A DNA stretch of 64,000 bases, taken from the NCBI GenBank assembly GCA_022772525.1, contig JALFAD010000080.1:1-64000 (forward strand), given 5' to 3'. Origin of the DNA: Clostridiales bacterium. GTDB taxonomy: Bacteria > Bacillota > Clostridia > Oscillospirales > Oscillospiraceae. Position numbers and translations under genes: made by a program. Of the stretch, positions 1-64,000 are shown one piece after another (position 1 is the stretch's first letter; each line of letters begins with the position of its first letter). Under the pieces are notes generated by a model. The model saw nothing but the letters and a program-made list of their open reading frames with translations, ran no database searches and was not told where the DNA came from.

Positions 1-25
1 ACGATGGTTAAGAGCCATCCACATA

Positions 26-140
26 GTTGGTATTGATTGTCATGAGGGTCCACCTGTTCCCATCCCGAACACAGAAGTTAAGCTCATGTACGCCGACAAT
101 ACTTGGCGGGTGACTGCCCGGGAAGATAGGTAATGCCAAC
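26..140 (+). rRNA. rrf: 5S ribosomal RNA
   Basis: The ends pair as the 5S terminal stem (GTTGGTATTG against TAATGCCAAC), and the inside carries the conserved bacterial 5S stretch around CCCATCCCGAACACAGAAGTT. The length of about 115 nt is normal. It lies just before a tRNA gene, as at the end of a Firmicute rRNA operon; the 16S and 23S genes would be to the left of the window. Confidence 0.95.
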
Positions 141-148
141 AATTATAT

Positions 149-224
149 TCCCCCTTAGCTCAGTCGGTAGAGCGACGGACTGTTAATCCGTGTGTCGTTG
201 GTTCGAGTCCAACAGGGGGAGCCA
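149..224 (+). tRNA. tRNA-Asn (GTT)
   Basis: A full cloverleaf with acceptor stem TCCCCCT/AGGGGGA, D-arm AGCTCAGTCGGTAGAGC, anticodon loop with GTT, T-arm GGTTCGAGTCC and an encoded CCA end. It lies 8 nt after the 5S gene. Its 3' side abuts the left end of the duplicated mobile-element sequence (from about 226), which fits tRNA genes being common insertion sites. No second copy of the tRNA 3' end is visible at 51.5 kb, so use as the attachment site is not shown. Confidence 0.97.
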
Positions 225-228
225 TTTG

Positions 229-283
229 TAGTGTACACTATAGATATCAGCTGTAAAAAGTTGAGTTTATAGTGTACATTTCA
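229..283. repeat. imperfect inverted repeat at element edge
   Basis: AGTGTACACTATA and TATAGTGTACATTT face each other across about 25 nt, just after tRNA-Asn. The same structure recurs at 51543-51597, with a further AAGTGTACAC 20 nt before it. The copies mark the left edge of both element leaders. They could be recombinase binding sites, an operator or an end repeat; the sequence alone does not decide. Confidence 0.6.
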
Positions 284-437
284 TTTTATTTGGATATTTT
301 CGTTTAGAAATTGTTCGGACTTTTTCGGTGAAATGTTAACGCAATTTTTGTGGATTTCATAGATATCATTCCGCTGTGAATAGATATCACCGAGGCTCAG
401 AAGCCTGTAACCTCGATTTGAATGGAATATGAGCAGC

Positions 438-645
438 GCCCTTTTTGGTTTCGGACAGAATTTCAAAAAGGGCACAGCTTTTTTAGAGAGTTTCAGAAAA
501 TTATCATATGTGAATCAACCGGGATTTTTGTGGCGCAGCTGCGCCATAAGAATCCCGGCTTTTTCTTTTTCAAAAAGGGCGCTGGCTTCCAGTTCCCGAT
601 TCGCAGCCGCTCTCCTTTCTCAGGGAGGGCGGCTTTTTTGTTTTC
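438..645 (+). terminator. cluster of hairpins in element leader
   Basis: Three hairpins lie in the gene-free stretch 226-699. One is built on CCCTTTTTG/CAAAAAGGG (438-470). One is CCGGGATTTTTGTGGCGCA paired to its complement and followed by CTTTTTCTTTTTC (about 518-575). One is GCCG..GGCGGC followed by TTTTTTG (604-645). The last two look like intrinsic terminators on the + strand, insulating the leader genes. The right copy keeps the same hairpins at 51755-51955. I see no supported gene here; a minus-strand frame at 281-475 is discussed in the findings. Confidence 0.6.
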
Positions 646-699
646 TTAGCATAATATCCCGCGCCTCAAAAAGGGCGCAGGAGGAAATGGAGGTTAATC

Positions 700-921
700 G
701 TGAAGAATCCGAACAATAGAAGTTCCAAAATCAAACGAACCAGACCGGAATACCGTTCCCACACAGGCCCTCCTGCCCAGACGGAGAAGCCTGTCTGTAC
801 AGCATCCCCACTGTGCGAGGGATGCCCCTTTCCCGGACATGGTTTTCTGTGCCGGGGTGAGGACGGGGAGTGTATGCGCACACGACTGATGAAACTATCA
901 AAGAAGGAGGAACCAATATGA
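700..921 (+). CDS. small conserved element leader protein
   Basis: A 73-residue, basic, cysteine-containing protein of unknown function. The GTG start is chosen because GGAGGT lies 7 nt upstream. It has four cysteines in the middle third (CTASPLCEGCPFPGHGFLC region), spaced like a small metal-binding knuckle. It overlaps the next gene by 4 nt (ATGA), so the two are translationally coupled. A paralogue with about 85% identity is at 52016-52237. The family is unknown to me; zinc binding is only suggested by the cysteine spacing. Confidence 0.7.
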   Translation: MKNPNNRSSKIKRTRPEYRSHTGPPAQTEKPVCTASPLCEGCPFPGHGFLCRGEDGECMRTRLMKLSKKEEPI

Positions 922-1199
922 ACATACCTTTCCCCAGTAGAGGGCAGGTGGAGTATACCCGAAGCTGTTTCCCATCCGGCACGCGAACCATATTGAACAG
1001 CATGAATGATCCCTATGCCCCGGTAGAACCTGGAACGCGAGGCACCGTTCGGTATGTGGACGATGCCGGTCAGATCGGCGTTGCCTGGGACAACGGGCGC
1101 AGCTTGTCGCTGATCCCCGGCGAGGACAGCTTCCGAAAACTGACCCAGCAGGAGATCGCCCAGGAGCAGGGCGTGAGAATGGAGGAGATGAAACTGTGA
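918..1199 (+). CDS. DUF4314 family protein
   Basis: This 93-residue protein carries the DUF4314 pattern: GTR..LN.MNDPYAPVEPGTRGTV followed by YVDDAGQIGVAWDNGRSLSLIPGED. It looks like a small SH3-like beta barrel. The ATG at 918 has GGAGG 8 nt upstream and overlaps the previous stop; the next gene overlaps it by 4 nt. DUF4314 proteins are frequent in conjugative elements of Clostridia; their role is unknown. The duplicate is at 52234-52515. Confidence 0.85.
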   Translation: MNIPFPSRGQVEYTRSCFPSGTRTILNSMNDPYAPVEPGTRGTVRYVDDAGQIGVAWDNGRSLSLIPGEDSFRKLTQQEIAQEQGVRMEEMKL

Positions 1200-1780
1200 G
1201 TATTCAGAAGATTTCCACAGAGCGGCTCCGCCGTATGGGAGATCAGGAGGGCTTGATTCTTCAAGGCTGCGGCGGCGATCCCCAGGAATGGCTGGATGGA
1301 ATCAACCAGATTCTCACCGAGGAAGGCATCCTCAAGAAGGGCGCCGGATTCGAGGATGCCTATACCTTCCGGCATGATGGGCTGACGTGCCTGCTGTTTC
1401 CCTTCGAGGAAAATATGGAACTGGATATGGGAAAACTTGCCGTATGGCGGTTGGCTACCCATTCTACTTTCGGCGGCACATGGCTGTCCGACTACATTCC
1501 CAATCGTCTCGGCGGTTTTGTGCAGGTTCAGGAATCAAAAGCGGAGCCTGAGCGTATCAAGCCGGATTGCCCCCTCATGGGGACTGACGGCAATATCTTT
1601 CATCTTATTGGCAGAGCCTCGGAGACCCTGCGAAAGAACGGGATGCAGGAACAGGCGGAGGGAATGCGTAACAGAATTTTCCAATGCCAGAGCTATGATT
1701 CCGCACTGAGTATCATCGGGGATTATGTAAATATCACCTCTGCCCATCAGGAAGAATGTATGGACATGGAAATGGAGTAA
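1196..1780 (+). CDS. conserved element protein, unknown function
   Basis: A 194-residue acidic soluble protein with GTG start overlapping the DUF4314 stop. I do not recognise a named family. The N-terminal part holds a conserved patch (GCGGDPQEWLDGINQILTEE) and the middle a tryptophan-rich stretch (AVWRLATHSTFGGTWLSDY). There is no signal peptide, membrane segment or obvious catalytic motif. The duplicate at 52512-53096 is of the same length and about 90% identical, with changes spread so as to keep the frame, so the gene was under selection before or after duplication. Confidence 0.75.
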   Translation: MSIQKISTERLRRMGDQEGLILQGCGGDPQEWLDGINQILTEEGILKKGAGFEDAYTFRHDGLTCLLFPFEENMELDMGKLAVWRLATHSTFGGTWLSDYIPNRLGGFVQVQESKAEPERIKPDCPLMGTDGNIFHLIGRASETLRKNGMQEQAEGMRNRIFQCQSYDSALSIIGDYVNITSAHQEECMDMEME

Positions 1781-1824
1781 GGCCGCTATGGAATCCGAAG
1801 GAAACCATGGCGGCCTTTTTGCGT
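1780..1824. terminator. shared terminator between convergent genes
   Basis: GGCCGCTATGG and CCATGGCGGCC form a stem of 11 pairs followed by TTTTTGC on the + strand. It separates the leader operon from the convergent minus-strand gene that ends at 1837. The same hairpin is at 53096-53135 in the other copy. Confidence 0.75.
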
Positions 1825-1836
1825 TCTATGGAAGAA

Positions 1837-2148
1837 TCAATCCCACATATGCCTGAGCAGGTAGGACTCCAGATCGTAGTCATATTTGAACCGCACCCCG
1901 GTGATAGACTCACCGTTCAGGATGGCGGTGTATGCCTTCTGATGAATCTCGTTCTGCTCCCGGTCACCGACAAACAGGTTGTCCGAGATCATCAGGGCGA
2001 AGGCGGCGTCCGGGTACTTTGCTTCCAGCTCCGGGACGCTCTCCGGGGCGGCGTGGCGCAGGGCGTTCAAGCCGGGAATGCTGCTGAAGACGGCTTCTTG
2101 CTGCCGAAGAAGCTCCTGACGGGTGTGGGGAATGGCTGTAGTGCTCAT
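1837..2148 (-). CDS. small conserved element protein, minus strand
   Basis: A 103-residue protein of unknown family, convergent to the leader operon. It is mostly helical at the N-terminus (IPHTRQELLRQQEAVFSSI), with an ALMISDNLFVGDREQNEIH core. The start has AGGAGAG upstream on the minus strand (2156-2150). The second copy (53154-53462) is about 90% identical. In this copy its upstream region is cut by the virB6 fusion at about 2176, so its promoter may be altered. Confidence 0.7.
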   Translation of the reverse strand: MSTTAIPHTRQELLRQQEAVFSSIPGLNALRHAAPESVPELEAKYPDAAFALMISDNLFVGDREQNEIHQKAYTAILNGESITGVRFKYDYDLESYLLRHMWD

Positions 2149-2176
2149 TTTGAATCTCTCCTTTTTCTGTACGCAC

Positions 2177-2487
2177 TGGGGGAAGCTGCTGTTCTTCCTG
2201 CTGTCCTTTTCCTACTGCGCCATCAAGGTGTTCTTCGCCAACATCAAGCGGGGCGGCATTCTGCTGATTCAGATTGCGGTGGGGTCGCTGTACATGTTCA
2301 GCGTGCCCAGAGGCTATACCGACGGCTTCAACCAGTGGTGCAAGCAGATCATAGCGATCTGCCTGACGGCCTTTCTGCAAACCACGCTGCTGTTTCTTGG
2401 GATGCTGACGCTACAGGACAATCTGCTTCTGGGACTTGGAATTATGTTAACCGCCAATGAGGTGCCACGAATTGCCCAGCAGTTGCG
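2177..2487 (+). pseudogene. virB6-like gene fragment
   Basis: The frame here reads KLLFFLLSFSYCAIKVFF and on to LTANEVPRIAQQ, almost identical to residues 178-282 of the VirB6-like protein at 58915-59841. Both the first half and the last 30 residues are missing. The left junction is at about 2176 against leader sequence, the right junction at about 2487 against unrelated sequence. It is a deletion remnant: in the intact arrangement about 6 kb (methylase to virB6) lies between these points. Confidence 0.9.
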
Positions 2488-2706
2488 GGAGCGCGTTGGA
2501 GGTTCGTTTATGCGAATGCAGGAAATGTCCGCTCTGGCGGTATCGCATGGGACGGGAATCCACGCAGGATGCACGGGAGTTTGAACCAAAGGATGCGGGT
2601 GAAGTCCCTGCCCATCCCGGAGGAGATAGGTCGTGAAAATACGCGCATGCGAAGAAAAAGTGGCTATGTCAGCCCCTTCCGCTCTCAGGTCAGGTGGTGA
2701 TGGTGT
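2488..2706 (+). other. unexplained structured sequence inserted after virB6 fragment
   Basis: No plausible protein is seen. The stretch begins TTGCGGGAGCGCG exactly where virB6 homology stops and contains purine-rich, complementary pieces (GATGCGGGTGAAGTCCCTGC; GGAGGAGATAGGTCGTG). Its texture resembles the 5' domain of a group II intron or another structured RNA, but the GUGYG intron start is not exact and no maturase follows. It ends at the start of the amidoligase gene. Function unknown. Confidence 0.35.
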
Positions 2707-3735
2707 TTGCGGGATCAGAACTTCGGCATCGAGATCGAAATGACGGGAATTACCCGGAGCGCGGCAGCGAAAATCATCGCCGGGCATTTTAACACCTCTG
2801 CTGTTCATGTGGGTGGTACCTACGACACTTACACGGTGGAGGACGATACCGGCCGGAAATGGAAGGTGGTCAGCGATGCAAGCATTCAGTGCCAGTCCCG
2901 GGGAGAACGAACCGCCAGCCGTCTGTACGCGGTGGAGGTGGTGTCGCCTATCTGCAAGTATGAGGACATCGAAACCATCCAACAGCTGGTGAGGGAACTG
3001 CGCCGGGTCGGAACCAGAGTGAATGACAGCTGCGGCATCCACATCCACGTGGATGCTTCCCGGCATGACCCCAAAACCCTGCGCAACATTGTCAACATCA
3101 TGGCATCCAAAGAGGATTTGCTGTACAAGGCTCTGAAGGTGCAGATCGATCGGGAGTATTACTGCCAGAAGGCAGACCTGCGGTTTCTGGAGGATGTGAA
3201 TCTCAAGCGCCCCAAGTCCATATCCGAATTTGAAACCCTGTGGTACAACGGCTCATCCCGGCGGGGTATTCACTATGACAGCACCCGGTATCACGCCCTG
3301 AATCTGCACAGCGTGTTCAGCAAGGGTACCATTGAATTTCGTATGTTCAATTCTACCCTCCATGCCGGGGAAGTCAAGAGCTACATTCAGCTGTGTCTCG
3401 CAATTTCCCATCAGGCGCTGATCCAGCAGCGGGCCATGCGCACCAGAACCCAGTCCGAGAATGAAAAGTACACCTTCCGCACCTGGCTTCTGCGGCTGGG
3501 ACTGATTGGGGACGAGTTCAAGACTGCCCGTCAGCACCTGCTGAAAAATCTGGAAGGGAACATCGCCTGGAAAGACCCGGCGCAAGCTGTCCGACAGCGG
3601 GAGCGTCTGATGCAGCAGAGGTTGGAGCAGTCTCGTGAATCGCAAGCGGTTTCTGCTGTCGAGCCGGATACTGTGCAGGAAGTTAATCAGCGGCAGGAGG
3701 GGACTCCTGCTTTTTCTATGGAAGAACAATGTTAG
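2707..3735 (+). CDS. amidoligase family protein
   Basis: This 342-residue protein matches the Amidoligase_2 family, COOH-NH2 ligases of the glutamine-synthetase fold. The N-terminus has GIEIEMTG (metal- and substrate-binding acidic pair), the middle CGIHIHVDAS and the later part GTIEFRMFNST, the three conserved blocks of the family. The start is a TTG at 2707; the true one may have been affected by the junction just upstream. The next gene is a gamma-glutamylcyclotransferase-like protein, a pairing known for mobile-element amidoligases, which suggests making and cleaving an isopeptide or gamma-glutamyl-type bond. The substrate is unknown. The C-terminal 60 residues are low-complexity, Q/E-rich. 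Confidence 0.85.
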   Translation: MRDQNFGIEIEMTGITRSAAAKIIAGHFNTSAVHVGGTYDTYTVEDDTGRKWKVVSDASIQCQSRGERTASRLYAVEVVSPICKYEDIETIQQLVRELRRVGTRVNDSCGIHIHVDASRHDPKTLRNIVNIMASKEDLLYKALKVQIDREYYCQKADLRFLEDVNLKRPKSISEFETLWYNGSSRRGIHYDSTRYHALNLHSVFSKGTIEFRMFNSTLHAGEVKSYIQLCLAISHQALIQQRAMRTRTQSENEKYTFRTWLLRLGLIGDEFKTARQHLLKNLEGNIAWKDPAQAVRQRERLMQQRLEQSRESQAVSAVEPDTVQEVNQRQEGTPAFSMEEQC

Positions 3736-3743
3736 GAGGAATC

Positions 3744-4235
3744 ATGGCAAAGTTATACGTTGCCTACGGCAGCAATCTGAATAAGAACCAAATGCGGGGA
3801 CGCTGCCCGGAATCTGAATTTGTAGGAACGGGTGTGGTGGAGAATTATGAACTGCAGTTCAAAGGTTCCCTTCACGGTGCCCATGCGACCATTGCGTCCA
3901 AGGAAGGGTCATCCGTACCCGTCGGCGTTTGGAAAATTCAGAAACGGGATGAATCCCGTTTGGATTTGTACGAGGGGTATAACCCGAAGGGCTACTGCTA
4001 CTACAACAAGGAACAGATTCCTGTGAAGATGAGCGATGGAAGCGCCATCACCGGCATGGTCTACATTATGGACCCCCGGATGGATTTCGGCAACCCCAGC
4101 AAGAGCTACTACGACATCGTCCGTCAGGGCTATGCGGACTGCGGTCTGGATACGGCTGTGCTGGATCAGGCGGTGAACGACAGCCTGGAGCTGGCGCGGC
4201 AGAGAATGGAGTGTGAGGATATGCGTTTTTTCTAG
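3744..4235 (+). CDS. gamma-glutamylcyclotransferase-like (AIG2/GGCT) protein
   Basis: A 163-residue AIG2-like protein. The N-terminus LYVAYGSNLNKNQM is the YGSN substrate loop of the fold, and LDLYEGYNPKGYCYY contains the conserved YEG with the catalytic-position acidic residue. Start at 3744, 5 nt after AGGAGG. Members cleave gamma-glutamyl amides releasing 5-oxoproline. Next to an amidoligase it probably reverses or trims the bond that enzyme makes. It follows the amidoligase by 8 nt, in one operon. Confidence 0.85.
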   Translation: MAKLYVAYGSNLNKNQMRGRCPESEFVGTGVVENYELQFKGSLHGAHATIASKEGSSVPVGVWKIQKRDESRLDLYEGYNPKGYCYYNKEQIPVKMSDGSAITGMVYIMDPRMDFGNPSKSYYDIVRQGYADCGLDTAVLDQAVNDSLELARQRMECEDMRFF

Positions 4236-4246
4236 GGGGAATCTGT

Positions 4247-4645
4247 TTGTCGAAGCAAAAACGTCTGAAAAAAGAGCTGGGCACCGGCTATCGGTTTGAA
4301 CAGCGGTTCTCCGCGAAGAATCTGGCCCGGCTTCTGGAACGGCTGGAGGGGAGCAACCATTTTCGTGTGGTGGCGATTCTCACAGCAGGCGCTGTGCGCT
4401 TAGAAGCGGTGGTGTACTGGGACAACGGCAAATACAGTCTCGGATACGACCTGATGGTGAAGGACACGCCCTTCAGTCCGGAGTGGATCTGCTATGAGAA
4501 CCTGCCCGACCCGGTGCGCTACGATGCCTGGAATCTGGAACGGGAGATGTTTCAGGTGCTGAACCGGGCAGTGGAGAAATTTGACCTGAGCTATACGGAA
4601 TGCCGCTTCCCCAAGCTGGACGGCAGCAGCGGAAAGCGAAAATAG
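4247..4645 (+). CDS. conserved element protein, unknown
   Basis: A 132-residue soluble protein with a basic N-terminus, beginning with a TTG start preceded by AGGGGGA. It shows alternating beta-like segments (FRVVAILTAGAVRLEAVVYW) and ends in a basic tail. It is 11 nt after the GGCT gene and so likely co-transcribed. I do not recognise the family. Confidence 0.6.
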   Translation: MSKQKRLKKELGTGYRFEQRFSAKNLARLLERLEGSNHFRVVAILTAGAVRLEAVVYWDNGKYSLGYDLMVKDTPFSPEWICYENLPDPVRYDAWNLEREMFQVLNRAVEKFDLSYTECRFPKLDGSSGKRK

Positions 4646-4690
4646 AGTACCCAAGTAAGGGATTGATTTTTTGAATTGGAGGTGAAAGCA

Positions 4691-4774
4691 GTGAAAAAGA
4701 AGCTGATGATTGCGCTGGCTTCTCTGGCGGTGATCGGCGCGGCTGTGGCTGGCTTCCTGCACCGGAGCCGGTAA
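4691..4774 (+). CDS. 27-residue membrane peptide
   Basis: GTG start with GGAGGTGA 5 nt upstream. The peptide is two lysine-rich residues blocks around one hydrophobic helix (LMIALASLAVIGAAVAGFL) and a basic end. Such peptides are usual in this position of these elements; the role is unknown. Confidence 0.5.
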   Translation: MKKKLMIALASLAVIGAAVAGFLHRSR

Positions 4775-5035
4775 AAGCGGTGGGTCGATTTTCAAGCAGG
4801 AGAAAGGAACGGTGCTGCGGCACCGTTCCCATTCACAGCGGCGGGCAATGCCCACCGCATTTTACAGGGAGTATCGGAAGAAAACCGAAAGTTCTCAAAC
4901 AAAATGAAAGTATTTCCATAGGTGCCGGTTTTGACACCCAGGTGCCAGATTACGGTGCCGGGATAGTGGAATTTCTTAGCGCCGCAACGTGTTTTCCCGT
5001 GATAAGACCGGCGCCTATGGGGATTTGGAGGATTT
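4775..5035. other. candidate oriT region
   Basis: A 261-nt gap directly before the mobC-like and relaxase genes, the usual place of a transfer origin. It holds an inverted-repeat pair ATAGGTGCC..GGCGCCTAT (about 4918 and 5009) and a repeat of GGTGCC three times (4921, 4941, 4956). No nick site can be assigned by eye. Confidence 0.4.
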
Positions 5036-5464
5036 ATGATTCAGAATATGGAAGAACAGTCGGAAAGGGAGGTAAAGCGCCGCTTCCAGCTTTGGCTGAA
5101 ACCATCCGTGCTGGATATGGCGGATGACCTGTACGCAAAGGACAACTGCGGGAGCCGAAGTGAGTTTATTGAGAAGGCAATCCAGTTCTATGCTGGGTAC
5201 CTTTACGCACAGCAGTCTCAGGACTATTTCCCCAGAGTAATTACGTCAACGCTGAAAGGCATCATGGAGGAAAGCGCTAATAAAATCAGCCGAATCCTGT
5301 TCAAGCTGGCGGTGGAGCAAGCGATCACCATGAATGTTGTGGCTGCCACCTGCAATATCAGCTGGGAACAGCTGGAAAAGCTCCGGAGTACCTGTGTCGC
5401 TCAGGTGAAGCGCACCAACGGCTCATACGCCTTTGAGGATGCCTTTGACTTCCAGAAACGGTAG
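5036..5464 (+). CDS. MobC-like relaxosome accessory protein
   Basis: This 142-residue protein has an N-terminal ribbon-helix-helix signature (RRFQLWLKPSVLDMADDL, then GSRSEFIEKAIQFY) followed by a helical tail. Such proteins bind oriT and help the relaxase. Start at 5036 with GGAGG upstream. It is followed 4 nt later by the relaxase gene, the expected partner. Confidence 0.8.
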   Translation: MIQNMEEQSEREVKRRFQLWLKPSVLDMADDLYAKDNCGSRSEFIEKAIQFYAGYLYAQQSQDYFPRVITSTLKGIMEESANKISRILFKLAVEQAITMNVVAATCNISWEQLEKLRSTCVAQVKRTNGSYAFEDAFDFQKR

Positions 5465-5468
5465 CTGA

Positions 5469-6953
5469 ATGCCGAGACTGGTAACTAAATTCAAGTACCT
5501 GAAGCCGGGGGCGGGAGGCAAATCCGTGGGCGGGTATGCCCGGTATATTGCCACTCGGGAAGGGGTGGAGAAGCTGGATGACAGCCACCGCTATGCCCCC
5601 ACAACGAAGAAACAGCAGGCTCTCGTTGAGAAGATCCTGCGGGACTTCCCGGAAATAAAGGAGAGCCAGGAATACGAGGATTTTCAGAGAAACCAGACGG
5701 TAGGAAACGCATCGGAATTTATCTCCATGGCAATTGAGGAGAATATGGAAGCGGTTGCCAGTACGAAAACCTACGCCGACTACATCGCCACCCGTCCCCG
5801 AGCAGAGCGGTTCGGGAGCCATGGCCTGTTTACAGACGAGGGTGTGGAGGTGCAGCTCAGTAAGGTTTCTCAGGAGTTGAACGCCTACAAAGGAAATATC
5901 TACACGGCAATTCTGTCCCTGAAACGGGAGGATGCCGCTCGACTGGGCTTTGACAGCGGCAGCCGATGGCGGGATTTCCTGCGGGGGCAGACCCAGACGC
6001 TTTCTGAGAATCTCAAGATTCCCATGGATCACCTGCGGTGGTACGCCGCCTTTCACAACGAGGGACACCATCCCCATGTCCACCTCATTGCCTACTCCAC
6101 GGTGCCGGGAGAAGGACACTTGAGCAAGCAGGGTATGGAGAACATGCGCTCTGTGTTTGCAAGGGAGATTTTCTCGCAGGAACTGCTCTTTACCTACCAG
6201 CAGCAGACCGAATACCGTGACTGGCTCCGTGAGCAAGGCAGGGAAAGTATCTCGGATATCGTGGCGCAGATCAACGCTGGAGAATACCAGAATCCCCGGA
6301 TTGAAGAACTGCTGATTCGTCTTGCTGATCGGCTTTCCCGCACCATCGGGAAGAAGGTCTATGGCTACCTCAAGCCGGATGCGAAAGCCATTGTTGACCA
6401 GATCGTAGCGGAGCTTGCGGGGGATGAGAGTATCCGAAAGCTGTATGATCTGTGGTATGAACAGCGGGAGGACGTGCTGCGCACCTATACAGATACCTTT
6501 CCGGACAGGGTTCCTCTGGAGCAGAATAAGGAATTCAAGTCCATCCGCAATGCGGTGATTCAGGAGGCAATGAAAATAACGCCGCAGGTTTGGCAGAAGA
6601 CAAATGCGGGACCGCAGTTGAGGACAGAGGAGGAGCAACCGTTCAGCAAAAACGAATTTCGTCCCCCATATCCGATGCGGCAACAAGAAAAAGAGGATGA
6701 CGGGGATAACGATTCTGCCATTTTGGAAGAACAACGCCCCACTGAGACGGTAGATGAATCCGAAAGAATCAATCCCGTAGAGCCAGTGTATCTCCCCAGT
6801 GTTGCCCGCTCCGTCAGCGCCCTTATGGCCCAGCTGGCGCGGCTGTTTCAGGAACAGGATCAGCAGCGGGAGCAGAACCAACGGCAGCAGATGGACCGCA
6901 AGCAGCGCCGGGAAATCAGCGAGAAGAAGCAGGCTATGGGCATTCGGGATTGA
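5469..6953 (+). CDS. MobP3-type relaxase
   Basis: A 494-residue conjugative relaxase that nicks oriT and leads the strand out. The metal-binding triad block HNEGHHPHVHLIAYS (residues about 196-210) is the HxxHxHxH relaxase motif; the N-terminal tyrosine/KFKY region fits the MobP family. The C-terminal third is coiled and Q/R-rich (LMAQLARLFQEQDQQREQ). It appears complete. A second copy of only its last 50 codons lies at 63077-63225, showing that the other element copy once had this gene. Confidence 0.88.
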   Translation: MPRLVTKFKYLKPGAGGKSVGGYARYIATREGVEKLDDSHRYAPTTKKQQALVEKILRDFPEIKESQEYEDFQRNQTVGNASEFISMAIEENMEAVASTKTYADYIATRPRAERFGSHGLFTDEGVEVQLSKVSQELNAYKGNIYTAILSLKREDAARLGFDSGSRWRDFLRGQTQTLSENLKIPMDHLRWYAAFHNEGHHPHVHLIAYSTVPGEGHLSKQGMENMRSVFAREIFSQELLFTYQQQTEYRDWLREQGRESISDIVAQINAGEYQNPRIEELLIRLADRLSRTIGKKVYGYLKPDAKAIVDQIVAELAGDESIRKLYDLWYEQREDVLRTYTDTFPDRVPLEQNKEFKSIRNAVIQEAMKITPQVWQKTNAGPQLRTEEEQPFSKNEFRPPYPMRQQEKEDDGDNDSAILEEQRPTETVDESERINPVEPVYLPSVARSVSALMAQLARLFQEQDQQREQNQRQQMDRKQRREISEKKQAMGIRD

Positions 6954-7136
6954 TTTTCAAACAGGCTGCCGCCAAGGGGGCAGTCTAATCTTATGGTGAT
7001 ACCAGCTCCCTGTCATGGTGACACCAGTTGGAACTCTTCACCTGAAGAAGTTACAGCAGATAGGAAAAGTGAGATATCCTGTTTCAAAAAACTGAAAAGT
7101 ATTTATCCCTAACTTGATGAAACGATTGGAGGAAAC
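6954..7136 (+). other. intergenic spacer with short inverted sequences
   Basis: 183 nt between relaxase and TOPRIM gene. It contains GGTGATACCAGCTCCCTGTCA then GGTGACACCAG, an imperfect direct repeat, and a good ribosome site GGAGG before 7137. No gene seen. The string CTGCCGCCAAGG at 6967 recurs at the very end of the window (63989-64000). Confidence 0.5.
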
Positions 7137-8027
7137 ATGGCAAATTTCATACCGTTTACAGAGCAGCAGCGGGAACAGGCCAGACGGACGGATCTGGCGG
7201 CGTTCCTGCGGCAATGCGGAGAGGAAGTGAAGAAGTCCGGCTCGGAAAACATGTGGCTGGATCACGGGCAGAAGGTGACCATCCGGGGCAACCTGTGGTT
7301 CCACCAGTACGAGCAGGTTGGCGGTGATGCAATCGACTTTGCCTGTCGGTTTTACGACATGGATTACCCGGAGGCGGTGCAGCTCATGCTCTCCATGGGC
7401 GTTGCCACGGTGCAGGGAAACGTAGAACCTTTTTCCAGACAGCCGCTGGAATTACCCGCTAAGCACGACAATATGCGGCGGGTCTACGGCTACCTGATTC
7501 GGCGCAGGGGCATCGACAAGGATGTTCTGGATGCTTTCGCCTACCGGGGGCTGGTGTTCGAATCCGCAGACTACCACAACGTAGTGTTCGTGGGAGCGGA
7601 TAAGACAGGAAAGCCTCGGCATATTCACAAGCACAGCACCGCTGCCCAAGGTGGTTTTAAGGGCAACGCACCGGGCAGTGAACCGGAGTACAGCTTCCAC
7701 TGGATTGGCGGCGGGGATACTCTGTTCCTGTTTGAAGCCCCCATTGACATGATGTCTTTCATTACCATGCATAAGCAGAGCTGGAAATCCAATAGCTTTG
7801 CCGCCGCTTGCGGTGTGTCAGACAGAGTGCTGTGGCAGACGCTGAAAGACCGTCCCTACATCACAAAAGTGTGCATCTGCCTCGACAACGATGAGATTGG
7901 GCAGAAGGCGGCACAGCGGATTTCCAAGGCATTGGCAGACAGAAATATATGCAACAGAATCCTCGTTCCCACCCGAAAGGATTGGAACGAGGACTTGTCA
8001 TTTTTGCGGAAGGAGGGAGCGAAATGA
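7137..8027 (+). CDS. DUF3991/TOPRIM domain protein
   Basis: A 296-residue primase-like protein of mobile elements. The N-terminal part has the zinc-less DnaG-like layout (MWLDHGQKVTIRGNLWFHQ, then GGDAIDFACRFY), followed by a DUF3991-type middle. The C-terminal TOPRIM fold shows FLFEAPIDMMSF (conserved Glu) and CICLDNDEIGQKA (DxD-like pair). It likely acts on element DNA during transfer or replication. It overlaps the coupling-protein gene by 4 nt. Confidence 0.85.
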   Translation: MANFIPFTEQQREQARRTDLAAFLRQCGEEVKKSGSENMWLDHGQKVTIRGNLWFHQYEQVGGDAIDFACRFYDMDYPEAVQLMLSMGVATVQGNVEPFSRQPLELPAKHDNMRRVYGYLIRRRGIDKDVLDAFAYRGLVFESADYHNVVFVGADKTGKPRHIHKHSTAAQGGFKGNAPGSEPEYSFHWIGGGDTLFLFEAPIDMMSFITMHKQSWKSNSFAAACGVSDRVLWQTLKDRPYITKVCICLDNDEIGQKAAQRISKALADRNICNRILVPTRKDWNEDLSFLRKEGAK

Positions 8028-9811
8028 ATGGAATTCCCATGCTGATTCTCTCCGTGGGCAGCATCATCGCAGTGCTGTTTTTTGTGACTTACGCCTCCCA
8101 GAAGCACGACCTCAACGGTATCAAGGACAAGACCGTGGGAAACGGTCAGCACGGCACCGCCCGCTGGGCCACACGGCAGGAAGTGAAACGAACCTACCAC
8201 CATGTGCCATTCACCCCGGAAGCGTGGAGAACAGCAGCCAGAGAAGGAAAACAGCCTACAGCCAACGGAAAACCTCTTCCCCAGGGCATTGTGCTGGGCT
8301 GTCAGGGTGGCAGGAAAACCACAGCTATGGTAGATTCAGACGATGTCCATGTGCTGATGATTGGCGCCTCCGGTGTGGGCAAGACCGCCTACTTTCTGTA
8401 CCCGAATCTGGAATATGCCTGTGCCAGTGGGATGAGTTTTCTGGCGCTGGATACCAAGGGCGACCTTGCCAGAAACTACGGCGCTATCGCCCGTGACATC
8501 TACGGCTACCGCATTTCTGTAGTGGATCTCCGGGAGCCAACCCGGTCAGACGGCAACAACCTGCTGACCCTGATCAACCACTACATGGATGAACACCGGG
8601 AAAATCCCAGGGAAATCACCGCCAAGGCAAAGGCAGAAAAGTACGCAAAAATTCTGGCAAAGACCATCATCAGCCCGGAGGGAGAGGGCAGCGACCACGG
8701 ACAAAACGCCTATTTCTACGATGCGGCTGAGGGACTGTTAGCATCCGTTGTTCTACTGCTGTCAGAGTTCCTTCCCCCAGAGGAAACGGACGGCTACGAA
8801 ACCCGGCACATCGCTTCTGTGTTCAAGCTGGTGCAGGAATTACTGATGCAGGGGCGGCGGGGAGGAAATCAGTTTCAGGAGCTGATGCAGCTTCTTCCCT
8901 CGGAACACAAGGCAAAATGGCTGGCGGGCTCCGCACTGACGGCATCAGATCAGGCGATGAATTCCATCATGTCCACGGTACTGTCCAAGCTGAATGCCTT
9001 TCTGGACACGGAGCTGGAACAGGTGCTGTGTTTCGATGGGGGCATCGATGCGGAGCTGTTCGTCCAGGAGAAATGCGCCATCTTTCTGATCCTCCCGGAA
9101 GAGGATACTACCAAGAATTTCGTTGCCAGCCTGATGATCCAGAACCTGGCCCGGGAGCTGTTTTCGGTGGCCAACGAGCATGGCGGGAAGCTCTCAAACC
9201 GGGCGGTATTTTTCTGCGATGAGCTGGGCACCATGCCACCCTTTGATATCCTGCCCCTGTTTTCCGCAGGCCGATCCCGGCGCTTGACGCTGGTACCCAT
9301 CATTCAGAGCCTTGCTCAGTTGGAGAAAAACTATGGAAAAGAGGGTGCGGAAATTCTGGCAGACAACTGTCAGGATACCATCTTCGGCGGCTTTGCGCCC
9401 AACAGCCAGACCGCGGCAGCCCTCTCAGAAAACCTCGGTAGCCGCACCGTCCTCTCCGGCTCCGTGACCCAGGGCAAGGACAACAATTCCCAATCCCTGC
9501 AAATGATGGAGCGGCCGCTGATGTCTGCCGACGAGCTGAAATCCATGCCCAAGGGCAGCTTTGTGGTAATGAAAACCGGAACCCATCCCATGAAAACCAA
9601 ACTGAAGCTGTTCTTTGAGTGGGGCATCCGTTTTGAAAAGCCTTTGCAGATGGAGGATCGCGGCAGCCGCCCGGTGCATTACGCGGGGAAAGCAGAGTTG
9701 GAAAAAGCGATTCTATCTGAGTATCCGTTGGTGTTTTCCGAGGAATCGCTCCCAGTAAAACCAAACCTGAAAGCGGCTTCTATGCCCGAAAAGACGGCAC
9801 TCAAAACATAA
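8024..9811 (+). CDS. VirD4/TraG type IV coupling ATPase
   Basis: A 595-residue protein. The N-terminal membrane helix (LILSVGSIIAVLFFVTYAS) is followed by Walker A GASGVGKTAYF (about residue 113) and Walker B AVFFCDELG (about 394). It joins the relaxosome to the type IV channel. The ATG at 8024 is chosen: GGAGGG precedes it and it overlaps the TOPRIM stop (ATGA). Length is in the family range. In this element copy the channel genes it would serve are missing; those of the second copy (58.5-62 kb) are the nearest candidates. Confidence 0.92.
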   Translation: MNGIPMLILSVGSIIAVLFFVTYASQKHDLNGIKDKTVGNGQHGTARWATRQEVKRTYHHVPFTPEAWRTAAREGKQPTANGKPLPQGIVLGCQGGRKTTAMVDSDDVHVLMIGASGVGKTAYFLYPNLEYACASGMSFLALDTKGDLARNYGAIARDIYGYRISVVDLREPTRSDGNNLLTLINHYMDEHRENPREITAKAKAEKYAKILAKTIISPEGEGSDHGQNAYFYDAAEGLLASVVLLLSEFLPPEETDGYETRHIASVFKLVQELLMQGRRGGNQFQELMQLLPSEHKAKWLAGSALTASDQAMNSIMSTVLSKLNAFLDTELEQVLCFDGGIDAELFVQEKCAIFLILPEEDTTKNFVASLMIQNLARELFSVANEHGGKLSNRAVFFCDELGTMPPFDILPLFSAGRSRRLTLVPIIQSLAQLEKNYGKEGAEILADNCQDTIFGGFAPNSQTAAALSENLGSRTVLSGSVTQGKDNNSQSLQMMERPLMSADELKSMPKGSFVVMKTGTHPMKTKLKLFFEWGIRFEKPLQMEDRGSRPVHYAGKAELEKAILSEYPLVFSEESLPVKPNLKAASMPEKTALKT

Positions 9812-9820
9812 CGAAAAACA

Positions 9821-9846
9821 GGTGGGGCAGTTTAGCCCCACCTGAA
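9821..9846 (+). terminator. hairpin after coupling-protein gene
   Basis: CAGGTGGGGC and GCCCCACCTG make a perfect 10-pair stem with a 6-nt loop. There is no T run; it may be an attenuator or an RNA-processing site before the HTH gene 13 nt on. Confidence 0.45.
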
Positions 9847-9859
9847 CAGGAGGAAAAAT

Positions 9860-10114
9860 ATGCGTAATTTCACAGAACTATATCGGATGGATCTGCCCCA
9901 CAGGGCAATCTCCGTGTTCATCTACCTCTCCGACCGCGCCAACAAAGACGGCATCTGCTGGCCGTCGATTCCAACCATTTCCAAAGATCTGAAGCTCTCC
10001 GAATCCACAACGAGAAGGGCAATAGGCGACCTCAGAAAAGCGGGGCTGGTGCGGACAGAACAGAGGTATCGGGAGAATGGGGGGAATAGCAGCCTACAAT
10101 TCGCATTGAGGTAG
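9860..10114 (+). CDS. helix-turn-helix protein (short, replication-initiator-like)
   Basis: An 84-residue winged-helix protein. RAISVFIYLSDRANKDGICWPS then TISKDLKLSESTTRRAI is the HTH pattern seen at the N-terminus of element replication initiators and regulators. It ends early at LQFALR, so it could be a truncated longer protein. GGAGG precedes the start. It marks the right edge of the first element remnant. Confidence 0.7.
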   Translation: MRNFTELYRMDLPHRAISVFIYLSDRANKDGICWPSIPTISKDLKLSESTTRRAIGDLRKAGLVRTEQRYRENGGNSSLQFALR

Positions 10115-10337
10115 GAAGACAGGATGATGCACAGCCGCTATATAAATAATTGGGAGATGCGGTATTATAACAAATAGACTATTAATGAGCATATTTCTCA
10201 GTTTGCACAAAACAAGGCACTATTTGTCCATATATAAAAGACAAATACTTTGCTATAATCCTTGCATAGAAAACGAAATTGTGCAGTATCACAAATTTGC
10301 TCATTTATAGAAATAGAGTAATTAGGGAAGTGGGAGG
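10115..10337 (+). other. AT-rich spacer
   Basis: 223 nt much richer in A/T than the flanks. Repeated TTTGTCCATATAT/GACAAATACTTTG-type pieces and a possible promoter (TTGCAC..CTATTT) occur. No gene seen. It is the border between the element remnant and chromosomal-type genes. Confidence 0.4.
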
Positions 10338-10760
10338 ATGGCAAATACAAATAATCACCAATACGACGATATCATCAACCTGCCGCACCATGTCTCCCAA
10401 ACCCGGCCGCGGATGTCCATGACGGACCGGGCGGCTCAGTTCAGCCCCTTTGCGGCCCTCGCCGGTTTCGATGCCGCCATACGGGAAATGGGGCGGCTCA
10501 CCGAGCAGCGCATTGAACTGACTGAGGACAGCCGAGAGGAACTTGACCGCAGGCAGCAGCTTTTGGTGGAACACCTTTCTGAACACCCGGAAGTGTCTGT
10601 GACCTATTTCGTTTCCGACGAGCGGAAGTCCGGCGGTGCCTATGTCACGGTAAGCGACGGGGTAAAGAAAATCGACAGATATCAGCGTTTGTTGGTTCTG
10701 AACGATGACCTATGGATACCGCTTAATGAAATGATTGCACTGGACAGCGATATCTATTGA
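10338..10760 (+). CDS. YolD-like family protein
   Basis: A 140-residue protein with the YolD-like pattern: YDDIINLPHHVSQTRPRMS followed by RAAQFSPFAALAGFDAAI and a charged helical region. Family members usually sit next to a Y-family polymerase (UmuC/DinP-like) gene in Firmicute mobile elements. None is present here, so it may be an orphan left by deletion. The start has GGGAGG upstream. Confidence 0.75.
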   Translation: MANTNNHQYDDIINLPHHVSQTRPRMSMTDRAAQFSPFAALAGFDAAIREMGRLTEQRIELTEDSREELDRRQQLLVEHLSEHPEVSVTYFVSDERKSGGAYVTVSDGVKKIDRYQRLLVLNDDLWIPLNEMIALDSDIY

Positions 10761-10801
10761 TTCTTCAAATCATACAGAACATCTGCCGGTTCGTTAGTCT
10801 T

Positions 10802-11725
10802 TCAAGGTAACAAGTCTACAGCCGTGGAATGCGCGAAACAGATGTTCTTCAGCTCTTTTGCGGCGGCAGCGGCAGAATATTGGGCGGATTCCACCAGACA
10901 GACCTTGCGCGGCGGGAGCTTCTGCACCAGGTCGATGGGATAGATGGACTGCCCCCAATCCGCTTCCGACAGGAACGTCGCCGGAACAAAGCCGATTCCC
11001 AGATTCGCTTTCACCATGGGAAGTATCTGGTCTGCGGTAGCTGCCTCAATATCCGGCTCAAACGGCACATGATGATCCGCGAAAAATTGCCTGTAGAGCC
11101 GATAGGTACTTCCATGCTCCCCCAGTGAGATCAGGGGATACCCGGAAAGCGCTTCCAGCGTGACCTTGCAGCCCGTCAGGGATCGATAAGCACCGCCGCA
11201 TACGGCAACCTCCTGTACGTCGGCCAGCGGGGTGCTCCGAAGCTTCTGGGTTATGTCAGCGGGGGTCGTGACGAATGCCAGATCCGCAAGGCCCTTATTC
11301 AGCTCCTCAATGGCGGCCGGGGTGGAGCTGTTCAGCAGCTTGATATGAACGCCGGGATACCGGGCCCGGAACTGCGACAGCACCGGCAGCAGGAAGACCC
11401 GCAGGGCGACCTCGGTGGCCGTGATCCGCAGAATCCCTCCGTCCAGCCCGCCGCCTCTGCGCAGGGCCTCCTCCCCGGCCTGAAGCTGCTCAAAGGCAGC
11501 GGACACATGGCGGTACAGCGTCTGTCCCTCGGCGGTAAGCTCCACATGGCGGTTGTTCCGAAGGAACAGAATGCAGCCCAGCTCCCGCTCCAGATTCTTG
11601 ATGATCCGGGTAATATTGGGCTGGCTGTTTCCCAGCGCGTTTGCCGCTTGGGTAAAACTCCGGGTTTTTGCCGTGTAGTAAAAAACACGATAAGCTTCAT
11701 AGCTGATATTCATGGGATTCACCAT
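10802..11725 (-). CDS. LysR-family transcription regulator
   Basis: A 307-residue LysR protein: N-terminal HTH (FTQAANALGNSQPNITRIIKNLE), then a periplasmic-binding-like effector domain (LLNSSTPAAIEEL; GLADLAFVTT). It is divergent from a MATE exporter gene, the classical LysR arrangement, and so probably controls it. Start could be 11725 or the methionine 4 codons later; no strong ribosome site decides. The effector is unknown. Confidence 0.9.
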   Translation of the reverse strand: MVNPMNISYEAYRVFYYTAKTRSFTQAANALGNSQPNITRIIKNLERELGCILFLRNNRHVELTAEGQTLYRHVSAAFEQLQAGEEALRRGGGLDGGILRITATEVALRVFLLPVLSQFRARYPGVHIKLLNSSTPAAIEELNKGLADLAFVTTPADITQKLRSTPLADVQEVAVCGGAYRSLTGCKVTLEALSGYPLISLGEHGSTYRLYRQFFADHHVPFEPDIEAATADQILPMVKANLGIGFVPATFLSEADWGQSIYPIDLVQKLPPRKVCLVESAQYSAAAAAKELKNICFAHSTAVDLLP

Positions 11726-11836
11726 ATCAATTTAATATTATATTATAAGAAAGATATATTTTACATATGATTCTTTTTGAATTATAATACCATTCGGTCT
11801 GAAAATCAATCATGAGAAAGAGAATGGTGAACGTTT
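11726..11836. promoter_or_regulatory. divergent LysR/MATE promoter region
   Basis: 111 nt, very AT-rich. On the minus strand TATAATATTAAATTG lies before the LysR gene; on the + strand TTGAATTATAATACC lies before the MATE gene. A LysR-type operator (T-N11-A) would be expected here but I cannot single one out. Confidence 0.5.
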
Positions 11837-13210
11837 ATGAATCGTGATCTGACAGTGGGAAAGCCATCGGCGGTGCTCTGGAAATTCTGTCTGCCCCTGT
11901 TCGGCAGCATCGTATTCCAGCAGCTTTACAACATTGCTGACAGCTGGGTGGCCGGCAAGTTCATCGGGCAGAACGCCTTGGCTGCCGTGGGCAACAGCTA
12001 TGAGATCACCCTGATTTTCCTTGCCTTTGCCTTTGGCTGTAACATTGGCTGCTCCGTGCTGGTTTCTCAGCTCTTTGGCGCAAAGACGTATGGCAGCATG
12101 AAAACCGCGGTGTCCACCGCCATGCTGTCCAGCGGCGCAGTGTGCCTGCTGCTGATGCTGGTGGGTATCCTTGGATGTGACAGCCTTCTGTGGCTCATCA
12201 ACACGCCGGAGGAAGTGTTCGCAGATTCGGCGCTGTATCTGGATATCTACGTCTGGGGCCTTCCCTTCGTGTTTTTCTACAATCTGTCTACGGGTATTTT
12301 CTCCGCGCTGGGAGACAGTAAGACCCCCTTCGTGTTTCTGGCGGTGTCCTCTCTGAGCAACATTGCCGTGGATATTCTGTTCGTCACAGTTTTTCAGATG
12401 GGCGTGGCGGGCGTTGCCTGGGCCACCTTTTTGTGTCAGGGTATCAGCTGCGTTCTGGCAGTGAGCGTGGTATTTCGCCGTCTAAAGCAAATCCCCAGCG
12501 AAGGAAAGACTGCGCTGTTTTCCGGGCAGCTGCTGGGCCGGTTCGTGGTCATAGCCATCCCCAGTGTTTTGCAGCAAAGCTTTATCTCCGTTGGCAACAT
12601 TCTCATTCAGAGCGTTATCAACCGCTTCGGCACAGATATTATGGCGGGCTATTCTGCCTCGGTGAAGCTGAACAATCTGGTCATCACCTCTTTTACCACT
12701 ATCGGCAACGGCATTTCCAACTACGCTGCTCAAAACCTTGGGGCTGGAAAACTGCCGCGAATCCGGGAGGGCTTCCGGGCCGGGCTGAAAATGGTGTGGC
12801 TGATTTGTGTGCCGCTGGTGGCACTGTACTGCACCAGCGGACGGCCGCTGATGAAATTCTTCATGGAGGACGCCACGGAAGCGGCGCTCAGCAGCGGTAT
12901 GACCTTCCTGCGGATTTTGTCTCCTTTCTACTTTGTGGTATCTTCCAAACTGGTGGCGGACGGCATCCTGCGGGGTACGGGAAAAATGCGGCAGTTTATG
13001 ACAGCAACCTTTACCGATTTGGTTCTGCGGGTGGTGCTGGCCTTTGTCCTGTCTGGTACAGCCCTCGGCTCCACGGGCATCTGGTGTGCCTGGCCCATTG
13101 GCTGGACAGTGGCTACGGTCATCTCCATCCTGTGTTACCGCAGGGGCCAGTGGAACGCGAATGCAGAGGAACCCGCTGAGACGCTGCTGCCTGAAAACGC
13201 TTCCATGTAA
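11837..13210 (+). CDS. MATE family multidrug/metabolite exporter
   Basis: A 457-residue inner-membrane antiporter with about 12 hydrophobic segments. The family patterns are clear: LPLFGSIVFQQLYNIADSWVAG in helix 1-2 and the symmetric second half around AIPSVLQQSFISVGN. Members export drugs or metabolites in exchange for Na+ or H+. It is divergent from the LysR regulator. Substrate not predictable. Confidence 0.92.
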   Translation: MNRDLTVGKPSAVLWKFCLPLFGSIVFQQLYNIADSWVAGKFIGQNALAAVGNSYEITLIFLAFAFGCNIGCSVLVSQLFGAKTYGSMKTAVSTAMLSSGAVCLLLMLVGILGCDSLLWLINTPEEVFADSALYLDIYVWGLPFVFFYNLSTGIFSALGDSKTPFVFLAVSSLSNIAVDILFVTVFQMGVAGVAWATFLCQGISCVLAVSVVFRRLKQIPSEGKTALFSGQLLGRFVVIAIPSVLQQSFISVGNILIQSVINRFGTDIMAGYSASVKLNNLVITSFTTIGNGISNYAAQNLGAGKLPRIREGFRAGLKMVWLICVPLVALYCTSGRPLMKFFMEDATEAALSSGMTFLRILSPFYFVVSSKLVADGILRGTGKMRQFMTATFTDLVLRVVLAFVLSGTALGSTGIWCAWPIGWTVATVISILCYRRGQWNANAEEPAETLLPENASM

Positions 13211-13266
13211 GTATCCCGCACATCGATCCTACATCCTGCATATTCTGATAGGAGAGTCTGCTGATT

Positions 13267-13920
13267 ATGGAGGGATGCACTGTGGGAGTAGGTGTATTGG
13301 CTTGTGAGTCCGTGGTGGTGTATGTTCGGGCGGCCCAGCGGCGGCTAGGGACGGATTATCCCGTTTTTGTCCTGCACTACACGGATACCGATGACCCGGG
13401 ACGGATGAAGCTTCAAATCGTACAGGCTGCAGAAAAAATGCCGAAGGACATCGATACGGTGCTGGTAGCCATGGGCTTTTGCGGCGGTTCTTGGAATCAG
13501 GTAGAAGCTTCTCGCAGACTGGTCATTCCAAGGGTGGATGACTGTGTGTCCATGCTCCTGAACGGGGAAGAAGGGCACAGCACCAACCCAAAGGAAATGG
13601 GCCATCTTTACATAACCGAGCAGGAGCCGGACAGCAGCGGCAAACGACTGTGCCAGCAATGCCCCCGGTGGAAGGTAGATGCCTGTTACCCCAAGTGGTT
13701 TGCCAACCACAGCCAGATGGATATTGTAGATACAGGTGTTTTCGACTGCCACACCGAGGATTATGTGGAAAAAGCCCAGAAATGCGCGGACGCTCTGCAC
13801 TGCAATCTCGACTATGTCTCCGGCAGTAATGCTCTGCTGGAAAAGCTCATCGGCGGGCAGTGGGATACGGGCTTTCTCGTAGTGGAGCCGGGGCAGAGAA
13901 TCCATGACTTCTTCTCCTGA
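13267..13920 (+). CDS. DUF1638 family protein
   Basis: This 217-residue cytoplasmic protein matches DUF1638: GVLACESV at the start, VAMGFCGGSWNQV in the middle and CQQCPRWKVDACYP later, with several conserved cysteines that might bind metal. DUF1638 proteins often sit beside corrinoid methyltransferase and RACo-like activation genes; here a RACo-like gene is 330 nt away on the other strand. A GTG at 13282, 7 nt after GGAGGG, is an alternative and perhaps better start. Confidence 0.8.
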   Translation: MEGCTVGVGVLACESVVVYVRAAQRRLGTDYPVFVLHYTDTDDPGRMKLQIVQAAEKMPKDIDTVLVAMGFCGGSWNQVEASRRLVIPRVDDCVSMLLNGEEGHSTNPKEMGHLYITEQEPDSSGKRLCQQCPRWKVDACYPKWFANHSQMDIVDTGVFDCHTEDYVEKAQKCADALHCNLDYVSGSNALLEKLIGGQWDTGFLVVEPGQRIHDFFS

Positions 13921-13934
13921 CAGAATAAGTGTAA

Positions 13935-13979
13935 GCGCAATGCTGCCGCCCGGATTGGAAGGGCGGCAGCATTGCGCTC
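13935..13979. terminator. strong hairpin after DUF1638 gene
   Basis: GCGCAATGCTGCCGCCC pairs perfectly with GGGCGGCAGCATTGCGC around a 9-nt loop. There is no T run, but the stem is very stable. It sits between two convergent genes. Confidence 0.7.
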
Positions 13980-14100
13980 GTGATAAGAAAAGGATTAGAA
14001 GGTGGTTTTCTTTGATAACAGTATAACAGGAAAAGCAGAAAAATGGAAATTCCAAACGGGATATATCATATCAGGATTCTGATTATCCGAACAAAAAGGA

Positions 14101-14136
14101 GGATGCCAGAGCCTATGCTGGCCGGCTCTGGCATCT
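14101..14136. terminator. second hairpin in convergent gap
   Basis: GATGCCAGAGCC and CCGGCTCTGGCATC form a stem around a short loop, between the DUF1638 and RACo-like genes. With the hairpin at 13935 it fills most of the 325-nt gap; nothing else is seen there. Confidence 0.6.
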
Positions 14137-14245
14137 GGTTAGGGGGTCAACCGGTGTGCATCCTACAACACACCTGTCTGCACTGATACTATAACACACC
14201 GCACACGATCAGGGAAATCTCAAATTTGTGATACGGTATTCCAGT

Positions 14246-16171
14246 TTACGCCTGAATACTGTTGGGAAACAGACTGCGGTCGGTATGGGGGATGAAGCAG
14301 GCGGCGACAAAGGCATCCATGTAGCCCGGGTGGGTGCTCAACTCCAGATAGGTCATGTTGGCGGCGACCTCGGCCGTTTTGGCAACGGCATCGTCGCTCA
14401 TGACCATGGCGTACGCGCCGGACAGGGAGGAGTTGCCGATGTACTGGAACCGTTCCAGCTCCACGTCCGGGAACATACCGATGTTCACGGCGTTTTTCAT
14501 ATTGATGCCGCTGCCGATGCCGCCGGCGACATACACCCGGTTAATGCATTCGGGGGTCATGTCCACGGATTTGAGCAGCGTGTCAATGGCGGAGAAAATA
14601 GCGCCCTTGGCCCGGATGAAGTTGTCGATGTCCACCTCATTGATGGACACCTCCCGGCTGGTTTCCGATTCCTCTGCCGTGGCGATAACATAGCGGCCCA
14701 TGCCGTGGGAGTCCCGCTTAATGCGGCTGCCCTCCCGGATGAACAGGCCCTTGGCGTTGATGATCCGGCAGCGGTACAGCTCGGAGATGATATCGATGAT
14801 GCCGGAGCCGCAGATGCCCACGGGCTTTTGACCGGGATCGCCTACGATGGACAGGGTCGGCTCCATGGTGGTGTTGTCAATGGTACAGGCTTCGATGGCG
14901 CCGTCGGTGGCGCGCATACCGCAGGAGATGTCGCCGCCCTCAAAGGCAGGTCCGGCGGAGCAGGCGCAGCTCATGAGAAAATCCCGGTTGCCGAAGACGA
15001 TCTCGCCGTTGGTGCCAAGGTCAATGAACAGACTCATTTCGTCTTTGTCCCAGATATCCGACGCTAGAGTACCGGCGGTGATATCGCCGCCTACATAGGA
15101 GCCGATGTTGGGGGCAATGACCACCGGGGCCAGGGGGTTGGCGGGCAGCTTCAGGTCCCCTGCCAGAAGACCCTCCCATAGGAAGAAGCTGGGGATATAA
15201 GGATCCATCCGCACCGGGTTGGCATCCACGCCCACAAACAGATGATTCATGGTGGTATTGGCGCCGATGCTTAGCCGAAGAATGCTTCTGGCGTTGATAT
15301 GGGCCGTCTTGCAGAGGTTGGCCAGAATGGGCGTCAGGGTCTCCTTGACAACAGCGTCCTGAAGCCGCTTCCGCCCGCTGGGCTTGCTCTGCTCGATGAT
15401 GCGGTTGATCACATCCGCACCGTAGCGGATCTGACCGTTGCCGGAGGAGCCTTTTGCCAGCAGCTTGCCGGTGACAAGGTCGGTCAGCACCATGGCAACC
15501 GTGGTGGTGCCGATGTCGATGGCACAGCCTACAATCTGTGTATCCTCTGGGCCACAGACCTCCATGCAGCGGAAGGTATCGCCTGCCAATTCGCCCTTGA
15601 CGCAGACCGTCCACTGGAATTCCCGCAGGGTCGCCGCCAGCTTCACCATCACACAGAAGGGTACCTCCACCTTTTGGACGCCGAGGGTCTCCTCAACGGC
15701 CCAGGTCAGCCGTTCAATGTCTGGCATGGTGTCCTCCAAAGAAGGCTCCGCCATGGAGATCACCACGCTGCGGAAGGGGTTGGTGAAATGGATGCCGCTG
15801 GCCCGGAGACGGGCTTCGGTGCGTTCAAAGATAGCAATCTCCTTGGGACTGCTGAGGTCGGCGGTTTTCATCCGGGACTGGTAAGCGCTGGCAATGTCCG
15901 GAACCAGCACGGTGCAGTCGCCGCTTACCTTGGAGCAGCAGCTCAGCCGCCAGCCCTCGTCCCATTCCGCCTGGGAAATATGGCGGCTTTGCAGGGAGTC
16001 CAGCGTGCCCTCCATCAGTTTCACCCGGCACTTGCCACAGGAACCGTTGCCGGAGCAGGGCGCGTCGATGGCTACGTTGGCCCGGCGGGCGGCTTCCAGC
16101 AGATTGTCGCCGGGGTTGCACTCGATGGCTACAGGACTGCCGCCCTCAATCTGGAAAATCACTTTGCTCAT
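14246..16171 (-). CDS. RACo-like corrinoid reductive activator (2Fe-2S + ASKHA)
   Basis: A 641-residue protein. The N-terminus is a plant-type 2Fe-2S ferredoxin domain with CSGNGSCGKC and a later CC (cluster ligands); a linker follows, then a large ASKHA ATPase domain (DUF4445) with GCAIDIGTTTVAMVLTDL, FIDLGTNGEIVFGN and VAGGIGSGINMKNAV. Such proteins use ATP and an iron-sulfur cluster to reduce Co(II) corrinoid back to Co(I) in methyltransferases. The start at 16171 follows GGAG on the minus strand; a longer reading upstream is less likely. No corrinoid protein or methyltransferase is in the window, so the client must be elsewhere. DUF1638 nearby supports a corrinoid link. Confidence 0.9.
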   Translation of the reverse strand: MSKVIFQIEGGSPVAIECNPGDNLLEAARRANVAIDAPCSGNGSCGKCRVKLMEGTLDSLQSRHISQAEWDEGWRLSCCSKVSGDCTVLVPDIASAYQSRMKTADLSSPKEIAIFERTEARLRASGIHFTNPFRSVVISMAEPSLEDTMPDIERLTWAVEETLGVQKVEVPFCVMVKLAATLREFQWTVCVKGELAGDTFRCMEVCGPEDTQIVGCAIDIGTTTVAMVLTDLVTGKLLAKGSSGNGQIRYGADVINRIIEQSKPSGRKRLQDAVVKETLTPILANLCKTAHINARSILRLSIGANTTMNHLFVGVDANPVRMDPYIPSFFLWEGLLAGDLKLPANPLAPVVIAPNIGSYVGGDITAGTLASDIWDKDEMSLFIDLGTNGEIVFGNRDFLMSCACSAGPAFEGGDISCGMRATDGAIEACTIDNTTMEPTLSIVGDPGQKPVGICGSGIIDIISELYRCRIINAKGLFIREGSRIKRDSHGMGRYVIATAEESETSREVSINEVDIDNFIRAKGAIFSAIDTLLKSVDMTPECINRVYVAGGIGSGINMKNAVNIGMFPDVELERFQYIGNSSLSGAYAMVMSDDAVAKTAEVAANMTYLELSTHPGYMDAFVAACFIPHTDRSLFPNSIQA

Positions 16172-16261
16172 ATCCTGTTCTCCTTCCGCTTGAAATTTTA
16201 TCCTAATCGTGCTATGCTTACGAAAACACAATATCCCGCAAGAGATATAGGAGGAATATCC

Positions 16262-16486
16262 ATGAAAACCTATGAACTGATCATCGAACGTCATCAGCCG
16301 CCCTGCGGCGGAAAGCCCTCCAAGGTGGTGGAGGTGCGTAGTGTTGCCACCGACGATCCTGTGGCCTACGTCCGCTCTCTGGAGGAGAACGGGGAGTTAC
16401 AGGTCACAACCAGTCCCAATGGCGAGATCGTGGTAACGCTGGATGCAGGCCTGAAGCAGGTCAAATACAGCTTCACAGAGGAATAA
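16262..16486 (+). CDS. small conserved protein divergent from RACo-like gene
   Basis: A 74-residue soluble protein, mostly beta (YELIIERHQPPCGGKPSKVVEV). AGGAGG lies 7 nt before the ATG. It is divergent from the RACo-like gene with a 90-nt shared promoter gap. Family unknown; the PPCGGK motif is distinctive. Confidence 0.65.
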   Translation: MKTYELIIERHQPPCGGKPSKVVEVRSVATDDPVAYVRSLEENGELQVTTSPNGEIVVTLDAGLKQVKYSFTEE

Positions 16487-16526
16487 GCGTGTAAGGCATC
16501 CGGGTCCCGGGTGCCTTTTCCCTTGG

Positions 16527-17000
16527 TTACTCCCGTTTGCGGGAGGCATAAATTGTGCAGTCCACCCGCTGCGTCCTGTCCTCCAAAACGGTGACGCGGT
16601 TCCACTTGAAGTAGTCCGCCCGGATATCCGAGAAAATTTGCATTTCGCCGGGAACGTCCAGATTGGTGCCAATGAGTCTGGCACCCTCTTTTACAAAACG
16701 AAAGCGGCACATGGCTTTTTCACAGGTATAGGTCGCGTCATAGCATTTTCCTTCGGCATGATACATCCGGATTGTCATAATGCATTCGGGATTCAGAGAG
16801 GGACAAAGGAGTAGATCCTCAATTCCGGTTCCGTTCAACACCCGGCGAAAGAGCCATTCTCCTTTTACCTCCCGGCGCATTCCGTCCTTGCTGTCGATAT
16901 AGCGGATATCCCAGTCACCCACCAGCGGGGCGAACCAATCATGTTCCGGCGGAATCTTCAGTGTGTACTTGCTGACGAGTGCAGTTGCAAAACGATCCAT
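16527..17000 (-). CDS. conserved hypothetical, lipocalin-like (DUF1579-type) protein
   Basis: A 157-residue soluble protein. The opening HDWFAPLVGDWDIRY and the following alternating beta strands (GEWLFRRVLNGTGIEDLL) resemble DUF1579/lipocalin-like ligand-binding barrels. It begins 30 nt after the LysR stop and is likely co-transcribed with it. Function unknown; a hydrophobic ligand pocket is a guess from the fold pattern. Confidence 0.6.
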   Translation of the reverse strand: MDRFATALVSKYTLKIPPEHDWFAPLVGDWDIRYIDSKDGMRREVKGEWLFRRVLNGTGIEDLLLCPSLNPECIMTIRMYHAEGKCYDATYTCEKAMCRFRFVKEGARLIGTNLDVPGEMQIFSDIRADYFKWNRVTVLEDRTQRVDCTIYASRKRE

Positions 17001-17029
17001 TGTGCATTCCTCCTGTTTGTTTGTATGGT

Positions 17030-17908
17030 TCAGCCCTTCTGACTGATCCAGTCCAGAAAACCGCTTTCCAGTTTGGATATTGCGCACTGAGGCTTGTATA
17101 CCAGCGCGTTCTGATAGCGCATGCCGCCCTCCGCACAGGGGCGCTGTACCAGCTTTGCCGCACACAGCAGCGGCTCCGGCAGCACCTCCTGCCAAAGATA
17201 CGCATTCGGCAGTCCTTGCAAAAGCTGAAGCTGGGTAAGTCGGTCTACGGTATAAAGGCCGTTTCTGTTGTCTGTTTCCGGGTAAAAGGTATCCCGATGC
17301 AAAAGTTCGGGATAGGTGTGCAGTTCCGCTTTTGAGATCTGTGGGTTTCCTGCCAGCGGATGCCTATGGGAGAGGACGATTTGGTATTCCTCCCGGTTCA
17401 GAAGCAGCAGGGAAAGCTTCCGAATCTGGGCCTGCTCGGAAAAATAATCTTGATACACGAAGCTGTAGCGAATCACAGCCACTTCCACCAGTCCGCTGCT
17501 CAGCATCTCCAAAGCCTGACGGGGGTGACACTCCCGGATCACGGCATCTATGCCCTGTTCCGACGTGCAGCCGCACAGATACTGCTTTGTGAGTTCCAGA
17601 AAGCGATAGGATCTAGGCAGGCACACGCGGAAACGGTTGGGCTGGGCGTTGTTCGGCCCCAGCCGTTCCACAAATTCCGCTTCCCGGAGAATGTTTCGGG
17701 CATGGGACAGGAACTGCTCCCCTTTCTGCGTGGGACGGACGCCCTTCCGGGTGCGTTCAAAGACCGGAAAGCCCAAAGCGGCCTCCGTATCCCGCAGGAT
17801 ACGGCTCAGGTTGGGCTGTCCCGTATACAGATTTGCGGCAGCCTGAGAAATGGAGCGGGTCCGCTCGATCTCCATCAGGTATAGAAGATGCTGCGTGTTC
17901 AGGTTCAT
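17030..17908 (-). CDS. LysR-family regulator behind a cobalamin riboswitch
   Basis: A 292-residue LysR protein: HTH (TRSISQAAANLYTGQPNLSRIL) and a C-terminal effector domain. The start at 17908 gives the standard MNLNTQHLLYLMEIE beginning. Its leader contains a minus-strand cobalamin riboswitch (18068-18258) and an intrinsic terminator (17981-18019), so it should be made when cobalamin is scarce. Its targets are unknown; the corrinoid locus and the DUF1579-like gene downstream are candidates. Riboswitch-controlled transcription factors are uncommon. Confidence 0.88.
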   Translation of the reverse strand: MNLNTQHLLYLMEIERTRSISQAAANLYTGQPNLSRILRDTEAALGFPVFERTRKGVRPTQKGEQFLSHARNILREAEFVERLGPNNAQPNRFRVCLPRSYRFLELTKQYLCGCTSEQGIDAVIRECHPRQALEMLSSGLVEVAVIRYSFVYQDYFSEQAQIRKLSLLLLNREEYQIVLSHRHPLAGNPQISKAELHTYPELLHRDTFYPETDNRNGLYTVDRLTQLQLLQGLPNAYLWQEVLPEPLLCAAKLVQRPCAEGGMRYQNALVYKPQCAISKLESGFLDWISQKG

Positions 17909-17978
17909 AGGCTCACGGCTCCATTTCACTGTCGATCCATTGGAAGGTATGTCATTCGGGAAGATGTAGCCTCCAATC

Positions 17979-18019
17979 AAAAATAAAAAACGCGGCAGCC
18001 TGAAAAAAGCTGCCGCGAA
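17979..18019 (-). terminator. riboswitch terminator, minus strand
   Basis: On the minus strand GCGGCAGCTTTTTTCAGGCTGCCGC-type stem (17991-18017) is followed by a run of T (TTTTTTATTTTT). It is about 50 nt after the riboswitch and before the LysR gene, so it is the expression platform. Confidence 0.85.
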
Positions 18020-18067
18020 CGTTTTTACGCAACACAAATAAACAGGTGTGTCCCCCTGTGTTTATCA

Positions 18068-18258
18068 TTCCTGTAGGTCTTCTGACTTGTGCCTCAAGCG
18101 TGATCCAGTCCTGCCTTCTCAGGTTTCCCCAATGACCGGCTTTCCGCCGACGAACCGGACACATCAGCACTTACAGCGCCGTTTCCGCGTGGGGCCTTTC
18201 ACCCCATTCCCTTTTTAAGCTCGAGAACCGACCTGCGCTGCCCCCGGGCCACAAGAAT
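18068..18258 (-). ncRNA. cobalamin riboswitch, minus strand
   Basis: Read on the minus strand it has all standard parts: P1 (TTCTTGTGG with CCTACAGGAA), GGGAATGGGGTGAAAGGCCCC, the GCTGTAAGTG stretch, the B12 box AAAGCCGGTCATTGGGG and the end CACAAGTCAGAAGACCTAC. It binds adenosyl- or related cobalamin and ends transcription through the terminator that follows. Confidence 0.95.
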
Positions 18259-18321
18259 CTATATTTGTCTTTCATTATATCCATGAATTAGGAAAAAGTC
18301 AAAGGGTAAGCATATTAGTAA

Positions 18322-18349
18322 TGTGATATATCATAAATGATATATCACA
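18322..18349. promoter_or_regulatory. perfect inverted repeat with GATATATC core
   Basis: TGTGATATATCAT, two bases, then ATGATATATCACA: a perfect 13-bp inverted repeat lying in the 560-nt gap between two divergent riboswitches. It looks like a dimeric regulator site. Its core GATATATC is also the core of the operators at 47926-48022. The rest of 18260-18645 is AT-rich and shows no gene. Confidence 0.5.
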
Positions 18350-18649
18350 GAAAAGTGGAGGGAAAGTTCCGTGGCTTGGTATCATAATAAGAATAGCATT
18401 ATAAATGTCAATTCTTCGTACTGTTATGCAATAAATTCATAGCCAGGAAAAGACAACCAGTTAAACTGCCAGAAGAAAGCAGAGTTGCAGCGGACGTGCA
18501 GAAAGCTACTATAGTATCTGGGACGATGGGCCATACTTCGCAAAGGCTTTTTTACAAAATTTGTAGAAAAAGAAACAAAATAATTACAATATATAGAATA
18601 AAAACGAAAACGGCAACGCAATATATTGTGTGATATAGGAAATATGTTA

Positions 18650-18678
18650 TTGACAAAATGGAAAATCGGTTATACTAT
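18650..18678 (+). promoter_or_regulatory. sigma-70-type promoter of corrinoid locus
   Basis: TTGACA at 18650-18655, 17 nt, TACTAT at 18673-18678 (or TATACT two bases earlier). It lies about 145 nt before the + strand riboswitch and would start the long corrinoid-locus transcript. Confidence 0.7.
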
Positions 18679-18818
18679 ACTGATAAGAAATGCGAGTAGA
18701 GGTTTTGTGTGCGTAAAGGCATCGCAGTCAGGTAAAAAGCCTAATAAGGGAATGGGGTACCGAGCCCCATGCCGTGTGCGTTTAGAAATCAGTCTGTGAC
18801 TAATTTGAATCAAATAAT

Positions 18819-19006
18819 TGTTTCCGTGGCCGGACATATCGCATGACGACTGTCTGGCTGAACAAGAGAACGGGGTGTAAGTCCCCACGCTGCCGGCACT
18901 GTAAGTGTCAAGACGGCCTGTCGTTGGTGAAAGCCAGTCATTGGAGAAATCTGAGAAGGCAGACAGGCCATCGTTTGAGACACAAGTCAGGAGACCTACG
19001 GGAACA
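18819..19006 (+). ncRNA. cobalamin riboswitch, plus strand
   Basis: P1 pairs TGTTTCCGTGG with CCTACGGGAACA. Inside are AGAGAACGGGGTGTAAGTCCCC, GGCACTGTAAGTG, the B12 box GAAAGCCAGTCATTGGAG and CACAAGTCAGGAGACCTAC. A terminator follows at 19067. It controls DUF2292 and probably the downstream binding proteins. The 120 nt before it hold a second GGGAATGGGGTACC..CCCC piece that looks like a partial duplicate of the aptamer core. Confidence 0.95.
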
Positions 19007-19066
19007 TGTGTAGTCGCTTTGCTTCGAGAACTGGGCAAAGTGGTTGGTTTACGACGCAGGAAAACG

Positions 19067-19104
19067 GCTGCGGCGGTCTGGAGTTGACCGCCGCAGCTTT
19101 TATT
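19067..19104 (+). terminator. riboswitch terminator, plus strand
   Basis: GCTGCGGCGGTC and GACCGCCGCAGC form a perfect 12-pair stem with a 7-nt loop, followed by TTTTATTT. It is the expression platform of the riboswitch ending at 19006. Confidence 0.88.
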
Positions 19105-19126
19105 TATCCTATGGAGGGATGCGTAT

Positions 19127-19288
19127 ATGCCGTCAGGCTCCAATCTCATTTTAACGAAGGCTGAAAAGCAGCTTATTGAACTGGTTCGTTCTCTGGATTA
19201 CGGAGAAGTGCGGATTGTGGTGAAGGATAATAAACCGATCCGTGTGGAGGAAATCAGAAGAAGTATCCAGTTGACAAACGATAAGTAA
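19127..19288 (+). CDS. DUF2292 (YezD-like) small protein
   Basis: A 53-residue protein with the DUF2292 pattern: LVRSLDYGEVRIVVKDNKPIRVEEI, an N-terminal helix followed by a two-strand basic beta hairpin. GGAGGG lies 8 nt before the ATG. It is the first gene after the riboswitch terminator. DUF2292 proteins are small, of unknown role, and often found in micronutrient and sulfur operons. It is cut off from the next gene by a strong terminator. Confidence 0.8.
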   Translation: MPSGSNLILTKAEKQLIELVRSLDYGEVRIVVKDNKPIRVEEIRRSIQLTNDK

Positions 19289-19328
19289 ATAAAGCATTTC
19301 AACAGGAACTGACGGAAGAACCGAAGTT

Positions 19329-19369
19329 CGGAAGATGGGGAGCAGTATACCCATCTTCCGGGCTTTTTT
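19329..19369 (+). terminator. terminator after DUF2292 gene
   Basis: CGGAAGATGGG and ACCCATCTTCCG pair, followed by GGCTTTTTTC. It makes DUF2292 a single-gene riboswitch unit unless read through. Confidence 0.85.
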
Positions 19370-19599
19370 CTTTTGTCTGGACGACCGGAAGTGCAAAGAA
19401 ATAGAAATCAATCCATCGGTATTACCTGATCTGCGTAACCCCCTTGTGCGAATCTGTAATATAGACGGCCGTTTTGATCGCCCAAGAAACGGCGTTACCT
19501 CCAGGATGCCGCCGCCTGAGCCACGGCGGTATTCGGGAGAACAAAAAACCTCCGCTGTACCTAGCGGTGCAGATAAAAACCGGCTTATTTTGTGGCAAA

Positions 19600-19850
19600 T
19601 GCGCGACCGAGTGGATTCCACGGGACACGCGTTCTTGTTCGGCTGAACAAGGGAATCCGGTGCAAAACCGGGACACATTGCTCAAAACGGTGGTGCAGTC
19701 AGCATAGGGGATACGGTCTAAATGCGTAAGTCAGATGACTTACAAACGATGCAAGCAAGTGCGGTCTAAGCGTAAACGCCCCGATGGCTCCGCGTGGAAC
19801 AGGCCGGAATAAACCCTGCTTTCCGCCATAGGCGATTTCATAAATATCAA
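19600..19850 (+). ncRNA. degenerate or variant cobalamin-riboswitch-like leader
   Basis: About 500 nt without a gene lie between the terminator and the next start. The segment GGGAATCCGGTGCAAAACCGGGA (19650-19672) matches the P3/L1 core of the cobalamin aptamer, after a GTTCGGCTGAACAAG hairpin as in the riboswitch at 18819. The usual B12 box and the AGGAGACCTGC end are missing; instead there is TGCGTAAGTCAGATGACTTAC. It may be a variant aptamer or a decayed one. Several small hairpins (e.g. CCGCTGTACCTAGCGG) precede it. Confidence 0.4.
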
Positions 19851-19867
19851 AGCAAAGGAGAATGTAT

Positions 19868-22800
19868 ATGCGAACAAATGGAAAACGCCTGCTGTCGTTG
19901 ATGCTTGCTGTGCTGATGATTATCAGCATTTTGCCTGTATCTGCTTTGGCAGCGGGAGAAACCGAGATCGGCAATCAGTCGGAACTGGCTGCAATGAAAA
20001 GCGGCGGCAGCTATATTCTGACCCAGGATATTACATTGGAAAACTGGACCGCCATGGATTTACCGAAAGGCACCACTTTCAATGGTAACGGTCACACCAT
20101 TACTTTGACAGGGGCACCGCTGTTCGCCAACATGGAGGGCACGGTCATCAATCTGATCCTAAAAGGCAGTGTTGCGCAAACGGCAAACAAAAATACCGGC
20201 GCTCTGAGCCAAACCTGTTACGGTACGATCCGCAATTGCATCAGTGATGTAGCTGTGACCTACAGTGGAACCAGCAAATATATCTATGTTGGCCAGATAA
20301 CCGGATCTTATGAGTCCGGCAACAGCATCAGCAACTGCCTGATGCTGGGAAGCATTACCCCTGGAGCGTGTACTGCTTATGGTGCGGCAGGTGCGTCTTT
20401 TGCATCCTTGTCCATCAGTAACTGCGTAGCTGTTGGCTATGACAAGATCGCATATCAGGATTTTGCGGGTAATGTCAACGGAACAAATTGCACGCTGGTT
20501 GCAGGGGATTCCTACAACCCTGCGGATTATCTGGATTTCTTTAACACCTACCGCGGGGATGATCTGGCGTGGGAGCTGGCCGATGGCGCTCTGGCGCTGA
20601 AGGCCGAGGCGGCTGCCTCTGAAACAGCAACGCAGGAGCAGATGGCCGCATTGAACGAGGCGATTGCCGAGGCTGAAGCTGTGGACAAGACAAAGCTCTA
20701 TACCGCGAGCAGTTTGACCAGCTACAACAGTGCGCTGTCTGCTGCTAGGAGCAAGGCAGCGGAAACCGAGCCCACGGCATCCTCTGTGACATTGGCAACC
20801 ACCGCTCTGAACAGTGCTGTTGCCGGACTGACAGAACGGAATACTGCTGCCGTGGCGTTGCCGGACAGCAGTGTAGTTACCGTAACCCAGGATAATTTTC
20901 AGACCCTGCTGAAAGCGCCGACGGCTGGTGTTTATTACCAGTTTTCAGAAGATATTACGCTGAGCTCGAGCTATTGGATGGGATCGTATAATACCATGAA
21001 TGCCGTATTGGACGGCAATGGTTACACCCTTACACTGAACGGCGTTTCTCCCTTGTGGGGTACCATCGGTGAAAACGGCATCGTTCAGAATCTGGGCATA
21101 AAAGGTTCTGTGGCAGATGGCTATGAGCCTATTGGCAATCTGGCAAAACAATGTTCCGGTCTGATCGTAAACTGCTGGAGTGAGGCGGATACAACCAATT
21201 CTTCCAGCACTGTTACCGGTGGATTTGCAGCAAAACTGCTTTCCGGCGGCGCTGTTGTCAACTGCTGGAATACGGGCAGCATTACAACTAGCGGCAGCAG
21301 CCAGATAGGCGCGATCGTCGGCTCTGCGGAAGGAAACACCCTGATTCAGAATTGCTATTGGCAGGATGAAACCCGGAACGCTGTGGGAGCTGGCAGCGGC
21401 ATTGTAACGAACAGTAGCGTAAAGACGCAGAGCGAATTTGCTTCTGATGAATTTGTGGACCTTCTGAACAGCAACCGGGGCACATACGGAAAACAGTGGA
21501 ATATGTCCAGCACCGGCTATCCCTGGTTTGGAGAAGCGCAGGAGTACATTCCTGAGACGCCCGAAGAGCCAGTGGAAATTACCTTCACCTCCAAAAAGGG
21601 TATTGTCACCACCTTTATGAGTGACGAGGGGCTGACCATTTCTCTGAGTGATTTGGAGGCGTCAGATACTTACTATGCCGGTAAGCTGTCCATGGAAGGT
21701 GCTACCAGCTGGAGTGATGACGGGAAGAACCTGATTTACAACGATAACGAGCTTTATCTGAGCAACAAGACGGGAACCTATACGATCACCGTCTCTTATG
21801 GCGATGGTGAAAGCAGAAGCTTCAATGTCAATGTGGTGGAGCCGGCGGATGCCGTTGCCCTGCGGCTGGTTGTCGACGGTCAGGCCATCACGGACGGTCT
21901 GCTTACGGTTCAGGGCAGTGAGCGAATTGTGTTCTCTGCCGAGGCACAGTATAGCGAGGGCGGCGAATGGGAGTCCGTTCCCACCACGCTGCTGAGCTTC
22001 ACGACAACAGCGGGAACCGATGAAGCGTATGTCAACGGCTCTGTGTTCTATGCCAAAAAGCCCGGTTTGGTGACTGTTACCGCTTCCGGTCTGGGCCAGA
22101 CCGTTAACGTGGCGATTACCTCGGAATATGTAGCCGTAACAGCCATTAAACCTGCGCCCAGCGGCACCTATACTGTCCACGAGCGCAACGCCAACAGCGA
22201 TAGCTTGGGCAATTTCGTTGATCTGATGCTGGGCCATGGTGTGGGAAATGTTAACATCACCCCGGGCAATGCCAGCTATCAGGGCTGGACGCTGACATCC
22301 AGTGATACCGAGGTTGCCGAGTATGTGGATGCGTTCCTGAAAGCGGTTCTGCCGAAGAAGGCAGGTACAACCACGTTGACTGCAACTTCCGAAGATCCTA
22401 ATGTAGCGGTTAGCGGCACCAGCCAGATCACCATCCAGTATAAGAATCCTGTGACGGCTGTTACCTTCACCGACGAAAACAATGCGCTGACCATTCAGGA
22501 GGGCGAGACGCTTGATCTGCCCCTGACCTTCACCGGCACCAGCGGTATGGAAGATTACCATGTGACTGAGCCCGGCATGACCTGGAGCTTTGAAAGCAGC
22601 GACGGCGGCGAGGTCACCATCTACCGGGAGAGCCAAGGTGTGCTTGTGCGCACGGAACAAGAGTACTGTGTTGCCAATGATGCGTACAAGATTACTGGCG
22701 ACGCAGCTGGTACCGTCACCGTCACCGGTACCCCTGTGGATACCACTGGCGGTGCACAGAGTGTGACCTTCACTGTGACTGTGGAAGAGGGCGAGGAAAC

Positions 22801-24535
22801 AGCTGTTGATGTGAATGCACTGATTTCCGAGGCAATGCCTGCGGCCCAGAGCTGGCTGCAAGCAAACGGCGCCCAAAGCTATTCCTTTGGCAAAGAGTGG
22901 GAGGTATTCACGCTGACCCGCTCCGGTGTAAGCATTGACCAGGCGAAGATTGACGCTTACCTGGCATCTATTGAGGAGACTTATTCCGCAGAGACGATCT
23001 CCGACACAGCGAAGGTCCGAACCACCATCGCCCGTGTAGCGATCACCCTGGGCGCGCTTGGAAAAGATGCTTCCAACTTTGAAGGAATCAACCTCATTGA
23101 AATGCTGTACAACGATTTGGAGTCGAATCTGGATTCCAATGCCTACATCTGGGCGCTGCTGGCCATTGATTCCGGCGCTTACGAGATCCCGGAAGGCGCA
23201 GCCTGGACAAGAGACGCCCTGATCAACAAGATTCTGACATTCGCAGCGAGCAGCGGCGGCTTTGGCTTGAGCAACAATACGGAAGTCAGCGTGGATATGA
23301 CCGGTATGGCGCTGCAGTCTCTGGCCCCCTATTACGGCAGCAACACTAATGTACAGACCGCTGTGAACAACAGTCTGACTTATCTACAGAACGGTATGAC
23401 CCGTAATGCTGAATTCGGCAGTGCGGAATCCACCGCACAGGTATTGGTAGCGCTGACCGCATTGAGCAGGAACCCGCTGGCAGAGGAAAACGGGTTTGTC
23501 AAGAGTGTTGCCCGTAATATCATTACCGGCATCTGCACATACCGCAACAGCTCCACCGGAGCGTTCCAGTACAGTGGCAAGGATAATAAAATGGCAACCA
23601 TTCAATCCCTGTATGCGCTGGAATCCTATGTCCGCTACAGAGATGGGGAAAATGCCCTGTATGACCTGACCGATGCGGTAGTCAAAGTTCCTGCCGTGGA
23701 ACCCGCGGACCCCGTTCAGATTTCTGTAACCATTTCCAATAAGGGCACCCTGGTCATGGCGCAGAACACCGTTACCGTTACCGACCGGAACGAGGACGGA
23801 AAGCTGGATGTGGATGAGGCGCTGTATGCAGCCCACGAGGCGGGCTTCACCGGCGGCGCCGGCGCAGGCTATGGCTCGGCAGTAGGCAACTATGGTCTGG
23901 GCGTTACCAAGCTGTGGGGCGTTGAAACCACTAATGCTGGTTATTGGCTGAATGATGCCTCCTGCTGGAGCCTGGAGGATGAAGTAAACGCCGGCGATTA
24001 TCTGGTCGCCTGGGTTTACCAATCGGCAAACGGGGCGGATTCTTATGCCAAGTGGGACAGCACCAGTGCGTCCGCCACAACCGGCACGGCTCTGACAGTA
24101 TCTTTGCAGAAGGCAGGATACGACGGCGATTGGAACACGGTATTCTCTGCCCTGACCGGCGCAACAATCAAGGCATACAATGCGGATTTGACGGAAGCAA
24201 ATGTCTGCACGGCTGTCGACAATAACGACGGCAGCTATGCCGTGACCTTCACCACCGCCGGAGATTACTATCTGGTTGCCACGGGCAATGAGGATACCAT
24301 TCTGGTTCCCACGGTTTGCAAGGTCAGCGTGGCCCAGGGGGCGGAAGCCGTTCCGGGGGATGTGGACGGTGACGGTGTGGTCATGCTCAGTGATGCCATC
24401 GCTGCGTATACCGCTATGGCCGGTATCACCTCCCCCACTGCAGAGCAGAAGGAAAAGATGGATGTGACCAAGGATGGTCTGCTTCTCATCAATGATGTTA
24501 TGGCGATTTACAGGATGGCCGCAGGTCTGTCCTGA
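19868..24535 (+). CDS. secreted multidomain corrinoid-binding candidate with dockerin-like end
   Basis: 1,555 residues. Signal peptide 1-30 (LLSLMLAVLMIISILPVSALAAG). Two GLUG/beta-helix-like regions (about 35-230 and 330-560) flank a FIVAR-like helical segment (about 245-325). Ig-like domains fill 565-975. An alpha/alpha-toroid of the terpene-cyclase/transcobalamin type covers about 979-1262 (GFGLSNNTEVSVDMTGMALQ, FGSAESTAQVLVALTAL). A DUF4430-like beta domain is at about 1280-1395 and a dockerin-like calcium-binding duplex at 1494-1555 (GDVDGDGVVMLSDAI; DVTKDGLLLINDVM). The start at 19868 sits 7 nt after AAAGGAGA. Toroid plus DUF4430 is the layout of intrinsic factor. Corrinoid binding is inferred from this and from the riboswitches; a glycan role for the beta-helix parts is possible. 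Confidence 0.8.
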   Translation: MRTNGKRLLSLMLAVLMIISILPVSALAAGETEIGNQSELAAMKSGGSYILTQDITLENWTAMDLPKGTTFNGNGHTITLTGAPLFANMEGTVINLILKGSVAQTANKNTGALSQTCYGTIRNCISDVAVTYSGTSKYIYVGQITGSYESGNSISNCLMLGSITPGACTAYGAAGASFASLSISNCVAVGYDKIAYQDFAGNVNGTNCTLVAGDSYNPADYLDFFNTYRGDDLAWELADGALALKAEAAASETATQEQMAALNEAIAEAEAVDKTKLYTASSLTSYNSALSAARSKAAETEPTASSVTLATTALNSAVAGLTERNTAAVALPDSSVVTVTQDNFQTLLKAPTAGVYYQFSEDITLSSSYWMGSYNTMNAVLDGNGYTLTLNGVSPLWGTIGENGIVQNLGIKGSVADGYEPIGNLAKQCSGLIVNCWSEADTTNSSSTVTGGFAAKLLSGGAVVNCWNTGSITTSGSSQIGAIVGSAEGNTLIQNCYWQDETRNAVGAGSGIVTNSSVKTQSEFASDEFVDLLNSNRGTYGKQWNMSSTGYPWFGEAQEYIPETPEEPVEITFTSKKGIVTTFMSDEGLTISLSDLEASDTYYAGKLSMEGATSWSDDGKNLIYNDNELYLSNKTGTYTITVSYGDGESRSFNVNVVEPADAVALRLVVDGQAITDGLLTVQGSERIVFSAEAQYSEGGEWESVPTTLLSFTTTAGTDEAYVNGSVFYAKKPGLVTVTASGLGQTVNVAITSEYVAVTAIKPAPSGTYTVHERNANSDSLGNFVDLMLGHGVGNVNITPGNASYQGWTLTSSDTEVAEYVDAFLKAVLPKKAGTTTLTATSEDPNVAVSGTSQITIQYKNPVTAVTFTDENNALTIQEGETLDLPLTFTGTSGMEDYHVTEPGMTWSFESSDGGEVTIYRESQGVLVRTEQEYCVANDAYKITGDAAGTVTVTGTPVDTTGGAQSVTFTVTVEEGEETAVDVNALISEAMPAAQSWLQANGAQSYSFGKEWEVFTLTRSGVSIDQAKIDAYLASIEETYSAETISDTAKVRTTIARVAITLGALGKDASNFEGINLIEMLYNDLESNLDSNAYIWALLAIDSGAYEIPEGAAWTRDALINKILTFAASSGGFGLSNNTEVSVDMTGMALQSLAPYYGSNTNVQTAVNNSLTYLQNGMTRNAEFGSAESTAQVLVALTALSRNPLAEENGFVKSVARNIITGICTYRNSSTGAFQYSGKDNKMATIQSLYALESYVRYRDGENALYDLTDAVVKVPAVEPADPVQISVTISNKGTLVMAQNTVTVTDRNEDGKLDVDEALYAAHEAGFTGGAGAGYGSAVGNYGLGVTKLWGVETTNAGYWLNDASCWSLEDEVNAGDYLVAWVYQSANGADSYAKWDSTSASATTGTALTVSLQKAGYDGDWNTVFSALTGATIKAYNADLTEANVCTAVDNNDGSYAVTFTTAGDYYLVATGNEDTILVPTVCKVSVAQGAEAVPGDVDGDGVVMLSDAIAAYTAMAGITSPTAEQKEKMDVTKDGLLLINDVMAIYRMAAGLS

Positions 24536-24601
24536 TCGGCACAGTTTGCTGTTCGCTTACCGGGCAGAGCGTCTGCCCGAAGAAAGGAATGGAAAGGCTT
24601 T

Positions 24602-25234
24602 ATGAGAAAAACCGCCAGAATATGTTCCCTTTTGATGGCGGCGGTGCTGATTGCGGCGCAAACACCTTTCGTCGCCGCCGGGGAAGAGGAGCAATCGTCC
24701 CACGAATGCACAGCGGTTCTGCTGACGGTTGTGGATGAGCAGTCCCACACAGTGAGCTGCCCGGAATGTGGTGCGGCTGTGACGGAAGCCCACAGCTTTG
24801 GCGGCTGGAATGCCCAGGACTCCCAATGCCATGTCAGCGTCTGCACCTGTGGAGCCAGTATGACGGAAGGACATGCCTGGAACGACGGTGTGTTGGATGA
24901 AGCGGCTGGCGTCAGAGTTTATACCTGCACAGCCTGCTCCGCCAGCTACACGGAAACGGCAGAGACGTCTGAGGAAGAAATGGAAGAACCGTCCGAGAAG
25001 GAAACGAAAGACCCCCTCGGGGACGAACCCACGCAAATTCCGAAGTCCGCTCTGCCCGGCGATGTGGATGGAGACGGGGAGATTACAGCCGATGATCTGA
25101 AGATGATCAGCTCCATTTCTCAGGGAACGCTTCCATCCGTTACGGAGCTTCAGATCAAAGCCGCAGATTACAATCAGGACGGCTGTGTGAATCTGGCAGA
25201 TGCGGTGCTCATCTATCTGGTTCTGATGGGATAA
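24602..25234 (+). CDS. secreted dockerin-like protein with zinc-knuckle-type repeats
   Basis: 210 residues. Signal peptide 1-23 (ICSLLMAAVLIAAQTPFVAAG). The mature N-terminal half has repeated Cys pairs and His (SCPECGAAVTEAHSFGGW; CTCGASMTEGHAW; YTCTACSASYTE), a pattern of small Cys-rich repeats seen in surface proteins of Clostridia. A Glu/Pro-rich linker follows, then a dockerin-like C-terminus: GDVDGDGEITADDL and ADYNQDGCVNLADAV, two calcium loops each followed by a helix. It lies between the large binding protein and the cohesin-like protein, in one direction, with a 66-nt gap. Binding partner unknown. Confidence 0.75.
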   Translation: MRKTARICSLLMAAVLIAAQTPFVAAGEEEQSSHECTAVLLTVVDEQSHTVSCPECGAAVTEAHSFGGWNAQDSQCHVSVCTCGASMTEGHAWNDGVLDEAAGVRVYTCTACSASYTETAETSEEEMEEPSEKETKDPLGDEPTQIPKSALPGDVDGDGEITADDLKMISSISQGTLPSVTELQIKAADYNQDGCVNLADAVLIYLVLMG

Positions 25235-25272
25235 CAGGATCGGGACACAGCTTAAGAAAGGAATGTAAAGTG

Positions 25273-27582
25273 ATGAAAAAAATCGTCAGCTTTTTGCTGG
25301 CATTGGTTATGATCCTGAATCTCGGGATCACAGCCTTTGCTGAGGGGACCTATACTATATCCCTGACTACTGAGGATGACACGGCCGATGTGTCGGAATA
25401 TGTCTATGTTACAGTCAGCGGCAGCCAGACTATAACATCGCCGGGGGCCCAGGCGTGTGTGGAATTTGATCCAGAATATCTGGAATATGACGAATCCAAA
25501 TCCACCATCGGTACTGCCTGCTCGACCTTTACCGCAAAAGCAATGAATCAGGCTGGGCATGACTATGTTTCCCTTGCCTTCCAGTCCCTTGGTTCACCCA
25601 TTGAGCTGGCGGCGGGGACCTGGTATACTCTGGCGTTCAAGACCCTGAAGGCTGGAAATACAACGGTTTCCATCTGGCAGAAATTCGTATATGACAGCAG
25701 CTACGCGGAGATCACCACGACTGCCACCGACACCGTTACCTTCACCATCACCGAGCCGTCTACCAATGTTCCTGTTACCGGTGTCACGCTGAATCAGACG
25801 GCACTGCCCCTGGGTGTTGGTTCTTCCAGTACGCTGACCGCTACTGTGGCTCCTGAGAATGCCACCAACAAGGCTGTCACCTGGACTACCGACAACGCTG
25901 AGGTTGCCACCGTGGCAGATGGTGTCGTAACCGCCGTTGCCGAAGGCACGGCAACCATTACCGCCACCACCGTTGACGGCGGCTTTACAGCTAGCTGTGC
26001 CGTTACGGTTACCGCGGCCGCTACAGCCGAGGGATATACCGTTTCTATGAAGGATTCCTCCGTCACAGCGGCTAAGGGTGGTGCAGCATCCGTAAATGTG
26101 ATGGTCAGTGGTCATTCCGATGAAAACATCACTGGATACAACGACTATGATGTGTATGTCACCTATGACAGCGCCAATCTGACCTTTAACAAGGACGCTT
26201 CCTCCGCTGCGGATACCGGTGCAACCATCGAGGAGACCGAGACCGGCACCATCCGCATCACGGGTCACGGCGATAACAAGGAATTTAGCGCGGCTGTAGC
26301 AACCCTGAACTTCACAGCCAACACTTCCGGCGCGCACAATGTGACCATCACCTCTGCCAAGGTCGATAACAGCGGCAGCGCCATCAGCAACGATGCTCCC
26401 GACGCAACAGTCGCTACGGAAACCACCGTGATCAAGGTTCCCTATTCTGTAACCCTGCCCACCGATAAGGGCTTCTCCAGCGAGCAGACCTCCGTCCTGC
26501 CCGGCGAGAGCTTCACCTTCACAGCGCCTTCCGATGCGGCCTATTACGACATTACTGTCGAAGTCGGCAAGAATACGGTTAAACCCACCATCAGCGGCAA
26601 TACCTACACCATTACCAATGTCGACGGCGATGTCGCGGTGAGCGCTGTGGGTAAGACCTACGATGTTACGGTTGCGGACACAACCGCAAGCGTTACTGCC
26701 GGCAATAAAGCACAGTATGGCGTAGACTACAGCTTTACCGTCACTGCTTCCTCCGGCAAGGTGATCGAGAGTGTGACTGCGACTGTCAACGGTACGCCGG
26801 TTACACTGACAACTTCTGGCGGACAGTATGTAATCCCTGGTAAGTCCATTACCGGCGCAGTAGTCATTCGTGTCACCGAAAAAGACAGCGGCAGTACCGA
26901 AACTACTACGAGCGTCACCATCACCGGCATTGATGTAACGGAAATTGAGGGTGGTGCTTTGACGCAGACTGTAACAGTTGGTCAGCCCTTCCCATTCCGT
27001 CTGATTAAGCAGTCCGGTTACAGCTACATTGTCAAGGTCGGCGGCATTGAGATCACACCCAATGAGGACGGCAGCTACACCATCCCCGGAACCATGATCA
27101 CCGCTGGCGGTGTCACAATTACCATCGAAAAGACATTGACACCTGTGGCTGAGGTTACCGTAACGAATTACATTCAGCTCGACGGTAAAGTTATGTGGCT
27201 GATTACGGCTACAGCTGAGGACAAAGTGCTGGCCTATGGTGAGGAAGGCACAATGTTCTGGTCGGATCAGTACGATGCCTACTGCTGGCTGGTAATCTCT
27301 GCGGAAAGCGAGGATGCGGTTAAGACTGCCGCTCAGGCCGCCATTACCGAAGCTACAGAAAGCGCTGTTGCAACCACAGTTGCTTATGACAAGGATGTCA
27401 ACCAGACCAACGCTGTGGATATCAATGATGCCCAGCTGACCTATGATATGTATCAGGCGAAGGCTTATGAGGACTTCACGAATGTTTCTATGGATAAATT
27501 CCTGGAGGCTGACGTGAACGCAGACAAGACCGTGAATACCGAAGACGCTGCCGCCATCGTTGCAGTGGTTCTTGGTAAGTAA
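25273..27582 (+). CDS. secreted scaffold-like protein: cohesin-like x2, BIG2, dockerin-like
   Basis: 769 residues. Signal peptide 1-20. Cohesin-like domain 1 (about 25-150: VYVTVSGSQTITSPGAQACVEFDPEYLEY), BIG2 Ig-like domain (about 160-252: VPVTGVTLNQTALPLGVGS), cohesin-like domain 2 (about 255-395: ASVNVMVSGHSDENITGYN), two or three short beta domains, and a C-terminal dockerin-like pair (about 705-769: VNQTNAVDINDAQLTYD; DVNADKTVNTEDAAAIV). Having both partner types it can link dockerin proteins to another cohesin, like a scaffoldin. No membrane anchor. The ATG at 25273 follows AAGGAATG. The interaction type is inferred. Confidence 0.75.
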   Translation: MKKIVSFLLALVMILNLGITAFAEGTYTISLTTEDDTADVSEYVYVTVSGSQTITSPGAQACVEFDPEYLEYDESKSTIGTACSTFTAKAMNQAGHDYVSLAFQSLGSPIELAAGTWYTLAFKTLKAGNTTVSIWQKFVYDSSYAEITTTATDTVTFTITEPSTNVPVTGVTLNQTALPLGVGSSSTLTATVAPENATNKAVTWTTDNAEVATVADGVVTAVAEGTATITATTVDGGFTASCAVTVTAAATAEGYTVSMKDSSVTAAKGGAASVNVMVSGHSDENITGYNDYDVYVTYDSANLTFNKDASSAADTGATIEETETGTIRITGHGDNKEFSAAVATLNFTANTSGAHNVTITSAKVDNSGSAISNDAPDATVATETTVIKVPYSVTLPTDKGFSSEQTSVLPGESFTFTAPSDAAYYDITVEVGKNTVKPTISGNTYTITNVDGDVAVSAVGKTYDVTVADTTASVTAGNKAQYGVDYSFTVTASSGKVIESVTATVNGTPVTLTTSGGQYVIPGKSITGAVVIRVTEKDSGSTETTTSVTITGIDVTEIEGGALTQTVTVGQPFPFRLIKQSGYSYIVKVGGIEITPNEDGSYTIPGTMITAGGVTITIEKTLTPVAEVTVTNYIQLDGKVMWLITATAEDKVLAYGEEGTMFWSDQYDAYCWLVISAESEDAVKTAAQAAITEATESAVATTVAYDKDVNQTNAVDINDAQLTYDMYQAKAYEDFTNVSMDKFLEADVNADKTVNTEDAAAIVAVVLGK

Positions 27583-27597
27583 AACGCATATCATGAG

Positions 27598-27652
27598 CCT
27601 TCAGAATTTCTGAAGGAACCTACGCACCTCCCCCGCTTTCAGCGGGGGAGGT
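27598..27652 (+). terminator. two hairpins after scaffold-like gene
   Basis: CCTTCAGAATTTCTGAAGG (27598-27617) and CCTCCCCCGC/GCGGGGGAGG (27627-27652) are stable stems without a T run. They may set mRNA processing or relative expression within the long operon. Confidence 0.6.
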
Positions 27653-27742
27653 AAGCGGCATCTTTCGGGGCTTTACAGGTGCGGCCCCAAATTCGAGGCT
27701 TTGGCTGTAAATATCCGAAAAAACCATTTAGGAGGAATCCAT

Positions 27743-28768
27743 ATGAGAAAAATTCTGTCCCTGATACTGGCGGTTGTCCTGCTGCTGTCCTGTGTGCCTG
27801 CTGCTTTGGCGACAGACAATTCACGGGAATTTTTCTTTGAGCTATCCGTTGATGGCGGCGATACTAAGCAGGTTCAGCCCGGCGATGTGATCACGGTGGT
27901 GTTCAATCTGAACCGAACGGACAGTGCGGAACCTTATGATATGTACGCCATGCAGAATGAAATCCGGTATGACAGCCGTTTTTTTCGGCTGGTGGAAGGC
28001 AGTGCATTGCTTACCGATGGTATCCATACCACTGATCTCGGATTGCGGGATGAATACCGGGAGTTTTACATGAACTTTGTGTCCATGTCCGGCGGAGAAA
28101 AATGGGATGCCAGACGTTTGGTGGGCAGTATCCAGCTGGAAGTGGTCGGGCAGACCGGTGTGTCAAAAATCACGAATCAGGACTACCTGGTTTCTACTGC
28201 CAATGGCCAGGATCATTATGAGACCGCTTGTCAGGATGTGACCATCATTATATCCACTGACTGCACCGTAACGTTTGAATCCAATGGCGGTACAGAGGTT
28301 CCCAATCAAATTGTCAACTATGGTGAAAAGGTACAAAGACCGGAAGATCCTGTGCGCAAGGGTTATCATATCGAGGGCTGGTATACGGACATCGATATGA
28401 AAAATCTCTGGGACTTTGAAAATGACACCGTCCAGGGGAATATGACTCTGTACGCCAAGTGGGCAGATGGAGATCCTGCCGGTGGCTTCCAGTGGCTGTG
28501 GCTGGTGATTGGCCTGTTGATTCTGGCGCTGCTTTTGCTCCTGCTTCTTCTGCTGAGGAGAAAAACCGTGCGCTTTGAGACCGGCTGTGAAGCAGCAATC
28601 AAGAGTCAAAAAGTGAAAAAGGGCAGTTATGCGGAGCGCCCTGAGAATCCAATTCGTCCGGGTAGAACCTTTGTCGGCTGGTACAGCAACCGGGAAATGA
28701 CTGAAAAATGGGATTTTGAGAACAACAAAGTGAAAAAGAACATGACTCTATACGCAAAGTGGATGTAA
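27743..28768 (+). CDS. membrane-anchored cohesin-like protein with InlB B-repeats
   Basis: 341 residues. Signal peptide 1-24 (ILSLILAVVLLLSCVPAALA). A cohesin-like domain (about 27-175: VQPGDVITVVFNLNRTD..YAMQNEIRYDSRFFRLV) is followed by an InlB B-repeat (about 178-245: CTVTFESNGGTEVPNQIV..GWYTDIDMKNLWDFENDTV), a membrane helix (about 252-270: WLWLVIGLLILALLLLLLLL) and then a second B-repeat-like part (273-341: GRTFVGWYSNREMTEKWDF). It could anchor a dockerin-bearing complex to the membrane. Oddly, the second B-repeat lies after the helix and would be in the cytoplasm. The ATG has AGGAGG 7 nt upstream. Confidence 0.78.
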   Translation: MRKILSLILAVVLLLSCVPAALATDNSREFFFELSVDGGDTKQVQPGDVITVVFNLNRTDSAEPYDMYAMQNEIRYDSRFFRLVEGSALLTDGIHTTDLGLRDEYREFYMNFVSMSGGEKWDARRLVGSIQLEVVGQTGVSKITNQDYLVSTANGQDHYETACQDVTIIISTDCTVTFESNGGTEVPNQIVNYGEKVQRPEDPVRKGYHIEGWYTDIDMKNLWDFENDTVQGNMTLYAKWADGDPAGGFQWLWLVIGLLILALLLLLLLLLRRKTVRFETGCEAAIKSQKVKKGSYAERPENPIRPGRTFVGWYSNREMTEKWDFENNKVKKNMTLYAKWM

Positions 28769-28773
28769 AGAAT

Positions 28774-28803
28774 CCCCCACCCGGATTTCTATCCGGGTGG
28801 GGG
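28774..28803 (+). terminator. hairpin between anchor and toroid genes
   Basis: CCCCCACCCGG and CCGGGTGGGGG make a perfect 11-pair stem with an 8-nt loop, followed by AAGCCC, so no T run. It is likely an mRNA-stability or partial-termination element. Confidence 0.6.
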
Positions 28804-28898
28804 AAGCCCAGGCTGGATTCTTACGCATGACTGTCAGGTATGGCGGCTGTGCGTAAAAACCCAGAATACCAACTCAACCTTATGGGAGGTTGTTACAG

Positions 28899-31800
28899 AT
28901 GAAAAGACGATTGACAGCAGTTTTACTCATACTGGCAATGCTTATGGGCTTGTTCCCCATGCAGGCATTGGCAGAAGACAATACACCAACCTCTGCGCAG
29001 AGCATTTTTCTTAGCCAAAGTCAGGTGCAGATGCAGGTTGGAGAGCAGATTAGGCCGACAGCGGAGGTCATCCCGGAAAGTGCGGCTGCTACAGCAGTAT
29101 GGGTGTCCCAGGATGAATCGATTGCTACTGTAGACAATGGTGTGATCACTGCCGTAGCTTCCGGAAATACGACCGTTTCTTTGGAAGTGGGTTCTTTAAA
29201 AGCCTTATGCAGTGTTACTGTTGTTTCGAAGCTGCGGAACGCCTCTCAGGACGACATGATCACGGTTTTTTTCAGCATCTTGGGTGACAGCAAGCACGGA
29301 AATAACGGTGAGACCCATACTCTGGTAGATGGAAATTTGACAGTGTGGCTGGAGCAATCAGCTTATACTGTATCTGCGCAAGCTACGGTTAAGGATGTTT
29401 TCCTGGCGGCAGTAAAGGGAAAAGAATATTCTTACGAAATCCGTGATGGAGACTATCTCGCTACCGTAAATGAGCTTTCAGAATTGAGCAACGGACCGAG
29501 ATCGGGCTGGAAATATCTGCTCAACGGCAGTTATCCCAATGAGAGCATTGCGGCTCAGGAGGTACGCCAAGGTGATGCAATTGTACTTCATTATACGGAC
29601 GATTACACTAAGGACGATAATAAAAAAATTGGTACGGATGCTATAGAGCCGGTCATTCAACAGATCAGCAGTTTAGAAGAAGTCACCATAGCGAATGAAA
29701 CAGACATCCAGAAAGCGCGGGAAGCCTATAATGCATTGTCACCTGGTCAAAAACTGGCTGTTGGCAATTACATCCTTCTGACCGAGGCGGAGGTGACCTT
29801 GACCGAAGCCCTCATCGATCAGATACCGGCGGAAATTACGCTGGATTCCGCGGACGGGATTGCCCATGCATTGTCTGCCTACAATCGACTGTCGGATGAT
29901 CAGAAGGAACTGGTGAAAAACCAAGAAAAACTTACCACCGCAAAGAAAAAGCTGGATGAACTGAAAGCTCCCGTAGAACGTGTGATAGAAAAAATAAAAG
30001 AGCTTCCGGAAGAAATAGCGTTAAAGGATGAAGAAGCAATCACTGCGGTACGGGATGCTTATAATTTGCTGCGGAAGGAGCAAAAAGAGCTTGTAACAAA
30101 TTATACGGTACTAACCAATGCGGAGGATGCTCTGGACCGTTTGAAAGCTGCCGCCGTGGATGATTTCATTTATGCCATTCCCCCTGAAACAGAGCAGGAT
30201 TTCCAGCAGGCTATTATCAATGCTAGAACAGCTTATGATAGGTTAACCGAAAAACAAAAAGCGCTTGTTGAGAATTATGATGCATTAACAGCAGCAGAAG
30301 AACGGCTGAACGAATTAAAAGCTGCCGCTGTTATCGCGCTGATTGATGCAATACCGGAAGAAATCAGGCTGGCTGACGAGCAGATCATTGCGCAGGCGAG
30401 AACGGCTTATGATTCCTTAACCGATGTGCAGAAGAACCTGGTGACCAATTCCAACAAACTGGTCACAGCAGAACGAAAACTGGAAATTCTGAATCTGCCT
30501 GCCACAGAAAAGATCTATCAGCAGACCGGTGATTATCTGGCAACGAAAGATACACCCGGTGTCGGTTCTGTCAATGGCGAATGGCGTGTCATTGGTCTTG
30601 AGAGAAGTGGACGTAAGGTAACCGATGGTTATTACAAAAATGTTGTTGAGTACGTTCTTGCCCATATCAACGAAAAAGAGTGGTTGGATGCGGCTAAATC
30701 CACAGAGAACTCCCGCGTGATCCTCGCCCTGACAGCAATGGGTTATGACGTAACCAATGTTGCCGGTCATAACCTCCTGGCCGGTTTGAATGAAATGTCT
30801 TACATTCAAACGCAAGGAATCAACGGCCCAATATGGGCGCTGATTGCGCTGAATTCTCATGATGATTATAAACCCACTGGAGATGTTACCCGGGAGAAGC
30901 TGATTCGTAGTATATTGGCTGAGCAGCTTGGAGATGGTGGCTGGGCCTTGTCCGGGAATGCATCTGAACCAGATGTGACAGCTATGGCACTCCAGGCACT
31001 TGCTCCCTATTATCGTACCCGTTCTGATGTAGAATCCGCTGTTGAAAGCGCCTTGAACTATTTGTCCGAAGCGCAGAGCCCTGACGGCGGATACGGTATC
31101 GGAGGAGATGCTACCTGCGAATCTGCTGCACAGGTTGTTGTGACTTTGACCGCTTTGGGTATCGATCCTGATACGGATCCCCATTTTGTTAAAAATGGTG
31201 TGTCGGTACTGGACGCCATGTGCACATACGCAGTGGATGGTTCTGGATTTACTCATATCTCCGGCGGCACGATCGATGATATGGCTACCGAGCAGGGATA
31301 CTATGCGCTGACTGCGTATTTCCGCATGAAAGCGGGAAAGACTTCCCTGTACGATATGTCTGACGTCACGATTGCGCCAAACCATTATAAGATCATTGAA
31401 GGTGGAGACGGTAAATGGAATACGGATGTACAGACTTATACCATTGTGTCTGATGGTGTGTTCGCGGAATTCACAGGCATTAAGGTGGATGGAACGCTGA
31501 TTGACAGCAGTAATTACATTAAGGTGGATGGAACGCTGATTGACAGCAGTAATTATACCACAAAAGCCGGCAGCACCTATGTGACATTTGAAAACAGCTA
31601 CCTGAAAACGCTGTCCCTCGGCAGGCACAGCATAACGCTTGTTTTTGAAAGCTGTGAGGTAACGACAAGCCTGATGGTCACGAAGAGCGATGCAGAACTT
31701 GTCCGGGATGTGGAAGCCCTGATAGATGCCATCGGTACTGTCACGAAGAGCAGTAAGGCGAAGATCGACAAGGCAAGGAATGCCTATAATGCGCTGACAG

Positions 31801-33371
31801 CCGAGCAGCAAAAATTGGTCACCAATTACAATAAGCTGACCACCGCAGAAAAGGCATATGCAGATCTGGCTGACAAGATTACGGTTTACTTCACACTGCT
31901 GGGTGATACTGCTCATGGCGACAACGGGCAGGAGCATACTCTGACAGGTGGCAACCTGACCACCTGGATTTCAAGGACAGCTTACACACTGGAGTCTCCT
32001 GCTACTGTGCTGGATGTGTTTACGAAGGCTGTCAGCGGGAAATACAGTTATGTCAACAAAGGTAACTACATTTCTTCTGTTAATGGCCTGGCTGAATTTA
32101 CAAATGGCAAGAATTCCGGCTGGATGTATACCCTGAATGGAAGGCACCCGAATCTTGGCGTTGCGGAACAGAAACTGTCAAACGGTGACAGCGTGGTATT
32201 CCACTACACGGATAACTATACCAAAGAACGCGGCAGTGGAACAACGGGAAATCAAACCATGGGTAAAACAACAAATGGATTCCTGACGGCGTTGGCAGAA
32301 GATCAAAGCTATGCGAATGTGTACCAGACTACCGGCGATTATCTGGAAGCACTGGGAACACCTGCAGTTGGCACAATTGGCGGAGAGTGGATGGTCATCG
32401 GTCTGGCCCGCTCTGGCCGTAAGGTTCCGGAGGGATACTATGATAGCGTGGTCAAATATGTCACGGAAAATATTGATGCCAATGAACGCCTCCATTCCAA
32501 CAAGTCTACAGATAACGCACGACTTATTCTGGCGCTGACTGCAATCGAAAAAGATGTGACCGATGTGGCAGGGCATAACCTGCTGTTGGGCCTGAATGAT
32601 ATGCATTACCTCCAGAAGCAGGGTATCAACGGCCCGATTTGGACGCTAATTGCGCTGGACTGCAGCAACTATCCTGCCCCCACTGGCGGAGATGTCAGCC
32701 GCGAGGCCCTGATCCAGGTTATTCTGGATGCACAGTTGGGAGACGGCGGCTGGGCATTGTCCGGTGAGAATGCGGATCCCGACATGACCGGTATGGCGCT
32801 GCAGGCGCTGGCTCCTTACTATGACCGCAATACGTCTGTTCAGGCTGCGGTTGACCATGCGGTTACCCTGCTGTCCGAAATACAAGACAGTGACGGCTGC
32901 TATTCCGGTGTCGACGGCGCCAGCTGCGAATCCCTTGCACAGGTTGTTGTAGCATTGACTGCGCTGGATATCGACCCCGATACGGATACTCGCTTTATCA
33001 AAAATGGCGTTTCTGTTTTGGATGCATTGCTGCGGTATGCCGTCAGTGACGGTGGTTTTAGACACGTCCTGACGGGCCAGCGGGACGGCATGGCTACGGA
33101 GCAGGGCTACTACGCGTTGACTGCCTACAATCGGTTCCTGTCTGACAAGAGCAGTCTGTATGACATGACCGATGTGATCAACAGGGGCGGTGATTCTGTT
33201 GTGATTCCGGAAGAAACTGCCGTACACACAACTACTGAGCCTGTTGAGGCGGTGCCTGCTAAGAGCGGCGGTTTCCCTTGGCTGGCGATGGTGCTGGTTT
33301 TGGTTATAGTTTCCGGCGCAGGTGTGCTGACAGTTACTGTCATCATTCCAAAGTTCAAGAAAAAGGATTGA
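28899..33371 (+). CDS. membrane-anchored double transcobalamin-like surface protein
   Basis: 1,490 residues. Signal peptide 1-26; BIG2 domain about 30-112; DUF4430 domain 1 about 120-240 (GPRSGWKYLLNGSYPNE); four helical repeats of about 70 residues, 248-530 (AYDRLTEKQKALVENYDALT type); alpha/alpha-toroid 1, 534-825; an Ig/X2-like domain 825-928; one more helical repeat; DUF4430 domain 2, 993-1112 (KNSGWMYTLNGRHPN); toroid 2, 1125-1425 (DPDMTGMALQALAPYYDRNT); C-terminal membrane helix about 1461-1482 and a lysine tail. The toroid and DUF4430 pair is the two-domain plan of intrinsic factor and transcobalamin. I infer a surface corrinoid-binding protein with two sites. Start at 28899 after GGGAGG. 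Confidence 0.82.
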   Translation: MKRRLTAVLLILAMLMGLFPMQALAEDNTPTSAQSIFLSQSQVQMQVGEQIRPTAEVIPESAAATAVWVSQDESIATVDNGVITAVASGNTTVSLEVGSLKALCSVTVVSKLRNASQDDMITVFFSILGDSKHGNNGETHTLVDGNLTVWLEQSAYTVSAQATVKDVFLAAVKGKEYSYEIRDGDYLATVNELSELSNGPRSGWKYLLNGSYPNESIAAQEVRQGDAIVLHYTDDYTKDDNKKIGTDAIEPVIQQISSLEEVTIANETDIQKAREAYNALSPGQKLAVGNYILLTEAEVTLTEALIDQIPAEITLDSADGIAHALSAYNRLSDDQKELVKNQEKLTTAKKKLDELKAPVERVIEKIKELPEEIALKDEEAITAVRDAYNLLRKEQKELVTNYTVLTNAEDALDRLKAAAVDDFIYAIPPETEQDFQQAIINARTAYDRLTEKQKALVENYDALTAAEERLNELKAAAVIALIDAIPEEIRLADEQIIAQARTAYDSLTDVQKNLVTNSNKLVTAERKLEILNLPATEKIYQQTGDYLATKDTPGVGSVNGEWRVIGLERSGRKVTDGYYKNVVEYVLAHINEKEWLDAAKSTENSRVILALTAMGYDVTNVAGHNLLAGLNEMSYIQTQGINGPIWALIALNSHDDYKPTGDVTREKLIRSILAEQLGDGGWALSGNASEPDVTAMALQALAPYYRTRSDVESAVESALNYLSEAQSPDGGYGIGGDATCESAAQVVVTLTALGIDPDTDPHFVKNGVSVLDAMCTYAVDGSGFTHISGGTIDDMATEQGYYALTAYFRMKAGKTSLYDMSDVTIAPNHYKIIEGGDGKWNTDVQTYTIVSDGVFAEFTGIKVDGTLIDSSNYIKVDGTLIDSSNYTTKAGSTYVTFENSYLKTLSLGRHSITLVFESCEVTTSLMVTKSDAELVRDVEALIDAIGTVTKSSKAKIDKARNAYNALTAEQQKLVTNYNKLTTAEKAYADLADKITVYFTLLGDTAHGDNGQEHTLTGGNLTTWISRTAYTLESPATVLDVFTKAVSGKYSYVNKGNYISSVNGLAEFTNGKNSGWMYTLNGRHPNLGVAEQKLSNGDSVVFHYTDNYTKERGSGTTGNQTMGKTTNGFLTALAEDQSYANVYQTTGDYLEALGTPAVGTIGGEWMVIGLARSGRKVPEGYYDSVVKYVTENIDANERLHSNKSTDNARLILALTAIEKDVTDVAGHNLLLGLNDMHYLQKQGINGPIWTLIALDCSNYPAPTGGDVSREALIQVILDAQLGDGGWALSGENADPDMTGMALQALAPYYDRNTSVQAAVDHAVTLLSEIQDSDGCYSGVDGASCESLAQVVVALTALDIDPDTDTRFIKNGVSVLDALLRYAVSDGGFRHVLTGQRDGMATEQGYYALTAYNRFLSDKSSLYDMTDVINRGGDSVVIPEETAVHTTTEPVEAVPAKSGGFPWLAMVLVLVIVSGAGVLTVTVIIPKFKKKD
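31479..31556 (+). repeat. 39-bp tandem duplication inside the coding sequence
   Basis: Two adjacent 39-bp copies encode IKVDGTLIDSSNY twice, differing only in the last base. The frame is kept. It lies in the Ig/X2-like domain between toroid 1 and helical repeat 5, so it is a recent in-frame duplication. Confidence 0.95.
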
Positions 33372-33385
33372 TTCAATCCGGCTGG

Positions 33386-33406
33386 GGGCAGGCATCATGC
33401 CTGCCC
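33386..33406. terminator. palindromic hairpin before peptidase gene
   Basis: GGGCAGGCATCATGCCTGCCC is a perfect palindrome just after the toroid gene. No T run follows; translation of the next gene starts 18 nt later. Confidence 0.5.
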
Positions 33407-33424
33407 CTGGAAAGGAGATAACAC

Positions 33425-34657
33425 TTGACCAGAATGAAACGAATCCTTTGCGTTCTGCTGACGGCAGCAATGCTCGGACAACCATTGATTATAACAGCCC
33501 ACGCTGCGGACGAGAATCCTGTAGGCACGGAAGAATCAATTGCCATGGGCGAAGCAGGTTGCGCTGTGGAAACGCAGATTTCCGAAATCCTGGAGGAAAT
33601 CACAGTTTCTGCGGAAACTGAGGAGACTCAGCCTGAGGAATCCGTTCCCGGGGAGACAATTGCCGAAGAAACAGTGCCGGAAGAAACAGAAGAAGCATCG
33701 AAAGAATTTGATTGGACAGAGGTCTACACCCACGAATTTCCCCTGTACTCTCAGCTGGATTACCCAAATCAGCGCTATGGCAGCGGCACCGTTGCCACCA
33801 GCGGCTGCGGCATCACATCTCTTGCCATGGTAGCCTCCTATCTCACGGGTCACGCCTATTACCCGGACGAACTGGCAAGGTATTTTGGCGGATACGGGGA
33901 AAATAATGTCCAGCGCTTTGAATACGGTGCTGAGCAGCTTAAGATGCCGATCCATAAAGCGGACACCATTCGCGATATATTCGCTGCCCTGAAAAACGGC
34001 GATGTGGCGGTCCTTCTGATGAACCATATGTCCCTGTTCACCGAGACCCAGCACTTCATTGTGCTCACTGGTATCAATGAGGAAACCGGTAAAATCATGG
34101 TTTATGATTCCTACCCGCCCAATTATGAGAAGTGGGATTTGAAGCGCGGCTTTGTGGAGGGCTTTGAAGAAAAAGACCTGATGCTTGGCTACAACGGCGG
34201 CTGGATATTCAGTGTCCGGGGAATGCCGGAGGTCCCGTTCGTCTACACCGAGGAAAAGCCCGAAGCAGATCCACGCTACAATGTGGAGCTGACATGGGAG
34301 GAACAGCAGCTTCTGGCAAAGATCATCTGGCTGGAAGCCCGCGGCGAATCCAAGGAAGGCCAGCAGGCCGTTGCCGAGGTGGTCCTCAACCGTCTTGCCT
34401 CCGGCGAATTCGGTGACAGCCTTTCTGCGGTCATCTATGGTGAAGGCCAGTTCAGGACGACCCCATTCCTGGATACAGCGGAAGCATGGCAAGCTCAGTA
34501 TGAGGCGATCGATGCCGCTCTGGAAGGCCCCAATATTCTTCCGATGGATGTGATGTATTTTGCCACCTATCCGGAAAATGATCAGGTGTGGGGACAAATC
34601 GGCGGACATATTTTCTGCTACTCCAATGGGTACAACCCGGAGGAAATCCCAAAATAA
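33425..34657 (+). CDS. secreted C39-like peptidase plus SleB-type cell-wall hydrolase
   Basis: 410 residues. Signal peptide 1-27; an acidic Glu/Thr-rich linker about 30-95; a papain-like Peptidase_C39_2 domain about 98-275 (catalytic Cys in SGCGITSLAMVAS, His in HFIVLTGI, Asp/Asn in YDSYPPN); then a hydrolase_2/SleB domain about 285-410 (IIWLEARGESKEGQQAVAEVVLNR). The TTG start is 6 nt after AAAGGAGA. It may open the peptidoglycan locally for the large surface proteins or process them. It lies inside the corrinoid locus and on the same strand; a direct role in uptake is only inferred from position. Confidence 0.82.
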   Translation: MTRMKRILCVLLTAAMLGQPLIITAHAADENPVGTEESIAMGEAGCAVETQISEILEEITVSAETEETQPEESVPGETIAEETVPEETEEASKEFDWTEVYTHEFPLYSQLDYPNQRYGSGTVATSGCGITSLAMVASYLTGHAYYPDELARYFGGYGENNVQRFEYGAEQLKMPIHKADTIRDIFAALKNGDVAVLLMNHMSLFTETQHFIVLTGINEETGKIMVYDSYPPNYEKWDLKRGFVEGFEEKDLMLGYNGGWIFSVRGMPEVPFVYTEEKPEADPRYNVELTWEEQQLLAKIIWLEARGESKEGQQAVAEVVLNRLASGEFGDSLSAVIYGEGQFRTTPFLDTAEAWQAQYEAIDAALEGPNILPMDVMYFATYPENDQVWGQIGGHIFCYSNGYNPEEIPK

Positions 34658-34711
34658 TCTACGAACAACCGAACAATCCTCGGCTTTTTCCTAAAAAACG
34701 GAGGCTTTAAT

Positions 34712-35296
34712 ATGAAGAAAAAGAAATTGGCAAATGTCATTATGGTGCTGATTATCCTGGTGATTGCTGTTGCCGGGATCGCTGCGGCTTTCAGCCTGAG
34801 AAACGGTCAGGATACAGGACTGGGCAGCCAGTACCATATTACCAAGATTCCGGACAATGCGCTCATCACCCAGGGCGAGGACAATGTCTGCACTATCACC
34901 ATTGTCTGCGACACCATTCTGGATAATCTGGACAACTTGGAGGAAGAAAAAGCGCCCTATGTTCCGAAGGACGCGGTGATCCTGCCAAAGACGCAGGTTT
35001 CCTTTACGGAGGGAGATACGGTCTTTGAAGTTCTGCAAAAAGTCTGCGCGGCGGCAGAGCTTCAGATCGAGTACAGCTGGACACCCATGTACAACAGCTA
35101 TTATATTGAGGGTATCAACCATCTGTATGAGTTCGACTGTGGAAACGAGTCCGGCTGGATGTACAAGGTCAACGAATGGTTCCCCAACTATGGCTGTTCC
35201 GCCTACACTCTGAAAAACGGGGACGACATTGTGTGGTGCTATACCTGCAACGGCCTGGGTGCGGATGTGGGAGAAGTGTGGACGGGTGACGAATGA
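34712..35296 (+). CDS. membrane-anchored DUF4430 protein of the ECF operon
   Basis: 194 residues. An uncleaved signal-anchor helix (VIMVLIILVIAVAGIAAAF) is followed by a short linker and a single DUF4430 domain about 85-185 (FEVLQKVCAAAELQIEYS, ESGWMYKVNEWFPNYGCSAY, GDDIVWCYT). No lipobox is seen. It overlaps the EcfT gene by 4 nt, so its product should work with the transporter. It probably holds the ligand at the membrane face, like a substrate-binding protein. Confidence 0.85.
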   Translation: MKKKKLANVIMVLIILVIAVAGIAAAFSLRNGQDTGLGSQYHITKIPDNALITQGEDNVCTITIVCDTILDNLDNLEEEKAPYVPKDAVILPKTQVSFTEGDTVFEVLQKVCAAAELQIEYSWTPMYNSYYIEGINHLYEFDCGNESGWMYKVNEWFPNYGCSAYTLKNGDDIVWCYTCNGLGADVGEVWTGDE

Positions 35297-36174
35297 GAGA
35301 CGATGCCTTTTCCAAGCGGCACCCAGCGGTGAACTTTGCATTTTTCATTGGAGCCATCATCTGCGCGGTGGTCATCCAGCACCCGGCGTACCTAAGCGCC
35401 GGGATGCTGTGCGGCGGGGCTTATTACCTGCTGCTCCATGGGCGCAGGGGCGTGAAAATGGTTCTGGGAATGGTGCCAGTATTTCTGGTGCTGACCGCTA
35501 TGAACCCGCTGTTCAACACCTACGGGGACAGGGTGCTGTTCCGGTACTTTGGGCGACCCTATACGCTGGAAGCTTTGCTTTACGGCGGGGCCATCGCCGC
35601 GATTTTTGTGGAGATGCTGTTGTGGTTCGGCTGCTATAACGCGGTGCTGACCAGCGATAAATTCACCAGCCTGTTCGGAAAGTTGATCCCGGCCCTGTCC
35701 CTGCTGCTGGTAATGGTTCTGCGGATGATCCCCAACCTACTGCGTAAGGGCGCCCAGATCACGGAGGCCAGAAACGCCATTGGCAGGGGCGCGGCGGAGC
35801 AGGACACAGTGAAGGGAAAGCTGGGGGAGGGCATGACCCTGCTGGGAGCACTGACCTCCTGGGCGCTGGAAGGCAGCGTGGTGACTGCGGATTCCATGCG
35901 CAGCCGCGGCTATGGAAGCGGAAAACGCTCCAGCTTCATGATCTACACCATGACCGGACTGGACTGGGGACTTCTGGCAGCACTGGCCGTTCTCCTTGTG
36001 GGCATGATCGTGCTGGGTGACCGCACTGCTGCCTTCACACCGGTGCTGAATATTGCACCCATCGGTGGGAGAAACCTACCGGGATTTCTCTGCTACCTCT
36101 GCTATCTGCTGATCCCAATTGCATTACACATAAAGGAGGCCATCCAATGGCGCATTTCAATATCGAAAATCTGA
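35293..36174 (+). CDS. ECF transporter T component (EcfT), first copy
   Basis: 293 residues with five or six membrane helices. The long cytoplasmic coupling region has LLLVMVLRMIPNLLRKGAQ and the conserved ADSMRSRGYGSGKRSS, the A-R-G type signature of EcfT that touches the ATPase. It transmits ATP hydrolysis to the substrate-binding S component. It overlaps the ATPase gene by 28 nt. A homologous second EcfT gene is at 38499. Confidence 0.9.
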   Translation: MRDDAFSKRHPAVNFAFFIGAIICAVVIQHPAYLSAGMLCGGAYYLLLHGRRGVKMVLGMVPVFLVLTAMNPLFNTYGDRVLFRYFGRPYTLEALLYGGAIAAIFVEMLLWFGCYNAVLTSDKFTSLFGKLIPALSLLLVMVLRMIPNLLRKGAQITEARNAIGRGAAEQDTVKGKLGEGMTLLGALTSWALEGSVVTADSMRSRGYGSGKRSSFMIYTMTGLDWGLLAALAVLLVGMIVLGDRTAAFTPVLNIAPIGGRNLPGFLCYLCYLLIPIALHIKEAIQWRISISKI

Positions 36175-37808
36175 CCTTTTCCTATGCCGCCGCCAAGGGC
36201 AGGCATTCGCTGGAAAACGTCAGTCTCAAGGTGGAACAGGGAGAATTTCTTGTACTGTGCGGAAAGTCCGGCAGCGGCAAAAGTACGCTCCTGCGGCATC
36301 TGAAAACCGTACTGACCCCCAACGGAAAACGCACGGGGGAAATCGCGTTCCACGGCGTTCCGCTGAGCAGGGTATCTGACCGGGACCAGGCGGAGAAGAT
36401 TGGCTTTGTCATGCAGAATCCCGACGATCAGATCGTTACGGACAAGGTCTGGCACGAGCTGGCCTTCGGGCTGGAAAGCCTGGGATGCGACCAGAAGACT
36501 ATGCGGGCAAGAGTTGCGGAGATGGCCTGCTATTTTGGCATCCAGGACTGGTTTCACCGGGATGTATGCAATCTCTCCGGCGGACAGAAGCAGCTATTGA
36601 ATCTGGCCTCCATTATGGCGATGCAGCCGGAGGTGCTGATTCTGGACGAGCCGACCAGCCAGCTTGACCCAATCGCCGCTTCTGATTTTCTGAATACTGT
36701 GCGGAAGATCAATCGGGAGCTGGGCACCACAGTTATCATTACGGAGCATCGTCTGGAGGATATTTTTCCCTATGCGGACAGGGCTGTCGTTATGGATTGC
36801 GGCAAGGTCATAGCGGACGATGCCCCTCGGAATGTAGGCAAACTCCTGTATGAACAGCATCACCCCATGTTTACGGCTATGCCCACGCCTGTCCGGGTTT
36901 TCTACGGCGCTGCGGGGGTCGGGGAATGTCCTTTGACTGTCCGGGAGGGCAGAAGCTGGCTGAGCAAAGCGTTTCCCCAGACACCCCAATATCCGGCTAT
37001 CCCAGCTCCCGAGCTTTCGGAGGAAACAGCATCCAGCGCCCTGTCTCTCAAGGAACTCTGGTTCCGCTATGAAAAGGACAGCCCGGATATCTTAAGAGGT
37101 GTCAGTGCGGAAGTGCCAAAAGGAAGCCTGTATGCCATTCTGGGCGGCAACGGCGCGGGAAAATCCACCACGCTGAAAGCCACCTGCGGCATCTGTAAGC
37201 CCTACCGTGGAAAGGTGACGCTGTTCGGAAAGCCCATCGACAAATACAAGAATCGGGAGCTGTTTACGAATTGCCTTGCCATGCTGCCCCAGGACCCCAA
37301 AAGCCTGTTTGTGAAAAAGACTGTCCGGGAAGATCTGGAGGAAATGACCAAGGACAAAGCGGAGATTTCACACATTGCCGAGCTTTGTCAGATTACCTCT
37401 CTTCTGGACAATCATCCCTATGACCTCTCCGGCGGTGAACAACAGCGCGCTGCGATGGCGAAGGTGCTGTTGACCCAGCCAAAACTGCTGCTTCTGGATG
37501 AGCCAACCAAGGGCATTGACTGCTTCTTCAAGGAGACCTTTGCCGAAATTCTGGGGAATCTGAAGAAAGAGGGAATTACCATTGTTATGGTTTCCCATGA
37601 TGTGGAGTTCTGCGCCCGGTATGCAGATCAGGTCGCCATGTTCTTTGACGGTCAGATTCTGACCACCGACACACCCCACCGTTTCTTCGGAAGTAACAGC
37701 TTCTATACAACCGCTGCCCACCGCATGAGTCGCCATGTGTTCCATATGGCGGTCAAGGTGGAGGATGTAGTCGATCTGTATCGGAAAAACAAGGAGGCTG
37801 CAAAATGA
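36147..37808 (+). CDS. ECF transporter fused ATPase (EcfA-EcfA')
   Basis: 553 residues holding two ABC ATPase domains in one chain. Domain 1: Walker A CGKSGSGKSTLLR, signature LSGGQKQLLNLAS, Walker B VLILDEPTSQLD, H-loop TEHRLEDI. Domain 2: Walker A GGNGAGKSTTLKA, signature LSGGEQQRAAMAK, Walker B LLLLDEPTKGID, H-loop VSHDVEFC. Both look active. It powers the ECF importer. Neighbours overlap it on both sides. Confidence 0.93.
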   Translation: MAHFNIENLTFSYAAAKGRHSLENVSLKVEQGEFLVLCGKSGSGKSTLLRHLKTVLTPNGKRTGEIAFHGVPLSRVSDRDQAEKIGFVMQNPDDQIVTDKVWHELAFGLESLGCDQKTMRARVAEMACYFGIQDWFHRDVCNLSGGQKQLLNLASIMAMQPEVLILDEPTSQLDPIAASDFLNTVRKINRELGTTVIITEHRLEDIFPYADRAVVMDCGKVIADDAPRNVGKLLYEQHHPMFTAMPTPVRVFYGAAGVGECPLTVREGRSWLSKAFPQTPQYPAIPAPELSEETASSALSLKELWFRYEKDSPDILRGVSAEVPKGSLYAILGGNGAGKSTTLKATCGICKPYRGKVTLFGKPIDKYKNRELFTNCLAMLPQDPKSLFVKKTVREDLEEMTKDKAEISHIAELCQITSLLDNHPYDLSGGEQQRAAMAKVLLTQPKLLLLDEPTKGIDCFFKETFAEILGNLKKEGITIVMVSHDVEFCARYADQVAMFFDGQILTTDTPHRFFGSNSFYTTAAHRMSRHVFHMAVKVEDVVDLYRKNKEAAK

Positions 37809-38509
37809 AAAAGTCTCATATCGTTATGCTCCTGACCTTTCTGCTGGTAATTCCCGCAACGCTTTTCTTTGGCCTGCGGCTCAGCGGGCGGGCGTACTAC
37901 TTTACCAGTACCCTAGTCATCATTGAAATCCTGATCCCGTTCCTGCTTGCCTTTGAACGCCGCAAGCCACAGGCGCGGGAGTTGGTGGTAATCGCGGTGC
38001 TTTCCGCTCTGGCGGTTGCCGCCCGTGTGGTCATCCCTATTCCCAGCTTTAAGGCAATTTTTGCGATTATTATGCTCTCCGGTATTGCCTTTGGCCCGGA
38101 AGCGGGATTCCTGGTAGGCGCTGTGTCCGCCTTCGCCAGCAACTTTTTCTATGGGCAGGGTGCGTATACCCCGTGGCAGATGTTCGCCTATGGCGCCGGA
38201 GGAATGCTGGCGGGCTTCCTGTTCGCAAAGGGCAGACTCCCCCAGAAGCCGATTGTCATGGGGGTGTTTGGCTTTTTAACAACACTGCTGTTTGTAGGGC
38301 CGCTGCTGGATACCTGTTCTGTCTTTCTCACACTGCCAACCATCAGTTTGAAAGCAGCCTGGCCACTGTATATTTCCGGCTTCCCCGTGAATCTAAGTCA
38401 GGGTACCTGCACGTTTTTAACCATGCTGTTGTTTGGAAATCCCTTGCTGGAAAAACTGGATCGGGTGAAGGTGCAGTATGGCATGACGGAGGAGCAAGAT
38501 GGGCTTTGA
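37805..38509 (+). CDS. ECF S component, CbrT-like (cobalamin)
   Basis: 234 residues, six membrane helices. It has the ECF-S pattern with VVIAVLSALAVAARVVIPIPSF and GAVSAFASNFFYGQGAYTPWQM, which resembles the CbrT group proposed for cobalamin. Overlaps the ATPase gene by 4 nt and the second EcfT by 11 nt. The CbrT call rests on resemblance and the riboswitch context; another corrinoid precursor could be the substrate. Confidence 0.8.
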   Translation: MKKSHIVMLLTFLLVIPATLFFGLRLSGRAYYFTSTLVIIEILIPFLLAFERRKPQARELVVIAVLSALAVAARVVIPIPSFKAIFAIIMLSGIAFGPEAGFLVGAVSAFASNFFYGQGAYTPWQMFAYGAGGMLAGFLFAKGRLPQKPIVMGVFGFLTTLLFVGPLLDTCSVFLTLPTISLKAAWPLYISGFPVNLSQGTCTFLTMLLFGNPLLEKLDRVKVQYGMTEEQDGL

Positions 38510-39380
38510 AAGCTGTCACCCGGCAGTGAACTTTCTGTTCTTTGCTGCCGTTCTGTATGGGAGCGTCAGCTTTCGGCATCCGGTGTTTTTGGCAATCTCC
38601 TGCCTCTGTGCCTTTGCGTACAGCGTGAAGCGAAATGGAAAAGGGGCGGTGGCATTCAATTTATGCCTGCTGCCGCTGGTTTTCTGCTTTGCCCTGTACT
38701 ACAGCAGCTACCATCACTTTGGTGTGACGGTACTAAAGCAGAATTTCATCGGCAACAATCTGACGGTGGAGAGCTTCGTTTACGGTCTGGTGATAGGGCT
38801 GCGGGGGGCGACCGTTTGCATGTGGCTGAGCTGCCTGAACCGTATCGTGTCCAGCGACAAGGTGGTGTATCTGTTCGGAAAGGTCAGCCCCCTGCTGTCG
38901 CTGTTCCTGACAATCCTGCTGCGCATGGTTCCCAGAGTAAAGCAGGAGGCACAGCGAATTGATCTGGCGCAAAAAGGAATCGGACGGGGCAGCAATCAGG
39001 GAAATCTCTGGCAGCGTTTTATAAACTGCCTGCGAATCTTTTCCATGCTGATTACTTGGATGATCTCCGCCCTTGCGCTGGAAGCCGATTCTATGCGCAG
39101 CCGGGGCAGTTTACTCCGGGGGCGGACGGCGTTTTCTATTTATCGCTTTGATAACCGGGACAGAGCCTTTGTAATCGCCTTGTTTTCCTGTATCACATTG
39201 ACCGCCATGGGCGTGATTCTGGGGGCAACGGAAATGTTTTATAATCCTAGAATCATATGGAAACCGATGGACGCTAGAAACAGTGCAACCGCCATTGGCT
39301 ATACTGTGCTGTGCCTGCTGCCCATGGGGCTGGAACTATGGACGGAGTATCGGTTCCGAAAGGCGAGGTGTGAATCTTGA
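38499..39380 (+). CDS. ECF transporter T component (EcfT), second copy
   Basis: 293 residues, the same length as the first EcfT and similar in plan: VNFLFFAAVLYGSVSFRHP at the start, LTILLRMVPRVKQEAQR and ALEADSMRSRGSLLRGR in the coupling region. Identity to copy 1 is modest, so this is an old duplication. Two T components in one operon with one fused ATPase suggests either a heterodimeric T unit or two alternative complexes. Confidence 0.9.
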   Translation: MGFESCHPAVNFLFFAAVLYGSVSFRHPVFLAISCLCAFAYSVKRNGKGAVAFNLCLLPLVFCFALYYSSYHHFGVTVLKQNFIGNNLTVESFVYGLVIGLRGATVCMWLSCLNRIVSSDKVVYLFGKVSPLLSLFLTILLRMVPRVKQEAQRIDLAQKGIGRGSNQGNLWQRFINCLRIFSMLITWMISALALEADSMRSRGSLLRGRTAFSIYRFDNRDRAFVIALFSCITLTAMGVILGATEMFYNPRIIWKPMDARNSATAIGYTVLCLLPMGLELWTEYRFRKARCES

Positions 39381-40144
39381 ACAAAGACAAAATCTACATA
39401 TCCACGACAGCTTCCGACGCGGCGGAGGTTGCGCGCCGGTGGGGATTGGGAATCGAAATTTCGGAATATTGTACCGCGTGGAACATGGATGACGAATTTG
39501 CGGAAACGGATGTGCTGGTTCGCAAGAAATTGGAGGGCATTTCCCGCCGGGTACTGCACGCACCCTTTAATGAGCTGTTTCCCTGTGCGATTGACCGAAA
39601 GGCAAGATTATTGGCAGCAGAGCGTTACCGGCAGGCAATAGAGCTGGCCAAAAACTATGGCGCAGAAAAAGTCATTATTCATGGCGGATACAATGGATGG
39701 ATGTATTATCCGGAATGGTATATTGAACAGAGCATCTTGTTTTGGAAGCAATTTCTGAAAGAAGATCCAGGCGTGGAAATTGTGCTGGAAAATGTATTGG
39801 AAGAAGATCCTGCATGGCTTCTGGATATCATCAGAAGCGTGGTGAATCCACACCTGCGATTGTGTCTGGATGTGGGTCATGTGAATGCTTACTCAAAAGT
39901 GCCAGTCATGCAATGGCTGGATATTTGCGGTAGCGATATCGGTCATTTTCATATTCACAACAACGACGGAAGCTGGGATACCCATAGCTCTTTGAATCAG
40001 GGTAACATCCCCATAAAGGAACTGCTTCAAAAGGCTGAGATCCTTTGCCCCGAAGCGACAGTGACACTGGAACTTATGGAGGCGGAAGAATCTGTGAATT
40101 GGCTTCGTGGAAGCAACCTGATGAGATGGGAAAGCACAGGATAA
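39377..40144 (+). CDS. TIM-barrel sugar-phosphate isomerase/endonuclease-IV-like protein
   Basis: 255 residues of the xylose-isomerase-like TIM-barrel superfamily. Metal-ligand blocks are visible: KVIIHGGYNGW, IVLENVLEEDPAW, LCLDVGHVNAY and GHFHIHNNDGSWDTH. It overlaps the second EcfT by 4 nt and so belongs to the importer operon. The substrate is unknown. Its position suggests a role on a corrinoid part (e.g. the nucleotide loop sugar) or a sugar, but this is a guess. Confidence 0.75.
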   Translation: MNKDKIYISTTASDAAEVARRWGLGIEISEYCTAWNMDDEFAETDVLVRKKLEGISRRVLHAPFNELFPCAIDRKARLLAAERYRQAIELAKNYGAEKVIIHGGYNGWMYYPEWYIEQSILFWKQFLKEDPGVEIVLENVLEEDPAWLLDIIRSVVNPHLRLCLDVGHVNAYSKVPVMQWLDICGSDIGHFHIHNNDGSWDTHSSLNQGNIPIKELLQKAEILCPEATVTLELMEAEESVNWLRGSNLMRWESTG

Positions 40145-40259
40145 ATACTTGTTTTTGTTCCCTTCTCTGGCATGGTGTAAAGTGGCATTGCAGCATGCTT
40201 TGCGATGCTTAAGATAGGTTCCATCTTGAGAATTATTTCCATAAATGACCAACGGTAAT

Positions 40260-40366
40260 AGGGTGCGGGCAGCAAAACCGCTGCTTGCACCCTTAAATTT
40301 TGCGACACCGTTCTACAAAATTCGTCAACAAATTATGGCGGATTTTGCAGAGCGGTGTCTTTTTTG
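40260..40366 (+). terminator. terminators after the ECF operon
   Basis: GGGTGCGGGCAGC/GCTGCTTGCACCC (40260-40292) followed by TTAAATTTT, then a second long stem with GACACCG..CGGTGTC followed by TTTTTTG (40303-40365). They close the corrinoid locus. The rest of the 374-nt gap holds no gene. Confidence 0.75.
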
Positions 40367-40518
40367 TTGCGAAAAAACACCACAGTATTGCATAAATAGC
40401 ATTCTTTTTTCCGATTTCTCCCCTTTACACAAAAACATAGCACCAGTTTTGGTTAGAATTCGCGGTCCTCCTTCTGAGATTTGACATTTACTCAAATCTA
40501 CATTTGGAGGTCTGCAAA

Positions 40519-40950
40519 ATGGCAGAGAAGGAGAAGTACATAATCAAAGTGGAAGGGAAACTGGTGGAGGTCACGCCAGAGGTTTACTACGCCTATTTCC
40601 GCATGGAACGGCAGGAGCGTGGGCAGGAGGAAAAGAAGCAGCAACATGACGTATTTTCCTATGACGCTCTGGATAATGGTGAAACAGTGGGAATTGAAGC
40701 TGTGCCGGATTTGACTAGCCCAAGTATGGAGGAGAGAGCTGTGACCCGGGAAATCTGTGAGAAGCTTCATCGTGCTGTGGATGCCTTACCAAGGGCGGAA
40801 AGGGAGCTGATTCAGGCAATCTACTTTGACGGCTTTACAGAAAAGGAATATGCGGTTTCCTCTGGTTTAAGTCAACAAGGAGTCAGTTACAGGCTTAGAA
40901 AAATACTGTCGAAACTTAGAAATTTTATGGACTTTATAGGAAGTTTTTGA
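40519..40950 (+). CDS. element sigma-70-like factor (region 4)
   Basis: 143 residues. The C-terminal half is a sigma region-4 type HTH: LPRAERELIQAIYFDGFTEKEYAVSSGLSQQGVSYRLRKI. The N-terminal part is charged. GGAGG lies 8 nt before the ATG. Such factors control element genes and precede serine-recombinase cassettes of this type. It marks the left end of the recombinase island. Confidence 0.8.
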   Translation: MAEKEKYIIKVEGKLVEVTPEVYYAYFRMERQERGQEEKKQQHDVFSYDALDNGETVGIEAVPDLTSPSMEERAVTREICEKLHRAVDALPRAERELIQAIYFDGFTEKEYAVSSGLSQQGVSYRLRKILSKLRNFMDFIGSF

Positions 40951-41468
40951 ACTTTTCTTGTGTGAATATGGCTGAACACGGATAAGTAGTGAGGGGCTTT
41001 TTTGAGCAATCAAAGCAAGCCCGTCCTGAACCTTCTCAAGTACATATCCAGAAGCGGAAATACATCCGCTGGTGTGCCATGTAGAGACAGAGAATTGGCA
41101 AGCGACATTGGAAAACGCGCGATGACCCACCTGTGCAGAGAAATCTGCATCAATGCGGCAAGGAAGGTGGTTAGCGGATCCGTTCGTCCAGAAAGCAGAT
41201 CGTGGCCGATCTGTCTTGCGATGACAGCACCAGCGTTGGTACTCCTGCCCAGCCACAGCTACACGCAATGGGGGCAGCTCGGAGAGATCCTCGGAGGGGT
41301 GCAATTCCCGTGACGCGCAGCCAAGCGCGGTTTCCGTTTCTGCCCTAGCCTGGGGAAGTAGTGTCAGGAATACAGGCAATCATTCGTTCAAAATCAAATT
41401 TCAGAAGGGAGCCGCCCTGCTGTGCCAAAATGGATGCAGCAGGGCGGCTTTTCATATAGGAGAACAAA
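40951..41468 (+). other. gene-poor stretch, weak 103-residue frame
   Basis: A frame at 41002-41313 starts TTG, has no known family and an unusual composition, so it may not be coding. The segment around 41288-41330 (GGGGTGCAATTCCCGTGACGCGCAGCC) and the hairpin-forming GGATACCGATT-like parts suggest a structured RNA. CTGCTGTGCC..GGATGCAGCAGGGCGGC (about 41419-41451) can form a hairpin before the next small gene. Confidence 0.35.
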
Positions 41469-41612
41469 ATGAATGCCAATGTAAATTACTGCGGTGTTAT
41501 CATCCTGCTGCGCAAACTGGTGGCATCAGGATACTGCACGAAAAAGGAAGCGGGCAGAATTGCTGCCCGGATCGCAAAACAGACCGGTGCGGACATTATT
41601 CTTTCGATATAA
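41469..41612 (+). CDS. 47-residue conserved element peptide
   Basis: MNANVNYCGVIILLRK then a helical KKEAGRIAARIAKQ part. AGGAG precedes the ATG by 9 nt. Small proteins of this shape (SHOCT-like helix) sit before serine recombinases in similar elements. Role unknown. Confidence 0.5.
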   Translation: MNANVNYCGVIILLRKLVASGYCTKKEAGRIAARIAKQTGADIILSI

Positions 41613-41685
41613 ATATATTCAATTCCCACTAGCTATTCCACGAAAGGTGTGGTAATGTGTGTTGCTAATAAGAGGAGGTGAAGTG

Positions 41686-43260
41686 ATGGCAACGGCAAGG
41701 GATAACCTGGCAAGAAAACAGATTTACATACCGGCAACCCAACCGGAGGAAGGAATTGTCTTGCGTGTTGCCGCCTACTGCCGTGTCAGTACCGATTCGG
41801 ACGATCAGCTGAACAGCTTTGCCGCCCAAAATACCCACTATAACAATCTCATCAAATCCCATGACAGGTGGGAATTGGTGGATATCTATGCTGACGAAGG
41901 TATCACCGGTACGTCCGCGAAAAAACGGGGAGACTTCCAGCGGATGCTGGAGGACTGCCGCAAGGGAAAGGTCGATAAGATCCTTGTGAAGTCCATCTCC
42001 CGGTTCGCCAGAAATACAAAGGACTGTCTGGAGGCGGTCCGGGAGCTGCGGACATTGGGAATCAGCATCTTCTTTGAGGAGCATAACATCGATACCAGGA
42101 TGGTATCCAGCGAGATGCTGACCTCCGTAATTGCCGCATGTGCCCAGGCAGAGAGTGAATCCATTTCCCAGAATATGAAGTGGAGCATCCAGAAGAAGAT
42201 GCAAAACGGTACCTATGTAGCTTCCAGTGTACCATTTGGATTCCGTAGGATAAATGGAAACCTTGTGGTTGAAGAATCAGAGGCCAGATATGTAAGATAC
42301 GCATTCAGCAATTATCTGGCAGGGAAAAGTACAACCGATATTGCAAAAGAGTTTACCGCTCAGAGTGTAGCAGATCCTGCGCTGGGCAGTAGGAAATGGT
42401 CCTTTCAGGCCATTGTGGAAATGCTGAAGAATGAAAAATATATTGGGGATGCGATGTACCAAAAGACATATATGACGGACTCTCTCCCAAGGCAATGTCT
42501 GCGGAACAGGGGAGAGCGGGATCGGTATTACGCATCCGACACCCATCTGGGGATTATTGACCGCCAGTCATATGATTCCGTCCAGTATTTGCTTCAGCAA
42601 AGAAGCGAAAAGCATGTTCCGCATACAGTGAATACCTCCCCCTTAGGCGGCAGATTTATCTGCGGCAAGTGCGGCGCGGGCTTCCGAAGGAAGCAGAACA
42701 ATGGGAACGCCGTCTTTTCCTGCATGTCCCATGTACAAGACTTGAGTTCCTGCGATATGCCACCGATTCCGGAGAATGCTGTCATGCAGACATTCCTTCG
42801 GCTGTACGATAACCTCAAGCATGGGGAAATCCTACAGTTCACGCAGAAAATCCTGTCCACGATCCGCAGCCGAAAGATGCTGTGGAGTACAGACATTGTG
42901 GAATTGAATCAAAAGATATCGGACATATCCAGTCAGAGTCACAAATTGTCCACGCTGAACCGGCGGGGCATGGTTGACCCTGATATTTTTATAGCTAAGA
43001 CTAATCAGCTGGCAGAGCAGCTTCGCAACGCCAAGCAGCAGAAAGAACAATTCATGCGGCAGGAGGATCGCAGCATCCTCGACAGTACCGAGCAGCTGTT
43101 GGAAACCGTGGAGGCCGGACCGGAAGTGCTGGAAGCCTTCGATGAGGAGCTGTTCTACGAGCTGATTGACAAAATCATTGTGGAGAGCAATGTAAGAATT
43201 CGGTTCCGGCTGAAGAACGGGCTGGAGCTGCCGGAGACAATAGAAAGGATGGTGCGGTAA
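41686..43260 (+). CDS. large serine recombinase 1
   Basis: 524 residues. Resolvase catalytic domain with AAYCRVSTDSDDQ (nucleophile Ser), DEGITGTSAKKR and SISRFARNT; recombinase domain; zinc ribbon CGKCGAGFRRK..SCMSHVQDLSSCDMP; coiled coil C-terminus. It cuts and rejoins att sites. AGGAGGTG precedes the ATG. The stop abuts the next start, so the three recombinase-family genes form one operon. Confidence 0.92.
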   Translation: MATARDNLARKQIYIPATQPEEGIVLRVAAYCRVSTDSDDQLNSFAAQNTHYNNLIKSHDRWELVDIYADEGITGTSAKKRGDFQRMLEDCRKGKVDKILVKSISRFARNTKDCLEAVRELRTLGISIFFEEHNIDTRMVSSEMLTSVIAACAQAESESISQNMKWSIQKKMQNGTYVASSVPFGFRRINGNLVVEESEARYVRYAFSNYLAGKSTTDIAKEFTAQSVADPALGSRKWSFQAIVEMLKNEKYIGDAMYQKTYMTDSLPRQCLRNRGERDRYYASDTHLGIIDRQSYDSVQYLLQQRSEKHVPHTVNTSPLGGRFICGKCGAGFRRKQNNGNAVFSCMSHVQDLSSCDMPPIPENAVMQTFLRLYDNLKHGEILQFTQKILSTIRSRKMLWSTDIVELNQKISDISSQSHKLSTLNRRGMVDPDIFIAKTNQLAEQLRNAKQQKEQFMRQEDRSILDSTEQLLETVEAGPEVLEAFDEELFYELIDKIIVESNVRIRFRLKNGLELPETIERMVR

Positions 43261-44010
43261 ATGGGATCCAATCGGGCATTGCCATTCGGCTATAAAATGG
43301 AATTCGGCAGGATTGTGCTCTTCCCGGAGGAAGCTGGCTGGGTTACATACCTGTTCGACCAGTACCTTCTGGGGGCTTCCTATAAGGGGCTGTCAGACGA
43401 GATGAACGGGTACGGTGTTCACTATGACGGCGAGAAACCTTGGAACAAAAATATGATAGCCCGGATTTTGCAGGACTGCCGATACACCAGCGAAGGTGGG
43501 TTCCCGAGGATTATTGACCCTGTTGTATTTCAAAGCTCTGAGGAAAAGCGCAGGAAGAAAGCCACTGCCCCGGAAAAAACAGAGGTACAGAAAATCCTGC
43601 GGCGCAAATGCGGCTGTCGAATCACAGCACACATAGAGCGTGAGGTTCTGTACCTGCTGAACCACCTTGCCGCCCACCCAGAGAAAATTGCAACGCCCAA
43701 TCCCACAAAATCCCCTCCCCCACGGCTGCAAGCGCTGAAATCCGAACTGGAGGAACTGATCAGCCAGCTTCCTGTGGATGAGGAGCGGGCTTGGGCGGTG
43801 CTGAAAGAGGCTGCGGCGGCGATGTATGAAGCCATGGACCCTCGAGAATACGAAACCCAACGCATGCGGCGGGTATTCCAAAGAGAGAAACAACGCTCCG
43901 AGCTGGATGCCAAGCTCATCGACGCGAGCATATCCGCGATCATGGTGGACAGCAATGGAAATGTTAAAATCCGGCTGAAAAATGATCAAACAATTGAAAG
44001 AGGTGAGTAA
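43261..44010 (+). CDS. recombinase-family accessory protein lacking the catalytic domain
   Basis: 249 residues that start directly in the recombinase DNA-binding domain (ALPFGYKMEFGRIVLFPEEAGWV, YDGEKPWNKNMIARIL) and then a zinc-ribbon-like and coiled-coil part. The N-terminal serine catalytic domain is wholly absent. It begins one base after the stop of recombinase 1. Its place between two complete recombinases suggests a recombination directionality or binding cofactor, as proposed for such three-gene sets; not proven. Confidence 0.8.
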   Translation: MGSNRALPFGYKMEFGRIVLFPEEAGWVTYLFDQYLLGASYKGLSDEMNGYGVHYDGEKPWNKNMIARILQDCRYTSEGGFPRIIDPVVFQSSEEKRRKKATAPEKTEVQKILRRKCGCRITAHIEREVLYLLNHLAAHPEKIATPNPTKSPPPRLQALKSELEELISQLPVDEERAWAVLKEAAAAMYEAMDPREYETQRMRRVFQREKQRSELDAKLIDASISAIMVDSNGNVKIRLKNDQTIERGE

Positions 44011-44011
44011 G

Positions 44012-45625
44012 TTGAGTGATTCCAAGAGAATCGTTACCTTGATTCCCGCAAAGCCATTGGCAGAACGGCAGGCGCTGAAGCGGCAGCTTCGGGTTGCCGC
44101 CTACTGCCGGGTTTCTACGGAAGAGGAAGAACAGCAGTCCAGCTACGAAGCGCAATGCACCTACTACACAGACAAAATCATGACCAACCCCGAGTGGACG
44201 ATGGCTGGCATTTTTGCCGACGAGGGCATCACAGGCACTTCCACCAAAAAAAGGGATGATTTCAACCGTATGATCCGCAGGTGCAAAGCCAAAAAGATCG
44301 ACCTGATTCTGACCAAGTCCATCTCCCGATTCGCCCGGAATACGCTGGACACCATCAACTATACCCGGATGCTCCGGGCCATGGGGATCGGCGTGATTTT
44401 TGAGAAAGAGAACATCAACACCCTGGACATGGACAGCGAGATGCTGATCACCATGCTGGGCGCCTTTGCCCAGGCGGAAAGTGAGTCCATCTCCCGAAAT
44501 GTGGCCTGGGGCAAGCGTCAGGCGATCCGTGAGGGCAAAGTTCATGTGAATTTCAAACGGCTATACGGTTATTTCCTGCAAGAAGATGGTACCCCCGGCA
44601 TTGAACCGGAAAAGGGCGAGGTTGTCAGGCGCATATTTGACCAGTACCGCAAGGGAGACAGCCTGCGGATGATTCGGGATCAGCTGATCGCGGATGGGAT
44701 TCCCGGCCCTACAGAGGGACGGCAGTGGCAGATATCCACGATCAAAGGCATCCTCACCAATGAAAAATACTGCGGCGATGCGCTGGGCCAGAAAACCTTC
44801 AAGGAGAACCTGATCGGCGGAAAGACTGTGAAGAACACCGGGCAGCTGCCTCAGGTCCTGGTTCAGAACAATCACCCCGGAATCGTAAGCCGGGATGTCT
44901 TCTATACGGTGCAAGAGGAAATGAAACGCCGCACCGCGGCAAAAAGCCCCTCGGTCAAGGCATCCACAGGAAGAACCAGCTACACCAGCAAATACGCCCT
45001 TTCGGAGCGGCTTGTGTGCGGGGAATGCGGCACCCTGTACCGAAGGTGTACATGGAATATCAGAGGGAAACGGCGGATTGTCTGGCGCTGTGTCAGCCGG
45101 CTGGATTATGGAAAAAAATACTGCCATGACTCACCTACCATGGAGGAAGCCCCTTTACAGGCGGCAATCATGGCGGCGATCAATACCCGCATGCCTCCCA
45201 AGACGGATGCGGTAGCACAGATTGCGGATTCCATCCTGCAGGAGACGGTACCCTCAACTGACAGCACAATGACCCTCAGTGAGGTAAAGCGAAGGATTGA
45301 GGGGCTGACGGCGGAATTTGAGCAGCTTCTGGAACAGGATGCGGATAGCGATGCTGCCGACAGGCGGTTCGCGGAAATCGCCAAGGAGATGGCAGAACTG
45401 AAACGTCAGCAGGAGCGTATCGCTTCCCAGCTCCGCAATAACGAAGCAGCACAGGAGCATGTGCGTAAGATAGAGGCTGTGCTGGATCAGGAAGATCACC
45501 ACTTAACCGAATGGGATGAAGAAATGATCCGGCAGCTTGTACATACAGTAAAAGTGATTTCCGCAGATCATATCAGGGTGTACCTGAATGACGGTACAGA
45601 GATTGACCAGGAGGTCAGCCCTTGA
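44012..45625 (+). CDS. large serine recombinase 2
   Basis: 537 residues: catalytic AAYCRVSTEEEEQ, DEGITGTSTKKR, SISRFARNT; recombinase domain; zinc ribbon CGECGTLYRRC; long coiled coil. The TTG at 44012 is preferred because it gives the family-typical beginning MSDSKRIVTLIPAK and has AGGTGAG upstream; an ATG at 43982 inside the preceding gene is the alternative. It is complete. It is probably the element integrase together with recombinase 1. Confidence 0.92.
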   Translation: MSDSKRIVTLIPAKPLAERQALKRQLRVAAYCRVSTEEEEQQSSYEAQCTYYTDKIMTNPEWTMAGIFADEGITGTSTKKRDDFNRMIRRCKAKKIDLILTKSISRFARNTLDTINYTRMLRAMGIGVIFEKENINTLDMDSEMLITMLGAFAQAESESISRNVAWGKRQAIREGKVHVNFKRLYGYFLQEDGTPGIEPEKGEVVRRIFDQYRKGDSLRMIRDQLIADGIPGPTEGRQWQISTIKGILTNEKYCGDALGQKTFKENLIGGKTVKNTGQLPQVLVQNNHPGIVSRDVFYTVQEEMKRRTAAKSPSVKASTGRTSYTSKYALSERLVCGECGTLYRRCTWNIRGKRRIVWRCVSRLDYGKKYCHDSPTMEEAPLQAAIMAAINTRMPPKTDAVAQIADSILQETVPSTDSTMTLSEVKRRIEGLTAEFEQLLEQDADSDAADRRFAEIAKEMAELKRQQERIASQLRNNEAAQEHVRKIEAVLDQEDHHLTEWDEEMIRQLVHTVKVISADHIRVYLNDGTEIDQEVSP

Positions 45626-45649
45626 CAGAAGGCGGAATCGTGGTATAAT
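45622..45649 (+). promoter_or_regulatory. promoter of antitoxin RNA
   Basis: TTGACA (45622-45627), 16 nt, TATAAT (45644-45649): a near-consensus promoter beginning inside the end of the recombinase gene. It drives the short RNA described next. Confidence 0.8.
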
Positions 45650-45655
45650 GAACAT

Positions 45656-45750
45656 AGAAAAGGGCGTTGCCGATAGACGGTTAGCCCCCTAGTATAGCGA
45701 TGAAGTAAACCGCACTAGTTGGGACTTGGGGCGGTTTACTTCTTTTTTAT
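45656..45750 (+). ncRNA. type I antitoxin RNA (candidate)
   Basis: A roughly 95-nt transcript from the strong promoter, ending at a hairpin (GAAGTAAACCGC/GCGGTTTACTTC) followed by CTTTTTTA. It overlaps the 3' end of the toxin gene on the other strand, as in the TxpA/RatA systems, so it could pair with the toxin mRNA. There is no open frame. Confidence 0.7.
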
Positions 45751-45828
45751 GATCGTAATGATCAAACCGGCAAAGGAAATGAGTACCAGTAAGAGCTGAA
45801 ACAGTTCTTCATATGTAACCACATTCAC
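45736..45828 (-). CDS. putative holin-like type I toxin
   Basis: A 30-residue peptide: short N-terminus with VTYEELFQLL, one hydrophobic helix (LLLVLISFAGLIITII) and a KKK end. This is the pattern of the small membrane toxins called holin-like (TxpA/BsrG type). The GTG at 45828 lies after GGGGGTGG. A second GTG two codons on is possible. In the mRNA leader several CCCCCT runs can pair with the ribosome site. Confidence 0.78.
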   Translation of the reverse strand: MNVVTYEELFQLLLVLISFAGLIITIIKKK

Positions 45829-45939
45829 ATTACCACCCCCTTCCGGTTAGGACAGGGGGCAAAGAAGGATCACCCCCTGCAAGAGGGGGATAACCGCCTA
45901 CGCGTCTGGCAGCGCCCGGTTCCGAAAGGAACCATGCTT

Positions 45940-45968
45940 ATCCTATCAGATGACAGGATTCTTGTCAA
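45940..45968 (-). promoter_or_regulatory. promoter of the toxin gene
   Basis: On the minus strand TTGACA (45968-45963), 17 nt, TAGGAT (45945-45940). The transcript would have a leader of about 100 nt with stems (CCCCCTGCAAGAGGGGG). Confidence 0.75.
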
Positions 45969-46049
45969 AACATATTTTCGACAAGCCAACTGCTCGTGCG
46001 GTTGGCATTTTTGTTTTGGAGGTGCATTTTCAATACAAATGAATTAACC

Positions 46050-46766
46050 ATGGGCAGCTTATTCGACGGGATCGGCGGCTTTCCTCTGGCGGCGCAGCGG
46101 TACGGTATCCGCCCCATGTGGGCCAGTGAGATTGAGCCTTTTCCCGTGGATGTTACGAAGCTGCGGCTCCCCGGCATGATTCATGTGGGGGACATTACGA
46201 AACTGAATGGCGCGGATTTGCCCCCGGTGGATGTGATCACCGGGGGTTCCCCCTGTCAGGATCTCTCGGTTGCTGGAGCGAGAGCCGGGCTTGCCGGTTC
46301 CCGTTCCGGGCTTTTTATGGAGCAAACCAGAATTGTAAAGGAGATGAGACATGCAGATTTACAGCGAGGAAGATCAGATGTGCTTGTACGACCCCGGTTT
46401 ATGGTGTGGGAAAATGTCCCCGGAGCTTTCTCCAGTGGGGAACCGAAGGGGGAGGACTTCCGGATTGTCCTCGAAGAAATTATTCGAATTGTCTTCGATT
46501 CCGTATCAGTTCCTGGACCTGACACCGGGCGCTGGGAATCTGCTGGGTGTATTCTACTGGGAGATTCTTTCTCCCTGGCGTGGCGAGTCCTTGACGCTCA
46601 ATACTGGGGCGTCCCCCAGAGACGCCGTCGTATCTACCTTGTGGCAGATTTTGGAGGACAAACCGCACCCAAGATACTATTTAACCAGGAAAGCCTGCCG
46701 CGGGATTTTACGCCGATCCTCCGAACGGGACAAGCCCCTGCCGACGGCATTACGGAATGCCCTTGA
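46050..46766 (+). CDS. C5 cytosine DNA methyltransferase, catalytic part
   Basis: 239 residues with the C5-methylase motifs: I (SLFDGIGGF), IV (GGSPCQDLS, catalytic Cys), VI (WENVPGA), VIII (VPQRRRRIYLVA). Motifs IX and X are not in this frame; they are in the overlapping next gene. Start is uncertain: ATG 46050 fits the protein, but the GGAGGT is 27 nt upstream, and a GTG at 45996 is also in frame. It modifies host or element DNA. Overlaps the next gene by 416 nt in another frame. Confidence 0.85.
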   Translation: MGSLFDGIGGFPLAAQRYGIRPMWASEIEPFPVDVTKLRLPGMIHVGDITKLNGADLPPVDVITGGSPCQDLSVAGARAGLAGSRSGLFMEQTRIVKEMRHADLQRGRSDVLVRPRFMVWENVPGAFSSGEPKGEDFRIVLEEIIRIVFDSVSVPGPDTGRWESAGCILLGDSFSLAWRVLDAQYWGVPQRRRRIYLVADFGGQTAPKILFNQESLPRDFTPILRTGQAPADGITECP

Positions 46767-47646
46767 GCGTCAGGCGGGTCTGCGGGAAGATGCTACCCTG
46801 ACAGAAGGGAAAACAGCCTTCGCCGCCAACCAGCGGGATGAGGTGCGGGACTTGCACGATGTAGCCGGGGCGTTGGGCGCTCAGCCGGGAATGAAGCAGC
46901 AGACCTTCATTGCGGAGAGTGCGCCTGTGCTGTGCCTGAACGATCAGGGCGGGCAGGTGATGAATTGTTCCGTGAATATCACCGGCACCCTTCGTGCTCA
47001 GGAGCGAGGGCATCAGCCGCTGGTGTATGAAAATCACGGCATTGATTCCCGATATACGGGTCCTCATGAAGTATCCCCCACAATCTCGGCACGCTGCGGG
47101 ACGGGCGGGAATAACGTCCCTTTGGTAGAGCAGGATGCTTCCATTTACTGCATCGTCGGCAATATCATCGACCGTCATCCGGAGAACGGCGGGAACGGCT
47201 GCGGCTATCAGGAGGATATCTCCTACACGCTGACAGCCATGGATCGCCACGCCATCTATAGCCGCCAGCGGGTGGACGTGTTCGCTGAGAATGAGATTGC
47301 CTGCACGGAAAGCGCCCGGCAGCATAAGGATGCCACGGATTTGGTGATGCAGCCCTATCAGGAAACGGTTGGCACACTGGTTCGCTCTGATCACAAGGGC
47401 ATCAGCAACCAGTATGTGAGCGATGACAAGTGCATCCTGGACAGTCCCAACCTGATTCGCCGCCTGACGCCCCTTGAGTGCGAGCGTTTGCAGGGTTTCC
47501 CGGATGGGTGGACAAACATCCCCGGGGCTTCGGATTCCGCCCGTTACAAAGCCCTGGGCAACAGTGTGGCCATCCCCTGCGTGGAGTACGTTATGCGGGG
47601 AATCGCAATCGTGCTGCAAAATGAACGCAGGAGCGCCGAAAGCTGA
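46351..47646 (+). CDS. overlapping-frame protein ending in the C5-methylase target/C-terminal motifs
   Basis: 431 residues in the +1 frame relative to the previous gene. The first 140 residues (MQIYSEEDQMCLYDPGLWCGKMS, GAGNLLGVFYWEILSPWRG) are read from the same DNA as methylase motifs VI-VIII, yet look like a conserved phage/element protein. The rest carries target-recognition-type sequence and motifs IX-X (LTPLECERLQGFPDGW, YKALGNSVAIPCVE). It has its own start after GGAGATGAG. So the enzyme is split in two polypeptides with a dual-coded middle. Confidence 0.8.
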   Translation: MQIYSEEDQMCLYDPGLWCGKMSPELSPVGNRRGRTSGLSSKKLFELSSIPYQFLDLTPGAGNLLGVFYWEILSPWRGESLTLNTGASPRDAVVSTLWQILEDKPHPRYYLTRKACRGILRRSSERDKPLPTALRNALERQAGLREDATLTEGKTAFAANQRDEVRDLHDVAGALGAQPGMKQQTFIAESAPVLCLNDQGGQVMNCSVNITGTLRAQERGHQPLVYENHGIDSRYTGPHEVSPTISARCGTGGNNVPLVEQDASIYCIVGNIIDRHPENGGNGCGYQEDISYTLTAMDRHAIYSRQRVDVFAENEIACTESARQHKDATDLVMQPYQETVGTLVRSDHKGISNQYVSDDKCILDSPNLIRRLTPLECERLQGFPDGWTNIPGASDSARYKALGNSVAIPCVEYVMRGIAIVLQNERRSAES

Positions 47647-47664
47647 AACCGGCGCTCCTGTTGC

Positions 47665-47907
47665 TTATTTGATTTCCTGCTCAATGTTGTCAAAGAGCTC
47701 GTCATCAAAGAACTGCCGCAGGGTGATTCCCAGCCCATCGCAGAGCTTCTGCAGGGAAACCACACCGGGGTTCTGACTCTTTGCATTGAGCATGCTGTAA
47801 ACCGTGGAGGGGGATACTCCCGCACTACCGGCGAGGGCGTTGATGGCAATTCCACGTTCTGCGCACAGCGCCAGAATTCTGGCTGCAACTGCTTCTTTGG
47901 CGTTCAT
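47665..47907 (-). CDS. Cro/CI-type HTH repressor
   Basis: 80 residues: an XRE HTH (ILALCAERGIAINALAGSAGVSPSTVYSML) and a short acidic tail. The start at 47907 lies 9 nt after AGAAGG. It is divergent from the SLOG gene and next to a set of operator-like palindromes, so it probably represses both. Confidence 0.88.
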   Translation of the reverse strand: MNAKEAVAARILALCAERGIAINALAGSAGVSPSTVYSMLNAKSQNPGVVSLQKLCDGLGITLRQFFDDELFDNIEQEIK

Positions 47908-47925
47908 AAACATCATCCTTCTGTA

Positions 47926-48022
47926 CGATATATCGCTGACTGTATTCTATAAAAAGTTGGGATATATCGAGTGCGATATATCGCAATTATGCGAAGCCTA
48001 TGGTAAAATATGCGATATATCG
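47926..48022. promoter_or_regulatory. operator array CGATATATCG
   Basis: Three perfect copies of CGATATATCG (47926-47935, 47974-47983, 48013-48022) and one partial copy GATATATCG (47961-47969) between the divergent HTH and SLOG genes. The last copy overlaps the region just before the SLOG ribosome site; a TAAAAT -10-like box is at 48004. The spacing (48 and 39 nt) fits cooperative repressor binding. Confidence 0.8.
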
Positions 48023-48043
48023 TAAAACGAGGAGGAAAGTTTT

Positions 48044-48526
48044 ATGCATTTAAGAGCGAAAACCTGCTGTTTTACCGGGCACAGGAGCCTGAGCGGTGAA
48101 GAAAAGTTGAAAGCGGCTGTTCGTTTACGCAGAGTGATAGAGGAGCAGATCAAGGCTGGGATTGTGTTTTATGGAGCCGGAGGCGCACTGGGGTTTGATA
48201 CACTGGCTGCGCAGACGGTTCTGGACATGAAAAAAGAATATCCTCAGCTGCGCCTGATTTTGGTGCTGCCCTGTGAGGATCAGACCAGAGGATGGCGCAG
48301 TGAGGATATTGCAGTTTATGAAGACATCAAGCGCAGAAGCGATAAGGTTGTGTATGTGTCCCGGGCATACACCCCGGACTGCATGCACCGGCGTAACCGC
48401 CATCTGGTGGATCACAGCGGAACATGTATCTGCTACCTGACGAGGAGAAGTGGAGGAACGGCATATACCGTGGATTACGCCCGGAGGAAGGGGCTGCGCA
48501 TTATCAACATGGCGGAGTATATCTGA
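48044..48526 (+). CDS. SLOG-family (DUF1273-like) nucleotide-binding protein
   Basis: 160 residues of Rossmann type: CCFTGHRSL at the start, FYGAGGALGFDTLAAQTVL (nucleotide loop) and RSGGTAYTVDYARR at the end. SLOG proteins sense or process nucleotide-like ligands and are found in elements and defence systems. GGAGG precedes the ATG. It is probably controlled by the HTH repressor. Confidence 0.82.
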   Translation: MHLRAKTCCFTGHRSLSGEEKLKAAVRLRRVIEEQIKAGIVFYGAGGALGFDTLAAQTVLDMKKEYPQLRLILVLPCEDQTRGWRSEDIAVYEDIKRRSDKVVYVSRAYTPDCMHRRNRHLVDHSGTCICYLTRRSGGTAYTVDYARRKGLRIINMAEYI

Positions 48527-48643
48527 AATGGCTTTGGTATTGAATATGAAATATGAGGCTTGTTTATTTAGCAGCGCATGACGATTGGCAGTCATGCGCT
48601 GTTGCGTTCACAAGGACTATGAAATGAATAAGGAGGGAACCCA

Positions 48644-49318
48644 ATGAATATCCGAAAAAACATTGACTATACCGATATGTACGCAGCCCTGGACAGCACA
48701 ATGGAAAAGAATCTGTCTCAGGTGGAGTTGTATTATGAGATCGGCAGAGCCGTATGCCAGAGAACAGAAAAAGGAGCGGCAGTTGCCGCTGCCGCATATC
48801 TGAGTGAACAATACCCGGACATTCAAGGCTTCTCTCCTAGAAACCTTCGCCGGATGCGCGTTTTTTACCGGACTTATGAGGATCAACCGGCACTGCTGTC
48901 CCTGGCGCTGCGGCTTTGTTGGACACAGAATGTTGTGATTCTGGAAGCAGACCTGACAATGGAGTTGCAGGCTTGGTATCTGAAAGCTGTTTTGCAGTTT
49001 GGATGGTCAAAAGCGGAGTTGATGGAGAAGATTACGACCAATGCGCATGAAATGATTATTCTCACTATTGACGTGGAAACAAGCGATACTGTGGAGCTGG
49101 AAGAAGACGCACAAAACATCGCCGGCAATTCGTGCCACAATGGAAATGAAATACCGAACCTGACTAGAATAATAATATGCTGGGAGGAGTTACAGAAAAG
49201 CGGTAGACGACGGTCAATAATGCCATGTTCAATCCATACAGAGAAAAAAACTGAAAAAATCATTATAACTAGTTGCACATTTGTGTGCAACAAAAGCTGG
49301 ATTTTTGATTACTTATGA
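48644..49318 (+). CDS. DUF1016 N-terminal domain protein
   Basis: 224 residues. Residues 1-140 match the DUF1016 N-terminal region (VELYYEIGRAVCQ, FSPRNLRRMRVFY, LCWTQNVVILE, AWYLKAVLQFGWSKAELM). The usual PDDEXK nuclease domain is absent; instead the last 80 residues are unlike the family and Lys/Ile-rich, so the gene may be cut and fused. The region also grows more AT-rich from about 49100. Confidence 0.75.
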   Translation: MNIRKNIDYTDMYAALDSTMEKNLSQVELYYEIGRAVCQRTEKGAAVAAAAYLSEQYPDIQGFSPRNLRRMRVFYRTYEDQPALLSLALRLCWTQNVVILEADLTMELQAWYLKAVLQFGWSKAELMEKITTNAHEMIILTIDVETSDTVELEEDAQNIAGNSCHNGNEIPNLTRIIICWEELQKSGRRRSIMPCSIHTEKKTEKIIITSCTFVCNKSWIFDYL

Positions 49319-49453
49319 GTACTTGATTTAGTCTGTTGGCGGCTTCTGCTTGTGTGATATGGGTTCAAAAAGCAGATTACTGTGAATAATCTATATAATA
49401 CAAATCATGTAATCGCTTCGTTGGAAAACTTTAATTGAAAACACAGGGAGGAT

Positions 49454-51484
49454 GTGGTATATTTGAACAGGGTGATATTCGACATGAAAAACCAGAATTC
49501 CTTAATTTCGTTGGCCTATATAAAGGTTAGTGATAATCCACTGCGTGTTTTCTGTAATTATATTTTGTATCTGCTGATGAAAGAGCCAGGGCATGCAATG
49601 CGCGCGGATTTGCTGAAAGATCAGCTCCTCCAAGAGTTTGGTTTAAGCATGCCGCAGCAGTTGATCAATAATTGCATAAGAATCCTTCAGAAGCAGGGAG
49701 AGGTAACGCGCTTAGATCACGGTGCTGGGTACCGCGTAGCGGATACTAAATTCGATATTGATGCTTTTGAAAAAAAACGTATGCAACTACATGAACACGA
49801 GGAAGCATTGCTAAAGTCTCTGATAGAATTTGTAAGTGAGCGATATAAGAAAACATGGAGTAAGGATGATGCTAGACAAAATCTATCCTATTTCCTGGAT
49901 AAGGAAGGATATGGTGCGCAACTATTCCTCCAGAAGAGTCTTGAAATTGAAGGCAGAAAGATATCCCCATCGCTGTATATTGGTCGTTATATTGATTTCA
50001 TTCAAAAGCAGCCAGATGCCATTGAGAGGACATATTTGGAAGAAGTTGTCAACGGCATGATGGTGCTTCAGGGTATCCGGCAGACGGAAGACTACCAACA
50101 GAACAAGCAACAAAAATTCAAAGGAACTGTTTTTTATCTTGATACGAAGCTGGTGCTTCGCGCATTAGGCTTCTCCTGGAAAGCACAAGTGGATTCCGTA
50201 CGTGAAATGGTTCGTTTGCTGCGGGATAAATATGAAGCGCGAATTGGCATTTTCCCCCAAACTTTGACTGAGGTTGAAAATGCCCTGTCAGCTGCAGGAA
50301 ACGCGATTAAGAATAATAGACCGGTTCGGGATCTAGAATTGAAGCTTTTCAGCGAGCTGTACCCGGAAGAAGCTTCAATGATGTTGGATTACCTGTCCAG
50401 CCTTAAGGGGCTTCTGAAACGCGAACTTGGAATTGATGAAACAACAACCATGGACTGGAATAGCAGCGATGCCCAGAGATATCATATTGATACCAAGGCT
50501 ATTGCGGATTATATTGAGCAAAAATGTGGCTGGAAGCGCGGCTCTGTGGATTACGATGTAGAAATTATTAATCAGATCAATATTCTTCGGAAAGCAAATT
50601 ACACACAGCCGTATGGTAGCAAAAGCAGATTACCGGTTTTTGTAACGTCGAACAGTAAACTGGCCTATACATTCCGCGACTACATCAACGAAAGCGAAGA
50701 AAACGGAAAGGGTTGGAGTTCTCATGCATTGCCGGTCATATCCGATAATATGCTTTTGTATCGCGTGTGGTTGCCCTTTGCAACGGAATTCAGTGATCTT
50801 CCTGCACTGACGCTGTCTAGATTTGCATACTCTGCACAAAGTGAAGGGATTGTATTCTTTGAGGAGTTCAGGAAAGTGGCAGCTGGACTGGACCGAACAC
50901 GAAATGTGGACTTGATCAGTACTACTGAAGCCACTCGCAGGAAACTGGAGGATATTCTTATCAGAGAGACGGACGGCGAACTGGATCAACTGACATCTGA
51001 GGTTGTGGCAACTTCATTTGAAGAATGCGTGCGTATGGAGCATATTGATCTAGTCGAAGAAAATAAGGATTTGAGTGAGAGGGTGGGAACAAGAGAATCG
51101 CAGGTAATACAGCTTTTGGCTAAGGATTATATAAATAAGCTGGGGTGGCTGCGAATTCTGTTGTTCGCTTCAAAATATTGGTGGCTGTTGGGCTTCGGTG
51201 TTCTGTTCGCTGTGACATCTGCAATTAGTGAAAACGTGTATTTTCGCAGCATCTCTGCGATTCCAATCCTGATTCAGTTGGTCCAATTTGCCATTGATAA
51301 GTTTATTGATGATAGAGGTCTTCGGTTCTGCGTGTATGATAGAACACTAGCCTTTGTTAAACGCCGATATATCAAGAAGATATCTGCTGGGCTTGAAACC
51401 GCTGGGTATGCATCTGATAAAGATGCTGTTATCAAATACTGCTTGTCCCGTACGGCGGCATTGAATGAGACTAGGACTGTTTGA
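49454..51484 (+). CDS. large unknown protein: winged helix, PIN-like domain, membrane C-terminus
   Basis: About 676 residues, AT-richer than neighbours. N-terminal part looks like a winged HTH (RADLLKDQLLQEFGLSMPQQLINNC). The middle (about 222-420) is PIN-like: VFYLDTKLVLRALGFSW, FPQTLTEVENAL, then TKAIADYIEQ and PVFVTSNSKLA, with acidic residues in PIN-nuclease order. The C-terminus has a coiled segment (ENKDLSERVGTRESQV) and two membrane helices (YWWLLGFGVLFAV; ISAIPILIQLVQF). The start could be GTG 49454, TTG 49463 or ATG 49484. Family not recognised; a defence or toxin role is inferred only from the neighbours. Confidence 0.6.
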   Translation: MVYLNRVIFDMKNQNSLISLAYIKVSDNPLRVFCNYILYLLMKEPGHAMRADLLKDQLLQEFGLSMPQQLINNCIRILQKQGEVTRLDHGAGYRVADTKFDIDAFEKKRMQLHEHEEALLKSLIEFVSERYKKTWSKDDARQNLSYFLDKEGYGAQLFLQKSLEIEGRKISPSLYIGRYIDFIQKQPDAIERTYLEEVVNGMMVLQGIRQTEDYQQNKQQKFKGTVFYLDTKLVLRALGFSWKAQVDSVREMVRLLRDKYEARIGIFPQTLTEVENALSAAGNAIKNNRPVRDLELKLFSELYPEEASMMLDYLSSLKGLLKRELGIDETTTMDWNSSDAQRYHIDTKAIADYIEQKCGWKRGSVDYDVEIINQINILRKANYTQPYGSKSRLPVFVTSNSKLAYTFRDYINESEENGKGWSSHALPVISDNMLLYRVWLPFATEFSDLPALTLSRFAYSAQSEGIVFFEEFRKVAAGLDRTRNVDLISTTEATRRKLEDILIRETDGELDQLTSEVVATSFEECVRMEHIDLVEENKDLSERVGTRESQVIQLLAKDYINKLGWLRILLFASKYWWLLGFGVLFAVTSAISENVYFRSISAIPILIQLVQFAIDKFIDDRGLRFCVYDRTLAFVKRRYIKKISAGLETAGYASDKDAVIKYCLSRTAALNETRTV

Positions 51485-52015
51485 CCTGGAAAGCGGTTTT
51501 GTGCCTAGAACATGATATCTAAAGTGTACACAACACACATTTGTAGTGTACACTATAGATATCAACTATGAAAAGTTGAGTTTATAGTGTACATTTCATT
51601 TTATACAGCCATTATTGCAATGGATTTGTTTTAACTTCTCTGGTAAAATGTTAACACGTTTTTTGTGAATCTCATAGATATCATTCCGCTGTGAATAGAC
51701 ATCACCGAAGTTCAGAAGCCCGTACCCACGATTTGAATAGAATATAGGCAGCGCCCTTTTTGGTTTCGGACAGAATTTCAAAAAGGGAACAGCTTTTTTA
51801 GAGAGTTTTCAGAAAATAATCATATGTGAATCAGCCGGGATTTTTGTGGCGCAGCGGCGCCATAAGAATCCCGGCTTTTTCTTTTTCAAAAAGGGCGCTG
51901 CCTCGCAGCACCCTTTCCTCAGCCGTTCTCCTTTTTAGGAAGGACGGCTTTTTTCATTTTCTTAGAACAATATCCCGTGCCTGAAAAAGGGCGCTGGGGG
52001 AAATGGAGGTTAATC
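51485..52015 (+). other. gap with element-edge inverted repeat and hairpins, right copy
   Basis: No supported gene. AGTGTACACTATA/TATAGTGTACATTT repeats at 51543-51597, then terminator-like hairpins at about 51825-51885 and 51925-51955, as in the left copy. A minus-strand frame at 51596-51781 is conserved with 281-475 (see findings). Confidence 0.6.
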
Positions 52016-52237
52016 GTGAAGAATCCGAACAGTGGAAGTACCAAACTCAAACGAGCTAGACCCGAATACCGTTCCCACACGGGGCCTCCCGCTCAGACGG
52101 AGAAACCTGTCTGTACAGCCACCCCACTGTGCGAGGGATGTCCCTTTCCCGGTCACGGCTTTCTTTGTCAGGGCGTGGACGGGGAGTGTATGCGCACACG
52201 ACTGATGAAACTATCCGTGAAGGAGGACACCAAATGA
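52016..52237 (+). CDS. small conserved element leader protein (second copy)
   Basis: 73 residues from a GTG start after GGAGGT, the counterpart of 700-921. Cysteines are conserved between the copies, which supports a structural or metal role. It overlaps the DUF4314 gene by 4 nt. Confidence 0.7.
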   Translation: MKNPNSGSTKLKRARPEYRSHTGPPAQTEKPVCTATPLCEGCPFPGHGFLCQGVDGECMRTRLMKLSVKEDTK

Positions 52238-52515
52238 ATATGCCATTTCCCAGCCGTGAGCAGGTGGAGTCTATCCGAAAGAATTACCCACCCGGCACGC
52301 GCGTTATGCTGAACAACATGAATGACCCATACTCCCTGGTAGAACTCGGAACCCGTGGTACCGTCCGATATGTGGATGATGCCGGTCAGATCGGCGTTGC
52401 CTGGGATAATGGACGCAGCCTTTCGCTGATCCCCGGCGAGGACAGCTTCCGAAAACTGACCCAGCAGGAGATCGCCCAGGAACAGGGCATGAGAATGGAG
52501 GAGATGAAATTGTGA
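52234..52515 (+). CDS. DUF4314 family protein (second copy)
   Basis: 93 residues. YVDDAGQIGVAWDNGRSLSLIPGED is unchanged from copy 1, while the N-terminal third (RKNYPPGTRVMLNNMNDPYS) differs by several residues. The ATG overlaps the preceding stop and follows AGGAGG. Confidence 0.85.
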   Translation: MNMPFPSREQVESIRKNYPPGTRVMLNNMNDPYSLVELGTRGTVRYVDDAGQIGVAWDNGRSLSLIPGEDSFRKLTQQEIAQEQGMRMEEMKL

Positions 52516-53096
52516 GTATACGGCAGATTACCAAGGAACAGCTCCGCTGCATGGGAGATCAAGAGGGGCTTGTCCTCCAGGGCTGCGGCGGCGATCCCCA
52601 GGAATGGCTGGATGGAATCAACCAGATTCTCACCGATGAAGGCATCCTCAAAATGGGCGCCGGATTCGAGAATGCCTATACCTCCCAGCATGAGGGTCTG
52701 ACCTGTATGCTGTTTCCCTTCAAAGAAGATATGGAACTGGATGTGGGAAAGCTTGCCGTATGGCGGCTGGCATCCTATTCCACCTTCGGCGGAACATGGC
52801 TGTCTGACTATGTTCCCAATCGTCTCGGCGGTTTTGTGCAGGTTCAGGAATCAGAAGCGGAGCCTGCGCGTATCAAGCCGGATTGTCCCCTCATAGGGAC
52901 TGACGGCAATATCTTTCATCTTATTGGCAGAGCCTCGAAGACCCTGCGAAAGAACGGGATGCAGGAGCAGGCAGAGGAGATGCGTAACAGAATCTTTCAA
53001 TGCCAGAGCTACGATTCCGCTCTGAGTATCATCGGGGATTATGTGAATATTACCGCTGCCCATCAGGAGGAGTGTATGGACATGGAGATGGAGTAA
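52512..53096 (+). CDS. conserved element protein, unknown (second copy)
   Basis: 194 residues, about 90% identical to 1196-1780. Same GTG start overlapping the DUF4314 stop. Conserved patches GCGGDPQEWLDGINQILT and STFGGTWLSDY are intact. Function unknown. Confidence 0.75.
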   Translation: MSIRQITKEQLRCMGDQEGLVLQGCGGDPQEWLDGINQILTDEGILKMGAGFENAYTSQHEGLTCMLFPFKEDMELDVGKLAVWRLASYSTFGGTWLSDYVPNRLGGFVQVQESEAEPARIKPDCPLIGTDGNIFHLIGRASKTLRKNGMQEQAEEMRNRIFQCQSYDSALSIIGDYVNITAAHQEECMDMEME

Positions 53097-53140
53097 GGCC
53101 GCTATGGAATCCGAAAGGAAACCATAGCGGCCTTTTTGCG
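53096..53140. terminator. shared terminator, right copy
   Basis: GGCCGCTATGG and CCATAGCGGCC pair around a short loop, followed by TTTTTGC, between the leader operon and the convergent gene. Confidence 0.75.
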
Positions 53141-53153
53141 TTCTATGGAAGAA

Positions 53154-53462
53154 TCAATCCCACATGTGCTTCAGAAGGTAGGACTCCAGATCGTAGTCAT
53201 ATTTGAAGCGAACGCCCGTAATGGACTCGCCGCTCAGAATGGCGGTGTACGCCTTCTGGTGAATTTCGTTCTGCTCCCGATCGCCGACAAACAGGTTGTC
53301 CGAGATCATCAGGGCGAAGGCGGCGTCCGGGTATTTGGCTTCCAGTTCGGGAATGCTCTCCGGCGCGGCATGGCGCAGGGCGCTGATGCCGGGAATATGG
53401 CTGAAAGCCGCTTCCTGTTGGGCGAAAAGCTCCTGACGGGTGTGGGGAATGGCAGTGCTCAT
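53154..53462 (-). CDS. small conserved element protein, minus strand (second copy)
   Basis: 102 residues, counterpart of 1837-2148 (one residue shorter at the N-terminus). AGGAGAG lies before the start on the minus strand. Unlike copy 1 it keeps its native upstream sequence. Confidence 0.7.
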   Translation of the reverse strand: MSTAIPHTRQELFAQQEAAFSHIPGISALRHAAPESIPELEAKYPDAAFALMISDNLFVGDREQNEIHQKAYTAILSGESITGVRFKYDYDLESYLLKHMWD

Positions 53463-53638
53463 TTTGAATCTCTCCTTTTTCTGTACGCACTGGGTGAAAT
53501 GATACCATGAAAGAAGTATAAGAACAAGACTTGACTTTTCCGAAAACCTTGTTCCCGGAGATTCTAGCAGAAGTACTGTCCAATAAACCGGGAATGAATC
53601 AAACAAATATTTGCAAACCTTGAAGGGAGGTGATGTCA

Positions 53639-53764
53639 ATGAAAAATCGACGCAAATTTGCGGATAGGTATCCCGAAAAATGGAAGGATAATAAACCCAA
53701 CGGCCGATACAGCAGCCTGACCCCAGGCACTGTACCGGCCGTTTCTATTTGGATTGGAGCGTGA
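53639..53764 (+). CDS. 41-residue basic peptide before methylase
   Basis: MKNRRKFADRYPEKWKDN start, rich in Lys/Arg/Tyr; GGGAGGTGATG upstream is a strong ribosome site. The stop overlaps the region where the methylase should begin, so it may couple its translation. The DNA also holds a hairpin, GGCCGATACAG..CTGTACCGGCC-like (53702-53741). Confidence 0.5.
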   Translation: MKNRRKFADRYPEKWKDNKPNGRYSSLTPGTVPAVSIWIGA

Positions 53765-53772
53765 GATAACCT

Positions 53773-54765
53773 ATCAGAACCCCAATAACCCGCATCGGCA
53801 ACAAGACGAACCTGCTGCCGATCATTCTGCCCGTGTTCCCCAAGGAATTCGGGCGCTACATTGAAATCTTTGGCGGCAGCGGCGCTGTGCTGCTGGGCAA
53901 GGAACCCAGCAAATTCGAGGTCTACAACGACATCGAAGGTGAGCTGGTGAATTTCTTCCGGGTGGTGAAGAACCGCCCCGCGGAGCTGCTGCTGGAACTG
54001 GATTTGCTGCCCCTTAACTCCCGGGAGGAGTTCGCCAGCTGGCTCCACTTTCACGACGGCGGCAACGAACCCACCATCCACCTGTCGGATCAGGTGGAGA
54101 TCCTCGACAGAACGACCCCTGCCTATCTGCGACAGGAGGCGGAGGCGCTGAAAGAGTCCCTGCGGAAGCGTTCGGACTACCGGGATGTGCGGCAGGCGGC
54201 GGCCTACCTGAAGCGTGTGCGAAACAGCTATTCCAGCTCCGGGCGGAGCTTCGCCTGCCAGCCTTTCAGTGTGCGCACCCTGTTTACCCAGATCCGGGAG
54301 ATGTCCCAGCGGCTGGAAAACGTTATCATCGAGCAGCAGAGCTTCGAGGTGCTGATTCCCCACTATGACCGGGAGGATGCGTTCTTTTACGGCGACCCGC
54401 CCTACTATGACAGTGAATATGTCTACGACGCGGAGTTTGGCTGGGATCACCATGTTTTGCTGCGGGATACGCTGGCACGCTGCAAGGGCAAGTGGCTCAT
54501 CTCTCAGGTGGACTGCCCGGAAATTCGGTATCTTTTCAAGGATTACGAGATTCTGGATTTCCAGCGGATTCACCCCATGGTGCAGAAGTATGCCCCCGGT
54601 AAGCAGTTCGGGGAACTGCTCATCGGAAACTATGATCTTCTGGAGCGGGAACGGGAGGTTCCCATCCAGATGTCCCTGAATGAATTGCTGGGAGAGTCCA
54701 TCCCGGTAGAACAAATTTTGAAGGAGCGAATTATACCATGCAGAAATCGAACAATGAAATCGTAG
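53773..54765 (+). CDS. D12-class adenine DNA methyltransferase (Dam-like), start codon abnormal
   Basis: About 330 residues. The frame reads IRTPITRIGNKTNLL at 53773, the normal start of this family (G-K motif), then YIEIFGGSGAVLL (motif I), FEVYNDIEGELVNF and the catalytic FFYGDPPYYDSEY (motif IV). But the expected ATG is ATC, and the only standard start codon after the in-frame TAA at 53767 is GTG 53833, which drops the first motif. It may use a rare start, depend on coupling with the 41-residue peptide, or be damaged. It methylates adenine to protect or mark the element. Confidence 0.8.
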   Translation: MRTPITRIGNKTNLLPIILPVFPKEFGRYIEIFGGSGAVLLGKEPSKFEVYNDIEGELVNFFRVVKNRPAELLLELDLLPLNSREEFASWLHFHDGGNEPTIHLSDQVEILDRTTPAYLRQEAEALKESLRKRSDYRDVRQAAAYLKRVRNSYSSSGRSFACQPFSVRTLFTQIREMSQRLENVIIEQQSFEVLIPHYDREDAFFYGDPPYYDSEYVYDAEFGWDHHVLLRDTLARCKGKWLISQVDCPEIRYLFKDYEILDFQRIHPMVQKYAPGKQFGELLIGNYDLLEREREVPIQMSLNELLGESIPVEQILKERIIPCRNRTMKS

Positions 54766-54944
54766 AAAGTGTCCTTATTGGCATTCCGGCAGACCTGCTG
54801 GAGGAAGTGGGTATCGACCTGTACTCCACCATCCAGATGAGCGTCTCCCGTGGCCGGATCATCATTGAACCTGTGGACGAGGAAGAAAGTACATTCCACC
54901 AGCGGTGTCCCCATGCCTGCTTCTGTGAGGGGTGCCGGGGATGA
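54738..54944 (+). CDS. AbrB/MazE-like DNA-binding protein 1
   Basis: 68 residues: IVESVLIGIPADLLEEVGID then IQMSVSRGRIIIEPV, the swapped-hairpin AbrB fold, and a Cys/His tail (HQRCPHACFCEGC) that may bind zinc. It overlaps the methylase end by 28 nt and the next gene by 4 nt. Confidence 0.8.
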   Translation: MQKSNNEIVESVLIGIPADLLEEVGIDLYSTIQMSVSRGRIIIEPVDEEESTFHQRCPHACFCEGCRG

Positions 54945-55243
54945 AGATATTTCGGATTATCGGCAATGAGGGGAGGATCACCATTCCCTACGCAATCCGC
55001 CAGGCGGTAGGCTTCCTGCCGGATGATGTGGTGTCCTTCCAGCTCATGGAGGATGACAGCGTGCTGGTGCGGCGGGAGGCGCTGCGGGGAAAGGAGAAGA
55101 TTCCGTCCGGCTCCGGGCGGGACGCTTCCCTCATTGCCTTCCTGGAAAGCCTGGATGAAAAGCAGCGGTACAGCGCATTGGTGCATCTGTCTGTCTTGTG
55201 GGCGCAGAGCCACGATAAACTTAAGGGGAGGGAACCGGGATGA
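54941..55243 (+). CDS. AbrB/SpoVT-like DNA-binding protein 2
   Basis: 100 residues: FRIIGNEGRITIPYAIRQAVGFLPDDVVSF is a standard AbrB/SpoVT domain; the rest is a helical tail. Start at 54941 after GAGGGG, overlapping the previous stop. Two AbrB-like genes in tandem suggest a heteromeric regulator of element genes. Confidence 0.85.
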   Translation: MKIFRIIGNEGRITIPYAIRQAVGFLPDDVVSFQLMEDDSVLVRREALRGKEKIPSGSGRDASLIAFLESLDEKQRYSALVHLSVLWAQSHDKLKGREPG

Positions 55244-55605
55244 ATCAATACCGGGTCGTGTATGTGGAGCCGGGGAAGCCCGCCGTGGAGAAGAAGATCG
55301 GCACCAAACTGGAAGATCTGCAGGCGGAAGTGGGCGGGCTTATTGAATGTATTTATGCCCACAACGACGGAACCCTCATTGTCGGCAACGATGAGGCAAA
55401 GCTGCTGGGTATGGAGGGCAACCGCAGGCTGGACAGCGGCTCCATCATCGCGGGGCCTTTCTTTGTCATTGGAGAAGCGGGTGAGAACTTCCGCTCCCTG
55501 ACGGACGAGGAGGTCAGTCGGTATTTGCAGATCTATGCCGAACCCCACCAAATTTCCCAGCGGGAGGTGCAGGCGGATATGGGCTTTACCTTTCTGTGCT
55601 TCTGA
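55240..55605 (+). CDS. DUF3846 family protein
   Basis: 121 residues: YRVVYVEPGKPAVEKKI, VGGLIECIYAHNDGTLIVGNDEAKLLG and IIAGPFFVIGE are the DUF3846 blocks. Role unknown; common in conjugative elements. Overlaps the previous stop by 4 nt. Confidence 0.85.
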   Translation: MNQYRVVYVEPGKPAVEKKIGTKLEDLQAEVGGLIECIYAHNDGTLIVGNDEAKLLGMEGNRRLDSGSIIAGPFFVIGEAGENFRSLTDEEVSRYLQIYAEPHQISQREVQADMGFTFLCF

Positions 55606-55615
55606 GAGGTGCGCC

Positions 55616-56056
55616 ATGAAAATCAAAGCAAGAATTGACAGAATGGTGAACACCGGCAACGTCAAGGCCATTGCCTCGGTATCTCTGGATGGGATGTTCG
55701 TGGTGAAGAACCTGAAGGTCATGGACGGAAAAAAGGGGTTGTTTGTTTCCATGCCCCAGGAATCCTTCACCAACAAAGATGGGCAGAAGAAGTACAGCAA
55801 TACCTTCTTCGCCCTGACCAATTCCGCGAAGCTGGCGTTGCAGGAATCGGTTTTGCAGGCTTACCAGCAGCAGATCGATCCCAATTACACGCCAAAGCAG
55901 AGCTATGAGGAACAGGGCTTCCCCCAGGAGGTTCAGCACCAGCGGGACTACTATCCCCAGCCCCAATATCCCCAGCAGTACCCGGAACCCCAGTACCCGG
56001 ACTGGGTGAATGAATGCGATGACGGGATGCTTCCCATGGAGATGGGCGGCATGTAA
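55616..56056 (+). CDS. SpoVG-family protein
   Basis: 146 residues. Residues 1-85 are SpoVG (VNTGNVKAIASVSLDGMFVVKNLKVMDG, VSMPQESFTNKDG), an RNA/DNA-binding regulator fold. The C-terminal 55 residues are a Tyr/Pro/Gln tail. Start at 55616 gives the standard MKIKARID beginning. Eleven nt after DUF3846. Confidence 0.88.
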   Translation: MKIKARIDRMVNTGNVKAIASVSLDGMFVVKNLKVMDGKKGLFVSMPQESFTNKDGQKKYSNTFFALTNSAKLALQESVLQAYQQQIDPNYTPKQSYEEQGFPQEVQHQRDYYPQPQYPQQYPEPQYPDWVNECDDGMLPMEMGGM

Positions 56057-56119
56057 CAATCAGCGGTTTGCCTCTGCCAAAAGCAGGGGCTTATTTTTTA
56101 CGCAGAAAGGAATGACCAA

Positions 56120-56847
56120 ATGATATTGAACCTGAAACGCTATCTTTCTTTACTTCTGGTTCTGATGCTCCTCATTGGCATCGTACCCACAGCCTATGCC
56201 GCGGAGCCGGATACCGGCAGCGTGGTGCAGGAGGACACTACAGAGCCTACGGAACCGACAGACCCGCCGGGGGAGACGATATTATCTGCCCCTGCGGCTT
56301 TGCGCGCGGCTGGGAACTACGCAGTGATGTCCATTGCCAGCACCCAGAACAGCATCATGCTGTTTGATTATGCCGACAACGGCAACTACACCACCGTCCT
56401 CAATTCTCAGGTTGCCTGCGCCTACAAGCCCAATGGCACAGGCAGTACAAAAACTGCCTACATCAAAAACCTGGGCTGGCATTTTGCACGGTATGGCGGC
56501 GTTGCCTATCCAGACGATCCCCTGTAAAGGGTTTGGAGGACGACGAATACACCATCACGGAAATCAAAACCGCGGACGGCTATACCCTCCTGAAAAACGC
56601 TATTACGGTGGTGATCACCCGGAATGAAGGTTCTGCCTCTGCCACGGTGGACGGCAATCAGGTGAATATGCTGACGGACAGCGGCAGCGCCAACGCTCTC
56701 GCCCCGCTCAGCGTGGTGAATACCAGTGGCTTCGACCTGCCTGCCACCGGTGACCGGGGTGTGTGGATGTACGGACTGGCTGGTATCCTTCTCATGGCCG
56801 CTTCCGCCGCCTGCATCATCATTACCACCCGTAAGAAATCCAAGTGA
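56120..56847 (+). pseudogene. LPXTG surface protein (SpaA-type), internally deleted
   Basis: Frame 1 (56120-56527) encodes a signal peptide (LSLLLVLMLLIGIVPTAYA) and an adhesin N-terminal domain ending at a stop; another frame (from about 56529) encodes the end of a SpaA-type Ig domain (GLEDDEYTITEIKTADGYTLL), the sorting signal LPATGD, a membrane helix and a KKSK tail. The family normally has hundreds of residues in between. So a large internal deletion left a frame break at about 56525. Two sortase genes follow, its presumed partners. Confidence 0.82.
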
Positions 56848-56903
56848 GCATCTTTCATCTGCCCCGGAGGAAACTCCGGGGCGGCGCAGTCAGGGGAGAA
56901 AAC

Positions 56904-57788
56904 ATGAAGCGAAGGTATCTGCAAATCATCCTTGCGGCAGTGCTGTTTCTGCTGGCGCTGGGGCTGACGCTGTATCCCATGATCAGCAACTACTATAACC
57001 AGCGCCACCAATCCCAGATTCAGACCGCCTACCGGGAGGTGCTGGAACAGACGGACACCGCAGAGCTGGAACGTATCCGGGAGCAGGCGGCTGCCTATAA
57101 CGCCGCCATCACCCCCGGTGCGGCGGAGGAAGCCTATTCGCAGGAGGCGATTCTGACAGCATCCAATAATTATGTTAACCAACTGAACGTAGGAGGAAGC
57201 GGCATCATGGGCTACATCGATATTCCCAAGATCCATGTAGACCTGCCCATCTACCACGGAACGGGGACGGATTCTCTGAACAGAGGAACGGGGCATCTGC
57301 TGGGTTCCTCTCTGCCGGTGGGCGGCGAGGGTACCCATGCCATCATCACGGGCCACAGCGGCATGGCATCCCAGAAAATGTTTACCGATCTGGAGCAGCT
57401 TCAGGAGGGGGATGTGTTTTACCTTCGTGTGTTGGATGAAACCCTTGCCTATGAAGTGAAGGCAGTTCATACGGTACTGCCCCATGATACCAGCTTCTTA
57501 GGAATCGTACCCGGTGAGGATCTGTGTACACTGGTGACCTGCACGCCCACAGGGATCAATACCCACCGTCTGTTGGTGCAGGGAAGCCGGATTCCATTTG
57601 TTCCGGCAGAGGAAACGGAGATATCCGCTGTGTCCCATGAAGAAAACACAGTCTCCCACTGGGAAGACCAGTATTGGCTGGGCATCCGTCTGGGACTGAC
57701 GGCTATGGTCAGCATTGTGTTGCTGCTGAATGTATTCCTGTACCTTCGGAAGAAGCCGCAGAAAGGAGGCCGCTATGTCAGAAAGTAA
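56904..57788 (+). CDS. class C sortase 1
   Basis: 294 residues: N-terminal membrane helix, sortase fold with IMGYIDIPKIHVDLPIYHG, catalytic His in ITGHSG, catalytic Cys in TLVTCTPTGINTHRL with the Arg, and a C-terminal membrane helix. Class C sortases build pili from SpaA-type pilins. Start at 56904 after GGGGAG. Overlaps sortase 2 by 14 nt. Confidence 0.9.
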   Translation: MKRRYLQIILAAVLFLLALGLTLYPMISNYYNQRHQSQIQTAYREVLEQTDTAELERIREQAAAYNAAITPGAAEEAYSQEAILTASNNYVNQLNVGGSGIMGYIDIPKIHVDLPIYHGTGTDSLNRGTGHLLGSSLPVGGEGTHAIITGHSGMASQKMFTDLEQLQEGDVFYLRVLDETLAYEVKAVHTVLPHDTSFLGIVPGEDLCTLVTCTPTGINTHRLLVQGSRIPFVPAEETEISAVSHEENTVSHWEDQYWLGIRLGLTAMVSIVLLLNVFLYLRKKPQKGGRYVRK

Positions 57789-58557
57789 GGGAAAAATCAT
57801 ATTTGCCATTCTGGCTGTGCTGCTTCTGCTGTTCGGCGGCGGTGTCACGCTGTATCCTTTTCTGAACGGGTTGTGGGTGGAGTATACCATGCACAAGGAT
57901 TCAGAAGAATTTCTGCTTCTGTTGGAGGACAGCCCAGAGGAAACCAAGGGAGGAGTTTCCTATGTCATTGCAGAGGAGCCGGAGAAGGAGAAAGGCACTG
58001 TGCCGGAACAGTATCCCCAACTCTGGCTGGACATGAAAGCCTACAACGAAGCCATCTTCCGAGAGGGTCAGGAAGGTATGTCTGACCCCGCCGCCTATGA
58101 AACACCCAGCTTCCATCTGGGAGATTATGGTCTTGAATCGGAAGTTTTCGGTGTCTTGTCCATCCCCAGACTGGAACTGCGCATGCCCATCTATCTGGGC
58201 GCGACCAAGGAGAATATGGCAAACGGTGCCGCCGTCATGGGCCAGACCAGTCTGCCCATTGGCGGCGAAAACACCAACTGCGTCCTTGCCGGACACCGGG
58301 GCTGGAACGGCGCCGCCTATTTTCTGTACGTTGACCGACTCATCCCGGGAGATACCGTCACCGTCACCAACCTCTGGGAAACCCTGAACTATAAAGTCTC
58401 AGACATAAAAGTGATTGATCCCAATGATGTGGACGCCATCCACATCCAAGCCAACTGTGAATTATTAACCCTGCTCACCTGCCACCCGCCCGCTTCTGGA
58501 GGGAAGCAGCGGTATCTGGTGTTCTGTGAGCGCACCGACAATATGGAGGTTTCATGA
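57775..58557 (+). CDS. class C sortase 2
   Basis: 260 residues: membrane helix, VFGVLSIPRLELRMPIYLG, His in LAGHRGW, Cys in TLLTCHPPASGGKQRYL with the Arg. No C-terminal helix. AAAGGAGG precedes the ATG. It is paired with sortase 1; their substrate here is broken. Overlaps the DUF3852 gene by 4 nt. Confidence 0.9.
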   Translation: MSESKGKIIFAILAVLLLLFGGGVTLYPFLNGLWVEYTMHKDSEEFLLLLEDSPEETKGGVSYVIAEEPEKEKGTVPEQYPQLWLDMKAYNEAIFREGQEGMSDPAAYETPSFHLGDYGLESEVFGVLSIPRLELRMPIYLGATKENMANGAAVMGQTSLPIGGENTNCVLAGHRGWNGAAYFLYVDRLIPGDTVTVTNLWETLNYKVSDIKVIDPNDVDAIHIQANCELLTLLTCHPPASGGKQRYLVFCERTDNMEVS

Positions 58558-58898
58558 AGAAGAAAAGAATTGTAAGACTGTTCACCATGCTCTGCGTCCT
58601 GACCCTGTTCGTGGCGTTCATGGCAATTCCCGCCAGCGCCACCGCCGCAGGCAATGTGTCCGGAGCCATCGAGGGCACCTGGAACGCCGCCAAGGGGCAG
58701 GTGCAGACCATTGTCAACAACGTGGTGTTTCCCGTGATTGACATGATTCTGGCGGTGCTGCTGTTTGTGAAGATTGCAACTGCTTACATGGACTATCGCA
58801 AGCACGGTCAGTTCGAGTTCACCGCCCCGGCGATTCTCTTTGCCTGTCTGCTGTTCGCCCTGACCGCACCCAGCTATATCTGGAGCATCCTCGGCTGA
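58554..58898 (+). CDS. DUF3852 (VirB2-pilin-like) protein
   Basis: 114 residues: signal peptide (LFTMLCVLTLFVAFMAIPASA), then two membrane helices around a short loop (VVFPVIDMILAVLLFVKI; AILFACLLFALTA). This is the plan of VirB2-type pilins and DUF3852. First gene of the channel block. Confidence 0.85.
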   Translation: MKKKRIVRLFTMLCVLTLFVAFMAIPASATAAGNVSGAIEGTWNAAKGQVQTIVNNVVFPVIDMILAVLLFVKIATAYMDYRKHGQFEFTAPAILFACLLFALTAPSYIWSILG

Positions 58899-58914
58899 TG
58901 GGCGGTGACGGCCT

Positions 58915-59841
58915 TTGTTTGACTGGTTAGGGGATATCCTCTCGGGGCTGGGAGATGCCCTGAGTGTGGTATTTGAGGGAATCGGCGCGGACATCGCTGT
59001 GGATATCTGGAACGCGCTGGTGGAATGGATTTACAACACGGTCTTTGACGCGGTGGCTGACCTTTTCACCAGCATGAACAATATGGGTGCTGAGATATTT
59101 AACCTTAGCTGGGTGAATGCCGTAGTGCGGCTGTTCACCCTGTTCGGCTGGGCGCTCTTCGCCGTGGGGGTGGTCGGCGCTGTGTTCGAGGTCGCCATAG
59201 AAGCCCAGTCGGGAAGAACCAGCATCAAGGGCGCGGCCCTGAATGTGCTGAAGGGCTTCTTCGCCTGCGCGCTGATAGGCGTTCTCCCGGTGGAGCTGTA
59301 CAAGTTCTGTGTATCTCTGCAGAACAGCTTCGCCGGTGACCTGACCCGTATCTTTTCCAGCGCCCAGGGTTCTACCATTGGAGAGATCGCGGCATTTATC
59401 CTCAGAAGTGTATTTACACTGGGTACGCCCACGGAGCCGGTGCTGAAGCTGCTGTTCTTCCTTCTGTCCTTTTCCTACTGCGCCATTAAGGTGTTCTTTG
59501 CCAACATCAAGCGGGGCGGCATTCTGCTGATTCAGATTGCGGTGGGGTCGCTGTATATGTTCAGCGTGCCGAGAGGCTATACCGATGGGTTCAACCAGTG
59601 GTGCAAGCAGATTATGGCTATCTGCCTGACGGCCTTTCTGCAAACCACGTTGCTGTTCCTCGGGATGCTGACCCTGCAGGATAATCTCTTGTTGGGGCTT
59701 GGTATTATGCTAACCGCCAATGAAGTCCCCCGGATTGCCCAGCAGTTTGGTTTGGATTCCAGCGTCCGGGTAAATGTGTCCAGTGTGGTCTACAGCACCT
59801 CCTCGGCAGTGAACCTTGCGAAGAATCTGATGCGAAAGTGA
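58915..59841 (+). CDS. VirB6/TrbL-like channel protein
   Basis: 308 residues with about six membrane helices and a soluble N-terminal helix region. It forms the inner-membrane part of the conjugation channel. The start is a TTG, 16 nt after the DUF3852 stop. Residues 178-282 are duplicated as the fragment at 2177-2487. It appears complete. Confidence 0.82.
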   Translation: MFDWLGDILSGLGDALSVVFEGIGADIAVDIWNALVEWIYNTVFDAVADLFTSMNNMGAEIFNLSWVNAVVRLFTLFGWALFAVGVVGAVFEVAIEAQSGRTSIKGAALNVLKGFFACALIGVLPVELYKFCVSLQNSFAGDLTRIFSSAQGSTIGEIAAFILRSVFTLGTPTEPVLKLLFFLLSFSYCAIKVFFANIKRGGILLIQIAVGSLYMFSVPRGYTDGFNQWCKQIMAICLTAFLQTTLLFLGMLTLQDNLLLGLGIMLTANEVPRIAQQFGLDSSVRVNVSSVVYSTSSAVNLAKNLMRK

Positions 59842-59850
59842 GGAACCCAA

Positions 59851-60111
59851 ATGAAAACCTATATCTACCCCCAGAACCTGAAAGCCAAGCCCCATCTCTG
59901 GCTTTGGGGTATGCGGGATTTTGTGATTCTGGCAATCGCCGCTCTGCTGTCGGTGGTGCTGCTGGTGCATTCCGGGCTGCTGTTCCCCCTGGCGGGGGCG
60001 CTGTGCTTTGCCTTCATGACCATCCGCATGGAGGACACCACCGTTATGGATTACCTGGGCTACGCCACCCGGCACTTTGTGACCAGCCAGAAATACTACG
60101 AATGGAGATGA
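59851..60111 (+). CDS. PrgI/VirB3-like protein
   Basis: 86 residues, two adjacent membrane helices (FVILAIAALLSVVLLV; LLFPLAGALCFAFM) and a basic C-terminus (TRHFVTSQKYYEWR). This is the PrgI family, which works with VirB4 in Gram-positive systems. GAGG upstream. Confidence 0.88.
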   Translation: MKTYIYPQNLKAKPHLWLWGMRDFVILAIAALLSVVLLVHSGLLFPLAGALCFAFMTIRMEDTTVMDYLGYATRHFVTSQKYYEWR

Positions 60112-60114
60112 GTC

Positions 60115-60726
60115 ATGGATAATAAGAAACGAAAGCGTCAGGAGAAAAGACGGAAAAAGCCCCGGGGACGCTCTGTGCAGGAGCTTATGGGCATCCGGGG
60201 CTTTACCCGGTATGGTCTGGCTACGGAGTATGGAGAGCTGCTGCTGTTCCGGGTGTCTCCCGTAAATATCTCGGTGCTGTCCGCGTCCAACATTGACGTG
60301 AAGATTCACACCCTGCAAACCGCCCTGACGGTAATGCCGGATCTGGAAATCATCTGCACCGACTCCTGCGAGTGCTTCGATGCCAACAAGGCATACCTGC
60401 GCCAGCGGGAACGGGAGGAGAGCAACGCCTTTGTCCGGCGGCTTCTCCATCAGGATGGGGAAATGCTGACGGAACTGCAGGCGGAGATGTCCACCGCCCG
60501 GCAGTTTGTGTTCCTCCGCCGCTGCTCCGGGCTAAAGCCGGAGCAGGTGCTGAGTCTGGTGAATGAAACCCACAAGCAACTGGCAGGGGCAGGCTTTGAG
60601 GTGCAGCGGATGAAGAAGCCGGATATCAAGCGGCTTCTTGCCATCTACTTTGGCGCGTCCATGGACGGCGACCGGATGCCGGATGTGGATGGAGCCCAGT
60701 ATGTGAAAGGGGTGAGGGCGAAATGA
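60115..60726 (+). CDS. VirB4-associated protein
   Basis: 203 residues with a strongly basic N-terminus (KKRKRQEKRRKKPRGR), no membrane helix, and a region like the N-terminal domain of TraE/VirB4 ATPases (ATEYGELLLFRVSPVNISVLS). It overlaps the virB4 gene by 4 nt, as usual in these elements. Confidence 0.75.
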   Translation: MDNKKRKRQEKRRKKPRGRSVQELMGIRGFTRYGLATEYGELLLFRVSPVNISVLSASNIDVKIHTLQTALTVMPDLEIICTDSCECFDANKAYLRQREREESNAFVRRLLHQDGEMLTELQAEMSTARQFVFLRRCSGLKPEQVLSLVNETHKQLAGAGFEVQRMKKPDIKRLLAIYFGASMDGDRMPDVDGAQYVKGVRAK

Positions 60727-62420
60727 GCCTGTTTGGAAAAAAGAAGAAACCGCAGGATACAGGACAGGAATACAGAACCAAGGATTTCTTTGACTGCATC
60801 CTGCCGGGGAGCATCAAGTTCTTTGCCAATTACTACATCGTGGGGGATACCTACCGCTGCGTGTGGGTCATCCGGGAGTATCCCCCCACCACCGAGGAGC
60901 AGGCGATTCTTGCCCAGCTGGCTGACCGGACTGGTGTTACCCTGCGGCTGTACCACCGCCGGGTCACCCCCGTGGAGGAAAAGCAGATCGTCAACAACGC
61001 CGCCCGGAAGAACCGGCTCATGGCGGGGGATCATGACATCACCCAGGCCATGGAGGCAGAGGGGAATCTGCAGGACGTACAGACCCTGCTTGCCACCATG
61101 CGCAACAACCGGGAGATTCTGCTTCATTGCAGTGTGTACATGGAGCTGAAAGCCAAAAGCATGGAGACTTTGGAGCAGCTCCAGTCCCAGATTGCCATGG
61201 AGCTGACCCGTGCCAAAATCACGGTGGACAAGCTGACATTGCGGCAGCAGGAGGGCTTTCTGTCGGTGCTGCCCTTTGGGCGCAACCAGTTTGGAGACCA
61301 GTATGAGCGTGTGCTGCCCGCCGGTTCCGTTGCCAATATGTACCCCCTGAGCTTTTCCGGCAAGACCGATCCCAAGGGTTTCTATGTGGGCAGGGACAAG
61401 TACGGCACCAACATTCTGGTGGATTTGGACAGAAGAAGCAATGACAAAACCAACGGCAGCGCCCTGATTCTGGGCAACTCCGGGCAGGGTAAATCTTACC
61501 TTATGAAGCTGCTGCTGACCAATTTCCGGGAGTCCGGCAAGGCGGTGATCTGTTTGGATGTGGAAGCGGAATACGAAGATCTTACCCAGAATCTGGGCGG
61601 CTGTTATGTGGATTACATGACCGGGCAGTACATCATTAACCCCTTGGAGCCAAAGGCATGGTCTGCCGATGGGGATGAGGTTGACGAGGAAAGCCCGGAA
61701 GCCTTCCGAAAGGTCACGCGCCTGAGCCAGCACATCGCTTTCCTGAAAGACTTCTTCCGCAGCTACTACGATCACATGGCAACCCGCTCCTACAGCACCC
61801 ACTTTGTGGCTACCGAAAACGAAGTCAGAATCCACTCCAATGTATCCATCGCTGCCACTACCATTCAGAAGTTCATCAACATCGAGCTGGATTGGACCGT
61901 CAGCGTCACCGGTGCCATCACCGTAGACATCCTGGCAAAGCGGAACCCCGAATTCCCTGAGCTGCCCCGGTTCGGCCTGAGAATGTTCCTGCCTGAGCAG
62001 CTGGAAAATGTCACCTACTACGGCCTGGGTCCCATGGAGAACTACGTGGACAAGCGCAACGCCGCATGGCACGGTCTGTTCACCGACACCGTTACTGGCC
62101 TGCACGAGGATTACATCCGTCCCCAGGAGAACGGCGCTCACGGAGACTGCGACTACGCAGTTCTGGAAAGCGAAGACCTGCGTATGACGGTTGTCAGCAC
62201 CGAAGGCTTCAGCTTCAACGCATCCCACTACACTCAGGAAGAACTGACCAAAAAGGGTCACAACTTCGAACTGGAGGAATCCGGCAGCACTGTCCTGTGC
62301 CTGGACTACCGTCAGAACGGTATCGGCTCTGCAAGCTGTGGACCCGAGCTGATGGAAAAGTACCGCCTGACTGATGAAACCACCGACTTCAGCATCCGCT
62401 TCATCCCCGAATCCAAGTAA
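60723..62420 (+). pseudogene. virB4 fused in frame to a beta-galactosidase C-terminal part
   Basis: A 565-residue open frame of two unrelated parts. Residues 1-350 are VirB4/TraE: N-terminal domain, LPFGRNQFGDQYERVLPAGSV and Walker A LGNSGQGKSYLMK, ending at SQHIAFLKDFFRSYY. From about residue 352 the sequence is the last domains of a GH2 beta-galactosidase (LPRFGLRMFLPEQLENVTYYG, MENYVDKRNAAWHGLF, TVLCLDYRQNGIGSASCG). Walker B and the arginine finger of VirB4 are gone and the galactosidase active site is absent. So neither activity is expected. The junction is near 61770. Confidence 0.88.
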
Positions 62421-62477
62421 GAACATGGGTGGGGGAAACCCCACCCGAACTGAAACAAAGAATTAAGGAGAATTTCT

Positions 62478-62827
62478 ATGAACGAAAAGAGATATCTGAA
62501 GTGGTATAACAAGATCGGTTACGGCTCCGGTGACATCGCAGGTAATGTGGTGTATGCCTTCCTGACCTTCTTCGTTATGATCTACCTGACCGATACCATC
62601 GGTTTGAACCCCGGCATTGTCGGTACCTTGATGGCAGTTGCCAAGATCTTCGACGGCATTTCCGATGTCATCTTCGGCTTCCTCATTGATAAGACACACA
62701 CCAAGATGGGCAAAGCCCGTCCCTGGATGCTGTGGCCTTACTTCGGCTGCGGTGTCTGCCTGTTCGCAATCTTCGCCATTCCCACTTCCTGGGTCAGGTT
62801 GCACAGTATGCCTTCTTCCTCATCTTC
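62478..62827 (+). pseudogene. GPH-family sugar symporter, N-terminal fragment
   Basis: About 105 residues of a glycoside-pentoside-hexuronide cation symporter: IGYGSGDIAGNVVYAFLTFF, GTLMAVAKIFDGISDVIFG and DKTHTKMGKARPWMLW. At about 62790 the frame slips (the family sequence goes on as GQVAQYAFFLIFY in another frame) and at 62827 it changes to virB4 sequence. AAGGAG precedes the ATG. It belongs with the beta-galactosidase piece as a lac-type operon fragment. Confidence 0.88.
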
Positions 62828-63076
62828 TACATGGAGCTGAAAGCCAAAAGCATGGAGACGTTGGAGCAGCTTCAGTCCCAGATTGCCATGGAGCTGACCC
62901 GGGCCAAGATCACGGTGGACAAGCTGACACTGCGGCAGCAGGAGGGCTTCCTGTCGGTGCTTCCCTTTGGGCGCAACCAGTTTGGAGATCAGTACGAGCG
63001 GGTGCTGCCTGCCGGTTCCGTTGCCAATATGTATCCGCTGAGCTTTTCCGGCAAGACCGATCCCAAGGGCTTCTAG
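62828..63076 (+). pseudogene. second copy of a virB4 segment
   Basis: Encodes MELKAKSMETLEQLQ through to SGKTDPKGF, matching 61139-61383 with few base changes. It starts at the symporter junction and stops at a junction to relaxase sequence. 249 nt only. Confidence 0.92.
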
Positions 63077-63225
63077 CCCGCTCGGCCAGCACCCTCATGG
63101 CCCAGCTTACGCGACTTTTTCAGGAGCAGGACCAGCGGCGGGAGCAGAACCACCGGCAGCAGATTGACCGCAAACAGCGCCGGGAAATCGACGAGAAAAA
63201 GCAGGCTATGGGCATTCGGGATTGA
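63077..63225 (+). pseudogene. relaxase C-terminal remnant
   Basis: Encodes ARSASTLMAQLTRLFQEQDQ to KKQAMGIRD, the last 49 residues of the MobP3 relaxase (compare 6799-6953). Nothing of the catalytic part is left in this copy. Confidence 0.92.
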
Positions 63226-63238
63226 TGGGCAATACCAA

Positions 63239-63264
63239 AAAGCACCTGCCTTTCGACAGGTGCT
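63239..63264. terminator. terminator-like hairpin
   Basis: AAGCACCTG and CAGGTGCT pair around CCTTTCGA, just after the remnant and before the convergent toxin gene. Weak T run on the minus strand (TTTTTGG). Confidence 0.6.
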
Positions 63265-63273
63265 CATGGTAGA

Positions 63274-63603
63274 TTACGGCTGTTCCAGCGTGTCCAGCTG
63301 GGAACCAATATCCCGTCCGCCGTACATGACACGGATCACCGAGACAGTCTGCGTTGCGGCATCAGGAATGTAGAAAACCAGATAGTTGTCAACGGACATA
63401 ACCCGCAATCCACGGCTGTGCCACGGTTCTTCCAGATAGGCAGGATACCGGTTTGGCATCTGATCCAGACTGAGAATCTCCTCTTCCAACCGTTGTAGTT
63501 GCCGCGCGGCCGTGGGCGGAGAGAGCAATTCATAAGCGATATACCCGTAGATTTCACGGAGATCTGTCTCAGCGCGGGAGGTGATTTGTACCGTATAAAT
63601 CAT
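63274..63603 (-). CDS. RelE/ParE-family toxin
   Basis: 109 residues: YTVQITSRAETDLREIYGYIA, LEEEILSLDQMPNRYP and VDNYLVFYIPD are the RelE/ParE pattern. Such toxins cut mRNA on ribosomes or poison gyrase; the ParE-like features here leave it open. It overlaps the antitoxin gene by 4 nt. Confidence 0.92.
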   Translation of the reverse strand: MIYTVQITSRAETDLREIYGYIAYELLSPPTAARQLQRLEEEILSLDQMPNRYPAYLEEPWHSRGLRVMSVDNYLVFYIPDAATQTVSVIRVMYGGRDIGSQLDTLEQP

Positions 63604-63905
63604 ACTCCGTAGTCTTTACGGATGTCGTCAAAAACGCTTTTGGCGCTTCTGGTGTTGCCCGAAACGATATCCGCGTATCCTTTCTCCAGTTCTTCATTCA
63701 GCTGCTCGGCGCTGAGCGAGCTAACATCTACGGGGCGGGAAGCGGGGAGCTTTACCTCAAAGGGTAGTCCTTTTTGCAGTACGATTTGTTTATAAAACAT
63801 GGTGATGGCGTTGGAAGCAGGAATCCCCAGGGCGGAGAGAATACCCTCAGCCTGCTCCTTCAGATCCGGCTCGATGCGCGCATACAGATTCGCGGATTTT
63901 GCCAT
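63600..63905 (-). CDS. RelB/DinJ-family antitoxin
   Basis: 101 residues: N-terminal ribbon-helix-helix (NLYARIEPDLKEQAEGILSALG), then ASNAITMFYKQIVLQKGLPF, which is typical of RelB/DinJ. Start at 63905; a further in-frame start 6 codons upstream is less likely. It neutralises the toxin and represses the operon. Confidence 0.92.
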   Translation of the reverse strand: MAKSANLYARIEPDLKEQAEGILSALGIPASNAITMFYKQIVLQKGLPFEVKLPASRPVDVSSLSAEQLNEELEKGYADIVSGNTRSAKSVFDDIRKDYGV

Positions 63906-63940
63906 GGTGCATACCCCTTTCATGAAAGATTCGCACCCTT

Positions 63941-63969
63941 ATTATACGCAAATGTACGCACAAAAGCAA
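63941..63969 (-). promoter_or_regulatory. promoter of the toxin-antitoxin operon
   Basis: On the minus strand TTGCTT (63969-63964), 17 nt, TATAAT (63946-63941). TGCGTA repeats across it may be RelB operator half-sites. Confidence 0.7.
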
Positions 63970-64000
63970 TACACAAATTGTAAACATTCTGCCGCCAAGG

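Follow-up and report, generated by a model that had tools for sequence, protein, structure and literature searches.

Organization of the Locus

The window, here meaning the whole stretch of 64,000 nucleotides that was analyzed, carries three pieces of cobalamin-riboswitch type (A, B, and C) on the plus strand between 18690 and 19860 and a fourth (D) on the minus strand (Table 1). Elsewhere in the genome are three cobalamin riboswitches that are stronger than B and D, at 93-110 bits. A scan of 18070-19900 for the sigma-70 consensus returned a single plus-strand match, directly before A, and none between B and C, so that read-through from the A/B promoter is possible. Between D and this promoter lies a 28-bp palindrome, TGTGATATATCATAAATGATATATCACA (18322-18349), which is perfect (nearly so at its center) and resembles an operator built from half sites of CRP/FNR type.

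Behind leader C runs a series of genes for a FIVAR/dockerin-like surface protein, Big_2 proteins, a DUF4430 plus squalene-cyclase-like protein, a DUF4430 protein, a CbiQ-like EcfT, EcfA, and EcfS, whose probable role is corrinoid uptake. The stretch from 24602 to 39380, where dockerin-like, Big_2, DUF4430 plus squalene-cyclase-like, and cell-wall hydrolase genes lead into the ECF transporter, suggests a transcobalamin-like surface system for corrinoid capture; the combination of DUF4430 with alpha-alpha repeats is presumably comparable to transcobalamin. Within the surface-protein gene, positions 20270-20570 have about 73-84% identity to the sister species (G153), against 94-100% in nearby stretches, a patch that may reflect localized diversification of the protein. 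Farther downstream, a pemK RNA match (41237-41313; Rfam, 49 bits) lies beside large recombinase-like genes (41659-45625).

Table 1. Elements at the cobalamin riboswitch locus, in window coordinates
Element	Position	Strand	Basis
Riboswitch D, intact cobalamin riboswitch	18055-18266	-	Rfam RF00174, 54 bits
Promoter-like sequence of D	18302-18274	-	Consensus match
Sigma-70-like promoter, TTGACA-N17-TACTAT	18650-18678	+	Consensus match only
Piece A, 5' half of a cobalamin riboswitch without the 3' half	about 18690-18786	+	Homology to G012
Riboswitch B, intact class-I cobalamin aptamer	18807-19017	+	RF00174, 58.2 bits, 189/189 positions
Intrinsic terminator of B	19066-19098	+	13-pair stem and T tract
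Gene for 53-aa DUF2292 small protein	19127-19288	+	PF10055, E 4.2e-6, 26.7 bits (cutoff 22)
Second terminator-like hairpin	19330-19369	+	Stem 19330-19339/19350-19359, T6 at 19364-19369, read directly
Leader C, whole	19580-19860	+	Genus homology; Rfam 14 bits
C, 5' framework: P1 5' strand, P2 5' strand, local hairpin, P3, GGGAA junction, P5	19580-19676	+	
C, eroded center: short P6, J6/3 CAGTCA, P7 remnant, P8-P12 missing	19677-19725	+	
C, altered B12 box and P2 3' strand, self hairpin 19726-19743	19726-19747	+	
C, distal element: P1 3' strand AGGCCGG, AAACCCTGCTTT, CGCC/GGCG hairpin	19800-19837	+	Ortholog identity
Gene for 1557-aa secreted surface protein, FIVAR and dockerin-like, behind leader C	19862-24535	+	

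Riboswitches B and D

B matches the Rfam class-I model over its positions 1-189, well above the gathering cutoff of 31.5 bits. The aptamer is followed by its 13-pair terminator, the 53-aa DUF2292 gene, and a hairpin with a T tract, which bears out the original prediction of an intact cobalamin riboswitch with a terminator in front of a single 53-residue gene. The second terminator that it proposed is likewise present as a terminator-like hairpin, whose 10-nt loop is beyond the limits of the terminator scanner. The same order is seen in the congener G059, where a full riboswitch, DUF2292, a terminator-like hairpin, and a riboswitch leader precede DUF4430 and ECF genes. Corrinoid binding would be expected to favor the terminator of B.

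D, intact, divergently oriented, and missed by the original prediction, also scores above the gathering cutoff and lies upstream of a LysR-type regulator, in which the LysR HTH was found, and an AcsV-like protein. The latter matches AcsV, the corrinoid activation protein, at 906 bits (cutoff 800). B and D, on opposite strands, share about 155 nt at about 79% identity and therefore look like plausible duplicates, the only such pair at the locus. Divergent pairs of cobalamin riboswitches recur in the genus, in G165, G060, and G037; in another pair (G134:C29; L119:225-426 on the minus and 524-736 on the plus strand), one member is weak (27.7 bits).

Piece A

Piece A has no Rfam match. It was first noticed at 18735-18770 as a segment resembling an aptamer core; the core, near 18749-18770, is real, but the homology is longer, reaching from about 18660 to 18786. 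Positions 18660-18786 have 68% identity (E 4.5e-7) to a region of G012 containing a complete cobalamin riboswitch (33 bits) that stands directly before an EcfA homologue, itself 76% identical to the EcfA of the window. The homology ends after GTGTGCGTTTAGA, and no 3' half of A was found before the start of B. A hybrid aptamer combining the 5' half of A with the 3' half of B was considered and dropped, as no matching P2 strand was seen by eye. Between the window and G153, A differs at 7 of 126 positions, including a GGGAA>GGAAA change in the junction. Piece A is best read, on these comparisons, as the relic of a decaying 5' half of a cobalamin riboswitch.

Ancestry of Leader C

Leader C contains the core sequence GGGAATCCGGTGCAAAACCGG at 19651-19671. 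Against RF00174, positions 19586-19750 score 14.0 bits (E 0.89), below the cutoff, and the identification of C as a riboswitch relative rests on homology within the genus because the Rfam score alone is not significant. In a BLAST search of 136 congeners, the 5' part of C matches G058, G142, and G129 at 87-91% identity; G022, G059, and G016 match over shorter stretches, and the copy in G153 is 99% identical. One comparison, with an ortholog that is itself above the Rfam cutoff, gives an E value of 1.5e-32. In six diverged congeners, the C-homologous leaders are complete aptamers (47-62 bits in Rfam) placed before secreted-protein genes.

Structural comparison points the same way. A covariance model of C, built only from the window and G153 on a structure hand-drawn from the window, finds cobalamin riboswitches of congeners, with hits in 51 of the 136 genomes. 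In an alignment of 40 distinct sequences, 92% of cells pair, and two-sided changes occur in 29 of 41 pairs, a number reached by none of 500 shuffles and set against 8-18 in slid controls, although both counts lean towards the structure since the alignment was fitted to the hand-drawn C structure. The core helices of the four-way junction and the GGGAA junction can all pair and covary across the genus. It is very improbable that the similarity of C (GGGAAT...GGTGCAAAACC) arose by chance in a leader unrelated to riboswitches: the Rfam score below the gathering cutoff would be in keeping with this, but it is refuted by the long, high-identity homology to full Cobalamin leaders, by the covariation, and by synteny. 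The sequence comparisons thus indicate that C is a descendant of a class-I cobalamin riboswitch, and Rfam cutoffs miss descendants of this kind.

The covariance model also bears on whether A and C arose from B by local tandem duplication, forming one promoter-driven cascade with a steeper or two-step response. All three pieces do fall within 1.2 kb of the same strand, after the single plus-strand promoter match, and there are known tandems of AdoCbl riboswitches in which each has its own expression platform (PMC9481103). However, the model scores its three closest orthologs at 101-117 bits and the neighboring B at only 13.7 bits, so C is far closer to orthologs elsewhere than to B. Moreover, A, which lacks a 3' half, has its closest relative in the riboswitch preceding ecfA in G012, and only B and D look duplicated. 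These comparisons do not support either A or C as a local copy of B, and a local cascade is improbable. Of the duplication and divergence originally suggested, divergence from cobalamin riboswitches holds for both A and C, but local duplication does not, as orthologs elsewhere are closer.

Several congeners share further features around C-type riboswitches. GC-rich hairpins and a ATCTGTAATA-like motif, found at 19400-19579 in the window, also precede the C-type riboswitch in several of them (L109-L112), which suggests a longer conserved leader. The leaders of G022 and G059 were examined as possible true tandem aptamers (G022 matches at 36318-36529 and 36494-36714), but the extra part proved to be a repeat inside a single aptamer. 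This repeat, with the core GGAATACTGTATGTATTT, occurs genus-wide in up to about 80 copies per genome, with 18 matches in G000, and often lies close to contig ends. It sits at the top of P3, in the P3 loop, of the cobalamin riboswitches at G022:C43:36318-36529 and G059:C18:11317-11480 (L112, L113). Because these repeat-bearing riboswitches still match Rfam, the cobalamin aptamer seems to tolerate a P3 insertion of over 100 nt.

Changes in Leader C

Conservation of C relative to the full-length orthologs of G129, G142, and G058 is uneven. The 5' framework is the best preserved, at 88-92% identity, followed by the B12 box at 86% and the distal P1/anti-Shine-Dalgarno element at 74-79%. Identity falls to 53-55% in the P13 region and to 50-55% in the center, where 68-71 positions are present only in those relatives. 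The class-I peripheral extension, P8-P12, about 70 nt in the orthologs, is absent. J6/3 reads CAGTCA (19696-19701), whereas orthologs have CTGT-type sequences (CTGTAA, CTGTGA, CTGTAT, CTGTTA). Short stems remain possible at P6 and P7. For L5, complements downstream reach at most 5 bp, which leaves no convincing partner for an L5-L13 kissing loop, although intact orthologs are also variable in this respect.

The original prediction described a long leader with a core but no B12 box. The core stands; the box is altered rather than absent, reading AGTCAGATGACTTACAAA at 19729-19746, where the aligned congeners have AGTCAGAAGACCTACAAA. Within the box (AGTCAGATGACTT), T replaces A at 19736 and C at 19740, bases conserved in 39 of 40 and 38 of 40 aligned relatives, respectively; these are the only near-invariant core bases from which C departs. 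The C>T change at 19740 still pairs, as G-U. Together, the two changes complete a 7-bp hairpin, GTAAGTC-AGAT-GACTTAC (19726-19743), that is predicted at -7.0 kcal/mol in C versus -1.5 to -2.8 in orthologs.

The energetically preferred fold of C leaves the core helices unclosed. In ligand-free computations that ignore tertiary contacts, P2 has a pair probability of 0.003-0.011 in the window and G153, whereas four intact orthologs reach 0.27-0.98; the energy gap to the aptamer fold amounts to 14-15 kcal/mol in the former and 2-8 in the latter. Most intact orthologs likewise give the short P4 helix a low probability. In one predicted fold, the distal element pairs with the Shine-Dalgarno region, and AAACCCTGCTTT is a possible anti-Shine-Dalgarno sequence.

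This compact form is present in two species only, that of the window and its sister species, which differ at 2 of 191 positions in 19570-19760. The two differences may face each other, as A19706-T19719 versus G-C; in an alternative fold, they read as G-U to G-C plus a loop change. If compensatory, they would hint at a maintained structure. Purifying selection on C was considered from its 99% identity between the two species, but the intergenic DNA around it is itself 97-100% identical over much of its length, and two species are too few to measure selection.

Function of Leader C

Taken together, the locus probably holds several cobalamin riboswitches at different stages of decay over a region for corrinoid uptake and activation, with B12 sensing lost or weakened in C. 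In the proposed scheme, A would be a dead 5' half left directly behind the plus-strand promoter, and C an ancestral class-I riboswitch ahead of the surface-protein/ECF operon. Its sensing center would have eroded in this species and its sister through deletion of P8-P12, alteration of J6/3, and mutation of the B12 box to a form that can pair with itself, while the outer framework (P1-P5, the distal P1 strand, and the anti-Shine-Dalgarno hairpin) would persist. C is most likely unresponsive or weakly responsive to cobalamin and would now serve as a structured leader. Any B12 control of the operon would then presumably come from B by read-through.

It is possible, although doubtful, that C instead works as a compact, class-IIb-like cobalamin riboswitch of class-I descent whose ligand preference or logic has changed. 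The ligand-free state would be the one with the B12 box paired to itself, and ligand would release the box, close P2 and P4, and expose or hide the Shine-Dalgarno sequence. Retention of all but two near-invariant core bases, the pairing capacity of the short P6 and P7, the potentially compensatory differences from G153, and conservation of the distal P1 strand and anti-Shine-Dalgarno-like hairpin would fit a working switch, as would the functional class IIb relative without P8-P12 in M. tuberculosis (PMC11260477). On the other hand, J6/3 has turned from the CTGT type to a sequence that also lacks the class IIb UCU motif, and the B12-box A of 39 of 40 relatives has become T. Furthermore, the P13 region is eroded, L5 has no downstream partner longer than 5 bp, and predicted closure of P2 is 0.011 or less.

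Another proposal is that C is a recently evolved compact aptamer, its J6/3 and B12 box rewritten along with the loss of P8-P12, which senses another corrinoid or uses inverted logic in front of the corrinoid-uptake operon. This is rather unlikely. A variant aptamer for another corrinoid, as originally suggested, is possible but not favored because the changes fall on near-invariant B12-box positions and J6/3 and because they let the B12 box pair with itself. The covariance search proposed for this leader gave 14 bits (E 0.89) with Rfam; the congener leaders homologous to it score above the Rfam cutoff.

Comparison with Known Systems

B and D are full members of Cobalamin class I (RF00174). A shares the 5' half of this class but not the 3' half. 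C retains P2-P5, the GGGAA junction, P6, P7, and a B12 box recognizable by descent; unlike class I, it lacks P8-P12, carries CAGTCA in J6/3 and AGTCAGATGACTT in the B12 box, and scores 14 bits against the cutoff of 31.5.

Class IIb cobalamin riboswitches, including M. tuberculosis ppe2, lack P8-P12 yet bind ligand (PMC11260477). By the definition used there (no P8-P12, GGAA in J3/4, UCU in J6/3), C resembles class IIb as a compact aptamer without P8-P12 and with GGAA at the J3/4 position, but not in J6/3, where the UCU motif is absent from both C and ppe2 (PMC11260477). C differs from class IIb in its derivation from the class-I leaders of its own genus and in an off-consensus B12 box.

Tandem AdoCbl riboswitches (reviewed in PMC9481103) resemble this locus in having several cobalamin-type aptamers, one with its own terminator. 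Here, in contrast, only one plus-strand aptamer is intact; of the other two, one is a half and one is eroded, and their ancestry is separate. Differences in corrinoid selectivity are distributed over the aptamer (PMC9600662).

A pattern scan of 84,980 species, one genome per species, found no further compact C-type form beyond the sister genome, within the reach of the pattern. Five stretches were returned: one was the G153 leader again, one (L089) is a full Cobalamin match at 104.7 bits, and three have no Cobalamin match.

Cobalamin riboswitches, their tandems, and their selectivity differences are known; the lineage-specific deletion of P8-P12 combined with a B12 box that can pair with itself, for which intact orthologs can be compared, is a new form among them. 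Leader C presents a riboswitch in transition: six congeners have it whole, whereas in two species it is shortened and its B12 box can fold on itself, each time with the same kind of gene behind it. Comparing the complete and shortened leaders could show directly whether class-I cobalamin aptamers turn into compact sensors or simply die.
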